Positions 1 to 64,000 of a stretch of 64,000 nt of DNA are shown here, piece after piece. The notes under the pieces are model-generated. The model ran no database searches. It was not told where the DNA came from and saw only the letters and a list, made by a program, of their open reading frames with translations. Numbering within the stretch: the stretch's first letter is position 1; each line of letters begins with the position of its first letter. This DNA is from Cyclobacterium plantarum (GTDB lineage Bacteria > Bacteroidota > Bacteroidia > Cytophagales > Cyclobacteriaceae), in assembly GCF_011290685.1 (NCBI RefSeq), contig NZ_JAANYN010000008.1, forward strand, positions 236,107 to 300,106, given 5' to 3'. The translations under genes and the position numbers were made by a program.

Positions 1-244
1 GTTCCCTGGCTTGTTCCGGTTTCTTTTTTTCAAGTCTTCGAAATTGGGTTATATTTCTCTTTCACTCATCAACAAGTCTTCCTTTCCAAATTTCCTATAA
101 AAAAAATGTGCGTATCAATTTTATTTAATAAACGATCAATAACCTGTTCCTTGATTATTTCAGTTTGATTCTGTTAGTAAGAATTTTTTTTGTAGTTCAG
201 GTTTACCATTTATTTCGTAACTTCAATATCTAAAAATCCTCATT

Positions 245-796
245 ATGAAAAAGAATATTTTAATTGGAGCTGGAATAATCGTATTGATATTTATTATCTG
301 GGTGGTTTATGGCTTGTTTTTCGCCACACCGGTAAGTCCCCCGGCTACTACTTCCTACAGCCAGGACGGGTTGGAAATCACTGTGGAGTATAGCCAACCG
401 TCCAAAAAAGGCCGGCTGATATTTGGGGAGGAAAGTGATGGTGCATTGCAGCCTTATGGACTTTATTGGAGGTTGGGTGCGAATGCCGCTACGGAAATCA
501 CCTTCAGCCAGGATGTAACCTTTGGTGGCGAACCTGTAAAGGCAGGAACCTACCGCATGTATGCCATTCCCGGAGAGGATGCATTTGAAGTGATTTTAAA
601 CAGCGAAACCGATGTTTTCTTTGGTGCGGTAGAGCCGGATTCGGAATTGGATGTGGTGAAGGTTGATGCCCCGGTCCAAGCAACTCCTTCGGAAGTGGAA
701 ACCTTTACCATTGCTATCAGCTCCTCAGACGGCGGTGCCACAATTGCCTTTAGTTGGGATCAAACCCGGTTTACCGTACCGGTTGCCCTACAATAA
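245..796 (+). CDS. DUF2911 family protein, membrane-anchored
   Basis: A 183-residue protein with one hydrophobic segment near residues 4-27, then a DUF2911 domain. The family's recognisable blocks are present: a start like SPPATTSYSQDG, the YSQPSKKGR block, the PYGLYWRLGAN block and the KAGTYRMYAIPGE block. The function of DUF2911 is not established; members in Bacteroidota are usually exported, and the hydrophobic N-terminus fits an anchored or secreted protein. The stop is 3 bp before the next ATG, so it probably forms an operon with the amidohydrolase downstream. The ATG follows an A-rich leader (tctaaaaatcctcatt), which is normal for this phylum. Confidence 0.88.
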   Translation: MKKNILIGAGIIVLIFIIWVVYGLFFATPVSPPATTSYSQDGLEITVEYSQPSKKGRLIFGEESDGALQPYGLYWRLGANAATEITFSQDVTFGGEPVKAGTYRMYAIPGEDAFEVILNSETDVFFGAVEPDSELDVVKVDAPVQATPSEVETFTIAISSSDGGATIAFSWDQTRFTVPVALQ

Positions 797-799
797 TTA

Positions 800-1933
800 A
801 TGGCATTCTCTAAAAAGAAATGGGTTTGGATGCCCCTTTCGTTTTTATTGTTTCTGGGCCTGGCGTATTGGCTTATAGGTAAAATTCAGTATAGGCTTAA
901 CCTGATGGATGTAGAAGAATATGCACCTGTATCCACGCTTAAAGTGCCAGAACACCTACTCACCAGTGCGAAGTATCCTTTCGTAGATGTGCATAACCAC
1001 CAGTTTACCATGCCCATTCAAAATCTGGACAAATTGGTACAGGAGATGGATGATCTGAACATGGCCGTAATGGTTAATTTAAGTGGTTTTAGAGGAAAAT
1101 ACCTGGAGTGGTCGCTGAGCAATGTCAACGAAAAGTATAGCAATCGATTTATCCTTTTCATGAATCTCGATTTCGAAAAGCTGGATGACGAGGGCTGGCC
1201 AAATGAAACCCTGACCATGATGGAAGAGGCGGTTAAGATGGGTGTAAAAGGCTTGAAAGTATATAAGACTTTAGGCCTCACTGAGACGGATAATGAGGGT
1301 AATAGAATACAGGTTGATGACCCCCGTTTGGACCCTATATGGGCCAAGTGTGGTGAATTGGGCATCCCGGTGTTGATCCATACCGGTGAACCTGCTGCTT
1401 TCTGGCTGCCTAAAGACAAGCACAATGAGCGATGGCTGGAGCTCAAGCAATACCCTTCGAGGTACAAGGATCCGGAGGCAAATCCTTCTTTTGAGGAAGT
1501 AATGGCCGAACAGCACAATGTCTTCCGAAAACATCCGAATACCAAATTCATTGCAGCCCATTTGGGTTGGTTTGGCAACGACCTTGCGCGATTGGGAAAT
1601 TTGCTGGATGAAATGCCGAATGTGTATACCGAATTAGGTGCCGTTTTGGCGGAATTAGGAAGACAACCGGTGACGGCCAGGGCCTGGTTGATAGCCTATC
1701 AGGACCGGGTTATGATGGGAAAAGATGCCTATAACAAGGAAGAGTACTACACTTATTTCCGTGTGCTGGAGACCAGTGACGAGTATTTCGATTATTACAG
1801 AAAACGGCATGCGCATTGGAAAATGTATGGCCTGGCCCTCCCCGACCCTGTCTTGCGAAAAATCTACTATAAAAATGCTATACAGGTGATTCCTGGCATT
1901 GATGCCTCTCTGTTTGAAAGGCCTGATAACTAA
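800..1933 (+). CDS. Membrane-anchored amidohydrolase (amidohydrolase 2 family)
   Basis: A 377-residue metal-dependent hydrolase of the amidohydrolase superfamily (TIM barrel). One membrane segment lies at about residues 8-27, followed by the catalytic domain. Visible metal/catalytic candidates are the HNH pair (His65, His67), His194 in the LIHTGEP strand, His254 in AAHLGW and Asp309 in MMGKDAY. The substrate cannot be read from sequence; relatives include decarboxylases and lactonases. It lies 3 bp after the DUF2911 gene. A paralogue at 32941-34035 shares the domain order and the long insert after the third His, but is a lipoprotein instead of having a transmembrane anchor. Confidence 0.85.
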   Translation: MAFSKKKWVWMPLSFLLFLGLAYWLIGKIQYRLNLMDVEEYAPVSTLKVPEHLLTSAKYPFVDVHNHQFTMPIQNLDKLVQEMDDLNMAVMVNLSGFRGKYLEWSLSNVNEKYSNRFILFMNLDFEKLDDEGWPNETLTMMEEAVKMGVKGLKVYKTLGLTETDNEGNRIQVDDPRLDPIWAKCGELGIPVLIHTGEPAAFWLPKDKHNERWLELKQYPSRYKDPEANPSFEEVMAEQHNVFRKHPNTKFIAAHLGWFGNDLARLGNLLDEMPNVYTELGAVLAELGRQPVTARAWLIAYQDRVMMGKDAYNKEEYYTYFRVLETSDEYFDYYRKRHAHWKMYGLALPDPVLRKIYYKNAIQVIPGIDASLFERPDN

Positions 1934-2226
1934 AAAAAAACAGGGTTTTTTGTCTGGTCAATAAAAAGTCTTTTATAGATTGTTTTTAGGTTGCTCTCTG
2001 CCGATGTTTTTTTTATGGCTTTTGGTTGGCTGGTTTAAGCAACTAAATCTTAACCTATTTTAATCATTTCATATCCGAAAAGCGCATTTTTCCTTTTTAA
2101 CCAATCAATTCCCAGCGATTCCAAATCGGCTGTCTATCTATTTTCGAACTTCTAATCAGTTTCTGCCTGGCCTAAGTATGCATTAATACTGGTAATTTTT
2201 TATCTTGTTTCAAAAAATTACCACAC

Positions 2227-4197
2227 ATGAAACCCGAGCACAACTGCATTCTCCATTTAAAATCCTTTATTCCTTTATTATTTTTACTGTTTTTCCTATG
2301 CTTAGGGAGGCTGAGCGCACAGGATGCGGTAAGTTCCGGGGAATTTATCACAGAACCCCCTACCCTTTTAAACCTTGGATTTGAGTGGAAAATTGAAGGA
2401 GATAAAAACCGCAATGCAGCGGTAAAAGTCAGCTACCGGGAGGAGGGTACTTCCAAATGGCTGGATGGCATGCCTTTATTGCGGATTGGTGGCGAAAAGG
2501 TGTTTCGGGAAATGGAACAATTGGCATATACGGTTCCCCATCAATTTGCAGGGAGCATTTTGGATCTTAAACCGAACACCAGGTACGAATGTCGTTTTGA
2601 ACTTTCCGATCCGGATGGGGTCGAAGGAATTGCATTTCACGAAATAAAGGTTAACACACGGGCAGTGCCGGTTGCTTATGAGGGAGGGCGAACCCTCCAT
2701 GTCTACCCGCCGGACTTTAAAGGTGAAAAGGAAGAACCATCTTTTAAGGGTTTAAAAAAAGCCTATTATGGTTCCGGACTGGGTGATTGGTCTGTGGTAA
2801 GTGAGAAAACTGTTCAACCCGGAGACATTATATTGGTACATGCCGGTACTTATAAGGCAGACTTACTGAATTATGTTGACCCACATGGGATCCCATTTGA
2901 TGGGACTTATGTCCTGAATGTCAAAGCCACCGAAGAAAAACCCATTGTCATCCGGGGCGCCGGCGATGGGGCAGCCATTTTTGATGGAAATGGTGCCCAT
3001 CGATTATTTGATATTATGGGAACAACCCACCATATTTTTGAAAATCTAACCTTCCGCAATACGGATATTGTGTTTTCTGCGGGTACCAAGGGAGTGGTGG
3101 GTGCCAGTAACCTTACCGTCCGCAATTGCCGGATGGAAGAAGTAGGTATTGGTTTGATTTCGGAATTTGCCGGATCAAGAGACTTCTATATTGCAGATAA
3201 TGTAATTTTAGGAAGAGATCCCCGAAACCACCTGGTGGGTTGGGCCAATCCGGACCCTTATCCTCCCAGCCCTTTGAAAAGTTATATGGGCATAAAAGTC
3301 TATGGTTCGGGGCATGTTATTTGCCACAACGCAGTGGCCTATTTTCACGATGGGATCAATATATCCACCTACGGCAGGCCGGAGGAAGAACAGGAACTGA
3401 AGGCCGTTTCGATTGATATCTACAACAATGACATTCACTTGATGGTAGATGACTTTATAGAAGCAGACGGAGGCGTCCACAATATCCGGGTCATGAGAAA
3501 CCGGGGGGTCAATGCAGCCCAATGTGCACTCAGCGCCCAGCCGGTTTTTGGGGGGCCGGCTTATTTTATAAGAAATGTCATGTACCACATACCCAACGGG
3601 TATGCCTTCAAATTTATGGCCAAGCCTGCAGGTTTATTGGTTTACCACAACACCATTATTTCGGAAAACAGGAATACCCAGACTTTTTCAAATGCCCATT
3701 TCAGGAACAACCTCTTTATGAGTACCAACGTTTCAGGAAGGCCGGTGAATGCCTTTCCCTTTGCAACGGCTTATTCTACCTCAGATTACAACGGATACCG
3801 GACCAATCCCCAAACTGAAAATCATTTCCTTTATCTTGGGCCGGCAAATAATAAGGTATACGATTATGAGGCAAGCAGCGGGGATGTGCAAGGTTTTTCC
3901 TCCCTGGAAACCTTGTTTGCTGCCAGTGGTCTGGAGGCAAATGGCCTTTTGCTAGATTATGGAGTGTTCAACGAAATGGAAGCCCCGGATCCCGAAAAAC
4001 CCCATCGTATTTACCATGCTGAAGACCTGAATTTTACTTTAAATCCAAATGGTAGTGCTGTGGATAAAGGCACCGTGATACCCAATGTCAACGATGATTA
4101 TGCCGGAAAAGCACCGGATTTGGGCGCCTTGGAAGCCGGAGAAAAGCCTCCGATCTTTGGTCCCAGGGGTCTGGAGGAAAGGGTTTGGTACAAATAA
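2227..4197 (+). CDS. Secreted right-handed parallel beta-helix protein
   Basis: A 656-residue protein with a clear signal peptide (hydrophobic residues about 14-30, ending LSAQ). A fibronectin-like N-terminal part (about 35-145) with YECRFELSDPDG is followed by a long stretch of short turns typical of parallel beta-helix (PbH1) proteins: PGDIILVHAGTYK, PIVIRGAGDG, then repeated N-rich coils (HIFENLTFRN, DIYNNDIHL, HNTIISENRN). The C-terminus has the DKGTVIPNVNDDYAGKAPDLGALE signature common in secreted Bacteroidota beta-helix proteins. Such proteins often bind or cleave acidic polysaccharides (polysaccharide lyase-like), but no catalytic residues can be assigned here. It appears monocistronic. 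Confidence 0.82.
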   Translation: MKPEHNCILHLKSFIPLLFLLFFLCLGRLSAQDAVSSGEFITEPPTLLNLGFEWKIEGDKNRNAAVKVSYREEGTSKWLDGMPLLRIGGEKVFREMEQLAYTVPHQFAGSILDLKPNTRYECRFELSDPDGVEGIAFHEIKVNTRAVPVAYEGGRTLHVYPPDFKGEKEEPSFKGLKKAYYGSGLGDWSVVSEKTVQPGDIILVHAGTYKADLLNYVDPHGIPFDGTYVLNVKATEEKPIVIRGAGDGAAIFDGNGAHRLFDIMGTTHHIFENLTFRNTDIVFSAGTKGVVGASNLTVRNCRMEEVGIGLISEFAGSRDFYIADNVILGRDPRNHLVGWANPDPYPPSPLKSYMGIKVYGSGHVICHNAVAYFHDGINISTYGRPEEEQELKAVSIDIYNNDIHLMVDDFIEADGGVHNIRVMRNRGVNAAQCALSAQPVFGGPAYFIRNVMYHIPNGYAFKFMAKPAGLLVYHNTIISENRNTQTFSNAHFRNNLFMSTNVSGRPVNAFPFATAYSTSDYNGYRTNPQTENHFLYLGPANNKVYDYEASSGDVQGFSSLETLFAASGLEANGLLLDYGVFNEMEAPDPEKPHRIYHAEDLNFTLNPNGSAVDKGTVIPNVNDDYAGKAPDLGALEAGEKPPIFGPRGLEERVWYK

Positions 4198-4276
4198 ATT
4201 TAGGTAATACGCCAATTCTGTTTTTGGCATACATCCTGCTTGAGGTTAGTAAACCAAAAAATTTCTTGTATTAACT

Positions 4277-4948
4277 ATGGATTGGAGTCTGAATCTTAAT
4301 TTTCTGGCGGCCATGCTGGCCATGGTAAATCCCATTGGACAGATACCCATTTGGTATGAATTAACGGGAGATTCAACCCCAGGGATCAGGAGAACGGTAG
4401 CCCTGATGGTTACCGCCACCTCCTTTTTTATTTTACTGGTGTTTTTATTGCTTGGAAAATATATTTTGGGATTCTTCAGTATTGACATTGAAGTATTTAA
4501 AATTGCAGGGGGATTTTTGTTGATGTTTACGGCATTGTCTATGATCCAGGGTTCCGCCACCAAACTTCAGGACATACAGGAGGAAGCGGATACGGATCTG
4601 AAATTGGCAAAATTACGTTTCGAAAAAGTAATGGTTCCCCTGGCCATTCCCATGTTGGCTGGACCGGGTTCCCTCACCACAGTATTGCTGTACAGTTCTA
4701 GCGCTACAAATGCAAGTACCTATGCCGGCTTATCAGGCGTGTTATTACTGAGTTACTTTTTGCTTTTTATTGTTTTCAGTTTTTCCCATTATGTAGAAAA
4801 CAAAGTCGATGATATTGTCTTTGCGGGGTTTACCAGGTTGTTTGGTTTAATTGTTGCTGCTATTGCGGTCCAATTTATGGTAGAGGGATTAGGAGAGGTT
4901 TTTCCCAATTGGATGGAAGGCGGCTCCGCTGTAGATACGGATAATTAA
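4277..4948 (+). CDS. MarC family integral membrane protein
   Basis: A 223-residue, six-helix membrane protein matching the MarC family in length and in its two conserved blocks: NPIGQIPIWYELT near the N-terminus and VPLAIPMLAGPGSLTTVL in the middle. MarC was once linked to multiple antibiotic resistance, but that role was not confirmed and the transport substrate, if any, is unknown. Helices lie at roughly residues 8-28, 38-60, 68-90, 115-135, 150-170 and 185-205. It starts 79 bp after the beta-helix gene and need not be co-transcribed with it. Confidence 0.9.
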   Translation: MDWSLNLNFLAAMLAMVNPIGQIPIWYELTGDSTPGIRRTVALMVTATSFFILLVFLLLGKYILGFFSIDIEVFKIAGGFLLMFTALSMIQGSATKLQDIQEEADTDLKLAKLRFEKVMVPLAIPMLAGPGSLTTVLLYSSSATNASTYAGLSGVLLLSYFLLFIVFSFSHYVENKVDDIVFAGFTRLFGLIVAAIAVQFMVEGLGEVFPNWMEGGSAVDTDN

Positions 4949-5031
4949 ACCGTTGCCGCTACGTACCTTTAAAATTTGATTTTCACCTAAAATACATTGT
5001 ATTAAATTACTGAAAAACAATCATATAGAAC

Positions 5032-5355
5032 ATGTCTGATACTATTTGGATAGCCTTTATCGGTTTTTCAGGGGCGGTGATCGGTTCCCTGGCTACCCTG
5101 GCAGGGACTTGGTTAGGGCATTATCTTAAAGAAAAATCGGAAGCCAAAAAAGATAAATCCAGGAAAGACCTGCTTCTCCGCTTATTAAATGATGCAGCAC
5201 ATCAATGGCGGGAACTGGATACACTAAAACATGTGATCGGTGCAGACGAGACTACAACCAAGCGCTTGCTTATCGATATTGGTGCCAGGGCATCCGAGGA
5301 CGGCAAACCAATTTGGGCGCTTATCGGTAAAAAGCCACTTCCCGGAAAACGGTGA
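5032..5355 (+). CDS. Small conserved membrane-anchored protein, unknown function
   Basis: A 107-residue protein. It has one N-terminal membrane segment (about residues 5-30), a highly charged stretch (KEKSEAKKDKSRKD) and a conserved-looking soluble tail containing WRELDTLKHVIGADE and IGARASEDGKPIW. The tail resembles that of short hypothetical proteins found in many bacteria; I know of no assigned function. Its stop is 4 bp from the stop of the convergent DsrE-like gene. The ATG follows a tract ending catatagaac, and no better start lies upstream. Confidence 0.7.
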   Translation: MSDTIWIAFIGFSGAVIGSLATLAGTWLGHYLKEKSEAKKDKSRKDLLLRLLNDAAHQWRELDTLKHVIGADETTTKRLLIDIGARASEDGKPIWALIGKKPLPGKR

Positions 5356-5359
5356 AAGA

Positions 5360-5788
5360 TTAATTACCTGCCTTAATATATGCCCAGCCCTGCTCCTGTT
5401 TCAGAATGATTTCTGCCAGGGCTGATGGAACCGTGATCACGCCGGAAATCAGGTCCTCCTTACTCGCCTTGGCCCTGCGCATGGTGTTTTCACAAGCAGC
5501 GAATACCACGCCTCGCGTAAGCAGATCAACTATACCATCTTTTACCTGACTCTCTGCTTCAAGGAGCAATGGCAAGGCTTTTCCGTGGCAAATAACTTCA
5601 ATTTCCGCATTGGGTAAGGCTTTAAGGATATTATTGAGCTGACCGACGGCCTGCTCCTGATCCGCGGCTTCTCCTTTGGTGACCTGGAATACTACGCGGT
5701 GAACTTCCTGATCCACTACTTGTGCTTTGAGCAGAAAAGGGCTGCTCAGAAATAATACGAGCAGAATAAATCGAACAAATGATATCAT
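5360..5788 (-). CDS. Exported DsrE-like protein
   Basis: A 142-residue protein with a signal peptide (MISFVRFILLVLFLSS, ending LKAQ) and a DsrE/DsrF-like fold: VHRVVFQVTKGE, a central ALPNAEIEVICHGKALPLL block and the GVVFAACENTMRRA block. The Cys of that last block is the conserved one in this subgroup. DsrE proteins handle sulfur or are structural relatives; the exported versions have no settled role. An upstream in-frame ATG at 5887 exists, but it would overlap the RND gene by 56 bp and bury the signal peptide, so 5788 is preferred. It lies 43 bp after the RND permease on the same strand and is probably the last gene of that operon. Confidence 0.8.
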   Translation of the reverse strand: MISFVRFILLVLFLSSPFLLKAQVVDQEVHRVVFQVTKGEAADQEQAVGQLNNILKALPNAEIEVICHGKALPLLLEAESQVKDGIVDLLTRGVVFAACENTMRRAKASKEDLISGVITVPSALAEIILKQEQGWAYIKAGN

Positions 5789-5831
5789 AACTTTTTTAAA
5801 TTTGTTCGAATATACGCCAAATTTCAAATTA

Positions 5832-8800
5832 TCATGCCGGTATTTTTTCTTCTTTTTCGGGTTTGGCTGCCTGTACCAGGTCATCAAAGATCATATAGAG
5901 GCACGGTACGATTACCAAAATAATGGCGGTAGCGAAAATAATTCCAAAACCCAGAGAAATGGCCATAGGAATTAATTGCATGGCCTGACTGGAGGTTTCC
6001 ATAATAATGGGGGTCAAACCTCCAAAGGTAGTCAGGGTGGTTAAAATAATGGGCCGAAACCTCCTTACTCCCGCTTCATGGATGGCTTCAAATGCTGAAG
6101 TGTGTTCACCACGGTGTTTGTTGGCATAATCAATCATGATCAGGGAATCGTTTACCACAACTCCGGAAAGGGCAATTACGCCCATTAAACTTACAAGTGA
6201 CAAGTCATACCCTAACAGAATATGACCTATAACTGCCCCTACGATGCCAAATGGAATGGCCATCATGATCACTATAGGCTGAGTGTAGCTGCCTAGAGCC
6301 ACTGCCAACAGACAGAAAATCAACAACATGGCAATAATAAAACCGGACCAAAGCGCCTCCGTAGATTCCCGCATTTCCGCTTGACTGCCTTCATAGGTCC
6401 AGGCTAATCCTGGAAAGTCAGCCCGCAACTGGGGCAATACCCGTTCATTCATCGCCTTGAGTACCCGGGTCTGGGCGGCAGGAGGTTCCACGTCCATGCC
6501 CACATTTACTACTCTTTTACCATCCCTGCGATTGATATTGGTAAAGGTTTCACCTTCCTTGATGCGCACTACATCCAATAAAGGAACAGCGGTACCATTG
6601 GGTGCCTGAATGATAAAATCCTCCAGGTAGTCCATATCTTTGCGTTCTTCAAGGGGTAATTTTACGCGAATCTCAAATTCATTGATTCCCCGAAGTTGGC
6701 GCATGGCAAGGGCCCCGAAAAAAGCATCACGAATTTGCTGCCCCACGATGTTGGGAGTAAGTCCAAGGTTTCGGCCTTCTGGTAGTAGTTCAAAACCCAA
6801 CTGCAATTTCCCTTTATTGTAATTGTCACTGACATCCCGGGTTTCAGAAAACTCATTGGCTCTTTGCAGAAATTCTTCGCTGGCTCGCTCCAGCACCTCA
6901 ATATCAGGGTGACTTAGATCCACACTGATATCCTGACGTGCTCCACCCGGGCCTCGCTCCGCCTCAAAATTAATTTGATCCACACCTTTGATATCGCCAA
7001 TGTTTTCCCTCCATAGGGCAATCAGTTCCTTAGGGCTCATATCTCGCTCATCCGGTGGTTTCATGACAATCTCTACATCAATAAAATCCTTTCCCCGTAC
7101 ATTCGTTTTCACCCCTTCTGCCACCTCGTAAAGGTTATGGGTTTCAAACATTTTTCGGGTATTGGTAGTAATTTCCTTAGCAATTTTTGCTGCCTGGTCA
7201 TTTGTTGTACCCACAGGAAGGCGTACAGCGGCCTCAATTTCATCGGCTGCCACTTCGGGCATCAGCACCATGCCCATGTGATCGCTATAGCCAAAACCAC
7301 CCACCAGTATCAGTAAGGAGATGGCAGCAGAAAAGGTGAGGTAGCGATTTCGCAAGCACAGGTCCAGAAAGGGTTTGTATGTCCGATTGACAAAGCGGTT
7401 GAAACCTTCGGCAATAGTACCTTGCCAGGTTTCCAGCTTTATTACCCAGGGATGTTTTTTTGATTTGGGGGCCTTGGTGACATGCGAAGGTAAAATATAT
7501 AATGCCTCAAATAACGAGACAAATAGTACCACTATCACTACCACCGGAAGTGGCCACCAGTATTTACCGGTTTCGCCCGGAATAAATAAAAGCGGTACAA
7601 AAGCCATTACGGTTGTCAGAATACTGATAACCACCGGCTTGGATACATCTTTGGCTCCCAAAATGGCGGCATCCATGTGAGAGTAACCCTTTTGCCGGTA
7701 TTCATAAATATTTTCTCCCACTACAATAGCATCATCCACAACAATACCTAGGACAATCAAAAAGCCAAACATGGATATCATGTTGATGCTAATCCCTACT
7801 GCAGGGAAAAAAATCATGGCACCAATAAAAGAAATGGTCATGCCCATCATTACCCAGAAAGCCAACCGGTATTCCAAAAACAGGCCTAAGATAACGAGAA
7901 CGATCAAAATGGCCATTAATCCGTTTTCTGTGAGCAGTGAAAGTCTTTCACGAAAATCCTCGGCCCTATTGCTTTCCACCCGAACCTGAACACCTGGTGG
8001 CAGGCTTGGTTTAAATTCTTCCAGGATGGTTTTTACAGCTGCTTCTATTTCCAGGGGAGATTGGTTACCTATTCGGAACACTTCCAGATCTACTGTATTT
8101 TGTTGCTCAAATTGCCCGTGAAATCCTACTTCTTCAAATCCGTCCCGTATACTGGCGATATCCCCTAAAGTAACAGTGGATCCGGACTCGGAAGAAATTA
8201 TATCAATTTTTGCGAATTCATCAGCCACGAGTTTGCGTTCTTCCATTCGCAGGAGAATTTCTCCAGAAAGGGTTTCAATGGATCCGGCAGGAATATCCCG
8301 GCTTGAATTTTCAATCAGATCCGCCACTTGCCCCAATGTAAGGTTGTATTTCAACAGGGTATTTCGGGGGATTTCAACATGAGTTACAAAATCAGGCACA
8401 TTGCCGATTTCTACCTGGGATATTTCGTTGTTACTTAGAAAACGGGTCCGCAATCTTTCAGCCAATATGCGAAGTGTCCAAACGTCCACATCGCCATAAA
8501 TACCTACCTGTATCACATCCATTTGTTGGTTTTGCAGGATAATCTGAGGCCTTTCGATATCATCAGGAAAAGTTTGTATCCTACTAACAGCCTGATTGAT
8601 GTCCTGTAGAGCCTTCATGCGATCGGTACCCGGAATCAACCATATCTCCACCGTACCAGAGCCTTCATTGGCCGAAGAAATGATTTCCTTGATACCCTGC
8701 ACCTGTCGAACTGTTTCTTCTACCGGCAGCACGATGCCCTGTTCCACTTCCTCCGGAGCTGCGCCGGGATAAACCACAGACACTTCAACAATATCCAGCT

Positions 8801-8951
8801 GGAACTGTGGAAACACCTCTTTCTGGATGGTGTACATGGTATATACACCACCGGCAAGCAAGATGACCATCAAAAGATTGGTGATGATGGGCCTCCTGGC
8901 CATAAAAGCGATGGCTCCTTTTTCTGTATCCGGTTTTTTTCCTTCTTTCAT
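5832..8951 (-). CDS. RND efflux transporter permease (HAE1/AcrB type)
   Basis: A 1039-residue inner-membrane pump of the resistance-nodulation-division family, of usual length. Twelve helices are expected. The first is near residues 20-40 ([18 protein letters not shown]), two large periplasmic loops follow, and the repeat is seen again in the second half. The proton-relay Asp pair of helix 4 is present in [18 protein letters not shown], and the second-half counterpart [15 protein letters not shown] is followed by the typical [16 protein letters not shown]. It would export drugs, lipids or other amphiphiles with the adaptor and outer membrane factor encoded upstream. The adaptor stop is 12 bp before its start. 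Confidence 0.96.
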
Positions 8952-8963
8952 GGCTATGGTGTT

Positions 8964-10127
8964 TTAGTCTTCATCCAATCGAAGTGGTGATCCATCCACG
9001 ACTGTAGCCAAATCGGTGGCCACTACCTGAGCATTGTCTTCCAACCCTTCATTAATATAGGCATAATCCTGATCTTCGAAAAGGATGCTGACCTGCTTTA
9101 TTTGCAATTCTCCATCCTGCATGACCCAAACAGTATTGCCAGGTCGGATGTATTGCCTTTCCAGGCGGGTCACATCTTCCAATTTACGGGCTTCAATCTG
9201 TACTTCCACAAAGGTCCCGATGATCAGCGGTGGCTTTTCCGGATCAGGTTTTAACCTAACCAATGGATCTTCCACCCCAATGATAACTCTCGCCAACCTT
9301 GTTTGGTTATCCAATGCGCCAACCAGGCGTGAAACCCTGCCTTGCCGGAATTGCCCGGGTTCCCAGGCTGCAGGATGAACTATTTTGACGGGAGCCCCCA
9401 AGCCGTCGGTATTTTCTTCAATATCCAGCCAGTTGACCTTGGAAAGTGGCACATTGGCTACCACCCAGTATTCCTCAATCCCAACCAATCTTCCCAGATC
9501 AGATCCCGGCGGTATTTGCGAGCCCAGATTCACGTTTCGGCTCAAAATATGCGCATCAAAAGGTGCCCGGATGCCGGCCCTTTCCAAATCCAGTGATGCC
9601 TGGTTGACTGCAGCTTCTGCGGCAGCTACATTGGCCTTTGCAGCTTCAAGTTGGGGCTTCCGGAGGACCAAATCGCGATTTTCCACTGATAATTCATCTC
9701 CAATCAATTCGTAATCTTTTTGTGCCACATCCTGACGTCCCAATTCTACCTTATAATTTGATTCCGCCAAAGCCAGATCACTTTTCCTAAGCATCAGTGT
9801 ATTTTCAAAGTCTGCAGGATTGATCTGTAGCAACAAATCTCCTTTATTCACATACGCTCCTGGAAGGAATTGAGGAGCAATACGCGTAATTTCCCCTCCT
9901 ACCTGGTTGCTCAGCGAAATATCAGTAGCCGGCTGCACAATTCCGGTAGCCACGACAGTAGGTGAAAAATCGCCCTTTTCTGCCTGAACCACATCCACCA
10001 GCATGGCGGTGGTTTTGGAAGCACCCTCCATTTCTGCCTCAGGGGCTGTCCAAAAAAAGATCAAGGCTACAAGGATACTTCCTGCCACTAAAGCCAGGCT
10101 AATCCATACGGTTTTCTTTTTCGTCAT
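8964..10127 (-). CDS. RND efflux periplasmic adaptor (membrane fusion protein)
   Basis: A 387-residue adaptor with an N-terminal anchor (residues about 8-27). A barrel-sandwich/lipoyl half (TGIVQPATDISLSNQ, PGAYVNKGDLLLQIN), an alpha-hairpin coiled coil (about 115-185) and the second lipoyl half (RAGIRAPFDAHILSR) come next, then beta-barrel and membrane-proximal domains. It links the inner-membrane permease to the outer membrane channel. Its ATG overlaps the stop of the upstream outer-membrane-factor gene by 4 bp (ATGA type), so the two are translationally coupled. No regulator gene lies next to the operon. Confidence 0.95.
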   Translation of the reverse strand: MTKKKTVWISLALVAGSILVALIFFWTAPEAEMEGASKTTAMLVDVVQAEKGDFSPTVVATGIVQPATDISLSNQVGGEITRIAPQFLPGAYVNKGDLLLQINPADFENTLMLRKSDLALAESNYKVELGRQDVAQKDYELIGDELSVENRDLVLRKPQLEAAKANVAAAEAAVNQASLDLERAGIRAPFDAHILSRNVNLGSQIPPGSDLGRLVGIEEYWVVANVPLSKVNWLDIEENTDGLGAPVKIVHPAAWEPGQFRQGRVSRLVGALDNQTRLARVIIGVEDPLVRLKPDPEKPPLIIGTFVEVQIEARKLEDVTRLERQYIRPGNTVWVMQDGELQIKQVSILFEDQDYAYINEGLEDNAQVVATDLATVVDGSPLRLDED

Positions 10128-11593
10128 TTTGTAGGAATTGTGTTTTCATTCATGGTAAATTCTCCACCGGTTTCATTGGGTGTTGGAAAGCCACCGGCCA
10201 GGGCGCGGTACAAAGACACCCTAAACAACAGCTGATCCAATTTGGCATTTACTAAATCTCGTTTCAATTGCTGCATCTGGTCCAGCGTAACCAGGACATC
10301 CAGGTAAGCGATGGAGCCGTTCAGGTATTCCACACGCAGTTGCTGAAAGGCCCTTTCCGCAAGGTTAAGCTGATTCTCAAGGTAACCGATACGCTCCTTT
10401 TGTAGGTTTTCCCGGTTCAGGGCATCTTCCACTTCCTGCAATGCTAGCAAAACTGTTTGCCCATAAGCTTGTATTTGTTGCTCCCGGAAAGCCTCGGCTT
10501 GTCTTTTTTCAGCCTTTAATCTTCCTCCATAAAAAAGAGGCATCAGCAAACTACTGGTCAAAGAGGCTGCCTGGGATTCTACCAGATTGGTAAGGGTATT
10601 GGATCGGAGTGCACCGGTGAAGTTAAAAGTCAGCCTGGGGTAAGTATTGCTAATGGCGACTGCCACCTCCCTGTCTGCTGCCTCCATTTGATGAAAACTA
10701 CTTTGAATATCAGGGCGACGGTTGATCAATTCCATAGGTAGGCCGGCATCTGGCAAAGGTCCCAATTCAGGCAATTGACTTTCCGAAGGAAGGGAAAGAT
10801 TTCCCGGAGCTCTTCCAAGCAATACCGCCAACCTGTTTTGTAGGGTTTTTACTTCAATTTGTATGGCCATGGACTGCTCCCGGGTATTTTGAATCAGCTG
10901 TTCCTGACGGAGAATATCCACTCCCCTCACCTGTCCGCTGGCAAATCTCGCCCGGATCAATGCCAAAACCTGTTCGTTGTATTCGGTTTGTTGGCGAATA
11001 AGTTCGAGTTGCTCCATAAAAGCCTGCAAGGAAAACCAGGTGAGCGCCACCTCTCCAGCAATACTTATGGCCAGCGTTTGGTAGTCCAGGTAACTCGCCT
11101 TCAGCCTGCTTTCCGCAGCCAACTTACTTTGCTTTACCCTTCCCCAAAGATCCACTTCATAGCTGCTGCGGAGAGACAACTGAGTATTCTCTCCTCCAAC
11201 AAAATCAGGAACAGGACGACTTGCTCCACCCTGAAGTTCCAAAAAAACCTGAGGAACCCTTTCTGACGCGATTATGGCAACGTTACTGGCTTCCTGTGCT
11301 ACCTGATACCAGGAACCTTTTAATTCCAGGTTATGAAAAAGGGCACTATCAACCATTCCATTAAGTTCGGGATCCCCGAAAGCTTTCCACCAGTCAGCCT
11401 CCAGCTCATAAGAGCCGGTGGGAAGGGAAAAAGCATCAGGAGTGGTTATCGGTACATCTCTTGTAGTAACCTTATTCCCACATCCTGCCGAAATCCCTAC
11501 AAGAAAAAGAAAAAAAATAAAATTAAAACTGCCTTGTAATCTATACAGGGAAATTGGAAAACGGTTATTTCTAAATTGTTGGGTATCAGGCAA
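10124..11593 (-). CDS. Efflux outer membrane factor (TolC/NodT type lipoprotein)
   Basis: A 489-residue outer membrane efflux protein with two OEP repeats. The N-terminus carries a signal peptide with a lipobox (VGISAGC), so the mature protein is probably lipidated. The typical NodT blocks are present: ELEADWWKAFGDPELN, SLRSSYEVDLWGRVKQSKLAAES and INRRPDIQSSFHQMEAADREV, and a second-half coiled coil near residues 370-450. It is the first gene of the operon outer membrane factor - adaptor - permease - DsrE. The 178 bp upstream are A/T-rich without a clear promoter match. Confidence 0.95.
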   Translation of the reverse strand: MPDTQQFRNNRFPISLYRLQGSFNFIFFLFLVGISAGCGNKVTTRDVPITTPDAFSLPTGSYELEADWWKAFGDPELNGMVDSALFHNLELKGSWYQVAQEASNVAIIASERVPQVFLELQGGASRPVPDFVGGENTQLSLRSSYEVDLWGRVKQSKLAAESRLKASYLDYQTLAISIAGEVALTWFSLQAFMEQLELIRQQTEYNEQVLALIRARFASGQVRGVDILRQEQLIQNTREQSMAIQIEVKTLQNRLAVLLGRAPGNLSLPSESQLPELGPLPDAGLPMELINRRPDIQSSFHQMEAADREVAVAISNTYPRLTFNFTGALRSNTLTNLVESQAASLTSSLLMPLFYGGRLKAEKRQAEAFREQQIQAYGQTVLLALQEVEDALNRENLQKERIGYLENQLNLAERAFQQLRVEYLNGSIAYLDVLVTLDQMQQLKRDLVNAKLDQLLFRVSLYRALAGGFPTPNETGGEFTMNENTIPTK

Positions 11594-11772
11594 AAGAACT
11601 ATTTTTTTAAGTTTAGATATAAATAAAGGTTTACTTCCATGATAGGATATATTTTGTTACGCTACAGTTGACCAACAATGCTACTGCTGATAATCTCCTA
11701 AAATTACAAATTATGGTTCAACATAAAAGGATAGCTTGCAAAGTAAGGCAATAATCTGAAGAAAATCTGAAT

Positions 11773-12258
11773 CTATTGATAAGGCTTTTTAAGGGTTTCC
11801 AGGAGTTTCTGGTAATCGTACTGTAGGTCTTCATGCAACTTTTCTATCAATTTCTCCACTTTACCTACTTGTAATGCATATAAATTTTCTATAACCGGGT
11901 GCCGGTACTCCAGGTAGCCAAATTCCTGTAGTTTTTTGCAAAAAAAGGCAATGATTTCAATCCTTGCAGTAGGATCCTTTGTAAGTTTCAGGTTTTTATT
12001 CAGGATTTTACGAATACTTTGTGCTGATTTTTTTGCCAGGTAATAATTGTTCTTGTTGGCCTTAAAAAATGCAATTTCCAGTTCTTCCTTCAAAGTATCG
12101 ATAAAAAGTGTGGATGTTTCGGTATCGAATAATTTAAAATAAAGGAAAGCTTTGTTATCCCGGCTGAGTTTACTCAGGTGTAGTATCAACTCAATCAATT
12201 CTTTTGGCTCTTTGTGCTGTAGTTCTTTTCTTATTGTGCTTAAACTGGGGATTTGCAT
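11773..12258 (-). CDS. Hypothetical helical protein (161 aa)
   Basis: A 161-residue, mostly helical, lysine- and leucine-rich protein without signal peptide or membrane segment. Readable blocks include EPKELIELILHLSKLSRDNKAF and LAKKSAQSIRKILNKNLKLT. I do not recognise the family; HEAT/ARM-like helical hairpins are possible from the pattern. A longer start exists at 12339, but the added residues are poorly protein-like, so the ATG at 12258 is preferred. It is on the same strand as the efflux operon but 179 bp away, with no evidence of a functional link. Confidence 0.65.
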   Translation of the reverse strand: MQIPSLSTIRKELQHKEPKELIELILHLSKLSRDNKAFLYFKLFDTETSTLFIDTLKEELEIAFFKANKNNYYLAKKSAQSIRKILNKNLKLTKDPTARIEIIAFFCKKLQEFGYLEYRHPVIENLYALQVGKVEKLIEKLHEDLQYDYQKLLETLKKPYQ

Positions 12259-12589
12259 GGTGTTTTTTATCTGAAACGTTCGAATTGCCCTATCGGGTAG
12301 AAAAGTTTTAAATATACCCATTTTCGAAAAAAAGAACATGTGATAAACGAATTAACCGGAAAGGAAAGACTCCAATCTGAAAAATACCTAAAAAAAAATC
12401 CTTAATCAGTCTCTTGCAAGGCTCCCTATCTCAAACAATTAAACGGGATCCTCTATGAATCGATGCCCGATACATTTGCCAGTTTACTTCAATTAATTTA
12501 GAACATAAAAAGAGAAATATACTGAAAATCAAACATTTATATATTGATGAACTGAATTCGAATTAAGACCGTCAATAAAAGCCAATTGA

Positions 12590-12712
12590 ATCGTCACTGC
12601 GAACCCTTTGTCCTGGGTATAGGTGCTGGGAAAGGGGGTGGCAGTCTCCTTTGGCCAGTGATTCCCACGGCTTTCACCGCTCAAAACCGGCTTTAAGCCT
12701 ACCGATGACGTT
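12590..12712 (+). repeat. Interspersed repeat family A, degenerate copy 1
   Basis: This copy starts with gtcactgcga, contains gggtggcagtct and gattccca, and ends with accgatgacg. The same ordered landmarks occur at 13128-13340. It is more diverged than the other two copies. Confidence 0.5.
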
Positions 12713-13104
12713 TTTGTTAAATCACTGTAAATCAATGTATTGAAAAACAAACAATATCATCCTGATTTGTGTAATTTCTAAATGTTAAGCCTACCTGTGA
12801 AGTAATTGAATCAGTTGTTTTTATAAAGAAGAAACCCTAAAAAATCTGTTAGATAAAGAAGAGAAAAATTTTAATACGAAAAGAGCGCTGGCCCGACAAA
12901 AAACCGGGGGTGCGGCAGGTTTGTGGGGAGAAGGATTTTTTTGTTCCCGATGAAAAATCGGGACAAAAAGTACAATAGAAACAAGCTAAAATACCATAAA
13001 CAGCCTATGACTCACCATTATCCATTGAACAATGAGAATTTTATATTCCCCTATAATGCAAAAAACCTATCGTCATCCCGATTTCTGCGTTTTATAAAAT
13101 GTTA

Positions 13105-13340
13105 AGTCTACCGATGACGGGTCTTGTCGTCACTGCGAGGGCGCAGACGGGAATAAAAAGGGAATCGAAAATAGCCATGCACCCGCGGCAGTCTGAGGGG
13201 GTACGGGGACGACCTTTCGATCCTATTCCCATTTCCCGATGGATATATGCCGCCGCTCCGAAACAGATCGCTTTTAGGCTGAGCCTGCCGAAGCCCGCTT
13301 TCTGCGTTTTTTTAAAATGTTACTTCTCGGAATGACGGTT
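13105..13340 (+). repeat. Interspersed repeat family A, copy 2
   Basis: Contains gtcactgcgaggg, the block ggcagtctga, then acctttcgatcctat, gccgccgctccg, cagatcgctttt, aggctgagcctgccgaagcc and a terminal ggaatgacgg. The part from about 13181 to 13338 matches the reverse complement of 54392-54534 along its whole length. Terminal strings related to cgtcattgcgag at both ends suggest imperfect terminal inverted repeats. Confidence 0.75.
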
Positions 13341-13402
13341 TTTTAACGAAATTCAATCGAACTCAAGTTATTAGAGTGAAATTATCTGAATAAAAACCAA
13401 AA

Positions 13403-16400
13403 TCAATCACAATCGGTGCAACATATATCAGGCACCTTGGTCAGCCTGGAAGTACGCAATATACGGTGATGGCCCAACTCATTACTGACCGGACTATTTA
13501 AATTTACGGGGGCGGCTGTGCTGCCCGCTGCTGTGCCAAAACGCTGCTTGTAACTTTGATTAAAGGATTCTCGCTGACCTGAACTCATAAAATTACTGGT
13601 AGATTGAGCGACCAGCGCATCTTCAAGTCCGGATACATGGTCGAATACATTTTTAATATGCGGCAATACTTCCACCACTACCACGCTCAAAGAGGCATCA
13701 GTAGGCAATCCGTAAAGACGTAAGAATTGATTGATTTCGGTATTGCTCCATATAGTGGTTCCATATTTAGTGGCATTCTTGTTTTTGTTCGTTGCCGTTT
13801 TTAGTTTAAGGAATTTGCTTGCTGAAGAAATATCCCCCTGCCCTTTCAGGGTTTTTATGGCGATCTGATTAAGCAGTTGAAGTTCCTGCTGTGAGTAAGA
13901 CTCCTGAATGTTTTCCTGTACCGCTGCCTTTACCTGAACGCGCCAGTCAAGGGGCCGGTCATCCAGGAGGATGTTGCGGTAATCCTGGTTATCGACTCTT
14001 TTCACTTGTGCATACAGCAAGGCCCATAATCCTGTTCGGGGGGGATTTGCTGTTACATTTTTACCTTTGTGGACCGCTGAGGCATAAGGCGCGGTAACCC
14101 AAATTTTATCTTTATCCCTATTGGGCATGCAAGACAAGGCGGGTGCGGGATGTTGAATTCCCTGCATCTTTAACCTTCGGCCAAACCTACCCTGAGCAGT
14201 GGTCCACACCTTTTCTCCTTCGTCTCCCTCATTGACTGGGGGCCGCTCAAAGTGTCCTACCCGAAATTCATAGGTAAAAAAGCCAAACATTTCGTCACTG
14301 TTGGCATGTAGCCCGGGTGGCAGGGGCAGGATATAATGTACATCGCTGTCCTTGCTTTTTATCATGGCCTGCATGGCATTCAGACCGGCCAGGTCATTGG
14401 AAGAAGCAGGAGAAACGATGCGAATAAACTCAGGATCAATGGGCAAAGTTGGTTCCTCCGGCGACAAAAACAATGAAGGATGGTTATTGCTGATCAATTG
14501 GTCAGGTGCCTGGGCCAAAACCCGGGCAAAGTAGCAGTCTTGCGGATCCTTTACCGGCTGATCAAACTCAATCCAAAGATACCTTTTCCTTGATTCGCTG
14601 TTTTCGTACTTTTCATCCCGCATATAGGGGGACAAAGCATAACCAGCCGACACGATTACAGGCACCTGCGCCGGGGGACTGGTGATGGGCAGTGTCATTT
14701 CAGTTGCTTCCAGATCATCACGGCTGGCTCCATGATCGGACTTGAACCTTGCTTCCAGGCTGTAGGTTAGGTCGATGCTATCAGGAAAGCTTTCCGTATT
14801 ATCCCGTTTAGGCTCAACGGCATCAAAAAACACCAATTGAGTACTGTTTCTTTGTGGACTGTCAAGTGATTCAAATGAAGCAGTTCGGATCATTTTGATT
14901 TTGCCTACCCTTACATCCGTTTCACCGTTACCTTCAGCATCATGCGTGAATTTTTTGGATCGCCTAACCCAAAATGCTTCGGTCTGCATGGCATCCCACA
15001 TCCAGTCACGATCCAACTCATAATTCAGACAACAGATCCAGTGATGGTACAAATCACCCTTGGATGCGAAAGTTATGGAAGAGCCATCCGGTGCCAGGCT
15101 GTGCCGGATGCGACTGCTGCAACCAAAAACCACCCTTTTTCCTTTGGGAGCATACAGTGTAAGCCCATTGCTTTCCAGGTTCAATCTATCTGCAATTTGC
15201 TGAATATTACTATTTTGATTTTCCTGAGATTTTCCGAAAAGCAGGGTATTCCAGGTACCGTCAAAGACTGTTGTTGCATCAGGCCGCATGTACAAGCCCT
15301 GAAGAACAGGAATGCCAGCGGTCTGAACCAACAGCCCCGTTTCATCTTGAGAAGGTTGATAAAGCAACACGGAAAAAGAAGCGCCATAACGGACGTCCAA
15401 TTGGGGATTGGCTGCATCCACTACTCCATAATAAGCTTCTGTTTGGGAATCTGTTTCCTTATCCTCACAAACAGCCCTGATGGTAAGCCTGGCTGTTCTC
15501 CCTGTAGGTAATACCAATTCACTCAACTGGTCAATATCATCTTCCAACCCCAGGTCTTGAGCCAGATTTAAAGTTGGCCCTGTATGCAAAACCTTGTCTG
15601 TTCCCTGTATATCCCTGTAAATGATGGGGATATTCAGGTTAGCTTCATACTCGTCTTCATTATTCCCTATGGCCGGAAAGTATCTATAGGTGGTGTACAG
15701 GTGGATGTAATCGTCTTTTCCATTTAGGCTTTCCAACTTGTCCAGCTTCAATGTGGCTATTTCCACAGTGATCTGCACCCGGTCCACATCCGGGTCGGCT
15801 ATGCCCAGCCCCACCCGATGTTCCGCATCTCCTGCCTCAGGACTGAGCCCCAGATTAGACTGTTCGATTAGTCGGTCAATTGGGTTTGAATATTTACCGG
15901 TATATACCACTGCAGGATAGCCCAATTTAGGCCTGCGAATGGTCAATGCTTCCAGTTGGTTTGGTCCGTCCACGCCAGTAACAGGATGTTCATCCCCTGG
16001 CTGAGCCTCGGGATTGGCTTCAACTTCCAGAATTCGGGGCTGAATGGGAGAAATAAATCGCTTAAAACGGCAAAATCCGATATCAGAAGGGGTTTCATTG
16101 ATGGGCTGTCGCTCTATGGCCGGTACGCCACCGCTGATATCCTGCATCCGGACACGGAATTCGTAACCTTGCCCATAACGCAATACGGCATTAACAGGTC
16201 CTGCCTGATAGATTTGGTTCAGTTGATTTTGTGCTGCTCCGGAAACGCCGGTACCTGTGGTTACCGGATTTCCATCCTTGTCGGTGGCTGCCTGTCCATC
16301 AGGGTCAGCATCCAGGTTGGGATTTGTTGTCTGGTATACCGTAGCCGCATCCTCATCAGGAAGGACCATGCTGTGTCCTGTCCAGTTGGCAAAATACATG

Positions 16401-17716
16401 GGCAGCCAATAGGGTTGTCGTTCTCCGGTAACCTGTTCGGTCCCATCCAGCTGAGTGGGATATACCTGGTAAGGCAAATCACCAGAAAAATCCCCCAATA
16501 CAATGGCATCGGCTGGATTGGCCGGGTTTCGGCTCAGGCTGAAGGTATTGCGGTTGCTGACCCAATTCAAAGATTCCCATACTCCCGGTTCCTCGCCTTC
16601 CGCAGCCTGTTGCCGCACATCAATTACAAAACCATTGATACCTATAGGCGCATCCAGCCTTTTGACCGGCCCGGCTACGCTGCTATCGACTGCCAGCTGC
16701 CGCATGTACCAATTCAGTAACTGTAAATCATCCCATCCCAATTGAATACCTGAATCCGTTAAAGGATAGGATCCATCCACTTCTTCTATCAACGGATCCC
16801 GGTGGGGTGACTGGTGGCAATGAACCGTTTTTGCAAAACCATCGTCGTAAATAGCTGTTTCAATAAAAAGCTCATCATAATTCCCATCATGCACACTCAA
16901 TACCGGGTACAGCAAAGGTGCAAATACCTGTCTCGGTTCTCCGGGACGCAAGATGGGAATACGGGCTGCATAGCGTTTGATAAAGGTATCATCAGCAGCA
17001 AACTGAGGACTAAAACTACTACCATCGGCCAAATCCAGGTACAAAAATCCTCCCTCCGGAAAAGTATCCGCCGCAATGGGCAGATTAAAGGAATAAATAA
17101 ATCCGGCAGCACGTGCCAGCAAGGGGTGCCGGAGTATATGGGCAAAAACCTTTCCCCAACTGATGGAGGGGCCGGTTTGCTGAAAGCCCTGGTAAAAATT
17201 TGCTGCTTTGACGGCACAATGATAGGTATCATCCGTAAAAGCATTTTTACTTTTAATGGCTTTTAACCCAGTGGCTTTCAAGAAGGTTTTGGGCAGGTGT
17301 TTGTAGACGGATACACTGCGTGGCCTGGGAGCCTCAAATTGCCTGGATTGGGGAATATTCAGTAAACTGGCATTGCTGTTTATCATGCTCACATCCAGGA
17401 TCTGCAGGTGGTTGGCCATGGCTTCGAAAATTTCCCTGGGGTTTTGGGGAGCCTGGATGTTTACAGGGAGCGCGTTTGCCAATGGCTGTGGTTGTGGTAA
17501 AGGATTTGCGCCAAATCCCTGGACCAATTGGGCCCCAAAGGAAAAACTGGCATCAGCAAAAGCCACTGAAGCATCAGGAATTGCCGGTTCCTGTCCGGTG
17601 ATGATCGGATTTAATGGGTTATGGTCTCTTGGTAGCACCACAATATTTACCTGCAATTCGTTTCCGTCAAAATATTGCGGAAAAGTCATGATCGAAAGTC
17701 TTTGGTTGGGATTCAT
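13403..17716 (-). CDS. Giant protein of unknown function (1437 aa)
   Basis: A 1437-residue protein that I cannot place in a named family. It has no signal peptide, no lipobox and no membrane segment. It opens with a compact beta-rich block (LQVNIVVLPRDHNPLNP), followed by a Pro/Gln-rich stretch (about residues 70-90). Regions of mixed beta strands with many Asp/Asn/Pro turns make up the rest (for example FRVRMQDISGG near 545 and LWIEFDQPVKDPQDCYFARV past residue 1040). The end is HHRILRTSRLTKVPDICCTDCD-like, with a three-Cys tail (key residues CC and C in the last six). It starts 12 bp after the 1798-aa gene, so the two are probably co-translated under the upstream LuxR-type regulator. A structural, surface or large multidomain binding protein is possible; no enzyme motif is seen. 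A second start at MTFPQ (residue 10) is possible. Confidence 0.85.
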   Translation of the reverse strand: MNPNQRLSIMTFPQYFDGNELQVNIVVLPRDHNPLNPIITGQEPAIPDASVAFADASFSFGAQLVQGFGANPLPQPQPLANALPVNIQAPQNPREIFEAMANHLQILDVSMINSNASLLNIPQSRQFEAPRPRSVSVYKHLPKTFLKATGLKAIKSKNAFTDDTYHCAVKAANFYQGFQQTGPSISWGKVFAHILRHPLLARAAGFIYSFNLPIAADTFPEGGFLYLDLADGSSFSPQFAADDTFIKRYAARIPILRPGEPRQVFAPLLYPVLSVHDGNYDELFIETAIYDDGFAKTVHCHQSPHRDPLIEEVDGSYPLTDSGIQLGWDDLQLLNWYMRQLAVDSSVAGPVKRLDAPIGINGFVIDVRQQAAEGEEPGVWESLNWVSNRNTFSLSRNPANPADAIVLGDFSGDLPYQVYPTQLDGTEQVTGERQPYWLPMYFANWTGHSMVLPDEDAATVYQTTNPNLDADPDGQAATDKDGNPVTTGTGVSGAAQNQLNQIYQAGPVNAVLRYGQGYEFRVRMQDISGGVPAIERQPINETPSDIGFCRFKRFISPIQPRILEVEANPEAQPGDEHPVTGVDGPNQLEALTIRRPKLGYPAVVYTGKYSNPIDRLIEQSNLGLSPEAGDAEHRVGLGIADPDVDRVQITVEIATLKLDKLESLNGKDDYIHLYTTYRYFPAIGNNEDEYEANLNIPIIYRDIQGTDKVLHTGPTLNLAQDLGLEDDIDQLSELVLPTGRTARLTIRAVCEDKETDSQTEAYYGVVDAANPQLDVRYGASFSVLLYQPSQDETGLLVQTAGIPVLQGLYMRPDATTVFDGTWNTLLFGKSQENQNSNIQQIADRLNLESNGLTLYAPKGKRVVFGCSSRIRHSLAPDGSSITFASKGDLYHHWICCLNYELDRDWMWDAMQTEAFWVRRSKKFTHDAEGNGETDVRVGKIKMIRTASFESLDSPQRNSTQLVFFDAVEPKRDNTESFPDSIDLTYSLEARFKSDHGASRDDLEATEMTLPITSPPAQVPVIVSAGYALSPYMRDEKYENSESRKRYLWIEFDQPVKDPQDCYFARVLAQAPDQLISNNHPSLFLSPEEPTLPIDPEFIRIVSPASSNDLAGLNAMQAMIKSKDSDVHYILPLPPGLHANSDEMFGFFTYEFRVGHFERPPVNEGDEGEKVWTTAQGRFGRRLKMQGIQHPAPALSCMPNRDKDKIWVTAPYASAVHKGKNVTANPPRTGLWALLYAQVKRVDNQDYRNILLDDRPLDWRVQVKAAVQENIQESYSQQELQLLNQIAIKTLKGQGDISSASKFLKLKTATNKNKNATKYGTTIWSNTEINQFLRLYGLPTDASLSVVVVEVLPHIKNVFDHVSGLEDALVAQSTSNFMSSGQRESFNQSYKQRFGTAAGSTAAPVNLNSPVSNELGHHRILRTSRLTKVPDICCTDCD

Positions 17717-17728
17717 GGCAAAAATGTA

Positions 17729-20700
17729 TTATGCAATCCGGCGTTGTTCCTGCCAGGATTCGGTGAAACTGATATTGATGATAAAGGCAATGCTAATGTC
17801 CAGTCCAAAAGTCACCTGGCATTGCAGATCTGTACGGGTGTCTCCCCCACCCAGTTCTTTTCTGGCATAGGTCCCTTTAGCTTCTATACGGATGGTGATG
17901 GAAACGATCCCTCCCAGAATTTCGGCATGCCCTTCAAAAAGCAGAAATGCAGAAACTTTCACGATGCCTTCCGCAATAAATATTTCTGCACCCACGACGA
18001 ACAATACACTCACATTGCCCGCTACAGGAAGCCCTACAACGATTTGAGCGCCAAAACCAAATTTCATCCGTAAAGAAGGCCCCAATTTCGTGTCTGCCGC
18101 AATGTCCACATCTGCCTGGCCAATGGCGTAAATGGTGGCTGCCGAAATGGATACACACATTACCGATAGCCGGCCATAAAAACCTAGGACTCCACCAGCA
18201 GAAGGCAACAGTTCGTTGGCATCTGTAGTTACTTTAAGGGCCGCATTGAAGTAGGCGCCGATTTTCAGGCCGGCTTCCAGCTTGAAAGGTGTGTTGGGAT
18301 CGTTGTAAACCGCATCAGGAATGGGAAAGCGGATCACAGGTATTTCCTTGGAAGCTTCAAACTTGTATTCCCAGCTACCCGCCTTATTGCTCATGGCCAA
18401 TTGCAGGCCATTTTGAACGGCAGCCCCGTAATCACCTTCCTGCAAACTTTGAAGTATTTCCAGTAAATCAACCAAAGGATCCAATGCAGGCGCAAATTCC
18501 AGATCGGGTTTGGGATAGGTAGCTTCCTTCCCATTTTCGGAATCCCAATTGCCCCTAATGGTCATCAGCCGCTTTATTCCCGCCAGATCAATGACCAGGC
18601 CGATATTGTTCATTTTGCTTTTCCAGCTCTCCGTCACCGAGTTGATGTCAAAATCCAGGGATCCGGGCTCTTCCACATTCCCGTTTTTGTCCTTTTTGTC
18701 ATATTCTATGTATATCCTGAAATTGCCCTCCCCCACATCAATCAATTCAAATTCAGTGGGCAGGTCAAACATTTCCTCAGGATTGTGCAGGAGTTGTAAG
18801 CCTTGTTCCTTGATGCCATCAAGGGTATCCTGTACATCCATCAATTCAAATACATCCTGGCCCAGATCTTTCAGCGCATTCAGGTCGAAGGGAAAGGAAC
18901 CGTTTTTCTTCATCAGTATCGCTTCGCCAAGGGTCTGTGCAGAAAAATTATCCCCGGCACCTATATTGGGGAAAATCCCTTTGGTATTGACTATTCGAAA
19001 AGCATCTACAAACAAAGGAGGCGTTTTGCTGAGCAGTTTTTTTACGCCATTTTGAAAAGAAGGGGTGAGTAACAAAGCCTTTTGTGTATCGGTACTTTGC
19101 AAAAACCCGTAATTGACGGTACCATTTACCGGTTGACGAAACAATTCCAGCGGTTCGGCAATTCGGGTCAGTACAGTGCCAACAGGAAGGTCTATTTTTG
19201 TACCCTCCCCATCTTTGATCACTTTGCCCGGGCGAATTACCGGAATACCAAAATTGGGAGGGACAGGGCTAACTTCTCCGTTGGCCCGTTCATGCTTGAC
19301 CATAGACCAGCTGCCGTCTTTAGGCAATAAAACATTGCCTCTGCCTGCCAGGCAAAAGACCGGATCCGATCCATTTTCACCGAAAGAATTGTTAAAGTCA
19401 AAATGACTGAACCGCATTTTCTGGCTACTTCCTACCACCTCTACTTCACAGTCAATGCTTCCTCCTATGGTACCCTGCCGCTGTACCAGCAATTTCAAAG
19501 CTGTATTATTTAATGGAAAGCCTTTGGGGCCAAGCTGTACGAATCCCAGAATCCTGCTGGAAGGTACCACTGCCTTTTCCCCTTCAGCGGTGGGTTTGGT
19601 TTCCATTCCTGCGGTCACTCCCTCAATTTCTACATCTGCATCAAAATAAACCGGCTGGAGACTGATGTCAAAATTTTGAGGAATATTCACTTCCTTGCCT
19701 TCTTGGTCTACCGATTCTTCAAATAGCACATTTTCATTAAAGGGCGCCACTTCATTGGTTTCGATGATATTGGATACATTGAACAATCCTTTGATCAATC
19801 CGGGATGAATTGGGAATTCGGCCGATTTTTCCACTCCAATCAACTGTGGTTCGGGGTTTTCCGGAGGTCCACCAGGAAAGGCTGGATTGTCTTCATAGAC
19901 ATAATACCTGAAATCAAATTTACCGTCACTTTCTGCCCGCCATCCACTATCAAAGCGGTAAACGTATCCCGAACTTACCCGAAAAAGGGTAATGGTCCGT
20001 ACCACTTTTATAGCCCAGGGATATAGGATACTTTTGACCTGGATGATCTCGTGGGAACATCTTCCCATCATGACATCAAATTTTGCCTGGCTGGTTTCTG
20101 CCACAGCAGCTTTGGTATTCAGCCAATTGCTATACATATTGGCACCATAACCGCTCAGGTCCATTCGGGTTACGGGTACGCCCCGCTGTTTGTACAATTC
20201 AAAGGGGTAATTGCTATCATAAAAAAATTCCCGGTTGAAAATTTCCGTAACACTACCACCCAGGGTGCTTTTTCCCGTTTCATTACCCAAAAAATCGAGG
20301 ATATTGTTGACTTGAACCGTGGTTCCCATAAACATTTGGCTGTCTCCTTCTCTCAGTGGGGTACCTGCATCCATGCGCAGTTGAAGCCCGGATTGAAGCT
20401 GATCCTGAAAGTTAAATTTTGGTCCACTCAGGTTACCCCCCTCCCGGTTCACATTGTTATACCGATAGTTCTCCGTTAACAGTGCTGCTGCCTTCATTCC
20501 AAAGGGCAGGGTAAAAAACGAGAAAGCTTTGAAATTTTCCTCATTTTTCCGTTTTTCCAATAAAAAATCAGTGAGAGGCAATGGGGCCAGCACTACTTTG
20601 TCCTCGCTGTTATTGGCTATTCGGGTAGGACCTCCATCATTGGGGTAGTAGTTAAATCCTGCGGCAGGATCGCCTGAAATTGGATCATCGGGTGGTGGTA

Positions 20701-23125
20701 CAGGTGGGGTAAGGTTAATGACCGGCTCCCAGGAAATTTGGGGTACGGTAAAAGCACGCACATTTTCACCTGCACTGACCACATCAAGACCTTGCACCTG
20801 TAGGGAGAAAAAACTGTAAAAAATTTCACCGGTAGCAGGATCCCTTTCGGTATCCACCTGAAATTCCCGGCGGTTTAGCAAGTCAAAGCTAATGCCGAAA
20901 AGGTCTGCATTGGTACTAACATCCAATAGGGCAAATACATCCCTCCTATACCTGCTGGATTCTTTATCCCATTGACTGCCGTAATCCGGAATTCGAATGG
21001 GTGCAGCACTGCTTGTGCTGCTGGCCAACCTTGTATTGTCATTAGATCCAATTACATTGGATTGTTCCAGGTTGCCGGAAAAACGCATGGCGGAAAGCCT
21101 GCCTCCCGGATTTTCAAGATCCGAAAAGTTTGACCCTACAAAAGCTGACTCTCCGGGAATCGATGAAAAATTGCCAGGTCCTGGTGTTGCGGGATTGGTC
21201 CCGGGTTCTTCTTCTGGCTGATCCAGAGATATCCCACCAAAAAGCTGCTCAAGAGGCGAAAAATGGAACGACACTGTAACCTGATCCCCGGCATCCCCGG
21301 CAGACAAGGCCGTTCTTCCAATCAGCCAGCCTTGTAAGGTAGCTCCTGCCCCACCGGGTTGATTTTCACCTTCCCTGAACTGCCTCCTGACCAAACCCAG
21401 ATTGGCGGCATAGGGATCCGGTAGCGTAGGAATATAGGCCAAAAGTCCAAAAGACAAGAACAAAAACCCTTCGCTGACCTTGGAAAAATTTTCATCCAGC
21501 TCCCCAAAGAGCAAGCAGCCATTTGGTTGGGTGACTTTAAATAAAGCATTGCTCATCGCCAGAGCCATCTGCTCCGGTATATAGGGATCCTGATTTTCAA
21601 TTTCGGCAGTATCCGCAATCAAGTTGTCGTCAAAAAGATACACCAAACGGTTTTCAGGGGTAGCAGATAGTATGAGCAGGGAATGCCTGGATTGTAGCAA
21701 TGGTGAGGTACCATCCACTTTGACCGGACGGTCCACCTGAAAATCCGTATTACAAAATCGTATCAATAGCTCATTTCCATTGGCATGACTGAGGTAAATC
21801 AAAGGACCGGATTGTGGAAACGTAAGCTGAACTTTTGAAGGCACCAACTGGTCTTCCGTTTTCCATAATTCCAGTTCCTGGCTCGCATGCGCATTAGAAA
21901 CGCTAAAATCCACCAAAAGCAATTGTCCCGGACCCGCCAACAGGTGGGTCTGCGAAAGATTAAAACCACTACCCTGCAGGCCTGCCCAGGAATTGACCAG
22001 GCCTGGTCCGGTACGAACATAAAGTTGGCCGGTTCCTTCGGGAAAAGTTGGTTGCAACAAGTCCAGTTGGGTAATAGGAAGGAGCCAGCCAGTATTTTCT
22101 ATAAGGGCTTTGTTACTTAAAAAATTAAAATCTGACTCATTTTGCTGCAAATTCAATGCTTTGGCTGATCCTTGAAAGGGTATCAGTATCCGCTTCAACA
22201 GGGGATGATAGCTCAGCGATTGATTTTTCTGCCAGCTAAAACCAATTTTTTGTCCCATCAGGTCCCAACTTGCTCTTCCTATTGCAGAAATGGACGCCGT
22301 ATTCCCTGAAATATTGAAATCCAGGGTAGCTGGAAGGTTGAGCACCATAGAGGCAGCGGCCTTGCTATAGGGACTTTTTTTGTTAATATCCTTGACTTCC
22401 TGTTGTTCAAGTTTTAGCTCCACCTCGATTTTGGCATTTGCCGGAAGCGTTATCTTCTTATTGACCGTTTTGGTCGGATGGCTCATTTTTATCAGTCCCG
22501 ATTTGATACTCAGTCCAGTAAAAGCTCCTTCTGGCGCATTCGGTGAAAATAGACGGGCATTGATCCAGACGCCTCCTTGTCCCAGATTGTATTGGTGGAG
22601 TTTTCGTGTAGCTTCCCTTGCTTTAATGGGGGCTTTTCCACTGGATTTTCTTTCCTGGAAAAGCAATACCGGTGAAGTAATCCCTTGTTTGTATAAGGCG
22701 GTAAATGCACCAATGGGCAAAAAATCAAACCAAAATTGCCTGCCATCTTTGTTTTTAAAAGGGCCTACAGTCTCATCAACCTTTGATCCTGCAGACCAGT
22801 CAGATACAGATTGGGAAATCAGTGGATCCCTAAGGGCTACTTCTCTTCGGAAAACCTTAAATTGGGTGTCTGGATTTTTCTTTTTTCTGGCTTCTTCAAT
22901 TTTCTGAATGGCTTTCTTTTGAGAATCGCTGATGGTATCGGACTGGAATAAATCAGATTTCTCGAATGAGAATGGATTGGGGCGGTTCGGTTCAGTCCCG
23001 GATTCCAAATTTGTCCTTGTCAAAAGTGATGTTAGCTCTAAGGATGCTTTTTTCTCTACCGAAGTTTTTAGGCTTAGATGACCTATGAGTCCGGTTATTG
23101 CGGATTTTGGATTTCGTTTTTTCAT
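17729..23125 (-). CDS. Giant protein of unknown function (1798 aa), Gly/beta-rich C-terminus
   Basis: A 1798-residue protein, unrecognised. The N-terminal 120 residues are charged and helical (KKAIQKIEEARKKKNPD). The middle is beta-rich with acidic linkers and a Pro/Gly linker (EEEPGTNPATPGPG). The last 200 residues are regular short strands rich in Gly, Ala, Val and Ile (KIGAYFNAALKVTT, KFGFGAQIVVGLPVAG, SAFLLFEGHAEILGG, VSITIRIEAKGTY), ending FTESWQEQRRIA, a pattern like an amphipathic beta sheet or barrel. No signal peptide is seen. An ATG at 23227 would add 34 residues without protein-like character, so the start at MKKRNPKS (23125) is chosen. It lies 121 bp after the LuxR-type gene and 12 bp before the 1437-aa gene, all on the minus strand. 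Confidence 0.85.
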   Translation of the reverse strand: MKKRNPKSAITGLIGHLSLKTSVEKKASLELTSLLTRTNLESGTEPNRPNPFSFEKSDLFQSDTISDSQKKAIQKIEEARKKKNPDTQFKVFRREVALRDPLISQSVSDWSAGSKVDETVGPFKNKDGRQFWFDFLPIGAFTALYKQGITSPVLLFQERKSSGKAPIKAREATRKLHQYNLGQGGVWINARLFSPNAPEGAFTGLSIKSGLIKMSHPTKTVNKKITLPANAKIEVELKLEQQEVKDINKKSPYSKAAASMVLNLPATLDFNISGNTASISAIGRASWDLMGQKIGFSWQKNQSLSYHPLLKRILIPFQGSAKALNLQQNESDFNFLSNKALIENTGWLLPITQLDLLQPTFPEGTGQLYVRTGPGLVNSWAGLQGSGFNLSQTHLLAGPGQLLLVDFSVSNAHASQELELWKTEDQLVPSKVQLTFPQSGPLIYLSHANGNELLIRFCNTDFQVDRPVKVDGTSPLLQSRHSLLILSATPENRLVYLFDDNLIADTAEIENQDPYIPEQMALAMSNALFKVTQPNGCLLFGELDENFSKVSEGFLFLSFGLLAYIPTLPDPYAANLGLVRRQFREGENQPGGAGATLQGWLIGRTALSAGDAGDQVTVSFHFSPLEQLFGGISLDQPEEEPGTNPATPGPGNFSSIPGESAFVGSNFSDLENPGGRLSAMRFSGNLEQSNVIGSNDNTRLASSTSSAAPIRIPDYGSQWDKESSRYRRDVFALLDVSTNADLFGISFDLLNRREFQVDTERDPATGEIFYSFFSLQVQGLDVVSAGENVRAFTVPQISWEPVINLTPPVPPPDDPISGDPAAGFNYYPNDGGPTRIANNSEDKVVLAPLPLTDFLLEKRKNEENFKAFSFFTLPFGMKAAALLTENYRYNNVNREGGNLSGPKFNFQDQLQSGLQLRMDAGTPLREGDSQMFMGTTVQVNNILDFLGNETGKSTLGGSVTEIFNREFFYDSNYPFELYKQRGVPVTRMDLSGYGANMYSNWLNTKAAVAETSQAKFDVMMGRCSHEIIQVKSILYPWAIKVVRTITLFRVSSGYVYRFDSGWRAESDGKFDFRYYVYEDNPAFPGGPPENPEPQLIGVEKSAEFPIHPGLIKGLFNVSNIIETNEVAPFNENVLFEESVDQEGKEVNIPQNFDISLQPVYFDADVEIEGVTAGMETKPTAEGEKAVVPSSRILGFVQLGPKGFPLNNTALKLLVQRQGTIGGSIDCEVEVVGSSQKMRFSHFDFNNSFGENGSDPVFCLAGRGNVLLPKDGSWSMVKHERANGEVSPVPPNFGIPVIRPGKVIKDGEGTKIDLPVGTVLTRIAEPLELFRQPVNGTVNYGFLQSTDTQKALLLTPSFQNGVKKLLSKTPPLFVDAFRIVNTKGIFPNIGAGDNFSAQTLGEAILMKKNGSFPFDLNALKDLGQDVFELMDVQDTLDGIKEQGLQLLHNPEEMFDLPTEFELIDVGEGNFRIYIEYDKKDKNGNVEEPGSLDFDINSVTESWKSKMNNIGLVIDLAGIKRLMTIRGNWDSENGKEATYPKPDLEFAPALDPLVDLLEILQSLQEGDYGAAVQNGLQLAMSNKAGSWEYKFEASKEIPVIRFPIPDAVYNDPNTPFKLEAGLKIGAYFNAALKVTTDANELLPSAGGVLGFYGRLSVMCVSISAATIYAIGQADVDIAADTKLGPSLRMKFGFGAQIVVGLPVAGNVSVLFVVGAEIFIAEGIVKVSAFLLFEGHAEILGGIVSITIRIEAKGTYARKELGGGDTRTDLQCQVTFGLDISIAFIINISFTESWQEQRRIA

Positions 23126-23246
23126 GTAGATGGTTTGCTGGCTTGAAAAATTGTATCCAGTAACCACCTGAAAACAAAACAGTTGATTACTAAATATAAA
23201 TTTATATAAATCTGAAAAAAGGCACAATCCCCATTTATGGGGATAT

Positions 23247-23927
23247 TTATATCATATCGGATTTGGAGGCCTCTTTGATCAACTGGGCTGTATTCTTGAC
23301 AGCAAACTTTTCAATCAGGTGTTTGCGGTGAGAAATGGCCGTATGGATACTGATATAAAGTTTGTCGGCAATTTGTTTTGATGAAAAACCTTCCCCAATC
23401 AAATGAAGCACCTCCCTTTCCCTATTGGAAATTTCGATGTTTCTATTCTGACTCCAGAGCTGAAACCCTGAAAAAACCTTTTCAATACGTTCTTTATGAG
23501 TGATATTATATAAATAACTGATTATCAAATCATTATTTGATTTAATCAGAAGTGAAACCTGATGTTGAATCAGGTACCATTTTTGAAAAATATCCTGAAT
23601 ATGATAGGTGTAAGAATTTCTTGGCGGGATATGATTCAAGCAGTCAGGATTGGAAATCAGCGATTCAATTAGCTGACGGATACCTGACAATTCCATAGGT
23701 TTTATTTTCTGGAACCAAAACTCCCAGCCCCCCTTTTCCATTACCTCGGAACTGTAGCCCAGGATATTTTTGAATGAATCATTGTGGAATAAAAATTTCT
23801 TTTTCCCTAAATCAAAAACGCTTACCATCAGGTATTTTCCTTCCGAAGAGCAGTCGGTCAAGGCATGAATTTCTTCATTGGACAAAATCCCCGAAAAAGA
23901 TGGTATGATTCCATTTTTTGATGACAT
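23247..23927 (-). CDS. PAS-like domain LuxR-type transcriptional regulator
   Basis: A 226-residue regulator. Residues about 30-140 look like a PAS-type sensor (VSVFDLGKKKFLFHNDSFKNILGYS, then a five-stranded pattern). Residues about 160-222 form a LuxR/GerE helix-turn-helix with the conserved REREVLHLIGEGFSSKQIADKL and SIHTAISHRKHLIEKF blocks. No receiver domain is present, so it is not a classical response regulator. This architecture is common in Bacteroidota. It is the first gene of the block with the two giant genes, and an inverted repeat (AGCTATA / TATAGCT) sits 17 bp upstream. Control of the downstream genes is inferred from position. Confidence 0.88.
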   Translation of the reverse strand: MSSKNGIIPSFSGILSNEEIHALTDCSSEGKYLMVSVFDLGKKKFLFHNDSFKNILGYSSEVMEKGGWEFWFQKIKPMELSGIRQLIESLISNPDCLNHIPPRNSYTYHIQDIFQKWYLIQHQVSLLIKSNNDLIISYLYNITHKERIEKVFSGFQLWSQNRNIEISNREREVLHLIGEGFSSKQIADKLYISIHTAISHRKHLIEKFAVKNTAQLIKEASKSDMI

Positions 23928-23943
23928 CCTTGAAAAATTAAAA

Positions 23944-23978
23944 AGCTATAAACCAAATACTTACTTTGAAATATAGCT
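23944..23978. promoter_or_regulatory. Inverted repeat upstream of the LuxR-type gene
   Basis: AGCTATA at 23944-23950 and TATAGCT at 23972-23978, a perfect 7-bp inverted repeat with a 21-bp spacer. It ends 17 bp before the regulator's ATG. It could be an operator for autoregulation or a chance A/T-rich match. The rest of 23928-24265 shows no gene; the region is very A/T-rich and separates divergent transcription units. Confidence 0.3.
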
Positions 23979-24265
23979 ATAAATATTGAAATTAAGCTAA
24001 TCTATATCCTATTTTCTTGTAATTTTTCCTGGGGACCTTTCTTTACCCGTCATAATCTCCTATTTGTTGAACTAAACAAAATTAAGTCTTGTACATTTTG
24101 GAATAATCCGTACATTTAATATAAACAAGTATATCAAAACCTTTCATGTATTAAAATTATCCATTTGGATTAAAAACAAAGGTATTTCTATTCACCATAT
24201 GATTAGATCATCATATATAGGAATATCCTGCGCATTTTAGAAAATAACTTAAAACAATTTATTTG

Positions 24266-24493
24266 ATGTGGGACGATGAAAATAAAGAATTCCAGGTAGT
24301 GGTAAACCATGAAGAACAATACAGCATCTGGCCCTCGGACAGGGAATTGCCTCTGGGCTGGAATGCGGTTGGGAAAAAAGGAAACAAACAGGAATGTCTG
24401 GATTATATCGAGGAAGTCTGGACCGATATGCGGCCCCTTTCATTGAGGAAAAAAATGGAAGAAAAGGAAAAAAAGCAGCAAGAGGGAGATTAA
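24266..24493 (+). CDS. MbtH-like protein, orphan
   Basis: A 75-residue protein of the MbtH family, which normally binds and activates adenylation domains of nonribosomal peptide synthetases. The family hallmarks are present in order: [20 protein letters not shown], and [17 protein letters not shown] with the conserved Trp residues and the DxRP motif. A Lys/Glu-rich tail (about residues 58-75) is longer than usual. No NRPS gene lies in the window, so its partner must be elsewhere or it has another role. The ATG at 24266 is chosen; an in-frame TTG directly precedes it. The PL8-like lyase starts 63 bp downstream. Confidence 0.85.
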
Positions 24494-24556
24494 GGAGGTA
24501 TGTTGGTCCTTTATTCTTAATCCATATTTAACCAAATTACCCAAAATAATTACACT

Positions 24557-26734
24557 ATGCAAGGGACAGGCTCCAGGAGGTTATGGTTGCCGATAATGAT
24601 TTTATTTTTTCTGCAATCATTCAACTGCCTTTCCAATGAATTGGATACCATCCGTAAAAGGGTGGTGGCTGTATTATTACAAACCGAGATCAATAAGGCT
24701 GAGGTAAACGGAATACTCAATCAGATGGATTCGAAAGGCGCTTTTACTCCTATCAATTATGAGGATTTAAGCAGAACAGCAGGATTCCCACACAGGCGAC
24801 ATACTTCAAATCTGGTGTACCTGGCAACAGCCTTTACAAAAAAAACTTCCCCTTATTATCATGATCCGGCCTTAAAAGAAAAGATCAATTTATCCTTGAA
24901 ATATTGGGTAGACCACGATTTTGTAGGTGATAACTGGCACAACAACCAAATCACAACCCCCACAAACCTGGTGAATCTTATGCTTCTTATGGGAGAAGAA
25001 TTACCGGATGATTTGGTAGAAAAAGCACAGCCCATCATTGGCAGGGCCCACATGGAAGCGTCTGGAGCAAGACCCAGTGGAGACCGGATAGTTATAGCAG
25101 GCATATTGGCAAAAAACATGTTATTCATGGAAAACAAAGAGGCTTTTGACGATGTCATTGCCATCATTGCCAATGAGATAAAATTCAGCACCGGAGAAAG
25201 GGGCATTCAACACGATTACAGCTTCCACCACCGGGTAGACCGGGTAAACAACACCACTTCCTACGGATATGGGAAATATGCCAATGCTTTCGGTGAATGG
25301 GCAGATTATGTAGCAGGAACCTCATATGCTTTCGATAAGGACAGGATCAACCAGCTGGTAGATTACTATCTTGATGGGGTGTACAAACAGCTAGTATATG
25401 GTATCTATGAGGATATCAGTGTAAAAAACAGGTCCATTTCCAACAAATCTGAATTTCAGCCCAGGGGAACCTTGGAAATTGAACGCCTGTTACGTAGTAC
25501 TGATTACAGGCAAGAAGAGCTGGAAAAGGTACTTAGCTTGCGCAAGGGAGAAAGCTCCCCTTCCCTGTCATTTGCCAAATTTTTCTGGCAAACGGAGCAT
25601 TTTGTACTGCAAAGACCGGATTTTTATACCACTGTGCGCATGTTTTCTACCCGAAACCGCAATATGGAAAAACCTTATAATGGTCCGGGAAAAACCACTC
25701 ACCACCGGGCTGATGGCACCAATTACCTGCTACTGAAAGGCAATGAATATCAGGATATCTGGCCGGTATACGACTGGCAAAAAATTTCTGGTACCACCAT
25801 CCTGCAAAAACCTGAGTTACATGGACCCGAGGATATCCAAATGGATGGTTTAACCGACTTTGTAGGTGCAGCCGAAGACGGTTATTTTGGAGCCGTTGGT
25901 TTTGATTTTATCAGTCCTCACGACAGTACAATGGCGAAAAAGGCTTGGTTTTTTTTCGACAGGATGTACGTTTGCCTGGGAGCAGGAATTACTTCAGAAA
26001 AACCATATCCCGTGGCCAGCACCATAGATCAGGTATTGCTCCGGGCTCCTATCCGTGTAAAGGAACAGGGAACAACGGAGCGACAACTTCCGGAAGGTGA
26101 GCACCTTCTGGAAGGTCTCGAATGGTTGTATCACGATGGTGTAGGATATTGGTTTCCCCAGGATGCAGCCCTGACTGTCAGGAACCAGGTAGAAAGTGGT
26201 GCCTGGGCGGATATTACAGATCAAAAAAATGTTTCCACCAAAATAATCAGGAAAAAAGTCCTGACCGCTTATTTTAATCACGGCATTCGACCTCAGAAAG
26301 GAACTTATGCCTATGCCGTTCTTCCAGGGACAACTACCGATGAACTGGCTTCCATGGCTCAATCTGGCCTTCGCGTTTTATCCAATGACATGCGGATACA
26401 GGCGGTTCATCACCCCGGCCTGGAACAAACCCAGGCTGTATTTTACCAGAAAGGTACGCTGTCCTTGGCTGATGGCAGTTCGGTTGTGGTAGATCATCCT
26501 GGAATTGTCCTGATCAAAAAGAACCAGGAATCCATTCAATCCCTGACAGTTGCCGACCCGACCCGGAGAAGGGAGCAGTTCTTGATAAACCTTCCTGGAA
26601 GGTACAAAAATACCACCGGAGAATTCAGTACAAAATATAACAGAAGTGCCAATACCACTCAAATCTTGATCGACTTGCCCCAGGGCGTGTATGCGGGCAA
26701 GTCCGTTTCCCTGGATTTGTGGCAACGCAAATGA
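24557..26734 (+). CDS. Secreted polysaccharide lyase, family 8-like
   Basis: A 725-residue protein with a signal peptide (hydrophobic about residues 9-24). An alpha/alpha toroid half (about 30-350) is followed by a beta-sandwich half. It resembles PL8 lyases (chondroitin AC, hyaluronate, xanthan lyases). NWHNNQITTP (residues about 126-135) carries the candidate substrate-neutralising Asn, and the HDYSFHHR...TTSYGYGKYA segment (about 219-242) carries the candidate catalytic His and Tyr. PL8 enzymes cut uronate-containing glycans by beta-elimination, leaving unsaturated uronates. The sulfatase 50 bp downstream suggests a sulfated substrate, and the KDG/KDPG genes at 44-46 kb could take up the product. 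Substrate is not determined. Confidence 0.82.
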   Translation: MQGTGSRRLWLPIMILFFLQSFNCLSNELDTIRKRVVAVLLQTEINKAEVNGILNQMDSKGAFTPINYEDLSRTAGFPHRRHTSNLVYLATAFTKKTSPYYHDPALKEKINLSLKYWVDHDFVGDNWHNNQITTPTNLVNLMLLMGEELPDDLVEKAQPIIGRAHMEASGARPSGDRIVIAGILAKNMLFMENKEAFDDVIAIIANEIKFSTGERGIQHDYSFHHRVDRVNNTTSYGYGKYANAFGEWADYVAGTSYAFDKDRINQLVDYYLDGVYKQLVYGIYEDISVKNRSISNKSEFQPRGTLEIERLLRSTDYRQEELEKVLSLRKGESSPSLSFAKFFWQTEHFVLQRPDFYTTVRMFSTRNRNMEKPYNGPGKTTHHRADGTNYLLLKGNEYQDIWPVYDWQKISGTTILQKPELHGPEDIQMDGLTDFVGAAEDGYFGAVGFDFISPHDSTMAKKAWFFFDRMYVCLGAGITSEKPYPVASTIDQVLLRAPIRVKEQGTTERQLPEGEHLLEGLEWLYHDGVGYWFPQDAALTVRNQVESGAWADITDQKNVSTKIIRKKVLTAYFNHGIRPQKGTYAYAVLPGTTTDELASMAQSGLRVLSNDMRIQAVHHPGLEQTQAVFYQKGTLSLADGSSVVVDHPGIVLIKKNQESIQSLTVADPTRRREQFLINLPGRYKNTTGEFSTKYNRSANTTQILIDLPQGVYAGKSVSLDLWQRK

Positions 26735-26784
26735 CTACATATTGAAAATACAAAGGCCTTAAGTTAATACTACATCAATCAAAT

Positions 26785-28128
26785 ATGGATAGTTATAATC
26801 AAAAGCTCTTTCCTGTGAAATTATCCCTACGATTAAAGATGGCCATTACCCTCCTAATGGGCATTTCCATTGTTATCCCCTCTCAAAGCCAGCAAGCTCC
26901 CAATATCATATTGATCATGGCAGATGACCTGGGATATGAAGTGTTGCCCGCATATGGCAACACCTTTCACCGTACCCCTGCCCTCGACCGTATGGCTGCA
27001 GCGGGTATGGTCTTCGAAAATGCCCATGCCACTCCCCTATGCACCCCATCCAGGGTACAACTGATGACAGGGAAGTACAATTTCAGAAACTACATTGGTT
27101 TCGGACTGCTTGATCCTACTGAAAAAACGATGGCCCACTGGCTAAAAGAACAGGGTTACGCTACCTGCGTGGTGGGCAAATGGCAGCTTTACGGAAATGC
27201 CCGACAGCGGGAACTGGCCGGGGGAAAAGTGGGTAGCCTGCCGGAGGAAGCCGGGTTCGATGCCTATCGGCTGTGGCAGGTAAGCGATCTCGGTTCCCGG
27301 TATAAGGATCCCCTACTGGAAACCAAAGGTAGTGGCGTGGAAAAGTTTGACGGTAAATATGGGCCGGACCTCTTTACGGCATATTTGGAAGACTTTGTGG
27401 AAGCGCAGGCCGGTCAACCCTTTTTTGCCTATTACCCCATGGCCTTGACCCATGATCCCTTTGAACCCTATCCAGGTTCCCCCGATTTTGCCTCCTATTA
27501 CCCTGAGAACCGCATCAATGATCCAAAGTATTTTCCAGGTATGGTCAGCCATATGGATAAATTGGTTGGCCGGATCATTGACAAAGTGGAAGATTTAGGC
27601 CTGGCAGAAAACACGCTGATCTTATTTGTTGGTGATAATGGAACGGACCGGGATGTAGTCACCCCGTTTAAAGGGCAGGACTTACGTGGCAATAAAGGAT
27701 ATACCAATGATCTGGGAACCCACGTTCCCCTTCTTGCTTACTGGCCGGGGACAATTAAAGCAGGAATCCGGAACGCCAACCTGATCGATTTGACGGATTT
27801 TTTACCAACCCTGCTGCAAGTGTCCGGAAAAGATCCGGCAGATTTGCCAGACCCGATCGATGGCGTCAGCTTTTATCCCCAATTGAAAGATTCCGATTAT
27901 TCCGGACAAGTGCGGGAATGGGTATATTGCCATTATGCGCCCAATTGGGGAAATTTCACTCCCCGGACTTTTGTTTACAATACCCATTGGAAATATTATG
28001 CCAATGGTGAAATTTTCAACCTTAGCGAGGATCCTTTGGAAACCAGACCGCTGATTTTTAGAGAATTGAATAAAACAGGCAAGAAGGCAGTTCGAAAATT
28101 TCGTAGGGTGATAAAAGAAATGAAGTAA
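26785..28128 (+). CDS. Secreted sulfatase (formylglycine-dependent, S1 type)
   Basis: A 447-residue arylsulfatase-type enzyme of usual length. A signal peptide covers about residues 18-36 (ending SQSQQ). The metal-binding ADDLGYE block is at about 46-52. The CTPSR sulfatase signature has Cys86 as the residue converted to formylglycine, followed by LMTGK. Downstream are the expected GKWQLYG, ALTHDPFEPYPGS and VGDNGTDRDV blocks. It would remove sulfate esters from glycans in the periplasm or outside. It lies 50 bp after the PL8-like gene, a likely operon. Activity needs an anaerobic or FGE-type maturase, not seen in this window. The stop directly abuts a P-type ATPase remnant. Confidence 0.92.
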   Translation: MDSYNQKLFPVKLSLRLKMAITLLMGISIVIPSQSQQAPNIILIMADDLGYEVLPAYGNTFHRTPALDRMAAAGMVFENAHATPLCTPSRVQLMTGKYNFRNYIGFGLLDPTEKTMAHWLKEQGYATCVVGKWQLYGNARQRELAGGKVGSLPEEAGFDAYRLWQVSDLGSRYKDPLLETKGSGVEKFDGKYGPDLFTAYLEDFVEAQAGQPFFAYYPMALTHDPFEPYPGSPDFASYYPENRINDPKYFPGMVSHMDKLVGRIIDKVEDLGLAENTLILFVGDNGTDRDVVTPFKGQDLRGNKGYTNDLGTHVPLLAYWPGTIKAGIRNANLIDLTDFLPTLLQVSGKDPADLPDPIDGVSFYPQLKDSDYSGQVREWVYCHYAPNWGNFTPRTFVYNTHWKYYANGEIFNLSEDPLETRPLIFRELNKTGKKAVRKFRRVIKEMK

Positions 28129-28410
28129 TTAAGCAATGTCTTTCTCACGTTAGTAAACAGATCCTTTTATTATTCGGTACTGAAAACGATCAAATACCCC
28201 AATAAACTGGTGCCTTTGGTTTTAGGCATTTCTCTGCTTTTATTGGTAATAATATTGATCGTTCCGTCTATCCAATCGGTTTTTGAATTTGAAAATGTCA
28301 ATATGGAATTGATCGGTGCAACGTTGGCCGTTTCTTTTGTTGGTGTTTTCTGGATTGAATTGTGGAAAGCCTGGCAAAGAAAAAAATTTAAGATTGAAAA
28401 ATGCAAATAA
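28129..28410 (+). pseudogene. C-terminal remnant of a P-type cation-transporting ATPase
   Basis: In the frame opening right after the sulfatase stop, the sequence reads through NVFLTLVNRSFYYSVLK, then YPNKLVPLVLGISLLLL, then VPSIQSVFEFENVNM and a closing FWIELWKAWQRKK. This is the last two membrane helices of Ca2+/cation-type P-type ATPases (NRSF and the IELWK end are family marks). There is no ATG at the beginning, only a GTG at 28210, and the other 800 or so residues are absent, so it is a broken gene fragment. It probably marks a deletion or rearrangement junction. Confidence 0.72.
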
Positions 28411-28806
28411 AAATGGACCAAGCTGCAAGGTTTACCAACCACAAGTAAGATGGTTTGAGGAGATGACAGCAGCAGGATATAAATTGCCTTTGAACAGAGA
28501 ACTGGAATCCGGATAAATGTTAACAAATCATCCCCCAATGGTCTTTCGATATCCAGGAGCCACTTCAGCTTATTATATTGGATACTTCCTTTCTTTCTCA
28601 GCCCAGGACCTCTTGTACACATGAATTTAACGCTTCTAGGTGTCGATTTTTAAATAAATTTTTGAATTTGATACCCAGATAGCGTAGCTTCGGTTTTTAT
28701 CGAGAAAATTGTTACCCAGTAATGAAATTTAATAATAGTCAGCGTATTTTAATGCAACAGATATAATTCACAAAAATTAATAACTAAAACTACATTTTCT
28801 GAACAC
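28411..28806. other. Gene-free spacer with a possible second fragment
   Basis: About 400 bases between the ATPase remnant and the YceI gene. At about 28427-28516 one frame reads QVRWFEEMTAAGYKLPLN before a stop, which looks protein-like and could be another C-terminal fragment, but I cannot identify it. The rest is A/T-rich; no promoter or RNA structure is evident. Confidence 0.3.
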
Positions 28807-29436
28807 ATGAAAAAACTATCCCAAATTGCACTAGGCCTGGCATTGCTTGCTTTCTACTCTTGCAACAATTCCACCAAAGTTGAAGAAACCGAAACACAGG
28901 CAAGCGAAGAAAACTTTAGCCTGGTAAGGGACTCGACAAAAGTAAGTTTCGTGGCTTATAAGACCACGGATAAGGTACCAGTGGGCGGTGAATTTACCAA
29001 TATAAATATCAATAATTTCGGATCCGGGGAAACGGCACTGGAAGCCATGAACGGTACGGAATTCAGCATTCCGGTCAGCAGTTTATTTACCAATGATCCA
29101 ACAGGAACCAGAGATCCCAAAATTTTAGAATTTTTCTTTGGTGCATTGGAAAACACCGAGCTGATATCAGGTGTATTCAAAGTGGATGCCAATCAGCAAT
29201 GCTCCATCGACGTTACCCTAAACGGACAAACAGAAACCATCCCCTTGGAATATTCGGTGGTAGATGATACCAAATTCGTTTTTGATGGGGTAATGGAACT
29301 GGGCAACTGGGATGCCTTGGATGCCGTAGCATCTATCAATAAAGCTTGCGAAGCCCTGCATACAGGATCTGATGGGGTAAGCAAAACCTGGAGCGAAGTT
29401 GCTGTAAAGGCGGTGGTGTTACTGGCTAAAAAATAA
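28807..29436 (+). CDS. YceI-like lipoprotein
   Basis: A 209-residue lipoprotein: signal peptide with the lipobox-like end LLAFYSC at about residue 19, an acidic linker, then a YceI-like beta-barrel domain. It contains VSFVAYKTTDKVPVGGEFTN, the MNGTEFSIPVSSLFTNDPTGTRDPK block and FDGVMELGNWDA. YceI domains form lipid-binding barrels that hold isoprenoid-type ligands, and some are stress-induced. It is monocistronic, with a strong terminator right after the stop. The substrate is not readable from sequence. Confidence 0.88.
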   Translation: MKKLSQIALGLALLAFYSCNNSTKVEETETQASEENFSLVRDSTKVSFVAYKTTDKVPVGGEFTNININNFGSGETALEAMNGTEFSIPVSSLFTNDPTGTRDPKILEFFFGALENTELISGVFKVDANQQCSIDVTLNGQTETIPLEYSVVDDTKFVFDGVMELGNWDALDAVASINKACEALHTGSDGVSKTWSEVAVKAVVLLAKK

Positions 29437-29456
29437 CTAACCAGAATAAAAATCCG

Positions 29457-29495
29457 AAAACCCACATCAAAGTAAGTTTTGGTGTGGGTTTTTTT
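29457..29495 (+). terminator. Rho-independent terminator after the YceI gene
   Basis: Hairpin AACCCACATCAAAG / TTTTGGTGTGGGTT with a T run after it (to 29495). The stem has about 10-12 pairs including one G-T pair, and begins 21 bp after the stop. Confidence 0.85.
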
Positions 29496-29602
29496 ATTTA
29501 GTGTAATGAATCATAGTTCGTTATTTTTTTTAACTGATAGCAAGGCAATTACTCCTACTATCAATAATAAGAATTCCAAAATCCAAAAATGCAATTGGAA
29601 AA

Positions 29603-30433
29603 TTATAAAAATACTTTTTCGGTGATAACCAACACAACATGGGTGAAAATATGGGCGAGAAATGCACTTTCCAATCCTTTTTTCCAATATAACCATCCGA
29701 AAACAAGGCCACCTACAAAATTGCCGGTAAGGACATAAGCTATCAGTATAATACTGGGGTTTTCCACAACTTGATAAACTACTGGAAAATGCCCAATGGC
29801 AAAAATAAACGCGGAGAGGACAATCCCAATCCAATACACATAGACAGGGGTACTCTTAAAAAATTTCGCACCGATCCAAACCATCAGCGTCATCAATCCA
29901 AACCTCATAAAGATTTCCTCGGTGATCCCACCGTATAAAAACCTTGCTGAAAGAGTAAGTTGGAGAGATGTGTTCAGAAGTTCAAACTCCGTGGGGGAAA
30001 TGTACCTGTATAAACCGAGAATGCTGAGTAACAAACCTGTGAGCGCTCCCCCAAGAAGTCCATAAATTGCGATTTCGCGAAGGTTTGGCGATTCCTGCTT
30101 TATTCCCACCACTTTCTCAATAATAGGAACACTCAGATTTACCTTCTGGTAAAGGAGAGTACCCACAATCAACGCAATTATCAAAATAATGGTAGGGTTG
30201 ACCAAAGTCAACAGCTTAATTTGCAAAGGAGTAAACTTTTCTACCAGTATCGAAACAAGCTCCTCCGGCAAGGGGATATCCAGGGTTAAGATGGACAACA
30301 TACCCAACATTCCAAGGAGAAATAAGAACAGTGCCAGGTAAAATTTTTTTCTCTTCATTACGGCTGAAATTAAATCGACAATATCCCGCAAATAAGCAGG
30401 TAAATTTTTCAAATAAACAAACAAAAAATTCAA
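29603..30433 (-). CDS. CPBP family intramembrane metalloprotease
   Basis: A 276-residue membrane protein with about seven to eight helices. It carries the three motifs of the CPBP (CAAX protease and bacteriocin-processing) family: GGITEEIFMRFG with the EExxxR core, FIFAIGHFP with the second-motif His, and a late HIFTHVV. These glutamate/histidine proteases cleave within the membrane; bacterial members act in processing or immunity, and no substrate is known here. An alternative start is MKRKKFYLALF at 30358. It does not obviously share an operon with neighbours. Confidence 0.85.
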   Translation of the reverse strand: MNFLFVYLKNLPAYLRDIVDLISAVMKRKKFYLALFLFLLGMLGMLSILTLDIPLPEELVSILVEKFTPLQIKLLTLVNPTIILIIALIVGTLLYQKVNLSVPIIEKVVGIKQESPNLREIAIYGLLGGALTGLLLSILGLYRYISPTEFELLNTSLQLTLSARFLYGGITEEIFMRFGLMTLMVWIGAKFFKSTPVYVYWIGIVLSAFIFAIGHFPVVYQVVENPSIILIAYVLTGNFVGGLVFGWLYWKKGLESAFLAHIFTHVVLVITEKVFL

Positions 30434-30600
30434 TCAAAACAGCCACTTACCTGTCTACCTAATAAACAGTTCGAAATTCAAACAAAAATGAAAGTGAAAT
30501 CTTTATCATTCTGGGTAGAATACCAGAGCTAACTTAAATGGAAATCCAGTTCTACCAATTACTTAAGGGTATGGATGTATACTAATCCCAACAAACAGCC

Positions 30601-31512
30601 CTATGATAAGGCTTCCGGTGGAGGATCTTTTCTGCGGAATTTGTCATCAGGTAGTGGAATAAAGGTATCCTTATCATCCGGTGGCAAATCAATTCTTCCT
30701 TGCTTCCAGTCCTCCCTCGCCTGCTCTATGCGTTCTTTACGGCTACTCACAAAATTCCACCAGATAAAGCGCTCTCCTACCGGATCTCCGCCAAGCAACA
30801 TCAGCGTACAATCTTCCTGCGCAAAGATATTGGCTTGCTCCTCTTTCGAAAATACCAGCAATTGCCCTTTGGTATACTGTTGGCTACCCAATGCCAATGT
30901 ACCTTTGGCTACATACAATCCCCTCTCTTCGTACCCCAGCGGAACATCCAGGCGATAACCTTTTTTCAATTCCACATGCAGGTAAAACAGCGGGGAGTGG
31001 GTAGGTACATTACTTTTCAAACCATAGGCCTCCCCTGCTATCTGCCGCATCCATATTCCTTTTTCCTCGAATACAGGCAACCGATCTTTTTGATAATTTA
31101 AGAAAGTAGGATCCGACTCTTCGTCTTTTTCAGGCAAGGCCACCCAGGTCTGGATCATTTCCAGCTGCCCTCCGGCCAGCACTGCAGGATCCTCAAAGCG
31201 TTCACTATGGGCAATGCCCTTTCCAGCCGTCATCCAGTTGACTTCTCCAGGTTCGATAATTTGCTTTACACCCAGGCTATCCCTGTGGGTAACCTTGCCT
31301 TTAAACAAATAACTTACGGTAGACAGGCCAATATGAGGATGAGGAAGCACGTCCATATCCTTGCCTTTTTCAGTACCCAGGCTGACCGGTCCGGCATGGT
31401 CCATAAAGATAAAAGGACCTACCATGCGGCGTTTGCGAAATGGCAAAATACGATTGACCTTCATTCCTGGTCCTATGGCAGCCTCTCGGGCATTAATGAC
31501 GATTTCGGGCAT
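30601..31512 (-). CDS. Pirin family protein
   Basis: A 303-residue bicupin of the pirin family. The N-terminal cupin has the metal-ligand pattern HPHIGLSTVSYLF (His, His), a later THRDS His and AGKGIAHSER with His/Glu. The C-terminal cupin (about 180-290) includes FYLHVELKKGYRLDVPL and LLGGDPVGERFIWWNFVSS. Pirins bind a metal and may have quercetinase or redox-sensor activity; the role here is unknown. Length and both domains are complete. It is preceded by a 176-bp A/T-rich spacer and followed by 167 bp before the CPBP gene. Confidence 0.92.
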   Translation of the reverse strand: MPEIVINAREAAIGPGMKVNRILPFRKRRMVGPFIFMDHAGPVSLGTEKGKDMDVLPHPHIGLSTVSYLFKGKVTHRDSLGVKQIIEPGEVNWMTAGKGIAHSERFEDPAVLAGGQLEMIQTWVALPEKDEESDPTFLNYQKDRLPVFEEKGIWMRQIAGEAYGLKSNVPTHSPLFYLHVELKKGYRLDVPLGYEERGLYVAKGTLALGSQQYTKGQLLVFSKEEQANIFAQEDCTLMLLGGDPVGERFIWWNFVSSRKERIEQAREDWKQGRIDLPPDDKDTFIPLPDDKFRRKDPPPEALS

Positions 31513-31688
31513 AGCAGGTTTTAAACTAATTTTATATTTTTAAGTACTGAATTACTCAACAGCATTGAATAAAGGCAAGGATCAAATTATTCTCTAAACA
31601 GATGGATTAGTTACAATCATTAAATTGAGAACTGCAAACTTATCGCTCTGCAGTAGCCATTTAAAAATTTGTCATTGAAATTATTTTA

Positions 31689-32150
31689 TTATATCGCAAG
31701 ATTTTCCAGCCAGGAAACATGTTCCTTACCACCATTGGCATTGCCAGGCCAGCGTTTCCAGATTTTGGATACGATATCCGGATCACCGTCACCATCAATA
31801 TCTCCAATCAATGCATCGTGCCCCCCCAGGTTTCCGTCAAATATCACCCTCTCCTCAAATTCACCCCCTTTGCCATCCATATTTTCCCAAATATACCAGC
31901 GTGGTCCCCTACCCTCAGGAAAAATAGTAGGGTCTTCCTGTTCGACAGTAAAAATATCCATATCCCCGTCTCCATCAAAATCCGCAAGAGCAAGGGAATG
32001 AAATGAGCCATTGGTACCCGGTGCTGTCACAGGCAAATAGTGGGCCTTAAAAGTAGGGGAATCAAGCCCATCGTTTTCAAGCCAGGCAATCCGGCAAGCG
32101 GTCTGATCACTGTCTGCTATCACAATATCCTTATCACCATCCTTGTCCAT
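31689..32150 (-). pseudogene. FG-GAP/VCBS repeat protein, C-terminal remnant
   Basis: A 153-residue reading frame made of calcium-binding FG-GAP repeats: MDKDGDKDIVIAD, LADFDGDGDMDIFTVEQEDP and IGDIDGDGDPDIVSKIW, ending in KEHVSWLENL. Complete Bacteroidota homologues are exported beta-propellers with several more repeats and a signal peptide. Here the repeat sequence is already in mid-blade at its first ATG, and the frame closes with a stop only five codons upstream, inside the end of the 234-aa gene. It is therefore a truncated fragment, probably not translated into a functional protein. Confidence 0.65.
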
Positions 32151-32151
32151 G

Positions 32152-32856
32152 TCAATAATATTTACCTATCCATAACATTTCTGAAGGGTCGGACAAGTTT
32201 GTGATATTTACTTTTGAAGGAAAAGAAGCCATTTGGCCTTCTTCGGTTTGGTGTACCTCCTCTATTTGGTATTCAACCCAATTGAATCCCGGCTTTAAGT
32301 CCAATTGATAGGCATAGGTGACTTCAACATTCGTATCTGAGTCCACAAATTTCGGGAAAGTGCAACTTGTATTCACTTTCAAATCACCTTCCAAATATAC
32401 TACCTCCCAAAACTTGCCTACTACAGCCGGATTATAGGCTTCGTCTTCCAGCCAGGGTATGAGTTTTTCCTCAGATACCAAAAAAACGGTTCCGGCCCAT
32501 TGGTCTTTCTGAAGAAGCCGAACATAGTCTACCCGGGCAGCCGGCACATCATGATTTTCTCCGAAATCATCGCCATCCCCACAATTGAAATGAAAGCTAA
32601 AATACAAATCACTCATAAACATGGATTTAACCTCCTGCGGTACATTCTGGAAATCTTTACTCCCCAGGTCAATGGAAAAAGCACCATTTTTATCAACTGT
32701 CCCGGTTGAAATCGAATGATCCAAACCAAATGGCATGAGCACCATGTCCATTGCTTTTTTGGGGTGAGACCGAATTTCACCCTGAATTTGCTGTGACACG
32801 ACAGTAGTCCATACCGTTGCTACCAGCAATGTGAGTAAAGTTGTTTTCATTTTCAA
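32152..32856 (-). CDS. Secreted hypothetical protein (234 aa)
   Basis: A 234-residue protein with a signal peptide (MKMKTTLLTLLVATVW, ending VVSQQ). The rest is beta-rich with many aromatic residues: MFMSDLYFSFHFNCGDGDDFGEN, VTYAYQLDLKPGFNWVEYQIEEV and a C-terminal DPSEMLWIGKYY. I do not recognise the family. Two Cys residues in the mature part (about 91 and 173) could form a disulfide. The stop codon overlaps the edge of the FG-GAP remnant, so the 3' end could be a rearrangement junction, although the C-terminus looks plausible. No gene follows closely upstream. Confidence 0.75.
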   Translation of the reverse strand: MKMKTTLLTLLVATVWTTVVSQQIQGEIRSHPKKAMDMVLMPFGLDHSISTGTVDKNGAFSIDLGSKDFQNVPQEVKSMFMSDLYFSFHFNCGDGDDFGENHDVPAARVDYVRLLQKDQWAGTVFLVSEEKLIPWLEDEAYNPAVVGKFWEVVYLEGDLKVNTSCTFPKFVDSDTNVEVTYAYQLDLKPGFNWVEYQIEEVHQTEEGQMASFPSKVNITNLSDPSEMLWIGKYY

Positions 32857-32940
32857 AAGAAATTATTTAGTTGAATCGTGTTTATGTGAAATTGACTGGA
32901 ATTTTTTGTTTACACCCTATAAATTTATTGTAAAAATCCC

Positions 32941-34035
32941 TTAATCTCTCATCCCAAACCACTTCAGGCCATTTTCATAAAACACCTTATCGACCACCTC
33001 TTTGGGCAATTGCAGCGCTTTAAAGGGCCGGTTGATCAGGTCGCTTTCCATCATGTTATCGCTAACAAAAAATTCCCAATCCCGCTTCCAGGCCGCATCC
33101 ATGGCAGCGTACAACTCCTCCTCAGTCCTGCTTCCGTTATCGGACAGGTCTGTGGCATAAAGGAGGCGGTCCTGGTACCGGATAAAGAATTCCCGCACTT
33201 TTTCACGGTCTTCAGCTGTTTGGTAAAATACCTGCCCCATGCGTGCCGCCAGATCCACAGCCATATTGGGAAAACGGTCCAGGGTCCTGGCCAATTCTTC
33301 CACATCGTATTCCAGGCTTCCCATGTGGGCTCCTACAAATTTTAGGTTAGGATGCTTTTCCAGCATGTTGTCTCTACGTTGGATCAGCTCCTCATGGCTG
33401 GGCATTTCGGGCTGCAGGTACATGTGGTATTCGGGATGGTTGCCATAATAATTCCTATCATTATTTGTGGTCATCTCATCCAGGGGAAGCCAGCAATTCT
33501 TAGGCTCAGCCAGATGACCCATAAGGGTTTTACCCCGCTTTTGAATATGTTCAAAAATGGGATCAAAACGAGCATCGTCAATTTGTATCAGGTTTCCGGC
33601 TGTATCCCGGGAGACCATGCCTATATTTTTCCAGACTTTGACGCCCAGTGCTCCCTGTTCAAAGCAGCTGTCTAACCAGTGGATCACTTTTTCCTCCCAA
33701 TCCGGACTGTCCCAATTTGATACCGCAAAAGCGGTCACATTGGCTAACTTTTCAGGATTGGCCTGTTCCTGCTGCCTGCCATAGTCAAATTTCTGGTATA
33801 CATCATTCCATCCATCGGTATATTCCAGGGCTACATTGATCAACCTAAAGCCATCCCTGGCAGCCTTTTCCACAAACAGGCTGCGATCGGTCTCTATATG
33901 GACGTGAACGTCCATTTTGGGGACCTCAGAATAGTTCTCTAAGGTATAATTATTGGAATCGGACCCACAAGCCATTCCCAAAAATGAATAAATGAAAAGT
34001 AAAATATATCCGGTCGGTTGCCATTCTGTTTTCAT
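32941..34035 (-). CDS. Amidohydrolase lipoprotein (amidohydrolase 2 family)
   Basis: A 364-residue lipoprotein: signal peptide with lipobox LGMAC at about residue 23, then an amidohydrolase TIM barrel. Metal/catalytic candidates are the HVH pair in MDVHVHIETD, His in TLMGHLAEP, His in FVGAHMGS and Asp in LLYATDLSDNG. It is a paralogue of the protein at 800-1933: the order of blocks and the LGVKVWKNIG / LKVYKTLGL stretch correspond. Substrate unknown. It is divergent from the PVC-type gene at 34225, with a 189-bp shared upstream region. Confidence 0.86.
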   Translation of the reverse strand: MKTEWQPTGYILLFIYSFLGMACGSDSNNYTLENYSEVPKMDVHVHIETDRSLFVEKAARDGFRLINVALEYTDGWNDVYQKFDYGRQQEQANPEKLANVTAFAVSNWDSPDWEEKVIHWLDSCFEQGALGVKVWKNIGMVSRDTAGNLIQIDDARFDPIFEHIQKRGKTLMGHLAEPKNCWLPLDEMTTNNDRNYYGNHPEYHMYLQPEMPSHEELIQRRDNMLEKHPNLKFVGAHMGSLEYDVEELARTLDRFPNMAVDLAARMGQVFYQTAEDREKVREFFIRYQDRLLYATDLSDNGSRTEEELYAAMDAAWKRDWEFFVSDNMMESDLINRPFKALQLPKEVVDKVFYENGLKWFGMRD

Positions 34036-34224
34036 ATTGCATTTGGTTATCCAATCAAATTAGTACATAATTGGTGAACTTGACAGAAAAACCGCTAAAA
34101 ATTATTTTTTCGGTACGTGGTTTTTTATAAAAATGCCCTATTTTGGCCGTTGCTTTTCATTTTCAGCTGCACCATCTGGAATTGAATCCCTCAAAATTGA
34201 AAGAGAAAAAACACCATTTTACTG

Positions 34225-36921
34225 ATGAATAAATATTTCGCTTACTGTTTTTATTTGTTTTTCCTGCTTGCCGCCTGTCAAAAACAGGAATTACAAAAAC
34301 CTGTTTTTGATATTTCTCCTGCAGACCGCCTGGATCCTAAAAGAACCGAAGCTCCCTATCCCCAAGTCGGCATCCCCGATGGAGTGGATATGGAGTCTGC
34401 CCGCTGGAATGGCATTGACCTTACCCCCACCGCACCGGTAGTTCCCTTATCCGCTGTTGAAGAGCAAAAGACCTTTCACCTTCAACCTGGCTATCAAATA
34501 GAGCCAATTCTGGCCGAACCACATATTCAGGAACCTGCAGCCATCCAATTTGATGGCAATGGAAGGATGTACGTATTGGAATTAAGGACCTATATGCAAG
34601 ATATTGATGCCACGGGGGAGCTGATGCCAGCAGGTCGCATTTCCCGTTGGGAGGATAAGGATGACGATGGTATCTACGAAACAGGAGTGGTTTTTCTGGA
34701 CAGCCTGGTGTTCCCTCGGTTTGTGGTTCCTTTCGGACCCAATACCATTCTATCCATGGAATCCAATGAAGACCATGTTTATAAATACACCGATACCGAT
34801 AATGATGGCCAGGCGGATACCAAGGAGCTTTTTGCCACTGGATTAGGCCGCTCGGGCAATGTGGAGCACCAAACCAGCTTTCTGACCTGGACCATGGACA
34901 ATTGGATGTACAGTACTTATAACATGCGCCGGATCCGTTGGACACCCGATGGGGTGATCCAGGAACCCACCGGAAATCCTTATGGACAGTGGGGCGTAAC
35001 CCAGGACAATTATGGTCAGGTATGGTTTCAGGATGGTGCCGGGGGTGTACCTCAAAATTTTAATTTCCCTATCGTTTACGGTAATTTCAGGATTGAAGGA
35101 CAGTTTCAGGAGGGGTTTCGGGAACCCTTTAGCCTGGTCGCCTTGGCCGATTTCGAACCGGGCATGAGAGAAACCAAACCCGATGGTTCCTTAAATAACG
35201 TGACCGGCGCAGCAGGAAACGATGTGTTCCGTGGGGACCGGCTGCCCAAAGAACTGGTCAACCAATATTTTTACGGGGAACCCGTAGGCCGGATTGTCAG
35301 GCAGGTCAGGTCTGATAAGTCAGAAGGACTGACTTATATTCAAAACGAATACCGTGAGCAGGGAACGGAGTTTATCCAATCTACGGATCCGCTGTTCCGA
35401 CCAGTAGACATGGCCACAGCCCCGGATGGCACCATGTACATTGTTGACATGTACCGGGGTATCATACAGGAGGGCAATTGGACCCAGGAAGGCAGTTACC
35501 TGCGTACCAAACTGCAGCAGTACCAAATGGACGATATCGTCGGCAATGGACGCATCTGGCGGCTGACACATAAGGACCATTCCAGAGGTACCGAGAAACC
35601 ACGCATGTTTGAAGAATCGGCTAGTGAACTCGTTCAGCACCTGACTCATTCCAATGGCTGGTGGCGGGACAAAGCCCAGCAACTACTGATCTTGCGCCAG
35701 GACCGTTCGGTCGTTCCCGAACTAGAGCAAATGGCCAGAGATCATGACAATGAACTGGCCCGCATCCATGCTTTATGGACATTAGAGGGATTAGGATTTT
35801 TAAAGGCAAATTTGCTGCGTGAATGGTTTGAGGAAAGTAATCCAAACCTTCGAATTCAGGCGCTAAGAGCTGGAGAAACCCTCTATAAATACGGTGAAAA
35901 AAGCCTTGAAATGGATTACAAAAAAATGATCGGAGATTCTGATCCTGAGGTTGCTGTGCAGGCTTTGCTGAGTGCCTATCTACTGAATTTTGAAGGCATT
36001 GAAGATCAGTTACAAACGGTCCTTTCCAACAATCAAGCCAAAGGGGTGCAAACCGTTGCCCGGCAAATACTTGAGAAAATCGCTGCTGCTAAGGAGCGTG
36101 CAGCCACCCGGTATACGGCAGAAGAAAGGGTGCTTTTTGATCATGGAAAATCCATCTTTGACAGTTATTGCGCCACTTGCCATGGGATAAAAGGGCTGGG
36201 AACGCCAACAGGAGATGATGGAGACCTTATTGCACCTGGTTTTTCCGGATCTCCAAGGATACAAGGTCACCCGGAATATGCTGTTAAGACCTTATTGCAT
36301 GGCCTCACAGGTGCCATAGAAGGGAAAGAATATGAGGGGGTCATGATAGCCATGGGAGAAAATACAGACGAGTGGATAGCATCTGTGGTATCCTATATCC
36401 GCAATGACTTTGGCAATCAGGGTAGCTTTATCAGCCCGGAATACGTTTCTCAAATTCGGGAAGCTACCAAAGAACAAAGTGGCAATTATTCCCATGATGC
36501 CCTGGTGGCGGAAGTTCCCAAACAGCTTTTTCCCCAGGACAACTGGAAGGTAAGTGCCAGCAGTACTGCCCTGCAAGGTGTAGGCTCAACACGTGATCCA
36601 AGCTATGCATTTGGCTTTAAGGGTTGGAGAACAGAGGACGAACAAGAAAAGGGTATGTGGTTCCAGATAAACCTCCCCAGTCCGCAAACCCTGGTGGAAA
36701 TACAGTTTGATGCAGGAGATGAACAATATCCGCAACATTTTACGATAGAGGTTTCTCCCGATGGTAATTCCTGGAAAGAAGTGGCCTCAGAAAAAGGTAA
36801 AAAAGGAATCAATCAGATTCCATGGGATGCTGAAAGCCCTGCAACACATGTTCGCATGGTGCTGAAGGAAGGTCGGGATGAAACCTGGGCCATGAAGAAC
36901 CTTAAACTATATGCCCGTTGA
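34225..36921 (+). CDS. PVC-type propeller / cytochrome c / discoidin lipoprotein
   Basis: An 898-residue lipoprotein (lipobox LLAAC at about residue 18). A beta-propeller of the PVC-type, glucose/sorbosone-dehydrogenase-like group (about residues 90-420) has DGNGRMYVLELRTY, a calcium-like DTDNDGQADTKE and APDGTMYIVDMYRGI. HEAT-like helices follow (about 460-630), then a class I cytochrome c domain with one heme site (Cys649, Cys652, His653 in YCATCHG). A C-terminal discoidin-like domain (about 770-898, DNWKVSASST and HFTIEVSPDGNSWKEVA) may bind carbohydrate. The likely role is periplasmic or surface oxidation of a sugar, passing electrons through heme. The enzymatic activity of such proteins is not established. 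Confidence 0.85.
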   Translation: MNKYFAYCFYLFFLLAACQKQELQKPVFDISPADRLDPKRTEAPYPQVGIPDGVDMESARWNGIDLTPTAPVVPLSAVEEQKTFHLQPGYQIEPILAEPHIQEPAAIQFDGNGRMYVLELRTYMQDIDATGELMPAGRISRWEDKDDDGIYETGVVFLDSLVFPRFVVPFGPNTILSMESNEDHVYKYTDTDNDGQADTKELFATGLGRSGNVEHQTSFLTWTMDNWMYSTYNMRRIRWTPDGVIQEPTGNPYGQWGVTQDNYGQVWFQDGAGGVPQNFNFPIVYGNFRIEGQFQEGFREPFSLVALADFEPGMRETKPDGSLNNVTGAAGNDVFRGDRLPKELVNQYFYGEPVGRIVRQVRSDKSEGLTYIQNEYREQGTEFIQSTDPLFRPVDMATAPDGTMYIVDMYRGIIQEGNWTQEGSYLRTKLQQYQMDDIVGNGRIWRLTHKDHSRGTEKPRMFEESASELVQHLTHSNGWWRDKAQQLLILRQDRSVVPELEQMARDHDNELARIHALWTLEGLGFLKANLLREWFEESNPNLRIQALRAGETLYKYGEKSLEMDYKKMIGDSDPEVAVQALLSAYLLNFEGIEDQLQTVLSNNQAKGVQTVARQILEKIAAAKERAATRYTAEERVLFDHGKSIFDSYCATCHGIKGLGTPTGDDGDLIAPGFSGSPRIQGHPEYAVKTLLHGLTGAIEGKEYEGVMIAMGENTDEWIASVVSYIRNDFGNQGSFISPEYVSQIREATKEQSGNYSHDALVAEVPKQLFPQDNWKVSASSTALQGVGSTRDPSYAFGFKGWRTEDEQEKGMWFQINLPSPQTLVEIQFDAGDEQYPQHFTIEVSPDGNSWKEVASEKGKKGINQIPWDAESPATHVRMVLKEGRDETWAMKNLKLYAR

Positions 36922-36981
36922 TAAAGAAAAATTGAAATGATCCAAATCTTTTATTTGGCACAACATATAATAGCAAATAAC

Positions 36982-37779
36982 ATGAGAGAGGTATTTCTTG
37001 TCTCTCTCCTGTTCTCTTTGGGGTTCTCTCCGGGTTTAGGCCAGGCACAGATCCTCAAAAAACCTATACCAGATAAAACGGTAGTGTTGACTTTTGACGA
37101 TGCACCCGCAAGCCATTATGCCCACGTTGCACCACTGCTAAGGGAAAGGGGCTTTGGAGCTACTTTTTTTGTTTGCGAATTTCCGCCTAACCATGCGGAT
37201 AGCAGCAAATACATGAACTGGCGGCAAATGCAAGCCCTTGACAGGATGGGGTTTGAAGTAGCCAACCATACCCATACCCATGCACCTGTGGGAAAACTGT
37301 TAAAAGATGAAATCCTCAATCAAATTGAATACATTGAGGGTAAAATGGATTCTCTGGATATGGGAAGTCCTGTAAGTTTTGCTTATCCGGGTTATAGCAT
37401 GAGCGAAACGGTATTAGATGTACTGGAGGAGAAGGAATACCGGATAGCAAGAGCGGGTGGAAGCCGGGTATACGATCCCCTTAATGACCACCCCTATCTC
37501 CTGCCTAGCTGGGCCACGGATGATACGAACGAACAGGTGATTTTTGATGCACTTACAAAAGCTAAGGATGGAAAGGTGGTTATTCTGACCCTACATGGGG
37601 TGCCTGACCTGGAGCATCCATGGGTAAATACCTCGCCGGAGCTTTTTGGCAGATATCTGGATTACCTCAGCGAAAATGAATTTGTGGTTTTATCCTTATT
37701 GGATTTGGAAGAATTCATCGATTTTGAGGAAGCAGCGCGGCAATTGTCACCTGATTTTTCCAAGCCACTAAAAAATTAA
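36982..37779 (+). CDS. Secreted polysaccharide deacetylase (NodB homology)
   Basis: A 265-residue secreted protein with a NodB-type deacetylase domain (carbohydrate esterase 4-like). The motifs are in order: VVLTFDDAPA (catalytic and metal Asp), VANHTHTHAPVG (metal His pair), a FAYPGYS loop and the late VVILTLHGVPDLEHPW. It would remove acetyl groups from a polysaccharide or peptidoglycan sugar. An ATG at 36937 is in frame, but the one at 36982 gives a clean signal peptide (MREVFLVSLLFSLGF...GQAQ). It is 60 bp after the PVC-type gene and probably shares its operon. Confidence 0.88.
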   Translation: MREVFLVSLLFSLGFSPGLGQAQILKKPIPDKTVVLTFDDAPASHYAHVAPLLRERGFGATFFVCEFPPNHADSSKYMNWRQMQALDRMGFEVANHTHTHAPVGKLLKDEILNQIEYIEGKMDSLDMGSPVSFAYPGYSMSETVLDVLEEKEYRIARAGGSRVYDPLNDHPYLLPSWATDDTNEQVIFDALTKAKDGKVVILTLHGVPDLEHPWVNTSPELFGRYLDYLSENEFVVLSLLDLEEFIDFEEAARQLSPDFSKPLKN

Positions 37780-38145
37780 CCCCCATTTTAACTTTTTCCA
37801 AATGCTTTTTTATCTCAGAAATTTCCTAATTTGTATCATTTCCTAAGCCTATTCGGCGACTTTCTCAACATTTAAATCCTTGAATATACATCAGCAAGTC
37901 AAGACCAGAGTGCAGAATTATTGCTGCCGATTTTTGCCTGGATAACAGGCTGATTTGATAGCACTTAATGTCCTTCCGGATATGGGATAAGCTGTAGTTT
38001 AACCTGAGGCTTCATTCTGGAAGAACGATTAGTAAAAGAGTGAAAATACATTCCTAAAAAATTTGAATTTTTTTTGTTTAAATATAATAAAATGGCTACA
38101 TTTTGTTATAAGTAACTCATTTCCAATTCCCTAAATGTTAAAAAA
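37780..38145. other. Intergenic spacer upstream of the 628-aa gene
   Basis: About 366 bases without a gene. It is A/T-rich, especially from 38041 on. The only recognisable signal is the promoter candidate at 38073-38105. No hairpin terminator was seen behind the deacetylase stop. Confidence 0.5.
38073..38105 (+). promoter_or_regulatory. Candidate Bacteroidota promoter for the 628-aa gene
   Basis: TTTG at 38073-38076, a 20-bp spacer, then TACATTTTG at 38097-38105, close to the -33 TTTG / -7 TAnnTTTG consensus but with one extra base in the -7 element. It would place the start of transcription about 35 bp before the ATG. Confidence 0.35.
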
Positions 38146-40032
38146 ATGCTATACACACTCAAAGGTAACCTAATTGGGGTAAAATGTGATGATCATTTTA
38201 TGCCCCTGGCAAACACGACTGTCAGACTTTACAGATCGAGAGCAAATGTTGAAGAGGCTACCGTTTTGGTAGCCGCACAAGCCAAAGAGACTTTTCAGCT
38301 CATTGACGAAAAAGGAATAAAGGCCAAAGAAAAACAACTGCTGGCTGAGACCAAAACAGACGAATCGGGTAACTACATTTTTCAAATTGATGGTGACAAA
38401 TCTAAATATAAAGGGGAAGCAGTCGAATTTGATATCCATTATGCTGAAATTCCTGATTATGGTCAAGAAGACACATCGAAACCGAAGAATTTCAAACCAT
38501 TTCAGGCAACCTTGAATGTGATTCAGCCCAAATGGAGAGAAACCAACAATGGGTTGGAAGCGAGTTGGAATTACCGCATTTCGAATAGAATATGGTGCAG
38601 GATTCTTTCTATTTTGGATATTTGGGTGATTTGTGGTATTCTGACTAATTGTGAAACACAGCAGGCACTGTCAGGTATTGAGGTGCAGGCCATGGATGAT
38701 GATATTATTTCTGATGACCTTTTGGGTACTGCCCTAACGGATGCCAATGGTCATTTTTGCATTTACTACAGGTCGAAAGATTTTAAAAAGACATTTCTTT
38801 CTCCATTGATAAATGTAGAAACGCCCCTGTTTCCATGGGGAAACGGCCCTGATATTTACTTTAAATTTGCCTTTGCCGGGACTGTTTTTTCCGAAGAACC
38901 TCCCTCACGTGCCAGGCAGGCGGATCGTGAAAATGTGGGTAACTGCTTCTGCGTTAGACTGTGCCTCAAGGACCAACCTGATGGAGGAAATGGTACGGAA
39001 CCTGTGGGATATTTCTTTGCCATCGGAGAATTAAGGCGGTATAATTCTATTTTAAACATCAATCCGGCAAACGGAAAAACCATTGGCAAGCCTACAGCTT
39101 CCTGGAACGACCTGGCCTTTTACAATAACCTGGCTCTGGTAGGTGCCATTACTGAAAAGCTCAACGGACAGCCCATGGAATACAAATTTCAATATACCGA
39201 ACTTGCCAATCCCACAGATCCGGTACCGGGAGCACCAGGGGCATGGACGGATGTTATTCCCAGTCAAATTGCGAATACAGTTATCGGTTATGGTTGGAGG
39301 TTAACCCCATTATTTGAATACGAGGATATCGCAATCAATGCCATTGGCAGCCAGATTCCGGTAAGTTTCAACGGAAATTGGATCGAAGTACCCCAGAGTG
39401 GGACCTTGCCTATGGGGTACAACCTAGTTTTGAACAATAATGGGCCTTTGATTAAATTGATTTCTACTACCATTGCCAATACACCTGTAGATATGGGGGG
39501 GTTGGTTCCAGGGAATAGTACCACCACCATAAATCCCCTTCAGCAAAACAGGTATTTCAGCTTGCGAATGGTTAAGAGGGAGGCGGGAAATTCAGCCTCC
39601 GAAGTAGTAGCAGGGGTGTCCAGACCTTTAGCCGTTTTCAACACCAAATACCTCAATGTTCCCCAACGTGGATCATGGCTTCCAACAACCAACAGCAACG
39701 AGTTAGGTGTGGCTTCCATAGATCTGGAGGAGTTGGCTACAGCGGGAGGCTGCAGCACCATTTCAGATTCCCTGACCGTTAAATATACCGCTGCCAATCC
39801 CAATTTAGGCGTCGTCAGTTTAGGAATGACAGGTCCGGGAGGTCCCCATAATTTTGCTCCGATCGTCTTTCCTTCTCCGGGAGAAGAAGCCCATGGAACA
39901 TCAGCTTATACGGGGGATGTAACAGCTTTACCCAATTGCTCTTATGAGGTAAGGTTGAATGCAGAACTTAAACTAACCAATGGTGAATCCCAACATGATG
40001 GTATTTGGGACCGGGTATTGTTTTGCAAATAA
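38146..40032 (+). CDS. 628-aa protein with transthyretin-like beta-sandwich domains
   Basis: A 628-residue protein without a signal peptide. Two carboxypeptidase-regulatory/transthyretin-like modules are visible. The first (about residues 1-100) has LKGNLIGVKCDDHFMPLANTTVRLYR and TDESGNYIFQIDGDK. The second (about 160-240), with a Trp/Cys-rich entry (RIWCRILSILDIWVICG), has GIEVQAMDDDIISDD and ALTDANGHFCIYYR. The C-terminal half (about 300-628) is beta-rich and ends with NGESQHDGIWDRVLFCK. I do not recognise the family. Its large unsignalled, beta-rich design recalls the giant pair at 13.4-23.1 kb, so a shared system is possible but unproven. It stands alone between a promoter candidate and a strong terminator. 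Confidence 0.82.
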   Translation: MLYTLKGNLIGVKCDDHFMPLANTTVRLYRSRANVEEATVLVAAQAKETFQLIDEKGIKAKEKQLLAETKTDESGNYIFQIDGDKSKYKGEAVEFDIHYAEIPDYGQEDTSKPKNFKPFQATLNVIQPKWRETNNGLEASWNYRISNRIWCRILSILDIWVICGILTNCETQQALSGIEVQAMDDDIISDDLLGTALTDANGHFCIYYRSKDFKKTFLSPLINVETPLFPWGNGPDIYFKFAFAGTVFSEEPPSRARQADRENVGNCFCVRLCLKDQPDGGNGTEPVGYFFAIGELRRYNSILNINPANGKTIGKPTASWNDLAFYNNLALVGAITEKLNGQPMEYKFQYTELANPTDPVPGAPGAWTDVIPSQIANTVIGYGWRLTPLFEYEDIAINAIGSQIPVSFNGNWIEVPQSGTLPMGYNLVLNNNGPLIKLISTTIANTPVDMGGLVPGNSTTTINPLQQNRYFSLRMVKREAGNSASEVVAGVSRPLAVFNTKYLNVPQRGSWLPTTNSNELGVASIDLEELATAGGCSTISDSLTVKYTAANPNLGVVSLGMTGPGGPHNFAPIVFPSPGEEAHGTSAYTGDVTALPNCSYEVRLNAELKLTNGESQHDGIWDRVLFCK

Positions 40033-40054
40033 AGGTTATGCATCCATACCCTTA

Positions 40055-40104
40055 GCAGAGACCAAAAATCCCCGGAAATATTCCCGGGATTTTTTGATCT
40101 CTGC
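40055..40104. terminator. Strong, nearly symmetric terminator after the 628-aa gene
   Basis: GCAGAGACCAAAAATCCC pairs with GGGATTTTTTGATCTCTGC around a short gap containing a CCCGG / CCGGG pairing. The stem is about 20 bp with A and T runs on both sides, so it could work in both directions. Confidence 0.8.
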
Positions 40105-40284
40105 TTTCTACATCTTAACATCAAATTGGCCCGGGATAATCATGCTATTTTTATAAAAATAAAGCCTCCTTGGTCATGTTTGCCAATTTTTTAGGCATTT
40201 TGGGCATTACCTTTCTTCCAGACCAACAATTTCAGGTTTGCGGACTCCAATTAACATAAGAAATCAAGCATGACGCAAGCGACT

Positions 40285-40358
40285 AACGGAGGGATGATTA
40301 TCAAACATGCGAGATTCCCCGTCCGACTGACATCATCCGGGCAGGCATGTGACCGCTA
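40285..40358 (+). repeat. Interspersed repeat family B, copy 1
   Basis: The block from gggatgattatcaaacatgc through gattccccgtccgactga to catccgggcaggcatgtgac matches the reverse complement of 52755-52822 at roughly 60 of 69 bases by eye. It lies in a 388-bp gene-free stretch (40033-40420) that otherwise holds only the terminator. Confidence 0.75.
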
Positions 40359-40420
40359 ATAACAAATTATAAACACATGAAATTATTTTATACATTTGGT
40401 TAAACCAATATAACAGGCTT

Positions 40421-40819
40421 ATGAAAATCTTAACCCCTGTATTGCTTTTGTTCCTCAGCTGTTTTTCTTCCTATGCCCAGGATAAGGCGCAAACCACTCC
40501 CTCTGACAGTCTGATGATCACAATATTTATGAAGCACCACCAGGACAAGAATATTGATGAATTGCGGGAGATCCGGAATAACAACGGCTTTTTGGAAAAT
40601 TTCCCTCCCCCTTCTGCAAAAGTAGTCAGCTGGTACGTACTGATGGGTATTGGGCAGGTGGTCACCTTGAAAATACCGGCAAGTGAATTGCGTACCCTGA
40701 ATATGGCCGTAGAGAAAAGTGTCTGGGGGGCATTTTCTACAGAGTTTTACCCAACCTATGACCTGTATCCCCACATTAAGGAGGCAAAAGAAAATTTAAA
40801 AGCAAGCCAAAATGAGTAG
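40421..40819 (+). CDS. Small exported hypothetical protein (132 aa)
   Basis: A 132-residue protein with a signal peptide (MKILTPVLLLFLSCF, ending SSYAQ). The mature part has a ferredoxin-like strand/helix pattern: DSLMITIFMKHHQDKNI, SAKVVSWYVLMGIGQVVTLKIPASELRTLNMAV and VWGAFSTEFYPTYDLYPHIK. A dimeric alpha/beta barrel of the EthD/muconolactone-isomerase type is possible from length and pattern, but I do not recognise it. It is convergent with the NTAQ1-like gene, with 47 bp between stops. Confidence 0.7.
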   Translation: MKILTPVLLLFLSCFSSYAQDKAQTTPSDSLMITIFMKHHQDKNIDELREIRNNNGFLENFPPPSAKVVSWYVLMGIGQVVTLKIPASELRTLNMAVEKSVWGAFSTEFYPTYDLYPHIKEAKENLKASQNE

Positions 40820-40866
40820 CCGATTTCCTTTCAACTTTGAGGTTTATAAACTTTGAAAATTGAACC

Positions 40867-41409
40867 CTACAGGTACCTGCCTTTCAATTCATCCAGTTGG
40901 ATGATTTCATATTGGCTGGAATCGCTAAAATCCATGATTTCTGCTATTTCCAACCTTTTGTCATGGCCATGCTCAATTTCAGGCCAGGAAGGCGGACTGA
41001 AAATCCAGTTGCCAATGGCATCTTTCATATGTGCTCTATCGGAAAAAAAGTTGCTGGCAAAATCTTTGGCTGGCAATCCTTTAAATAAAGGCGCAGTTTC
41101 CGGAGATAATCTTTCCTTTCCGAAAGTTTGACTGAGATAAGAATCCAGGCTACAGGGGAATTCAAGGGTAGAATCAAAATCATATATCCACCATTTTTCC
41201 TGCTTCCGGGCCAATAAGACCACATGGTAATCCCAGCAGACTGGATTTTCATTTTCTACAGGATTATGAAACCAAAAAGGGCAATTTCTACTTGTATTAG
41301 ATATGATCAATACTACATTTTCCTGTGATTCGATATCCGGATGAACACACAATTGCCATACGTTCTCCTCACAATAATTTTTGGCATATTTATAGGTGCT
41401 TTTCTCCAT
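40867..41409 (-). CDS. Protein N-terminal glutamine amidohydrolase, NTAQ1-like
   Basis: A 180-residue protein whose blocks match eukaryotic NTAQ1 (WDYHQ1): NYCEENVW with catalytic Cys13, VCWDYHVVLL with His62, WWIYDFDSTLEFPC with Asp77, and late FASNFFSDRAHMKDAIGNW and PPSWPEI blocks. NTAQ1 deamidates N-terminal Gln of proteins to Glu, the first step of a eukaryotic N-degron branch. The catalytic triad Cys-His-Asp is intact. Length is close to the human enzyme (about 205 aa). An ATG at 41556 would add 49 residues without similarity, so 41409 is preferred. Its substrate in a bacterium is unknown. Confidence 0.88.
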   Translation of the reverse strand: MEKSTYKYAKNYCEENVWQLCVHPDIESQENVVLIISNTSRNCPFWFHNPVENENPVCWDYHVVLLARKQEKWWIYDFDSTLEFPCSLDSYLSQTFGKERLSPETAPLFKGLPAKDFASNFFSDRAHMKDAIGNWIFSPPSWPEIEHGHDKRLEIAEIMDFSDSSQYEIIQLDELKGRYL

Positions 41410-41574
41410 TCTGAACGGCAAAGGTAAAACATAAACATTAAGGAAGCCTCGAAATGTTCTGTTGATTTTCAAAGAAAGGGTTTTAAAGACATATGACTTG
41501 TTATTTACATAAAACTGTACCCTTCCAGGTTTATTTGAATTTTCATTTTTCCCCAATCCTAATTATTCTAAAAT

Positions 41575-42432
41575 ATGAAAGAAAAAATTTGCCTGATAAC
41601 AGGTGCCAATTCAGGAATAGGTTTTGAAACAGCTAAAGAACTATCTCAGAGGGAATTTCGTGTAATCCTGCTTTGCCGCTCGGCAGAAAAAGCCAAAAGC
41701 GCCAAAGAAGAAATCCTTAAATCCAACCCGGATGCAGAAATTGACCTGGCCATTGCCGACCTGACTTCCCAAAAACAGGTCAGGAAAGTGGCCAAGGAAA
41801 TCGCAGCGTCCTATCCAAAAGTAGATGTCCTGATCAACAACGCAGGGTCCTGGTTTTCTGAATTCAAACTTACAGAAGACGGAATTGAAAGGCAATGGGC
41901 CATCAACCATCTTTCCCCATTTCTTTTGACCCATTTGCTGCTTCCTTTATTGCTACAAGCAGAAGACCCGAGAATCATCAATTTGAGTTCCGATTCTCAT
42001 TTTCATGGTAAAATTCATTTTGATGATGTCAACCTGAAAAAAAAATACCATGGTTTAAGGGCCTATGCCCAATCCAAACTGGCCAATGTGCTCTTTACAC
42101 ATGAATTCGAAGTAAGAAAAACAGAAAAGAAACTTACCATTAATGCAGTACAGCCTGGTTTGGTCAAAACAGATATCGGCCTGAAACATACTTTTTCCTT
42201 GCACGGGTTCTTGTGGAAAATCAGAAGACTTTGTGGAAAATCTCCTAAAAAGGGGGCCGAGACGAGTATTTACCTCGCTAGTTCCGATCAGGTAAAAGGA
42301 ATATCTGGCAAATACTGGGACAATTGTAATATAAAAAGTACCTCTTCTTCAGCCGATTCGTCCGTAAATGCAGCCAAACTTTGGGACTTGAGCATGGACA
42401 TGTGTGGGATCAAAACGTATTTTCCGAAATAA
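41575..42432 (+). CDS. SDR family oxidoreductase (retinol dehydrogenase-like)
   Basis: A 285-residue short-chain dehydrogenase. Visible motifs are the cofactor-binding TGANSGIG at the N-terminus, LLCRSAEKA (NADPH-preferring pattern), DVLINNAG, INLSSDSHFHG with the catalytic Ser, and YAQSK with catalytic Tyr/Lys, then VQPGLVKTDIG. The sequence resembles the retinol dehydrogenase/WWOX-like subgroup. Substrate cannot be told. It is divergent from the NTAQ1-like gene (165 bp) and convergent with the second SDR, whose stop is 1 bp away. Confidence 0.92.
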   Translation: MKEKICLITGANSGIGFETAKELSQREFRVILLCRSAEKAKSAKEEILKSNPDAEIDLAIADLTSQKQVRKVAKEIAASYPKVDVLINNAGSWFSEFKLTEDGIERQWAINHLSPFLLTHLLLPLLLQAEDPRIINLSSDSHFHGKIHFDDVNLKKKYHGLRAYAQSKLANVLFTHEFEVRKTEKKLTINAVQPGLVKTDIGLKHTFSLHGFLWKIRRLCGKSPKKGAETSIYLASSDQVKGISGKYWDNCNIKSTSSSADSSVNAAKLWDLSMDMCGIKTYFPK

Positions 42433-42433
42433 A

Positions 42434-43228
42434 TCAATGTTTGCTATATACCCGAAAAAGTCTTTCCAAAAGCCTCATCTTTAATCCAGTTGGACAAACT
42501 TTCATCAGTTTTACCAGAATCCAATTGATTTTGCCGGGTATGACGACGGCCTTTCCCTTCAATAAACCATTTAACCCCAATTCAGCCACTTCCTCAGGAC
42601 TGCTCAGAAGCCATTTGGCCCGATTGCCATGAGCCTCCATGCGCTTTAGGGCTTCCGCATTGGTCATGACAGGGCCGGGACAGACTACCGTTATTTTTAC
42701 CGGTCCTTTCCTTTGCTCTTCTCTTAGAGCCAGGGAAAAAGCATATACAAAATTTTTGGTACCCGTGTATACGGCCTTATAAGGCAAGGGCAAAGTGGCT
42801 TCCATGCTGCTCATATTCAACATGTAAGCATGCTGGTGTTTTTTTAAGATCGGCAAAAAATAATGACACATTAATACCAAAACCCTGTTGTTCAGGTCTA
42901 TTATCTTCAGGTATTTTTCCAAGGGAATATTTTCAAATCGCCCCCCTGCCCCTACACCTGCATTATTTATCAACATGTTGATTTCAAGCCGGTTTTCTTT
43001 ACAAAATTCATATAGTTCAATAATTGAATGGGCTATGGTTAGGTCAGTGGCATAAATAAGGACCTTAACTGGATACAAATGCAAAAGCTGTTGCCGGGTT
43101 TCTTCCAATAAAGGACCCGGCAAAGCCACTAAAAGCAAATTCATGCCCCTTTTGGCGCAGTCAAAGGCAAATGCCCTACCAATGCCCATACTAGCTCCGG
43201 TAATCAGGGTGTAGGTATTCATTTTCAT
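42434..43228 (-). CDS. SDR family NAD(P)-dependent oxidoreductase
   Basis: A 264-residue short-chain dehydrogenase of the DltE/YqjQ-like type. It has TGASMGIGRAFA for the cofactor, MLINNAGVGAGG, LNMSSMEATLPLPYKAVYTGTKNFVYAFS with catalytic Ser, Tyr and Lys, and VVCPGPVMTN. The last 45 residues are basic and hydrophobic. A start at 43324 would add poorly protein-like residues; the ATG at 43228 (or the one two codons later) directly precedes the TGAS block. Not related in operon terms to the first SDR, which is convergent. Confidence 0.9.
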   Translation of the reverse strand: MKMNTYTLITGASMGIGRAFAFDCAKRGMNLLLVALPGPLLEETRQQLLHLYPVKVLIYATDLTIAHSIIELYEFCKENRLEINMLINNAGVGAGGRFENIPLEKYLKIIDLNNRVLVLMCHYFLPILKKHQHAYMLNMSSMEATLPLPYKAVYTGTKNFVYAFSLALREEQRKGPVKITVVCPGPVMTNAEALKRMEAHGNRAKWLLSSPEEVAELGLNGLLKGKAVVIPGKINWILVKLMKVCPTGLKMRLLERLFRVYSKH

Positions 43229-43348
43229 TGCCTGAAGGTAAAAAAAACCGAAATGATTTTGGGTATTTTCAGCGACAATGCTTTTTTTGACATTTAATCT
43301 TAAAACTGATTTTATCCCTTCCAAATGTAATAGCTATATTTGAATCTT

Positions 43349-43819
43349 ATGCACAACAACGATATTCTAAGGAGTCTTCGGTATACTTTTGATTTCCGTG
43401 ATGATCAGATGATTCACATTTTTTCTCAGGCTGACATGGAAGTTTCCCGGGCTGAAGTCAGCGACTGGCTTAAAAAAAATGACGATGAAGCCTTTCACCC
43501 ACTCAGTGATTTTAAGCTAGCTGTATTTCTAAATGGTTTGATCAATTATAAAAGGGGTAAAAAAGACGGCTCTCAGCCTGTGCCTGAAAGCAGACTTAGC
43601 AATAATGTCATTCTAAGGAAGTTAAAAATAGCTTTACAATTGAAAGATGAAGACATGTTGGAAATACTGGAGCTGGCCGGGCGAAAAATCAGCAAACATG
43701 AACTGAGTGCTTTTTTCAGAAAACCAGAGCAAAGCCAGTACCGTGTTTGTAAAGACCAGATCATGCGCAACTTTCTCCAGGGAATGCAAAAAAAATACCG
43801 GGGAAATCAGGAGGAATAG
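43349..43819 (+). CDS. DUF1456 family protein (YehS-like)
   Basis: A 156-residue protein made of two tandem DUF1456 repeats. Each repeat begins with an NNxILRxLRxA-like strand (NDILRSLRYTFDF and NNVILRKLKIALQL) and has a charged helix pair ending in a WLKK or FFRK motif. The family is widespread (YehS in E. coli) and has no known function; the repeats look like small helical RNA- or protein-binding modules. The ATG at 43349 is chosen. A TATATTTG string at 43335-43342 could be a -7 promoter element, which would make the mRNA nearly leaderless. Confidence 0.9.
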   Translation: MHNNDILRSLRYTFDFRDDQMIHIFSQADMEVSRAEVSDWLKKNDDEAFHPLSDFKLAVFLNGLINYKRGKKDGSQPVPESRLSNNVILRKLKIALQLKDEDMLEILELAGRKISKHELSAFFRKPEQSQYRVCKDQIMRNFLQGMQKKYRGNQEE

Positions 43820-44138
43820 CGGAATAAAGGAATAAAAGTACCTCAGGAACTACCACCACCGCTTTCCCCCTATTTTTTTGGGTAAATTTCAAACAATCTT
43901 CCCAAAAGCGAAAGGTTTTATTCTATACATGTACAAATCACTGAAAATCGATACTCTTTTCTATGTTATTGATTACGAATCAAATACTTTCCGAACCAGG
44001 GATGTTATTTGGTTTTTCGAAAATAAAGCAGTAGTCTTGTCTTGAAAAGGGCTTTTGTAGCGTAATTGCTTTCGAAAAGCTAACCCATTAAGCTTTCAAA
44101 TCAATATTTCAATTCATCATTAAACACATCAAATAATC
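43820..44138. other. Intergenic region upstream of the KDG kinase operon
   Basis: About 319 bases without a gene. It holds the promoter candidate at 44008-44039. No regulator-binding palindrome is evident and no terminator follows the DUF1456 stop. Confidence 0.5.
44008..44039 (+). promoter_or_regulatory. Candidate promoter of the KDG kinase operon
   Basis: TTTG at 44008-44011, a 20-bp spacer, then TAGTCTTG at 44032-44039, one mismatch from TAnnTTTG. Transcription would start about 95 bp before the kinase ATG. Confidence 0.4.
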
Positions 44139-45164
44139 ATGTCCAAAAAAGTCGTAACCCTTGGTGAAGTAATGCTTCGTCTATCAACCCCTGACTTTAA
44201 ACGTTTTGTCCAAACTGACACTTTTGACATCACTTATGGCGGTGGAGAGGCAAATGTAGCTGGAGCACTTTGTAATTACGGGCTGGAAGGAACCTTTGTA
44301 ACCAAGGTACCTGACAACCCTATCGGCCAATCTGCCATCAATCATTTGAGAAGGTATGGCGTGGACACCCAATTTATCGCTAAGGGAGGAAAAAGACTTG
44401 GCATTTACTTTCTGGAAACAGGAGCTTCCATGAGGGCTTCCCAGGTGGTGTATGATCGCGCAGATGCCTCCATAGCTGAAGCTGAAATTGCTGATTTTGA
44501 TTTTGATAAAATATTTGACGGAGCCGTTTGGTTTCATACCACAGGGATCACCCCTGCACTAAGTGACAAGGCAGCAGCACTGACCGAAGCAGCGTTAAAA
44601 GCTGCGAAAGCCAAAGGTGTGACTACCAGCATTGACCTGAACTACCGCAAAAAATTGTGGAGCAAGGAAAAGGCCAAAGAGGTAATGACCCGGCTTTGCC
44701 AGTACGTAGATGTTTGCATTGGCAACGAAGAAGATGCAGAAACCACCCTTGGGTTCAAAAGTAATGAAACGGATGTCACCAAAGGAGAGCTAAACCTGGA
44801 GGGATATAAGGATGTGTTCAAACAAATGAAAGATAAGTTTGGCTTTAAATACATCGCTTCTACACTAAGGGAAAGTTACAGTGCCTCGGACAATGGATGG
44901 AGTGCCCTGGTGTATGATGGCAATGAATTTTACCATTCCAAAAAATATGATGTTCGCATTGTCGACCGGGTAGGTGGCGGAGATTCTTTCGCCAGCGGAT
45001 TCATTTATGGCCTGGTGGAAAAAATGGCAATGAAAGATGCCTGTGAGTTTGCAGTGGCTGCATCTGCTCTCAAACATACCATACCAGGTGACATGAACCA
45101 CGCTACCCTGGCTGAGGTAAAGGTTTTGATGGGTGGAGACGCCAGTGGAAGGGTTCAGCGTTAA
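44139..45164 (+). CDS. kdgK: 2-dehydro-3-deoxygluconate kinase (PfkB family)
   Basis: A 341-residue PfkB-type sugar kinase. The N-terminus has VVTLGEVMLRLSTP and FDITYGGGEANVAGAL (the glycine-rich sugar-binding region). The middle has TSIDLNYRKKLW, a motif shared by KDG kinases, and the C-terminal RVGGGDSFASGFIYGL carries the catalytic Asp and anion hole. It would phosphorylate 2-keto-3-deoxygluconate to KDPG. The genes downstream (YhcH and KDPG aldolase) support this role, giving the last steps of uronate or alginate catabolism. Spacing to the next ATG is 11 bp. Confidence 0.88.
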   Translation: MSKKVVTLGEVMLRLSTPDFKRFVQTDTFDITYGGGEANVAGALCNYGLEGTFVTKVPDNPIGQSAINHLRRYGVDTQFIAKGGKRLGIYFLETGASMRASQVVYDRADASIAEAEIADFDFDKIFDGAVWFHTTGITPALSDKAAALTEAALKAAKAKGVTTSIDLNYRKKLWSKEKAKEVMTRLCQYVDVCIGNEEDAETTLGFKSNETDVTKGELNLEGYKDVFKQMKDKFGFKYIASTLRESYSASDNGWSALVYDGNEFYHSKKYDVRIVDRVGGGDSFASGFIYGLVEKMAMKDACEFAVAASALKHTIPGDMNHATLAEVKVLMGGDASGRVQR

Positions 45165-45175
45165 TTGTTGACAAG

Positions 45176-45628
45176 ATGATACTGGATACTTTAGAAAACA
45201 GCAGGAAATATCACTGTGTGCATCCACTTTTCGAAAAAGCCTTTGCCTACATCAAGGCACAAAATCTGGAAGCAATGGCCGATGGGAAATATGAGATCGA
45301 TGGAGATTCCATCGTAGCTGCCGTATTTACCAAGCCTGCCAAGACGGCTGAAGAATCGAATGAGAAGTTTGAATGCCATGACCAGCACATCGATATACAA
45401 GTATTGATTTCTGGCGAAGAGCAAATAGGCTGGAAGCCAAGAGCATCCTGTAAGCAAGTGAAAGGAGAATACAATCCGGAAAAAGACGTTTCCTTTTATG
45501 CCGAAGATCCCGAAATGTATTTTGGGATGCAGCCTGGCCAGTTTGTGATATTGTTTCCTGCCGATGTGCATTCACCCATGATTGGTAAGGGAGATATTAA
45601 AAAGATGGTCGTTAAAGTTAAAATTTAA
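45176..45628 (+). CDS. YhcH/YjgK/YiaL family (DUF386) protein
   Basis: A 150-residue cupin-like protein of the YhcH/YjgK/YiaL family. Typical blocks are CHPLFEKAFAYIK near the N-terminus, KYEIDGDSIVAAVFTKPAKT, the HDQHIDIQVLISGEEQIGW metal-binding block, and GQFVILFPADVHSPMIGKGDIKKMVVKV at the end. Relatives are linked to sugar acid and sialic acid utilisation, probably as isomerases or mutarotase-like enzymes; the exact reaction is not settled. Its position between KDG kinase and KDPG aldolase points to handling of a uronate-derived sugar acid. Confidence 0.9.
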   Translation: MILDTLENSRKYHCVHPLFEKAFAYIKAQNLEAMADGKYEIDGDSIVAAVFTKPAKTAEESNEKFECHDQHIDIQVLISGEEQIGWKPRASCKQVKGEYNPEKDVSFYAEDPEMYFGMQPGQFVILFPADVHSPMIGKGDIKKMVVKVKI

Positions 45629-45719
45629 GTATTCACCAGCTAAACTGTATACACGTTTCAGCCTTTTACAGATAAGATACAGATCCTGATCTGTGCACAC
45701 ATATAAAACCTTTAGCAAC

Positions 45720-46385
45720 ATGAGCGATAAAGCATCAATATTAAAAAAGATACCGGAACAGGGGATCCTCCCCTTATATTTTGATAAAGACGAAACCGTT
45801 AGCCTTGAAGTATTGAAAGCATTGTATGCAGCAGGAATCCGGATGGTGGAATATACCAACCGGGGTGAGGCTGCTTTACAAAACTTCAAAAAAATGGTGG
45901 CACTTAGAAATGCAGAAATGCCAGATCTGCTGCTTGGTATTGGCACCATTAAAAATAAGGACATGGCCAGTACCTACATCGCTGCCGGTGCTGATTTCAT
46001 CATCTGTCCGGGCCTTGTAGAGGAAGTGGCAGAAATAGCAGATCAACATGACATGCTTTGGATACCCGGATGCATGACACCCTCTGAAATCATAAAAGCG
46101 GAGAATATGGGGGCAAAAATGATCAAGCTTTTCCCTGGCGATATGTTGGGACCAGGCTTTATGGCTGCCATAAAGGCGCTATTTCCTAACCTGTTGTTTA
46201 TGCCCACCGGTGGCGTTTCCCTGGACAAAGACAACATTGAATCCTGGTTTAAGGCCGGGGTTTGTGCGGTAGGTATGGGCAGTAAATTGGTCAGCAAAAC
46301 CTTGCTCCAGGAAAAAAACTATCCCAAAATTCAGGAAATGGCCCAAAAAGCCATTCAGGTAGTCAATGAAGTGAAAGGGAAATAA
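45720..46385 (+). CDS. eda: KDPG/KHG aldolase
   Basis: A 221-residue class I aldolase of the Eda family (2-keto-3-deoxy-6-phosphogluconate / 2-keto-4-hydroxyglutarate aldolase). Visible are GIRMVEYTNRGEAA (catalytic Glu), LLGIGTIKNKDMA, ADFIICPGL, WIPGCMTPSEI and GAKMIKLFPGDMLGPGF with the Schiff-base Lys, then MPTGGVSLDN-like phosphate binding. It splits KDPG into pyruvate and glyceraldehyde-3-phosphate. A longer start at 45693 is possible, but the ATG at 45720 gives the usual N-terminus. It is 91 bp after the YhcH gene and is followed by a strong terminator. Confidence 0.92.
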   Translation: MSDKASILKKIPEQGILPLYFDKDETVSLEVLKALYAAGIRMVEYTNRGEAALQNFKKMVALRNAEMPDLLLGIGTIKNKDMASTYIAAGADFIICPGLVEEVAEIADQHDMLWIPGCMTPSEIIKAENMGAKMIKLFPGDMLGPGFMAAIKALFPNLLFMPTGGVSLDKDNIESWFKAGVCAVGMGSKLVSKTLLQEKNYPKIQEMAQKAIQVVNEVKGK

Positions 46386-46405
46386 AATCCGGAATTCAGA
46401 ATAGG

Positions 46406-46449
46406 AACCAGTATGGGGTTTAGTATAATAAACACCGTACTGGTTTTTT
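46406..46449. terminator. Bidirectional terminator between eda and the NTF2-like gene
   Basis: AACCAGTA (46406-46413) pairs with TACTGGTT (46438-46445), with inner pairing GTTTA/TAAAC and a T run to 46449. It overlaps the stop codon of the convergent gene. Confidence 0.8.
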
Positions 46450-46894
46450 AATTTACAGCCGGTAACATGTTTCTGATGGCTGAAATTTTCCAGTTTTTCC
46501 CTTTTTTTACGGCTATAAAAGTGCTCCACATCTTTCGTTCCGATCCGTCTTCATTTTTTATGGTATAGCGGGCATCGGCGATCCCTGTTTGTTCTGATAA
46601 GTACCGGACACGTTCCACTTTCAGTATCCTTTCACCCGGATTAACCTGTGAACTGCCTATCATACCCTTTACAGCTGCTTCCATTCCGTGGCGCCATTCA
46701 CCGGAAGAAACCAGCTGGTCCATATCTTCCGTAATGATTGATTTCAATAAAATGGTATCTGCTTTGTCTCTGGCTTCAGCATACCTGGCTACCAGATCGA
46801 TTATGGCTTTACCATCTTCAATGGTCTGCCCTTTCAACTGATACACTGAAAGCAAGGTCATACAAATTAAGGCAAGATTGAATTTAGCTTTCAT
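46448..46894 (-). CDS. Exported SnoaL/DUF4440-like protein (NTF2 fold)
   Basis: A 148-residue protein with a signal peptide (MKAKFNLALICMTLLSV, ending LKGQ) and an NTF2-like domain. It contains AIIDLVARYAEARDKADTILLKSIITEDMDQLVSSGEWRHG-type segments (key residues Tyr, Arg, Asp and Trp), VERVRYLSEQTGIADARYTI and MWSTFIAVKKGKNWKISAIRNML. This is the layout of DUF4440 proteins: a strand, long helix, then curved sheet. Function is unknown; relatives include isomerases and ligand-binding proteins. It is convergent with the aldolase gene. Confidence 0.82.
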   Translation of the reverse strand: MKAKFNLALICMTLLSVYQLKGQTIEDGKAIIDLVARYAEARDKADTILLKSIITEDMDQLVSSGEWRHGMEAAVKGMIGSSQVNPGERILKVERVRYLSEQTGIADARYTIKNEDGSERKMWSTFIAVKKGKNWKISAIRNMLPAVN

Positions 46895-47113
46895 AAGATT
46901 TTAGGTTTTCATAAATATAATCAAATTTTCCAAAGTGGCTATCTATCAATACCTTTGGCTTTAAGAATTCAACCAATCCCGGCAAACAAATTTTGCATGG
47001 ATTGATAGGTTTCAAACGCGGTTTAATTTGATTAACCTTTATTCAAAAAAATTGACCGTATTTTAATCTTTGCATAAAATCAAACAAGGCCCTTCATTTA
47101 TCGTTTATAGAGT

Positions 47114-47830
47114 ATGCCTAAATTTTATCGTCATATCCTCATCTTCATTGGTTTGTTTCAAATTATCGTTAATTCAAGTCAGGCCCAGGAAGAAACAATT
47201 TATAAATACGCTTCAGCAAGTCGTGATGGCATTGGCAAATTTTACATGGGAAGGGAAATATCTCATATCATGGGTTTCCATGGCATGGCATGGCTGGAAC
47301 GGCCAGGCAGGTCGGAAGAAGAAAATACGGAACTGGCGATTGCCAATTTGCCTATCAAAAAGAACAGCGTAGTAGCAGACATAGGAGCTGGCTCAGGGTA
47401 TTATACTTTCAGGATTGCAGAACGGGTGCCAGAGGGAAAAGTTTACGCTGTGGAGATCCAACAGGAAGCTATAGACTATATTCAGGAAAAAGCAGCCAAC
47501 CTTAATTTTGATCAGGTAAAAACAATAAAGGGTTCAGAAAAATCGCCAAATTTGCCTGAAAACGAAATTGACCTTGTGATCATGGTAGATGTGTATCATG
47601 AACTGGAATTCCCCCATGAGATGTTGCAAAATATCAAAAAGGCGCTTAAACCTGATGGGAAATTATTGCTTATAGAATACCGTGGAGAAGATCCTGAAGT
47701 GGCGATAAAACCACTGCACAAGATGACTGTGGCTCAGGTGGTCAAAGAACTGAATGCCAATGGATTCAAACTGGGTCGGAATGGTCAGTTTTTAAATATT
47801 CAACATTTTCTGGTATTTGAAAAAGACTGA
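47114..47830 (+). CDS. Class I SAM methyltransferase with a signal peptide
   Basis: A 238-residue methyltransferase of the Rossmann type: motif I VVADIGAGSGYYTFRIAE (about residues 87-104), acidic VEIQQEA, VKTIKGSEKSP, DLVIMVDVYHELEFP (motif IV) and LKPDGKLLLIEY. The first 30 residues look like a signal peptide (HILIFIGLFQIIVNSSQAQ), which is odd for an S-adenosylmethionine-dependent enzyme. Homologues in Bacteroidota share this feature, and the substrate is unknown. The protein looks complete. The next gene on the right is convergent. Confidence 0.86.
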   Translation: MPKFYRHILIFIGLFQIIVNSSQAQEETIYKYASASRDGIGKFYMGREISHIMGFHGMAWLERPGRSEEENTELAIANLPIKKNSVVADIGAGSGYYTFRIAERVPEGKVYAVEIQQEAIDYIQEKAANLNFDQVKTIKGSEKSPNLPENEIDLVIMVDVYHELEFPHEMLQNIKKALKPDGKLLLIEYRGEDPEVAIKPLHKMTVAQVVKELNANGFKLGRNGQFLNIQHFLVFEKD

Positions 47831-47881
47831 TTTTTGATTCATGGCCCTCAGTTAAAAAATGAACCAATTTTCTCAACCAGA

Positions 47882-48877
47882 TTAATTTTTCCTGAGCTCA
47901 TTTTTGATGCTGTCTTTTTCAAGCTTCCTAAAATATCGCCTGAACAAAAAATTGGATTTTAGGGCCTCCATATTCTGTTGGAAGTCACCAGTCCCTTTCT
48001 CCAGGTTTATAGCACTGTTAAGCAGCGTTTGTCTTAATAAACTATCCTCCATCAACAAGCCTATTGATCCTTTACCTTTCTCAATATGGTTTACCCAATT
48101 TTTCATCCCTCCCAAAAGCTCTTCCAGGTCACGGCTTGATTCCTGAAGGTGTTCTATGGAAGTAAGCAAATTCCTGGAAGCCAGGGTATCTGTAAAAGCC
48201 ATATTAATCAAACCATTACCTTGCTCGAAAGTATGCATCATTTTTTTTCCGGAGTGTAGCATTTCCGATGCCTCGACACTTGCTTTTTGAAAGGCTGATA
48301 AAGTGGTTTTAATATCCGAGGTAATTGTGGAATCCGAGAGCAATTCCCAAAGGACTTGACTGGTATTCAACTTTTCAGAGATCTGGTACAAATTCATGGA
48401 GGTCTTTTCAATAAGCAGGCTTGTAGCGTGAAGCGTACTTAACATCTCATCAGTTTCCAGGGCTTTATCCGAAAAGATGATATCTCCATCTGAAACCATC
48501 CCGGCATTGCCTTCCTGTGGATTGATGTGGACTAGCTTATTCCCCATTAAACCGTCCGTACCAATGGAAATTTTTGCATTTTTTTTAATGTAGGGATTCA
48601 TCTTTGTATTGATGACCATGGTAATATTAATCGATGTGTCATTTGCCATTTCGATCGACTTGACTGTTCCCACATCCATTCCCATGAACCTGACATTATT
48701 TCCTGGTACCAAACCATTTACATGGCTTACCACAGCTTGAAGGGTGAAATTAGAACGAAAAATATCCTGATTCCTACCTACCATGTACAGGGTAAATACC
48801 AGGAATAAGGCACCTGCCAACACCATCAAGCCTACTTTTGAATTTTCTGTTTTTCTATTGTTCATGATTATTTTCAA
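47882..48877 (-). CDS. MlaD/MCE domain lipid-transport substrate-binding protein
   Basis: A 331-residue protein with one N-terminal helix (about residues 15-35) and an MCE domain (about 40-120). Visible are FTLQAVVSHVNGLVPGNNVRFMGMDVGTVKSI and the KISIGTDGLMGNKLVHINP block. A long helical tail (120-331) may form a tube or hexamer needle. MCE proteins bind phospholipids for transfer between membranes. Its ATG directly abuts the stop of the ATPase gene, giving the operon permease - ATPase - MCE protein. No MlaB/MlaC homologue is next to it, which is common outside Proteobacteria. Confidence 0.9.
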   Translation of the reverse strand: MKIIMNNRKTENSKVGLMVLAGALFLVFTLYMVGRNQDIFRSNFTLQAVVSHVNGLVPGNNVRFMGMDVGTVKSIEMANDTSINITMVINTKMNPYIKKNAKISIGTDGLMGNKLVHINPQEGNAGMVSDGDIIFSDKALETDEMLSTLHATSLLIEKTSMNLYQISEKLNTSQVLWELLSDSTITSDIKTTLSAFQKASVEASEMLHSGKKMMHTFEQGNGLINMAFTDTLASRNLLTSIEHLQESSRDLEELLGGMKNWVNHIEKGKGSIGLLMEDSLLRQTLLNSAINLEKGTGDFQQNMEALKSNFLFRRYFRKLEKDSIKNELRKN

Positions 48878-49618
48878 TTATTCAAAAAACTCGAGAACCT
48901 TGGGGTCTGAAGATTGCTTCAATTGGTCATAAGTACCCTCTGCATAACACCTTCCTTCTATAAGCATAATTACCCGGTTGGCGGTAATTTTTATACAATT
49001 CATATCGTGCGATATAATGATAGAAGCGGTATTGTATTTTTTCTGTACTTTAAGCATCAACTGGCTGATCTCTTTTGAGGTAATCGGATCAAGGCCTGTG
49101 GTAGGCTCATCATACAATATAATTTCCGGCTTTAGAATCAGGGTTCTGGCCAATGCGATGCGTTTCCGCATGCCTCCAGATAATTCTTCTGGCATCATAT
49201 CGATGGTATGAGCAAGCCCCACATCATCTAAAGCCTCCAAAACAGCTTTTTTTGATCCTTTTTGTCGTTGTTCCTTATTCCAATGCCTGCGAAGAGGGAA
49301 TTCCAGGTTTTCCCTGACACTCATGGAATCATAAAGAGCATTACTTTGAAATAAAAACCCCACTCTGGATCTTAGTGTATCAAGCTCATCTTGTCCTATT
49401 TCTTGAATATTCCTGTCCAATACCTCAATTTTTCCCTTATCGGTTGCAATAAGATTGATGATGCATTTGATCAAGACCGATTTCCCTGAACCCGACTTTC
49501 CCAGAATGACAAGATTCTCTCCTGGAAAAACGGATAAGGACAAATCCCTAAGCACATGGTTTTCTCCAAATGATTTTTGAATGTTCTCCACCTGAACTAC
49601 CGGATTCATATCAATCAT
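48878..49618 (-). CDS. ABC transporter ATPase, MlaF type
   Basis: A 246-residue ABC ATPase of the lipid-transport (MlaF/Ttg2A) group. It has Walker A (LGKSGSGKSVLIKC, about residues 35-48), the GFLFQSNALYDSMSVRENLEFPL segment typical of MlaF, the signature LSGGMRKRIALART and Walker B IILYDEPTTGLDPITS. It drives lipid movement between inner and outer membrane with the permease encoded immediately upstream, whose stop is 2 bp before this ATG, and the MCE protein downstream. Confidence 0.94.
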   Translation of the reverse strand: MIDMNPVVQVENIQKSFGENHVLRDLSLSVFPGENLVILGKSGSGKSVLIKCIINLIATDKGKIEVLDRNIQEIGQDELDTLRSRVGFLFQSNALYDSMSVRENLEFPLRRHWNKEQRQKGSKKAVLEALDDVGLAHTIDMMPEELSGGMRKRIALARTLILKPEIILYDEPTTGLDPITSKEISQLMLKVQKKYNTASIIISHDMNCIKITANRVIMLIEGRCYAEGTYDQLKQSSDPKVLEFFE

Positions 49619-49620
49619 TT

Positions 49621-50394
49621 TTAAGTAAGACCAAGAATATCCGATATCTGAACAGCAATGAGATCTATGATAAATACCAGCAGCGATGCCAATACCACCG
49701 CTGAGGTAGCAGACCTTCCCACGCCTTCCGTACCCTTTTTGGAATGATAACCCTTATAACAACCAATAATTCCAATGGAAAAACCAAAAAAGAAGGTTTT
49801 GATCAATGAAGGAATCAGGTCTCCGTAACTTAAGGCATCAAAAACCTGTGTCCAATACAGATTCCAACTCACCATTCCCCGGATATTTACCCCCATAAAG
49901 CCGCCATACAAGGAAATGGCATTAGAGAGGCTGGACAAGACGGGCAACATAAACATGGCCGCCATGACCCTGGTGATGACCAGGTATTTGAAAGGGTTTG
50001 TTCCGGAAACTTCCATGGCATCAATTTGCTCTGTTACGCGCATGGATCCGAGTTCAGCTCCCATGCCTGAACCGATTTTCCCGGCACAAATAAGGGCCGT
50101 TATGACAGGAGAAATTTCCCTTATCAAAGAAACGGAAACCATGGCAGGAAGCATTGATTGCGCCCCAAACTCCACCAATGTGGGTCTGGATTGAATGGTC
50201 AGCACAAGTCCCATAATAAATGCGGTGGTACCTACCAGGGGTAGTGTTTTATAACCCACCCAATAACATTGGTGAAAAAATTCCCCGAATTCCTGTTTAG
50301 GCTTGAGGATTTCACGAAAAAACCTTCTGGTAAATTGCGCAATCTCACCAATTTCACTTAGGAAATTTCCAGTGAGCTCCTTTAAATTTTTCAC
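49621..50394 (-). CDS. ABC transporter permease, MlaE type
   Basis: A 257-residue membrane protein of the MlaE/TrnI permease family. It has five or six helices with the conserved blocks VGTTAFIMGLVLTIQSRPTLVEFGAQ, ISPVITALICAGKIGSGMGAELGSMRVTEQIDAMEV and FFFGFSIGIIGCYKGYHSKKGTEGVG. First gene of the three-gene Mla-type operon. The 170 bp upstream are A/T-rich without an obvious promoter. Confidence 0.94.
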   Translation of the reverse strand: MKNLKELTGNFLSEIGEIAQFTRRFFREILKPKQEFGEFFHQCYWVGYKTLPLVGTTAFIMGLVLTIQSRPTLVEFGAQSMLPAMVSVSLIREISPVITALICAGKIGSGMGAELGSMRVTEQIDAMEVSGTNPFKYLVITRVMAAMFMLPVLSSLSNAISLYGGFMGVNIRGMVSWNLYWTQVFDALSYGDLIPSLIKTFFFGFSIGIIGCYKGYHSKKGTEGVGRSATSAVVLASLLVFIIDLIAVQISDILGLT

Positions 50395-50564
50395 TTTTGA
50401 CCCATTTATTCCTGTAAATATGCCAATAGGAACATGGAAAAAACCTGACTTAAATCAATAAAAAATAAGATTTAAATTCTTTTTTGATGAATAAAAATTT
50501 TACAATTAAGTTTCTAACTCAAAAAGGGGTCCTTTTGGTGAATGAATTTTCTTTTAAATGGAGA

Positions 50565-51131
50565 TCATTTCAGGTTTGGATGCAAAATACATCTTTGCCC
50601 CTCCAGAATATTGAAATCATCTACATTACCAGAATTGATTTTTAACTTTTCTAAAAAGGAACTGTACTCCTGCTTGTATTTTTTCCTTCTTATGGCTTCC
50701 ACAAATCGCCTTACATCCGTTTTGTTTTCCAATAGTAATTTAGGCACCTGGGTGGGTTTTTCATCCTTTCCTTTGGCTACCATGGTGAAATAGCAGGTAT
50801 TGGTATGCTTGACTGTCCCCTGCATCACATTTTCCGAAATCACTTTTATGCCAATGATCATCGAACTGTTTCCCACATAATTGACAGAAGCCTTTAAAGA
50901 CACCAACTCCCCCACTTCTACTGGTTGCAGGAAGTCGACTGTATCTACGGAGACGGTGACACAGTATGCGCCACTGTGCTTGCTGGCAGCTGCGTAGGCC
51001 ACTTTGTCCATCAAGGAAAGTAATATTCCCCCATGAATTTTTCCACCAAAATTAGCGTAGGAAGGAATCATTAACTCGGTAATGGTCACTCTGGAAAAAC
51101 TGGCTGGTTTAGCATCAGGTTCAGGATTCAT
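50565..51131 (-). CDS. Acyl-CoA thioesterase (hotdog fold)
   Basis: A 188-residue hotdog-fold acyl-CoA thioesterase of the YciA/BFIT type. The fold signature is GGIHGGILLSLMDKVAYAAASKHSG-like (key residues His-Gly-Gly, Asp and Ala), with VTVSVDTVDFLQPVEVGELVSLKASVNYVGNSSM and TCYFTMVAKGKDEKPTQVP following. It would hydrolyse acyl-CoA to free CoA and fatty acid. The C-terminal 55 residues are Lys-rich and helical, beyond the hotdog core. No operon with the neighbouring membrane protein gene (102 bp away). Confidence 0.9.
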   Translation of the reverse strand: MNPEPDAKPASFSRVTITELMIPSYANFGGKIHGGILLSLMDKVAYAAASKHSGAYCVTVSVDTVDFLQPVEVGELVSLKASVNYVGNSSMIIGIKVISENVMQGTVKHTNTCYFTMVAKGKDEKPTQVPKLLLENKTDVRRFVEAIRRKKYKQEYSSFLEKLKINSGNVDDFNILEGQRCILHPNLK

Positions 51132-51232
51132 GAGGTCGTGATTTGGGAAACAAATTGGTTCGAAAATATAACAATATCCAAATATAGGTCCCTATTCTTA
51201 ATTTACATTATATTTTTTAATCAGAGGATAAC

Positions 51233-51874
51233 TCATTCTTTGTTGATTTTGAGAACAATGCCAAAAACCAAAATACTTAGCAAGGCTGCAAAAAAACACC
51301 AAATGGATATTAAATAATCTGAAAAGAAAATCATGGTGATCAGAAAGGATATAAGTACTGCAATTCCCAGAAACCTTATCTCTTTTCTACCTGCTAAAAA
51401 GGGACTTAACACAATCGGTAGAAAATAAAATGCTCCGCTCCATTTCTCCAAAAATACTGGAAAATCCAGTGTATATTTAATGTGTCCAGACCGAATTTCA
51501 GCTGAAAAATCGAAGGCAATCATACAATATAAAAAATAGCAGGAAACAGATATTCCTATTAGCAAAAGAACTGAGAGGACCTTCCGTCGGGTTTGATTAT
51601 TTTCAAGAAATAAGATGGAAAGCGGAACCCAAATTGGCCATAGTACCTGAGAAAAACCCAAAAAAATCAAGGTTGGGAAAAACCTCCAATTGGAATCTAC
51701 GTGTTCCCCCAATCCAATCCAAAGCATGCCTTCCATTATCTGCTGAAGGGCAAAAAACATGGGAATGGATGCGAATGGCAGTGATTGAAGATTTTTGGTC
51801 TTTTGTATTGATGCTATGCCAATCGTTCCCAAAAGAATGCTGGCTCCGAAACTTGCTCCTGCGGAAAAACACAT
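51233..51874 (-). CDS. DUF6629-like integral membrane protein
   Basis: A 213-residue protein with about seven hydrophobic helices. The N-terminal block MCFSAGASFGASILLGTIG and FALQQIMEGMLWIGLG match a family of small seven-helix proteins of unknown function (DUF6629). Charges are few and sit in short loops, and the last helix ends KINKE. The function is unknown; a transport or sensor role is possible but not supported. Start chosen at the ATG that begins the conserved CFSAG. Confidence 0.78.
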   Translation of the reverse strand: MCFSAGASFGASILLGTIGIASIQKTKNLQSLPFASIPMFFALQQIMEGMLWIGLGEHVDSNWRFFPTLIFLGFSQVLWPIWVPLSILFLENNQTRRKVLSVLLLIGISVSCYFLYCMIAFDFSAEIRSGHIKYTLDFPVFLEKWSGAFYFLPIVLSPFLAGRKEIRFLGIAVLISFLITMIFFSDYLISIWCFFAALLSILVFGIVLKINKE

Positions 51875-52014
51875 ATGCTAACTATTTTCTTTAATGTTGC
51901 CTGGAAATGAAATGCCCCATAATAAAAGCCTAAATCTTTAAGGAAGCTTAGAAAAATATATCTGAAATGGAAATTAAAGTTTAGATGCCTCCAAAAAACC
52001 TTTTGCTGAATCAT

Positions 52015-52734
52015 TTACCTGGGATATAAAGGGTCAATGATATCTCTGTTCCATCCATTATTTCTAAATGGATAGGTGCTTTTTTCCATAGAATTTTGCT
52101 TATGGATTGGTTTTACTGGAAATTTATCCAAAATTTTACCCAATGCAGGATGAACGGGGTAGTGAAAATATTCGGGGTCATATATATTGCCTTCTGAACT
52201 TGCTGTCCAGACCAATTTTTTAAGTCTTGTATCAAAGAGGTTAAGGGTAATGTTTCCTTTAATATAAGTCACTGTGCGTTCGGTATCATCATAATTCCAA
52301 AAAGGGGGGTTGGGCCAACTGTACCAGGTATAAAATCTGTATCTGGGATAATAATAGGGAAAGTAATAAGGATTATAAAAGTAATATCCTGTATAAGGCG
52401 GATATGGATTGGATACAACCCTTTCCAATTCTTCATTCAAAATAATCAATTGCAATACTACATCAGGGGAATCAATATTTACTAAAAGCCCCCTTTGGCT
52501 TAAATTATGGTTGATGTAGTTTTTTGAATTGTTAAGAACAATATTTTTATCGTAGCCTTGCTCACCGATTTCTTCTTCTCCTAGCATGGTACTATCGGGT
52601 ACCCAGGCAAAAGTTTTATACAAGGTGAAATCAATGGTTCGGTCATAGTTATAATCAACCTTCCCAAATGGACTGCAGGCAAAAGCCAAAAGGATAATTA
52701 GAGGAGCCAATTGAAACTTTTCTGGGGATTTCAT
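52015..52734 (-). CDS. DUF4136 lipoprotein
   Basis: A 239-residue lipoprotein. Signal peptide with lipobox LAFAC at about residue 20, then a DUF4136 domain (VDYNYDRTIDFTLYKTFAWVPDS, INHNLSQRGLLVN, GNITLNLFDTRLKKLVWTASSEG). A Tyr/Pro-rich stretch about residues 116-146 (YPPYTGYYFYNPYYFPYYYP-like) interrupts it. DUF4136 proteins are outer-membrane or periplasmic and of unknown function. It follows the DUF6629 gene with a 140-bp A/T-rich gap, probably independent. Confidence 0.88.
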   Translation of the reverse strand: MKSPEKFQLAPLIILLAFACSPFGKVDYNYDRTIDFTLYKTFAWVPDSTMLGEEEIGEQGYDKNIVLNNSKNYINHNLSQRGLLVNIDSPDVVLQLIILNEELERVVSNPYPPYTGYYFYNPYYFPYYYPRYRFYTWYSWPNPPFWNYDDTERTVTYIKGNITLNLFDTRLKKLVWTASSEGNIYDPEYFHYPVHPALGKILDKFPVKPIHKQNSMEKSTYPFRNNGWNRDIIDPLYPR

Positions 52735-52751
52735 GTGTCTATAATTTGTTC

Positions 52752-52830
52752 TTTAATGGCCACATGCCCGCCCGGAAGATGCCAGTCGGACAGGGAATCC
52801 CGCATGTTGGATAGTCATCCCATTGTGTGA
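52752..52830 (-). repeat. Interspersed repeat family B, copy 2 (inverted)
   Basis: Reverse complement of the repeat at 40285-40358: catgcccgcccggaagatg, ccagtcggacagggaatcc and cgcatgttggatagtcatccc correspond in order to the other copy. It is followed by a possible extension (cgtcattcctgtctgcc) not shared by copy 1. Confidence 0.75.
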
Positions 52831-52940
52831 CGATTCCGTCATTCCTGTCTGCCTCTGCAGGCTCGATTTGATGGGATTTTTAAATATTTATGATCATTAA
52901 ATTTATTTGAATAATTTGATTAATAATATGATAAAAGTAA

Positions 52941-52977
52941 GGAGGTTTTATGATTGAAATCACTTAAAAAAACCTCC
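52941..52977. repeat. Inverted repeat GGAGGTTTT / AAAACCTCC
   Basis: Perfect 9-bp arms at 52941-52949 and 52969-52977 with a 19-bp loop. It lies in the 410-bp gene-free stretch between DUF4136 and propeller genes. It could be a hairpin or operator, and there is no T run to call it a terminator. Confidence 0.5.
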
Positions 52978-53144
52978 GGAAACGGAACTTTGTAAAAAAC
53001 CAGTTCTTCATCTAAAGTTTCGTTTTAGGTTAAAATATTAATAAGCTTGGGTTAAATTTTTTTTGATCAGGTTCTGCGTTAGGCAGCAACTGTATGGTAC
53101 CTCGAATAATTATTTAAGAAGGTGGATTGACGCCTACCTTGGCG

Positions 53145-54302
53145 CTATTTTTTAACCCGCAACTCATAAATATAATAACACTGATATTCCTTTTCCTCCT
53201 CATGGATATCGGCCTGGTCCGCATAGTGCAAGTAGCGGTCATTGCCCAAACCCAATTTAAGGATTCCCGGTTTTTCCCAGGGTACCGGCTTTCCGATTTG
53301 TTTGCCGGATTTAATGGGGTAATAATAGGTCTTTCTACTCGCCATTACTGCCTCCATCTCTTCTCTGCTGAGACCCTCATGGTTTTTTTCGGGATCGACA
53401 CCTGTTTTGTATTCCACGATAAAGGCATCGCCCCGACCAGCAATATGGGTAAAACTACCGCCAAGAGAAATGTCCTTTCCAAAGGTATAGAAAGCGGCTT
53501 TCCCAGCCTCTGCCAAAGGCATGCGGGTGAGTTGGTCTGGTTGTTGCCTTTCCAGGTTGATTTTATTGGCCAACTCCAGTTTTTGATCAAACTGAAAAAG
53601 AATAGAATCTGCCGGCAGGATCAGGGATACGAACTTAGAATTCTGGTCGGAAAAATACACAGGTTTATCCTTCCTGGGATAAAAATAATCCTGTTTGAAA
53701 ATACTGCTACTATCTATCTTTCCACCTTTCTTCACTTGCCCATTGAGCGGATTTACCAAATGAAAATAGTTTAAGGTGTCGAAATAGTCCCGGGGATATT
53801 TATCCAACAGGCGGTCGCTGAGATTGGCGATGCCATGAGGACGATTGTCAATGCTGAAGGAATTGAAATTGTCCAGGGGAGCATGAATCATTCTCACCAT
53901 GGTTTCTTGTTCAAAGGAAAATTTTCGGAGCTGTTGCAGGTCTAAATCATATATAAAAATTTCCTGATCGCTTACAAACATGAGCTCATCACCCACAAAC
54001 CCGGCACGATGCAGCACCATCCCAAAGGCATTGGGACCTTCGCTCAACCCCTCCTCTGCCAAGACCTCCCCTTTGCTATCGATCAGAAAATACCTGCCTT
54101 CCAGCCCCTGGGTCACCATAAGATAGAGTTCCCGGCCGGGATGATAGTCCAGTATACGAAGCGTCTGTAATTCATCAAAAACCAGGGAATCTACCCGGAC
54201 AAACTCCATTTCTGCCTGCTCATTGAGTTCTTCCCTGGAAGAGCTACATGAGATGAGACCAGAAAAAAGGATAGCCAGGAAAAGAAGGTATTGATAATTC
54301 AT
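53145..54302 (-). CDS. 6-bladed beta-propeller-like lipoprotein
   Basis: A 385-residue lipoprotein (lipobox ISCSS at about residue 19). The mature part is beta-rich with repeated short strands and turns: YLMVTQGLEGRYFLIDSKGEVL, MFVSDQEIFIYDLDLQQL and HIAGRGDAFIVEY, matching the 6-bladed propeller / DUF4221-like lipoproteins of Bacteroidota. Function is unknown; ligand binding at the surface is likely. Neighbouring interspersed repeats at both sides (52.8 and 54.4 kb) make this a small isolated unit. Confidence 0.82.
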   Translation of the reverse strand: MNYQYLLFLAILFSGLISCSSSREELNEQAEMEFVRVDSLVFDELQTLRILDYHPGRELYLMVTQGLEGRYFLIDSKGEVLAEEGLSEGPNAFGMVLHRAGFVGDELMFVSDQEIFIYDLDLQQLRKFSFEQETMVRMIHAPLDNFNSFSIDNRPHGIANLSDRLLDKYPRDYFDTLNYFHLVNPLNGQVKKGGKIDSSSIFKQDYFYPRKDKPVYFSDQNSKFVSLILPADSILFQFDQKLELANKINLERQQPDQLTRMPLAEAGKAAFYTFGKDISLGGSFTHIAGRGDAFIVEYKTGVDPEKNHEGLSREEMEAVMASRKTYYYPIKSGKQIGKPVPWEKPGILKLGLGNDRYLHYADQADIHEEEKEYQCYYIYELRVKK

Positions 54303-54391
54303 CTGTGTTTTTATTTAAAACTAATTATTTAAAATGAAGATGTCAACTTTTTCCTGAATTTTAATGCTCAAGGCTTCATCTATTAAAAAAA

Positions 54392-54534
54392 CCCGTCATT
54401 GCGAGCACAGCGGGCTTCGGCAGGCTCAGCCTAAAAAGCGATCTGAACCGGAGCGGCGACGTATGTCCACCAGGAAATAGGATTAGGATCGAAAGATCGC
54501 ATACGTTCACCTTCAGACTGCCAGGGGTGCGGAG
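54392..54534 (-). repeat. Interspersed repeat family A, copy 3 (inverted)
   Basis: Reads acccgtcattgcgag, gggcttcggcaggctcagcc, aaaaagcgatctg, gagcggcgacg, taggatcgaaag and cagactgcc. This is the reverse complement of 13181-13338 in order. The cgtcattgcgag end resembles the opposite end of copy 2. The rest of 54303-54647 holds no gene. Confidence 0.75.
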
Positions 54535-54647
54535 AAATATCCAGCCAATAATAGAATTTTTCAATTATTCTGTCCGCATTCGACGCTTACTTTTTATATT
54601 GTGATCATTATTCCAATAAACCCTAAACGTTATCCGATTGTAAGGTC

Positions 54648-55826
54648 ATGAATCCAAATTTTATTTTTCTTTTCATTTTTCTGTGCTACAGTTCCTCTGT
54701 ATTTTCCCAACAAAATTTTAATCCCAAAGATGGGGACAGGTTGATCTATTTGGGCAATGCCCTGATGGAAAACGAGCAGCAATACGGCTTTTTGGAGTAC
54801 CTGATTACCAGTAATCACCCGGAAAAGCACCTCTCCTTCCGGAACCTGGGCTGGTCTGGAGATACGGTCTTTGGCGATGCCAGGAGTTATTATACCAACC
54901 CTCCTTCAGCGTTTGACTTACTGATAGATCAGATCAAATCAAGCCAGGCCGATTGGGCATTTCTTGCTTACGGAGCCATTGAAGCACAAAAAGGTCAGGA
55001 AAAACTCGGTGATTTTGAAAAGGGATTAAACCGGTTGCTGGATTCTTTGGAAGCAATAAATACCAAAGCTGTTTTGGTTTCCTCCATACCCCATTTCCTG
55101 CATAAAGAAGCAAAATCAGCCGATGAGTATGCCAGCGATCTCAAGTCCTACAACCAGAGCATGGCCCGAATCGCAAGGGAGAGAGAGCTGTTATTTCTGG
55201 ATATTTTTGAGACCTTTGAAAGCGCAAAACAAGCAGATTTGTGGGAGCCAAATGGTATCCACCTGAACCAAAAAGGCTACCTGATGCTGGCCCGGACACT
55301 GGGAGAAAAAATGGGCTTGAATTTACAGTCCTCTGATATCCTGATCAATATTCCCCAAAAATCATTAACAAATGGTAATGAAACAAAAGTATTGGATGCC
55401 GATTTTAAATCAGGAAAGCTGGAATTTACAATAAATGGAAACGGACTGCCGGAACTTATCTTTCCGGAACATTTCAAAGGGCCAAAAATCAGTATACAGG
55501 GTTTGAAAAAAGGCTATTATCAACTATTTCTTGATGGAAAGCTGCTGGCTGTTGCCGATCAAAATACCTGGAAAGAAGGGCTTTTAATAGATCTTTCATC
55601 GGCTGGTAAACAAATACTGGACCTGATCCGTGAAAAAGATCAGATTTATTTTCAACAATACCGGCCACAAAACAGAACGTACATATTGGGTTTCCGCTCC
55701 TATGAACAAGGCAGGCACCAGGCTGGATTGGAATCTCTGGATGCCTTGATTTTTTGGCTGGATGGCAAGATCAACCAAGGCAAAAATCTGAGAGAGTTGC
55801 ACTTCAGCTTAGAACGTTTACCCTGA
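54648..55826 (+). CDS. SGNH/GDSL-like protein with degenerate catalytic block
   Basis: A 392-residue secreted protein (signal peptide about residues 2-20, ending VFSQ). It keeps the SGNH hydrolase layout: block I at about residues 33-45, NLGWSGDT (block II), FLAYGAIEAQKGQE (block III position) and NGIHLNQKGY (block V, catalytic His). Block I reads YLGNALMEN where active members have GDS or GDT, so the Ser and Asp are missing, and block III has Ile in place of the Asn. It may therefore be a non-enzymatic or altered protein. Family members are usually encoded beside a PVC-type heme protein, as here (39 bp downstream). Confidence 0.85.
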   Translation: MNPNFIFLFIFLCYSSSVFSQQNFNPKDGDRLIYLGNALMENEQQYGFLEYLITSNHPEKHLSFRNLGWSGDTVFGDARSYYTNPPSAFDLLIDQIKSSQADWAFLAYGAIEAQKGQEKLGDFEKGLNRLLDSLEAINTKAVLVSSIPHFLHKEAKSADEYASDLKSYNQSMARIARERELLFLDIFETFESAKQADLWEPNGIHLNQKGYLMLARTLGEKMGLNLQSSDILINIPQKSLTNGNETKVLDADFKSGKLEFTINGNGLPELIFPEHFKGPKISIQGLKKGYYQLFLDGKLLAVADQNTWKEGLLIDLSSAGKQILDLIREKDQIYFQQYRPQNRTYILGFRSYEQGRHQAGLESLDALIFWLDGKINQGKNLRELHFSLERLP

Positions 55827-55864
55827 AATCCGCTGCAAACATCAAGTATTGAAGATCATTCAAA

Positions 55865-58800
55865 ATGAAAAATTGTAATCCCATGCGTTCCATATACCGT
55901 TACCTTACCTTGCCCCAATATAAGATTAAGGGCATCATGAAAATCGTGGTTTTAACCCTTTTGGAACTTTGTTTCGGAATACATCTTCAGGCACAAAACG
56001 CCTTGCGGGACATTCCCTCCCCGGATCCCCAAATTCAAAAGGACATGTTCCATGTAGCCGATGGCTTTGAAGTCAACCTCTTCGCCTCTGATCCTGATGT
56101 GGTCAAGCCCATTCAAATGAACTGGGATGCTGAGGGCAGGCTGTGGGTGGTCAGCAGCACAGCCTATCCCCACCTCCGTCCAGGGGAATCTGCCAACGAT
56201 AAAATCATAGTTCTGGAAGATACCAACGGAGATGGTAAATCGGATAAATCCACGGTTTTTGCCGAAGGCCTGATCACGCCTACCGGTATACTTCCCGGAG
56301 ATGGCGGGGTATATGTTGCCAATTCCACCGAAATTTTACATTTAAAAGATACCAATGGAGATGGAAAGGCAGATGTGAAGGAAAAAATTCTTACCGGATT
56401 TGGAACCGGAGACACCCACCACCTGATCCATACTTTTCGATGGGGACCTGATGGCCTGATGTATTTCAACCAATCAATTTATATATACAGCCACGTAGAA
56501 ACTCCCTGGGGCATTCGCAGATTGGAAGGTGGAGGGGTATGGCAGTATAACCCACAAACCAAAAAGCTGGAAGTTTTTGCCAAAGGCCTGATCAACCCCT
56601 GGGGCTTACAATTCGACAAATGGGGCAAAGCCTTCCTGACGGACGGAGCTGGAACGGAAGGCATCAATTATGCCTTTCCCGGAGCCACCTTTGTTACTGC
56701 TCCCGGAGCTGAACGAGTTTTAAAAGGCTTGAACCCGGGTCAGCCCAAACACAGTGGCCTGGATATCGTTTCCGGGGGACACTTGCCCGATAGCTGGCAT
56801 GGAAGCCTGATCACCAATGACTTCAGAGCAAACCGTGTCAACCGTTTTGTACTGGAAGAAACCCCAAATGGAATGATTTCCAGACAGGCTGAGGACCTTT
56901 TGTGGACGGATCATATAGGGTTCCGACCGGTGGATATTCTAGTAGGCCCTGATGGGGCTATTTACATTGCAGATTGGTACAATCCAATTATTCAACATGG
57001 AGAGGTTGATTTCCACGATCCCAGAAGAGATCAGGAACACGGCAGGATCTGGCGGCTAACACGCAAAGGCAGCCCCCTTGTCAAAAGTCCCAACCTGAAC
57101 AATATGGATGTTACCCAATTGGTAGCTGAATTAAAGGCTGCTGAAAATAACACGCGTCTTCAGGCAAAACTATTGCTTAAATCCAAAGACAAGGAAAAGG
57201 TCGTATCCACCCTGAATGCATTCACTCGAGGCCTGGATTCCAATGGAGCCAATAAGGAGCACCATCTATTGGAAGCTTTATGGACTTTTCAGGCTATTGG
57301 AGAAGTCAATGAACAGCTGTTAAAAGACTTGTTAAATGCAAAACAGGCTGGAGCCAGGGCAGCTGCTGTGCGTGTGTTGAGCCATTGGATGGAGCATATT
57401 CCTGGCAGCCTCGCATTTTTGGAAAAAGCTGTTGCGGATAACGATCCCAACGTCAGGTTGGAAGCCCTCATTGCACTGGGTAAAATAAACAGCCCCGAAG
57501 CAGCCAAAATGGCATTGAATGTATTGGATCAGCCAATGAACGAATTTCTGGATTTTGCACTTTGGCAAAGTGTAAGAGAACTAAAAGATTTCTGGATGCC
57601 CAGGCTTCTGTCGGAAAAATCCTATTTTGAAAGCCCTGAAAAGACAGTTTTTGCCTTGTCAGCTCTCAATGATGCTGAAAGTGCTGAGATGTTGGCGCCT
57701 ATTTTTCTAGCCAATGAGGTGCCGGAGGCCCATATTCCAAGGGTAATCCAGGTTTTGGCCAGGAATGGAGACAAAGCCACCGCAGGGCAATTGTTCCAAC
57801 AGTCCTTATCCGCATCCAATTCTCAAATCTTATTGCTTGATGCATTGATTCAAATGAAAAAGCAAAGAGGGATTCAACCAGATTCCCGATTGGACCTGAT
57901 TTCCCAACTCTATAGTTCCTCCGAGGAAGAAGTGCTTGAAAAAGCATTGGTACTTTCAGGCCTGTGGAATCTTGAAGGACAATTGAATCAAATGCTTGAT
58001 TTTTCCTTACTAGGGAGCAGAAGAATAAAAACAGCAGCCATGGAAGCTTTGGCCACCATGGAAAGCGAAAAAGGAAATCTTATTTTGCAGGATCTGGCTT
58101 CCAATGCAAAAAATAAAGAAAGCCAGGTACTTGCACTTAGTCAATTGGCACGAAGCAATCCGGAAAAGGCGATTGCCGGATCATTGAGCCTTTGGCGTGA
58201 TGGACTGTCAGAAACTGAGGTTTTGACCATGTTTGCAGCCTTTTTGAGTTCCGAAAAAGGTACCGCCGTTTTGTTCCAAAATCTTGGGGAAGGAAGCATT
58301 CCTGAAGCAGTAGCCAAAACCGGAAGGAAGGCCATGCAACAATACCTGCCCTGGCACCGGCGTAACAGCACCATGGCACAAAATCTTCGGAATGCCCTTG
58401 AGGCTTCAGGAGGTATTTTACCTCCCGAACGGATGCCTCAGGACCTGACAGAGCAGCAGGTTTATGCGCTGGCCCAGGAAGTCAAAACCAAAGCCGATCC
58501 CATTGTGGGTGAAAGCATTTACCGCAGAAAAACATTGATGTGCCAAAGCTGTCATGCTCTTGGCGGCGCCGGGGGTAAGCTTGGTCCGGATTTAAGTTCT
58601 TTGGGCAGCAGCCTTCCCATTGACAATATCATAGCGTCATTATTGGATCCTGCAGCATCAGTAAAGGAAGGATATGAACTTCAAGAGGTAAATAAAACAG
58701 ATGGCAGCCTGATGATGGGCTACCTGGTCAGTGACGGGGCAAGCGAACTGATCATGCGGGATATGGCTGGAAATGAAATTACCATTCCCAAAAGCCAGGT

Positions 58801-59335
58801 GGCTGGAAGGGAAAATGTTTCAGGCTCTCTTATGCCTCCCGGATTAACCGCGAGTCTGGAAAGGCAGGAGTTTATTGATTTGGTAGGTTATTTATCCAAA
58901 CTCGGTACTTCAGGAGATTTCAGGGTTCCCACTGCTAATTATGTACGACGCTGGAAAGCATTTTCCGTACTCGATGTGGCTATTTCGGGGAAATTGGCTG
59001 AAGGGAAAAGCATACCGCTATATAGTACGGTATCCGGAAGCTTGCCGGTAACAGAGTTGCCTGTTCTTAAAAGTGAATCCGGTAAGGAAATGGCCGTACT
59101 GCAGTTTGAACTAGAACTATTAAGTGAAGGAAAAGTGGCATTGGAATTCAATGAAACCAAAGGGTTGTCGGTCTGGGCTGCTGATCAAATGGCCAGCATT
59201 CAGGCCAATACAGCCCTACTCAAGCTTCCCAAAGGAAAGCACCTCATTCAGGTAAGCATTGATTTAGGAGCATTCAATCCGTCCGCACTACGGCTAAAGG
59301 TGACGGATCAGGGAAGTGCGCAAAGCAGGTTTTAA
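55865..59335 (+). CDS. PVC-type heme-binding protein with HEAT repeats and cytochrome c
   Basis: An 1156-residue secreted protein. After a signal peptide there is a PVC-type propeller (about residues 40-400; VADGFEVNLFASDPDVVKP, DGDG-like turns such as TNGDGKSDK and GPDGAIYIADWYNPI). HEAT-like repeats follow (about 430-840; EALIALGKINSPEAAKMAL). A cytochrome c domain has one heme site (Cys893, Cys896, His897 in MCQSCHAL), and a C-terminal beta domain (about 1045-1156) may bind carbohydrate. It is thought to oxidise a sugar-like substrate and pass electrons to heme; the exact reaction is not settled. An internal ATG at 55937 would give a shorter, typical signal peptide (ending LQAQ) and may be the real start. 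Confidence 0.88.
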   Translation: MKNCNPMRSIYRYLTLPQYKIKGIMKIVVLTLLELCFGIHLQAQNALRDIPSPDPQIQKDMFHVADGFEVNLFASDPDVVKPIQMNWDAEGRLWVVSSTAYPHLRPGESANDKIIVLEDTNGDGKSDKSTVFAEGLITPTGILPGDGGVYVANSTEILHLKDTNGDGKADVKEKILTGFGTGDTHHLIHTFRWGPDGLMYFNQSIYIYSHVETPWGIRRLEGGGVWQYNPQTKKLEVFAKGLINPWGLQFDKWGKAFLTDGAGTEGINYAFPGATFVTAPGAERVLKGLNPGQPKHSGLDIVSGGHLPDSWHGSLITNDFRANRVNRFVLEETPNGMISRQAEDLLWTDHIGFRPVDILVGPDGAIYIADWYNPIIQHGEVDFHDPRRDQEHGRIWRLTRKGSPLVKSPNLNNMDVTQLVAELKAAENNTRLQAKLLLKSKDKEKVVSTLNAFTRGLDSNGANKEHHLLEALWTFQAIGEVNEQLLKDLLNAKQAGARAAAVRVLSHWMEHIPGSLAFLEKAVADNDPNVRLEALIALGKINSPEAAKMALNVLDQPMNEFLDFALWQSVRELKDFWMPRLLSEKSYFESPEKTVFALSALNDAESAEMLAPIFLANEVPEAHIPRVIQVLARNGDKATAGQLFQQSLSASNSQILLLDALIQMKKQRGIQPDSRLDLISQLYSSSEEEVLEKALVLSGLWNLEGQLNQMLDFSLLGSRRIKTAAMEALATMESEKGNLILQDLASNAKNKESQVLALSQLARSNPEKAIAGSLSLWRDGLSETEVLTMFAAFLSSEKGTAVLFQNLGEGSIPEAVAKTGRKAMQQYLPWHRRNSTMAQNLRNALEASGGILPPERMPQDLTEQQVYALAQEVKTKADPIVGESIYRRKTLMCQSCHALGGAGGKLGPDLSSLGSSLPIDNIIASLLDPAASVKEGYELQEVNKTDGSLMMGYLVSDGASELIMRDMAGNEITIPKSQVAGRENVSGSLMPPGLTASLERQEFIDLVGYLSKLGTSGDFRVPTANYVRRWKAFSVLDVAISGKLAEGKSIPLYSTVSGSLPVTELPVLKSESGKEMAVLQFELELLSEGKVALEFNETKGLSVWAADQMASIQANTALLKLPKGKHLIQVSIDLGAFNPSALRLKVTDQGSAQSRF

Positions 59336-59511
59336 GTTATTGAAAATTTCTACTCAGAATGGCAATGGTATTGTAGCGTATCATTGAATCAACTTTAAAA
59401 ACCTGAGATTCTATGTTTAAGCTTTACGAATTATAGTGCTTATGCTTTCATAAAAAAGGTTTTTATTTAATGACCCAAAATGTATAATCCTACAGAGGTC
59501 TGTTCGTAAAA

Positions 59512-59571
59512 AAAATCCCTTCCAACTCTGGTCGGGACGGGCTCTTCCCTACGCCGCAGCAGAGGGATTTT
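59512..59571. repeat. Large hairpin AAAATCCCT / AGGGATTTT
   Basis: Nine-base arms at 59512-59520 and 59563-59571 enclose a 42-base GC-rich loop with a further GGGA/TCCC pairing and CTCTG/CAGAG pairing. It may be a REP-like element or a terminator remnant. It lies in a 348-bp gene-free region between the PVC-type and hydrolase genes, which are convergent. Confidence 0.55.
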
Positions 59572-59683
59572 GTGCTGTCTGGGATTTTATTTTCTTTTTT
59601 GATTTACAGTACCCTAAACATTATCTAAAATCGAACTCATTTTTATACCGAACTGGATCAAGTAACTTAGGTATTCTCATATC

Positions 59684-60982
59684 CTATAATCCCGGTTTTT
59701 CCTGCCTCCATTCCAAACCAATGGAGGTTCTGGGAATAAAGCCTTCCCAGGTTTCATCCAGTGAATTTTGCGGTAAATCCAGGTACCTGGCCCGTTCATT
59801 CTTGCCTTTCAGGTGAAGGTCCAGAAAAGCCGTAAGAAAATGCTGATTGATATTATTGATCCTGCGTTCATCCCAAACAGGCTCTGCATAATGCATGTAA
59901 TCATCCTTGTTAAGATCCGGAGATAAGGGAGGGTTTGGGGCGACATTATGTCTGGCATTCAGGTAGGTAAGCATGTATCTTTCGGTGTTTTTCGCTCCTT
60001 CGAATATGGCCTTCACCCCTTTATCATAACCAGAAATATCATCCTGATCGCCTGCTATAAACAGAGTTGGGATTTTCAGGTTTTGAAGGCCTTCATCATC
60101 CCAGGCCCCTCTTGCCATTCCCCAGGGTGCGAATGCCACAATGGCCTTGATCCTTGGGTCGACAGATTCCCGGTATGCCGGATCAGCAAGGCTTCTTTCG
60201 GATAATTTTCGACTTCCTGCTGTCATTTGTCCAAAAGCATTGACGAAACCGGGAGCATATCCAGCACCGCCTGCATTCAAAACCCCATACCCCCCCATAG
60301 AGTAACCCACCAATGCAGTTTGGTCGGCATCCACCAATCCTGCTAAAAAGTTGTCAGCATTTTCTTTACCAAGCCTGCCCATTTCTTCCAACACAAAAAG
60401 CTGGTCTTTGGATCGGTGATAAAGGGTGCTGGCAAACTTTCCGGGATTTTCATGGGTGGATTCGGTATGGTGGATAGCAACAACTACATACCCTTTTGAG
60501 GCCAGGTTCTCTGTCAGATAAGTCATCAAAAACCGGGAACCCAGGTATCCATGCGATACGATGACCAAAGGGTAAGGACTTTCACTCCTTTCAGGATCGG
60601 CCTCCCGTACTGCCCTGCCCGGAAAGGTAAAAGGTGTCAATGGCCGTTTTTCATCATTGGGTGCGCCGAAGTAATCCTTGTATTGAACCGGAACAGCATT
60701 GTCCTTGTGATTGGCAGGATACCATACTTCTACGGTTAATTTTCTGTCATAGGTGGGCTCTTCCTTCTCCACAAAATTTTGAATATCCGGCTGATTTTTA
60801 TGGGTCAAATCAAAGGTACGCACCCCTACCTGATAATCTCCCCTGAAGGAAAGCGCCGGTGCATCAGGAAGTGGGTCACCAAAAATGAAAGTATCTTCCT
60901 GTGGAAAAACATCTATGGCAATACCAAAACAAAAATAGCAGGCAAAAAGCATATAAACAGTTCGGATCGGTTTCATGGGCAT
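59684..60982 (-). CDS. Alpha/beta hydrolase (dienelactone hydrolase / PAF-acetylhydrolase-like)
   Basis: A 432-residue secreted alpha/beta hydrolase. The signal peptide is about residues 8-27. Motifs present: PLVIVSHGYLGSRFLMTYL (oxyanion region), ALVGYSMGGYGVLNAGG with the nucleophile Ser in GYSMGG, PTLFIAGDQDDISGYD with the likely acid, and NARHNVAPNPP with the likely catalytic His. It resembles PAF-acetylhydrolase/dienelactone-hydrolase-type proteins with a large lid. Substrate unknown; esters of a secreted polysaccharide or lipid are plausible. It is convergent with the PVC-type gene and divergent from SulP. Confidence 0.86.
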   Translation of the reverse strand: MPMKPIRTVYMLFACYFCFGIAIDVFPQEDTFIFGDPLPDAPALSFRGDYQVGVRTFDLTHKNQPDIQNFVEKEEPTYDRKLTVEVWYPANHKDNAVPVQYKDYFGAPNDEKRPLTPFTFPGRAVREADPERSESPYPLVIVSHGYLGSRFLMTYLTENLASKGYVVVAIHHTESTHENPGKFASTLYHRSKDQLFVLEEMGRLGKENADNFLAGLVDADQTALVGYSMGGYGVLNAGGAGYAPGFVNAFGQMTAGSRKLSERSLADPAYRESVDPRIKAIVAFAPWGMARGAWDDEGLQNLKIPTLFIAGDQDDISGYDKGVKAIFEGAKNTERYMLTYLNARHNVAPNPPLSPDLNKDDYMHYAEPVWDERRINNINQHFLTAFLDLHLKGKNERARYLDLPQNSLDETWEGFIPRTSIGLEWRQEKPGL

Positions 60983-61163
60983 TATTTAATGGATTGGAAT
61001 GAAAACTAGGGTAAAAGTAGGAATTATTCTGTTGCAGACCCTTTGGTAGGAGTAAATTCCATTATTATTTTATCGTACCAGGAAGACTAGAAGTTCAATG
61101 AAGTGATCATAAACCTGTCATTCTGATAAAGGGTAATAAAAAATCAGAAAATTAAGATTATGT

Positions 61164-63452
61164 TTGTTAAGCAAATTATTTAAACTAAAAATTCCTATTT
61201 TGAGTAAAAACCAACCTTTTAAGGACTTAATCGAAAAAGCACAAATTGAGGACATCAGCCGTTCGGTTTTAAGCAAGCCGGGCAAGGATATTCCTGCTGG
61301 AATAGTTGTCTTCCTGGTGGCCTTACCTTTGTGCCTGGGAATAGCCCTTGCCAGTGGTGCTCCTTTGATATCCGGTTTAATATCCGGCATGATCGGGGGA
61401 TTGGTGATAGGCATATTGAGTAAATCGCATACAAGTGTTTCCGGACCTGCCGCCAGCCTTTCTGCAGTGGTATTGGTAGCGATTAATACCCTGCAGGATT
61501 TTGAAATATTTTTACTAGCGCTTTTTCTTGGTGGATTGATACAAGTAATACTAGGATTCCTGAAATCAGGAATGATCGCTGATTATATGCCAACGAGTAT
61601 CATCAAAGGTCTTCTGGCGGCCATTGGTTTGATATTGATATTTTCCCAACTGCCGTATGCCCTGGGAGTTGAAATGGATGATAGCCGTATACTCGATTAT
61701 TCTCAGGATTTCTTTTCGGGAGTTAAAGAAAAGATTATGGTTCTGGCAGCCTCTTTTGCCCCCGGAGCGCTGGTATTGTCAGTGATTTCTCTTTTGGTTA
61801 TGGTTTTTTGGGACAGGACACCCTTAAAAAAAATAAAATTATTGCCTCCTTCCTTATTCGTTGTGATTTTAGGCGTTTTATTAAACCAACTTTTCAAATT
61901 TTTCATTCCCGAACTTTACCTGAGTGGAGTTCATCTGGTCAGCATTCCAGAAATCAATGACATTTCCTCTTTTCTTACATTTCCTGATTTTTCGGCGATT
62001 ACCAGTTTCCAGGTTTGGACCTATGCCTTCACCATTGCTATAATTGGGTCCATTGCAACCTTACTTAACCTGGAAGCCACCGATAACCTGGATCCGCATA
62101 AAAGAAGAAGTCCTCCAAATCAGGAATTGGTAGCCCAGGGCATCGGCAACACCCTCGCAGGCCTGGTCGGAGGAATCCCCATCACCTCTGTAATCGTAAG
62201 AAGTTCAGTAAATATTGAAGCGGGAGCAGAAACCAAATTGTCTACTATCATTCATGGTTTTTTGCTGGCCATCAGTGTATTGTTTCTTAGCTCTGTAATC
62301 AATTTAATTCCTTTAGCTACACTAGCTGCGATATTACTCCTGGTAGGATATAAATTGACTTCATTTACTATCATTTCAAGGATGTACCATAAGGGATGGT
62401 CTCAATTTGTTCCTTTTGCAGTGACAGTAATTGCCATATTGATGACCGATGTGCTGATTGGTGTCCTGATAGGATCTGCATCCAGCGTATTTTTTCTTTT
62501 GAGAGGCAATTACTACAATCCATTTTATGTGGAAGAAACCAATTTCAACAACAAAAGGAAAACCATTAGGCTTGAATTATCAAATGAAGTTTCCTTTTTG
62601 AACAAACCCGCCATCAAACGTACTTTATGGAACCTACCCAAAGGGACGCGGGTGGTAATTGATGCCTCATTTTCTTCCTATATAGAACCTGATATTTTAG
62701 AGATTTTTAATGACTACAAGAATACTTTTGCCAAGGAAAACCAGATTGACATTACTATTACAGGACTAAGGGAAAATTATTCACCAAAAAATGAAGTAGT
62801 AGTAGATAAAAAAGAAATCATTGACAAAAATGAACTGAAAACTCCCAGACAGATACTCCACTACCTGGAGGAAGGCAATAAGCGGTATGTAGATGGAAAC
62901 CTGGTTTCAAGAAGGTTCCAAAACAAAGAGTTAAAAGATTTTATTAAAGTTGATCCCCTGGCAATAGTGGTAAACTGTATTGATATGCGCGAACCCTTAA
63001 ATATGTTATTGAATTCCGGTATTGGTGACCTTATCCCATTGAAGGCGGCGGGGAGCTTACTGGACACACATTTGATTAACAGCATAGAAATTTCCTGCAG
63101 GGAACAGGGGGCGAGGTTGATTTTGATTATGGGCCATTCAAACAATACATTGATAAAAAATGCCCTAAAAAATCTCCTTGAAAAACCCGATGATCCCATA
63201 AGCCCAATAGTGCAACCTGCATTGGATGCCGGGGTTTTTGTTCGGGAAAACTTAAACCAGCTTGACATTGCTTCCCTGACTGATAAAATTTCCATTTGGA
63301 ATATGGACTATTCCCAAAGAGAGATTATCAGGTCAAATCCCTATCTTAAGAAAGAAATTGGTGAAAACAAAATAGGTCTGGCAGCCGCTTTCTTTAAAAG
63401 AAAAAATGGGAAAATTGACTTTTATCCCCTGTTTCAGGAGAGTATGGTTTAA
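61164..63452 (+). CDS. SulP anion transporter fused to a carbonic anhydrase-like domain
   Basis: A 762-residue fusion. The N-terminal half (about residues 40-450) is a SulP/SLC26-type transporter with about 12 helices (KDIPAGIVVFLVALPLCLGIALASGAPL and SGPAASLSAVVLVA). A STAS-like segment follows (about 465-540), then a beta-carbonic-anhydrase-like domain (about 560-762). The zinc-ligand pattern Cys605-x-Asp607-x-Arg609 and His658 are present, but Asn661 replaces the Cys of the HxxC motif (GHSNN). The usual partner activity, supplying bicarbonate for transport, may thus be weakened. No ATG lies at the N-terminus; TTG at 61164 or at 61200 would be the start. Confidence 0.9.
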   Translation: MLSKLFKLKIPILSKNQPFKDLIEKAQIEDISRSVLSKPGKDIPAGIVVFLVALPLCLGIALASGAPLISGLISGMIGGLVIGILSKSHTSVSGPAASLSAVVLVAINTLQDFEIFLLALFLGGLIQVILGFLKSGMIADYMPTSIIKGLLAAIGLILIFSQLPYALGVEMDDSRILDYSQDFFSGVKEKIMVLAASFAPGALVLSVISLLVMVFWDRTPLKKIKLLPPSLFVVILGVLLNQLFKFFIPELYLSGVHLVSIPEINDISSFLTFPDFSAITSFQVWTYAFTIAIIGSIATLLNLEATDNLDPHKRRSPPNQELVAQGIGNTLAGLVGGIPITSVIVRSSVNIEAGAETKLSTIIHGFLLAISVLFLSSVINLIPLATLAAILLLVGYKLTSFTIISRMYHKGWSQFVPFAVTVIAILMTDVLIGVLIGSASSVFFLLRGNYYNPFYVEETNFNNKRKTIRLELSNEVSFLNKPAIKRTLWNLPKGTRVVIDASFSSYIEPDILEIFNDYKNTFAKENQIDITITGLRENYSPKNEVVVDKKEIIDKNELKTPRQILHYLEEGNKRYVDGNLVSRRFQNKELKDFIKVDPLAIVVNCIDMREPLNMLLNSGIGDLIPLKAAGSLLDTHLINSIEISCREQGARLILIMGHSNNTLIKNALKNLLEKPDDPISPIVQPALDAGVFVRENLNQLDIASLTDKISIWNMDYSQREIIRSNPYLKKEIGENKIGLAAAFFKRKNGKIDFYPLFQESMV

Positions 63453-63667
63453 ACCAAAAAGAAAAAATCCTGATAGATGTAAAAAAACATAGTGATAGGA
63501 TGCTATTTAAAAAAATATATACCGAACAACTGCAACCAGTTTTATATCCTATTGAAAATTTGTGATCTTCAAATAAAAATATTTGCGATTATGGCCATTT
63601 CAGGTAATTTATTTCCTGTCAGTTTAAATGTATAGCATTACTGAATCCTATTTAAACCCAAAAATTC

Positions 63668-64000
63668 ATGTGTCGAATGAAACGATCTTTTAGAGCTGTT
63701 TTAAATTTATTCACCATTTGTTGTATGATTAGCCTGGGCAGCGGATGTGCTTCCGGTGTTGCCAACAATAACAATCAGCTAACAGAATGGGAACCCCTCT
63801 TCAATGGAAAAAATCTGGAAGGTTGGATTCCAAAATTTCACCACCACGAAACCGGGGAAAACTATGCCAATACCTTTCGGGTAGTGGATGGGGCCATACA
63901 GGTTAATTATGAGGATTATGACTCATTTGATGCACGCTATGGGCATTTGTTTTACGAAAAACCATTTTTAACTTTCCACCTTAAATTTGATTACCGGTTC
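63668..64000 (+). CDS. DUF1080 lipoprotein (3-keto-disaccharide hydrolase-like), partial
   Basis: The 5' part of a gene that runs past the window end; 111 codons are visible and no stop is reached. The N-terminus is a signal peptide with a lipobox (SLGSGC at about residue 27). It is followed by WEPLFNGKNLEGWIPKF and FRVVDGAIQVNYEDYDSFDARYGHLFYEKPF, the opening of a DUF1080/PF06439 domain (concanavalin-like fold). Such domains act on 3-keto-glycosides or bind sugar chains. The ATG at 63668 is followed by a second in-frame ATG three codons later. Position near the PVC-type genes suggests sugar oxidation/hydrolysis. Confidence 0.85.
   Translation, partial: MCRMKRSFRAVLNLFTICCMISLGSGCASGVANNNNQLTEWEPLFNGKNLEGWIPKFHHHETGENYANTFRVVDGAIQVNYEDYDSFDARYGHLFYEKPFLTFHLKFDYRF

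What the first reader, a model, noticed from the sequence alone, without database searches (positions are those of the whole stretch)
13403..23927. A regulator plus two giant unrecognised proteins in one apparent operon
A PAS-LuxR regulator is followed on the same strand by 1798-aa and 1437-aa proteins only 12 bp apart. Neither giant has a signal peptide, membrane segment or enzyme motif I can name. Together with the regulator they take 10.5 kb with no other gene, suggesting a co-expressed system or a very large structural complex.
Basis: partly seen in the sequence, partly recalled or inferred. Interest (0 to 1): 0.75.

Follow-up and report, generated by a model that had tools for sequence, protein, structure and literature searches.

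The report
Switchable pair of unclassified giant proteins
A marine bacterium carries two very large neighbouring proteins that match no family we could search, nearly always occur together in distant bacteria, and sit behind their own gene switch, so they probably act as one machine whose job is still unknown.

Summary
In a Cyclobacterium genome a PAS-LuxR regulator (23247-23927) is followed by giants A (17729-23125, 1798 aa) and B (13403-17716, 1437 aa), 12 bp apart. Neither matches Pfam, NCBIfam, PHROGs, PADLOC or solved structures convincingly. The pair is widespread: A-then-B neighbours occur in other Bacteroidota (including probable green sulfur bacteria and an Ignavibacteriae MAG) and on plasmids of Chloroflexota and Alphaproteobacteria. 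In a 395-genome phylum sample, all 10 genomes with B have A beside it; one more has only a broken A fragment. The B tree implies horizontal transfer; the A tree is consistent.

"One operon" needs correcting. The 121-bp regulator-A gap holds a dyad, ATCCCC-N6-GGGGATTGnG, overlapping a predicted promoter (TTG-N20-TAnnTTTA) in 8 of 8 Cyclobacterium. The closest regulator relative found, in a genome related only at phylum level, has the dyad behind it too, but precedes an operon without detectable likeness (subtilase plus DUF6603). Regulator and dyad look like a portable switch. No full-length relative of the regulator was found at the non-Cyclobacterium A/B loci, several of which lack upstream DNA.

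Best reading: a switchable, mobile, two-subunit giant assembly, probably structural. AlphaFold failed (pLDDT 37, 31); function is open.

The parts
23247..23927 (-). PAS-LuxR (GerE) transcriptional regulator, 226 aa
   Evidence: GerE 51.7 bits, PAS_3 22 bits (below its cut-off). Full-length orthologue in exactly the 8 of 12 Cyclobacterium genomes that hold the pair or its remnant
23223..23244 (-). Conserved dyad ATCCCC-N6-GGGGAT (23227-23244) with right extension TGTG, two bases after the regulator stop codon; proposed operator
   Evidence: 8 of 8 Cyclobacterium regulator loci, plus G266 and G218
23197..23227 (-). Predicted promoter: TTG (23225-23227, in the right arm of the dyad), 20-nt spacer, TAAATTTA (23197-23204)
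   Evidence: TAnnTTTA at exactly 20 nt in 8 of 8 Cyclobacterium and in G218; absent in G266
17729..23125 (-). Giant A, 1798 aa, no known family; the C-terminal about 180 residues look like a beta meander
   Evidence: secondary structure only from a low-confidence model
13403..17716 (-). Giant B, 1437 aa, no known family; conserved C-terminal motif LG..RI.R.S.L..V...C

Best explanation
This is a mobile cassette made of a portable transcriptional switch and an obligate pair of giant proteins. SHOWN from sequence: A and B are a conserved, co-inherited, same-order gene pair; in Cyclobacterium the pair sits behind a PAS-LuxR regulator, with a conserved predicted promoter overlapping a dyad. INFERRED: the PAS domain senses an unknown cytoplasmic signal; the LuxR domain binds the dyad, centred roughly 44 nt upstream of the expected start, like a class II activator site, and turns on a two-gene A-B transcript; A and B then assemble into one large, beta-rich, mostly non-enzymatic complex. 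Made without a recognised export signal, the complex most likely acts as an inducible structural or scaffold assembly rather than as an enzyme. The dyad and a homologous regulator also precede a giant-protein operon with no detectable likeness to A-B (DUF6603 plus subtilase), so the switch may serve a class of large-protein operons.
For: Pairing: 10 of 10 B-bearing genomes of 395 have adjacent A. A is present in 9 of 9 loci found with B in genome contigs and in 3 of 4 plasmid records. Gap -1 to 51 nt in 14 of 15 loci measured, 764 in the Ignavibacteriae MAG. A and B trees broadly agree. Switch: regulator in the same 8 of 12 Cyclobacterium genomes as the pair or remnant; dyad and TTG-N20-TAnnTTTA in 8 of 8. 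Of the 5 other genomes that passed the regulator search (its profile contained the G266 row), 2 (G266, G218) have the dyad, 0 of 2000 shuffles scoring as high in each. The G266 regulator is 36% identical over 211 aa and scores 152 bits with a profile that excludes it. Portability: hhalign finds no likeness of A or B to DUF6603 (probability at most 2.4%). Structural: invariant columns are enriched in W (4.1-4.8x), G and P and poor in K, S, T, N; no signal-like N-terminus.
Against: No binding, transcript or complex was measured. Dyad: a consensus scan with up to 2 mismatches found none in 20 non-Cyclobacterium A/B stretches, and a matrix found none upstream of A in the three tested (Lewinella, Ignavibacteriae, G284); no full-length regulator there either. 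The G266 gap lacks a TAnnTTT at the right spacing. Three of the five other regulator genomes (G069 and G074 of one genus, and G165) show no giant operon in the ORF lists and a palindrome with another core. Only 1 of 14 DUF6603 loci has the regulator. AlphaFold models are unusable (mean pLDDT 37 and 31), so neither fold nor non-enzymatic nature is established. Invariant D, R, H and C residues exist and could be catalytic.
Confidence: 0.5

Rival explanations
1. Conflict or defence module: the pair is an anti-phage or anti-competitor system carried by mobile elements, switched on by the regulator.
For: Patchy distribution (10 of 395), a tree implying transfer, variable slot between conserved genes, plasmid homologues near TA genes (Tistrella), ParB and, about 10 kb away, type I-D CRISPR (Chlorohelix), decayed copies.
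Against: No PADLOC match for A and B of window and Microvirga; no nuclease, NTPase or toxin family; no phage record and no viral-contig relative of B (A was not searched there). Recurrent defence neighbours were not seen in the ORF lists, but neighbours were not scanned against PADLOC.
Confidence: 0.2
2. Export pair: A and B are delivered outside by a route without a signal peptide and act as adhesin, effector or toxin.
For: Giant size, Trp-rich, beta-rich look; weak hits of A to a pilin backbone (E 0.038) and of B to an FN3 design (E 2.2); in G218 the dyad lies upstream of a T9SS-type cargo gene.
Against: No signal-like N-terminus by hydropathy, no T9SS sorting domain in A or B; no constant secretion genes recognised by eye in the ORF lists.
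Confidence: 0.17
3. Novel enzyme pair: A and B are subunits of an unrecognised enzyme.
For: 149 invariant gap-free columns in 16 B sequences and 124 in 14 A sequences, including D, R, H, C; R is 2.0x enriched in B.
Against: No family hit in four libraries; invariants dominated by W, G, P, more typical of structure.
Confidence: 0.13
4. The regulator is a bystander: A and B are linked to it only by gene order, and the dyad is an RNA hairpin or unrelated element.
For: No full-length regulator found at non-Cyclobacterium A/B loci; the dyad starts at the regulator stop codon, a place where terminators lie.
Against: Exact 8 of 12 co-occurrence with the pair or remnant; dyad follows the regulator into a genome related only at phylum level; arm mismatches in G008 and G266 weaken an RNA stem but leave a DNA dyad; the dyad overlaps a conserved -33/-7 promoter.
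Confidence: 0.12

Closest known systems
DUF6603 (PF20248) giant-protein gene clusters
   Same: Neighbouring large ORFs, mostly without Pfam family where tested, patchy in Bacteroidota (11 of 296 over cut-off); in G266 behind a homologous PAS-LuxR regulator and the same dyad. 4 of the 5 genera with A/B in the sample also have a DUF6603 species.
   Different: No sequence homology to A or B found; different partner genes, including a subtilase in G266.
LuxR/NarL-type activators with a lux-box-like site overlapping the -35 region (recalled)
   Same: GerE HTH; dyad overlapping the upstream promoter element.
   Different: PAS instead of an autoinducer or receiver domain; Bacteroidota-type promoter; binding not tested.
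Bacteroidota sigma-ABfr promoter (TTTG near -33, TAnnTTTG at -7; one passage seen in PMC7366714; -7 box in one passage of PMC5682007)
   Same: TAnnTTT at exactly 20 nt from a TTG in 8 of 8 Cyclobacterium.
   Different: Eighth base of the -7 box is A, and -33 reads ATTG. The same passage of PMC7366714 says the -33 motif was not identified in Flavobacterium johnsoniae.

Membership tests
PAS-LuxR regulator | C-terminal GerE/LuxR HTH | tested here: met
   51.7 bits against cut-off 23.5
PAS-LuxR regulator | N-terminal PAS domain | tested here: inconclusive
   PAS_3 22 bits, cut-off 25.6; the G266 homologue scores 38.5
DUF6603 proteins | PF20248 match or profile-profile likeness | tested here: not met
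   No PF20248 match in 14 A and 16 B members; hhalign probability 2.4% or less
Known anti-phage defence system | Match to a PADLOC model | tested here: not met
   0 families for A and B of window and Microvirga
Phage or tail-like structural protein | PHROG match or phage homologue | tested here: not met
   PHROGs: A and B of window and Microvirga, 0 families; phage records and viral contigs: B only, no relative
T9SS cargo | Signal peptide and C-terminal sorting domain | tested here: not met
   No Por_Secre_tail in A or B; N-termini not signal-like by hydropathy only
Two-subunit complex | Physical A-B interaction | not testable with these tools
   Only co-inheritance shown
FN3/Ig-repeat protein | Confident fold match | tested here: inconclusive
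   FN3con E 2.2 over 28 profile positions; AF2 pLDDT 37

The most novel reading that the evidence does not exclude
A and B found a new class of inducible giant heteromeric machine, spread in part by plasmids through at least three phyla; and one PAS-LuxR switch with its dyad has been captured by at least two unrelated giant-protein operons (A-B and DUF6603), which may be interchangeable solutions to the same task.
Probability: 0.3. Interest if true: 0.85.

Novelty: categorically new. Interest (0 to 1): 0.62.

Why it matters
About 9.7 kb of coding DNA, conserved across three phyla and found on plasmids, has no annotation in the libraries searched. If A and B form one machine, it is a large piece of bacterial cell biology that family libraries miss. 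The dyad and regulator give a direct handle: the switch can be tested by binding and transcript assays, and it points to DUF6603 clusters as possible functional analogues. 'Categorically new' refers to the protein pair and rests on failed searches; no confident structure was obtained, so a known fold may still emerge.

Tried and rejected
AlphaFold of B 1-1200 and A 600-1798, each with the window plus nine search for related loci sequences, failed (mean pLDDT 37.1 and 31.0), so no fold search was run. Profile searches of solved structures gave no convincing match: A best E 0.097 and 0.038 (pilin backbone), B none and E 2.2. Homology of A or B to DUF6603 was suspected from the look of the A C-terminus and not supported by hhalign (A C-terminus 1.5% over 185 columns, best single comparison 2.4%). 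A and B are not detectably homologous to each other (in one search only the deliberately overlapping segment ends of B matched). No Rfam family in 11500-24700. Viral contigs: 29 pattern hits, none a relative of B. A 1432-1434-aa membrane protein between B and the 188-aa gene in G001 and G006 was considered a third component and set aside because the other 5 of 7 intact Cyclobacterium loci have no room or no ORF for it. Genus overlap of A/B with DUF6603 (hypergeometric 6.6e-5; 0.003 after dropping g103 and g108) is biased by uneven species sampling and is a hint only. The G266 neighbourhood was noticed by eye while reading DUF6603 loci, then checked with a profile that excludes it: 1 of 14 DUF6603 loci has the regulator. 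Literature: no paper held DUF6603, none held any of five homologue accessions or PF20248, and none held five of six descriptive terms; some searches returned listings, none opened. One search listed promoter papers; passages of two were seen.

Full report
1. What is there. The window lies in genome G000, contig C36. On the minus strand a PAS-LuxR regulator (23247-23927) is followed, after 121 bp, by giant A (17729-23125, 1798 aa, 197 kDa, pI 5.1) and, after 12 bp, by giant B (13403-17716, 1437 aa, 160 kDa, pI 5.1). The ATG at 23125 is the conserved start of A. I take the antisense ORFs in this stretch to be mechanical.

2. The giants are unclassified. No Pfam, NCBIfam, PHROGs or PADLOC family (NCBIfam was run on the window pair and Microvirga A, PHROGs and PADLOC on the window and Microvirga pairs). 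Scanning 14 A and 16 B members singly in Pfam gives only isolated hits, best E 0.032. Solved structures: best E 0.038 for A, 2.2 for B. A and B are not detectably related to each other.

3. They are a pair. Genus: B in 8 of 12 Cyclobacterium genomes, A in 7 of 12; the odd one (G003) has a 619-aa ORF joining about the first 43 residues of A to B from about residue 857, an internal deletion or an assembly error. Wider relatives, 59 genomes: B in 9, A in 8, the addition being G032 of the same family. Phylum sample of 395: B in 10, A in 11; all 10 B genomes carry A next to it on the same strand (in G082 and G362 on broken contigs), and the eleventh, G268, has an A fragment with a stop. Genome contigs, a search that reaches close relatives only: 9 loci with B, all with A: six Cyclobacterium, one Lewinella MAG, one Ignavibacteriae MAG, one Chitinophagaceae MAG. 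Plasmids: 4 of 72,556 records have B (Microvirga terrae, Candidatus Chlorohelix allophototropha, Tistrella mobilis, and a fragment in Microvirga sp. VF16); 3 of 4 have A, apparently interrupted in Tistrella. Phages: 0 of 50,697 records match B. All 5 genomes of family f36 that were tested carry the bacteriochlorophyll A protein family and the 4 others tested do not, so f36 is probably green sulfur bacteria (inference). A-B gaps are -1 to 51 nt in 14 of 15 loci, 764 nt in the Ignavibacteriae MAG.

4. They move. In the B tree Cyclobacterium groups with the Lewinella and Ignavibacteriae MAGs (100/99), while two members of its own family, G032 and G133, fall in another group (98/98). In the A tree the same seven rows group (95/94); G032 is outside but its place is open, and G133 was not included. 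The tool warns of long branches in both trees. In three of the four pair-less Cyclobacterium genomes (G002, G009, G010) the slot between the polysaccharide lyase 8 gene and the 188-aa gene holds an ORF like an AI-2E transporter (family tested for G010 only); G007 was not examined there. GC3 of A (0.451) and B (0.471) lies in the range of nearby genes (0.39-0.50), which gives no sign of recent arrival. Low dN/dS, though with saturated dS, suggests the pair is kept.

5. The switch. A full-length orthologue of the regulator is in exactly the 8 genomes with the pair or remnant; the other 4 give only partial HTH-type matches. Right after the regulator stop codon lies ATCCCC-N6-GGGGATTGnG in 8 of 8, one mismatch in G008. 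Its TTG is followed after exactly 20 nt by TAnnTTTA in 8 of 8, 78-84 nt before the A start codon; a TAnnTTT anywhere at 17-23 nt arises in 5% of shuffled gaps. The eight sites are related by descent, so they are not eight independent trials. This fits a Bacteroidota promoter (passages in PMC7366714 and PMC5682007) with a dyad overlapping the -33 element. A and B therefore probably have their own transcript; whether the regulator transcript also runs into A is open.

6. The switch is portable. Reading 14 DUF6603 loci (all over the curated cut-off) showed, in G266, which is related only at phylum level, a PAS-LuxR regulator 36% identical over 211 aa, directly upstream of a subtilase, DUF6603 and two further giant ORFs. 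A profile of six Cyclobacterium regulators gives it 152 bits; it is the only full-length match in 14 DUF6603 and 20 non-Cyclobacterium A/B stretches; one partial match (48 bits) lies in L098 of G195. The gap behind the G266 regulator carries the dyad: 0 of 2000 shuffles score as high; the -7 box is not found there. The regulator search of 395 genomes at E 1e-22 listed five genomes besides the own one; G266 was in the profile and so hits by construction. Of the five, G218, a two-component LuxR with a similar HTH (82.8 bits), has the dyad and TTG-N20-TACCTTTA in a divergent gap (0 of 2000), upstream of a T9SS-cargo gene. G069 and G074 (one genus) and G165 instead have a palindrome with similar flanks and another core (AATACTG...CAG.ATTG; 13-22 of 2000 shuffles), behind the regulator in the first two and before it in G165, and no giant operon in the ORF lists. 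The pair itself, outside Cyclobacterium, showed neither full-length regulator nor dyad, with upstream DNA missing at some loci. Other signalling genes occur there: response regulator plus PAS histidine kinase before A in G284 and G264, PAS/GAF protein upstream in Microvirga.

7. Mechanism. Inferred chain: signal to PAS, LuxR dimer on the dyad, A-B transcript, both proteins made together, one large complex. Shown: pairing, promoter-dyad conservation, regulator-dyad co-conservation. Not shown: binding, transcription, interaction, location, function. The structural reading rests on size, the W/G/P-rich invariant set and absence of enzyme families; the low-confidence models cannot be used for fold.

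8. Relation to known systems. DUF6603 clusters resemble it in kind (several large ORFs side by side, the same switch in 1 of 14 loci, the same genera for 4 of 5) but fail the membership test by sequence. No paper on DUF6603 or on the homologue accessions was found in the open-licence library searched.

Noticed in passing
L050:9372-11231 (G003): 619-aa ORF fusing the first about 43 residues of A to B from about residue 857, with regulator, dyad and predicted promoter still in front: internal deletion or assembly error.
   Followed up: partly
L053:949-5253 and L054:964-5262: A 1432-1434-aa predicted membrane protein without Pfam family sits between B and the 188-aa gene in G001 and G006 only.
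   Followed up: partly
L153:1-15108 (G266): PAS-LuxR regulator upstream of subtilase, DUF6603 and two further giant ORFs, with the same dyad as in the window.
   Followed up: yes
L162:12446-12628 (G218): Two dyad-like sites and a TTG-N20-TAnnTTTA promoter between a HK-RR(LuxR) pair and a T9SS-cargo gene.
   Followed up: partly
L098:1984-2688 (G195): 234-aa ORF with a partial, HTH-centred match (48 bits) to the Cyclobacterium regulator profile, roughly 5 kb beyond B.
   Followed up: no
window 12340-13402: About 1 kb without a large ORF downstream of B, with three diverged copies of a 24-36 nt repeat (TTAAGYCTACCGATGACG-like).
   Followed up: no
L100:1501-1518 (G000 C34:111165): Second genomic copy of ATCCCC-N6-GGGGAT, inside a helicase-like ORF (by eye); probably chance.
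   Followed up: partly
window 38146-40032: 628-aa protein with transthyretin-like (TTR-52) and weak bMG3 matches.
   Followed up: no
window 24557-28128: Polysaccharide lyase 8 and sulfatase genes beside the cassette, present also in three pair-less genomes.
   Followed up: no
L026:14482-15816: Ignavibacteriae MAG: ORF with a caspase/CHAT-like look (recalled; no Pfam hit) on the opposite strand beside B.
   Followed up: no
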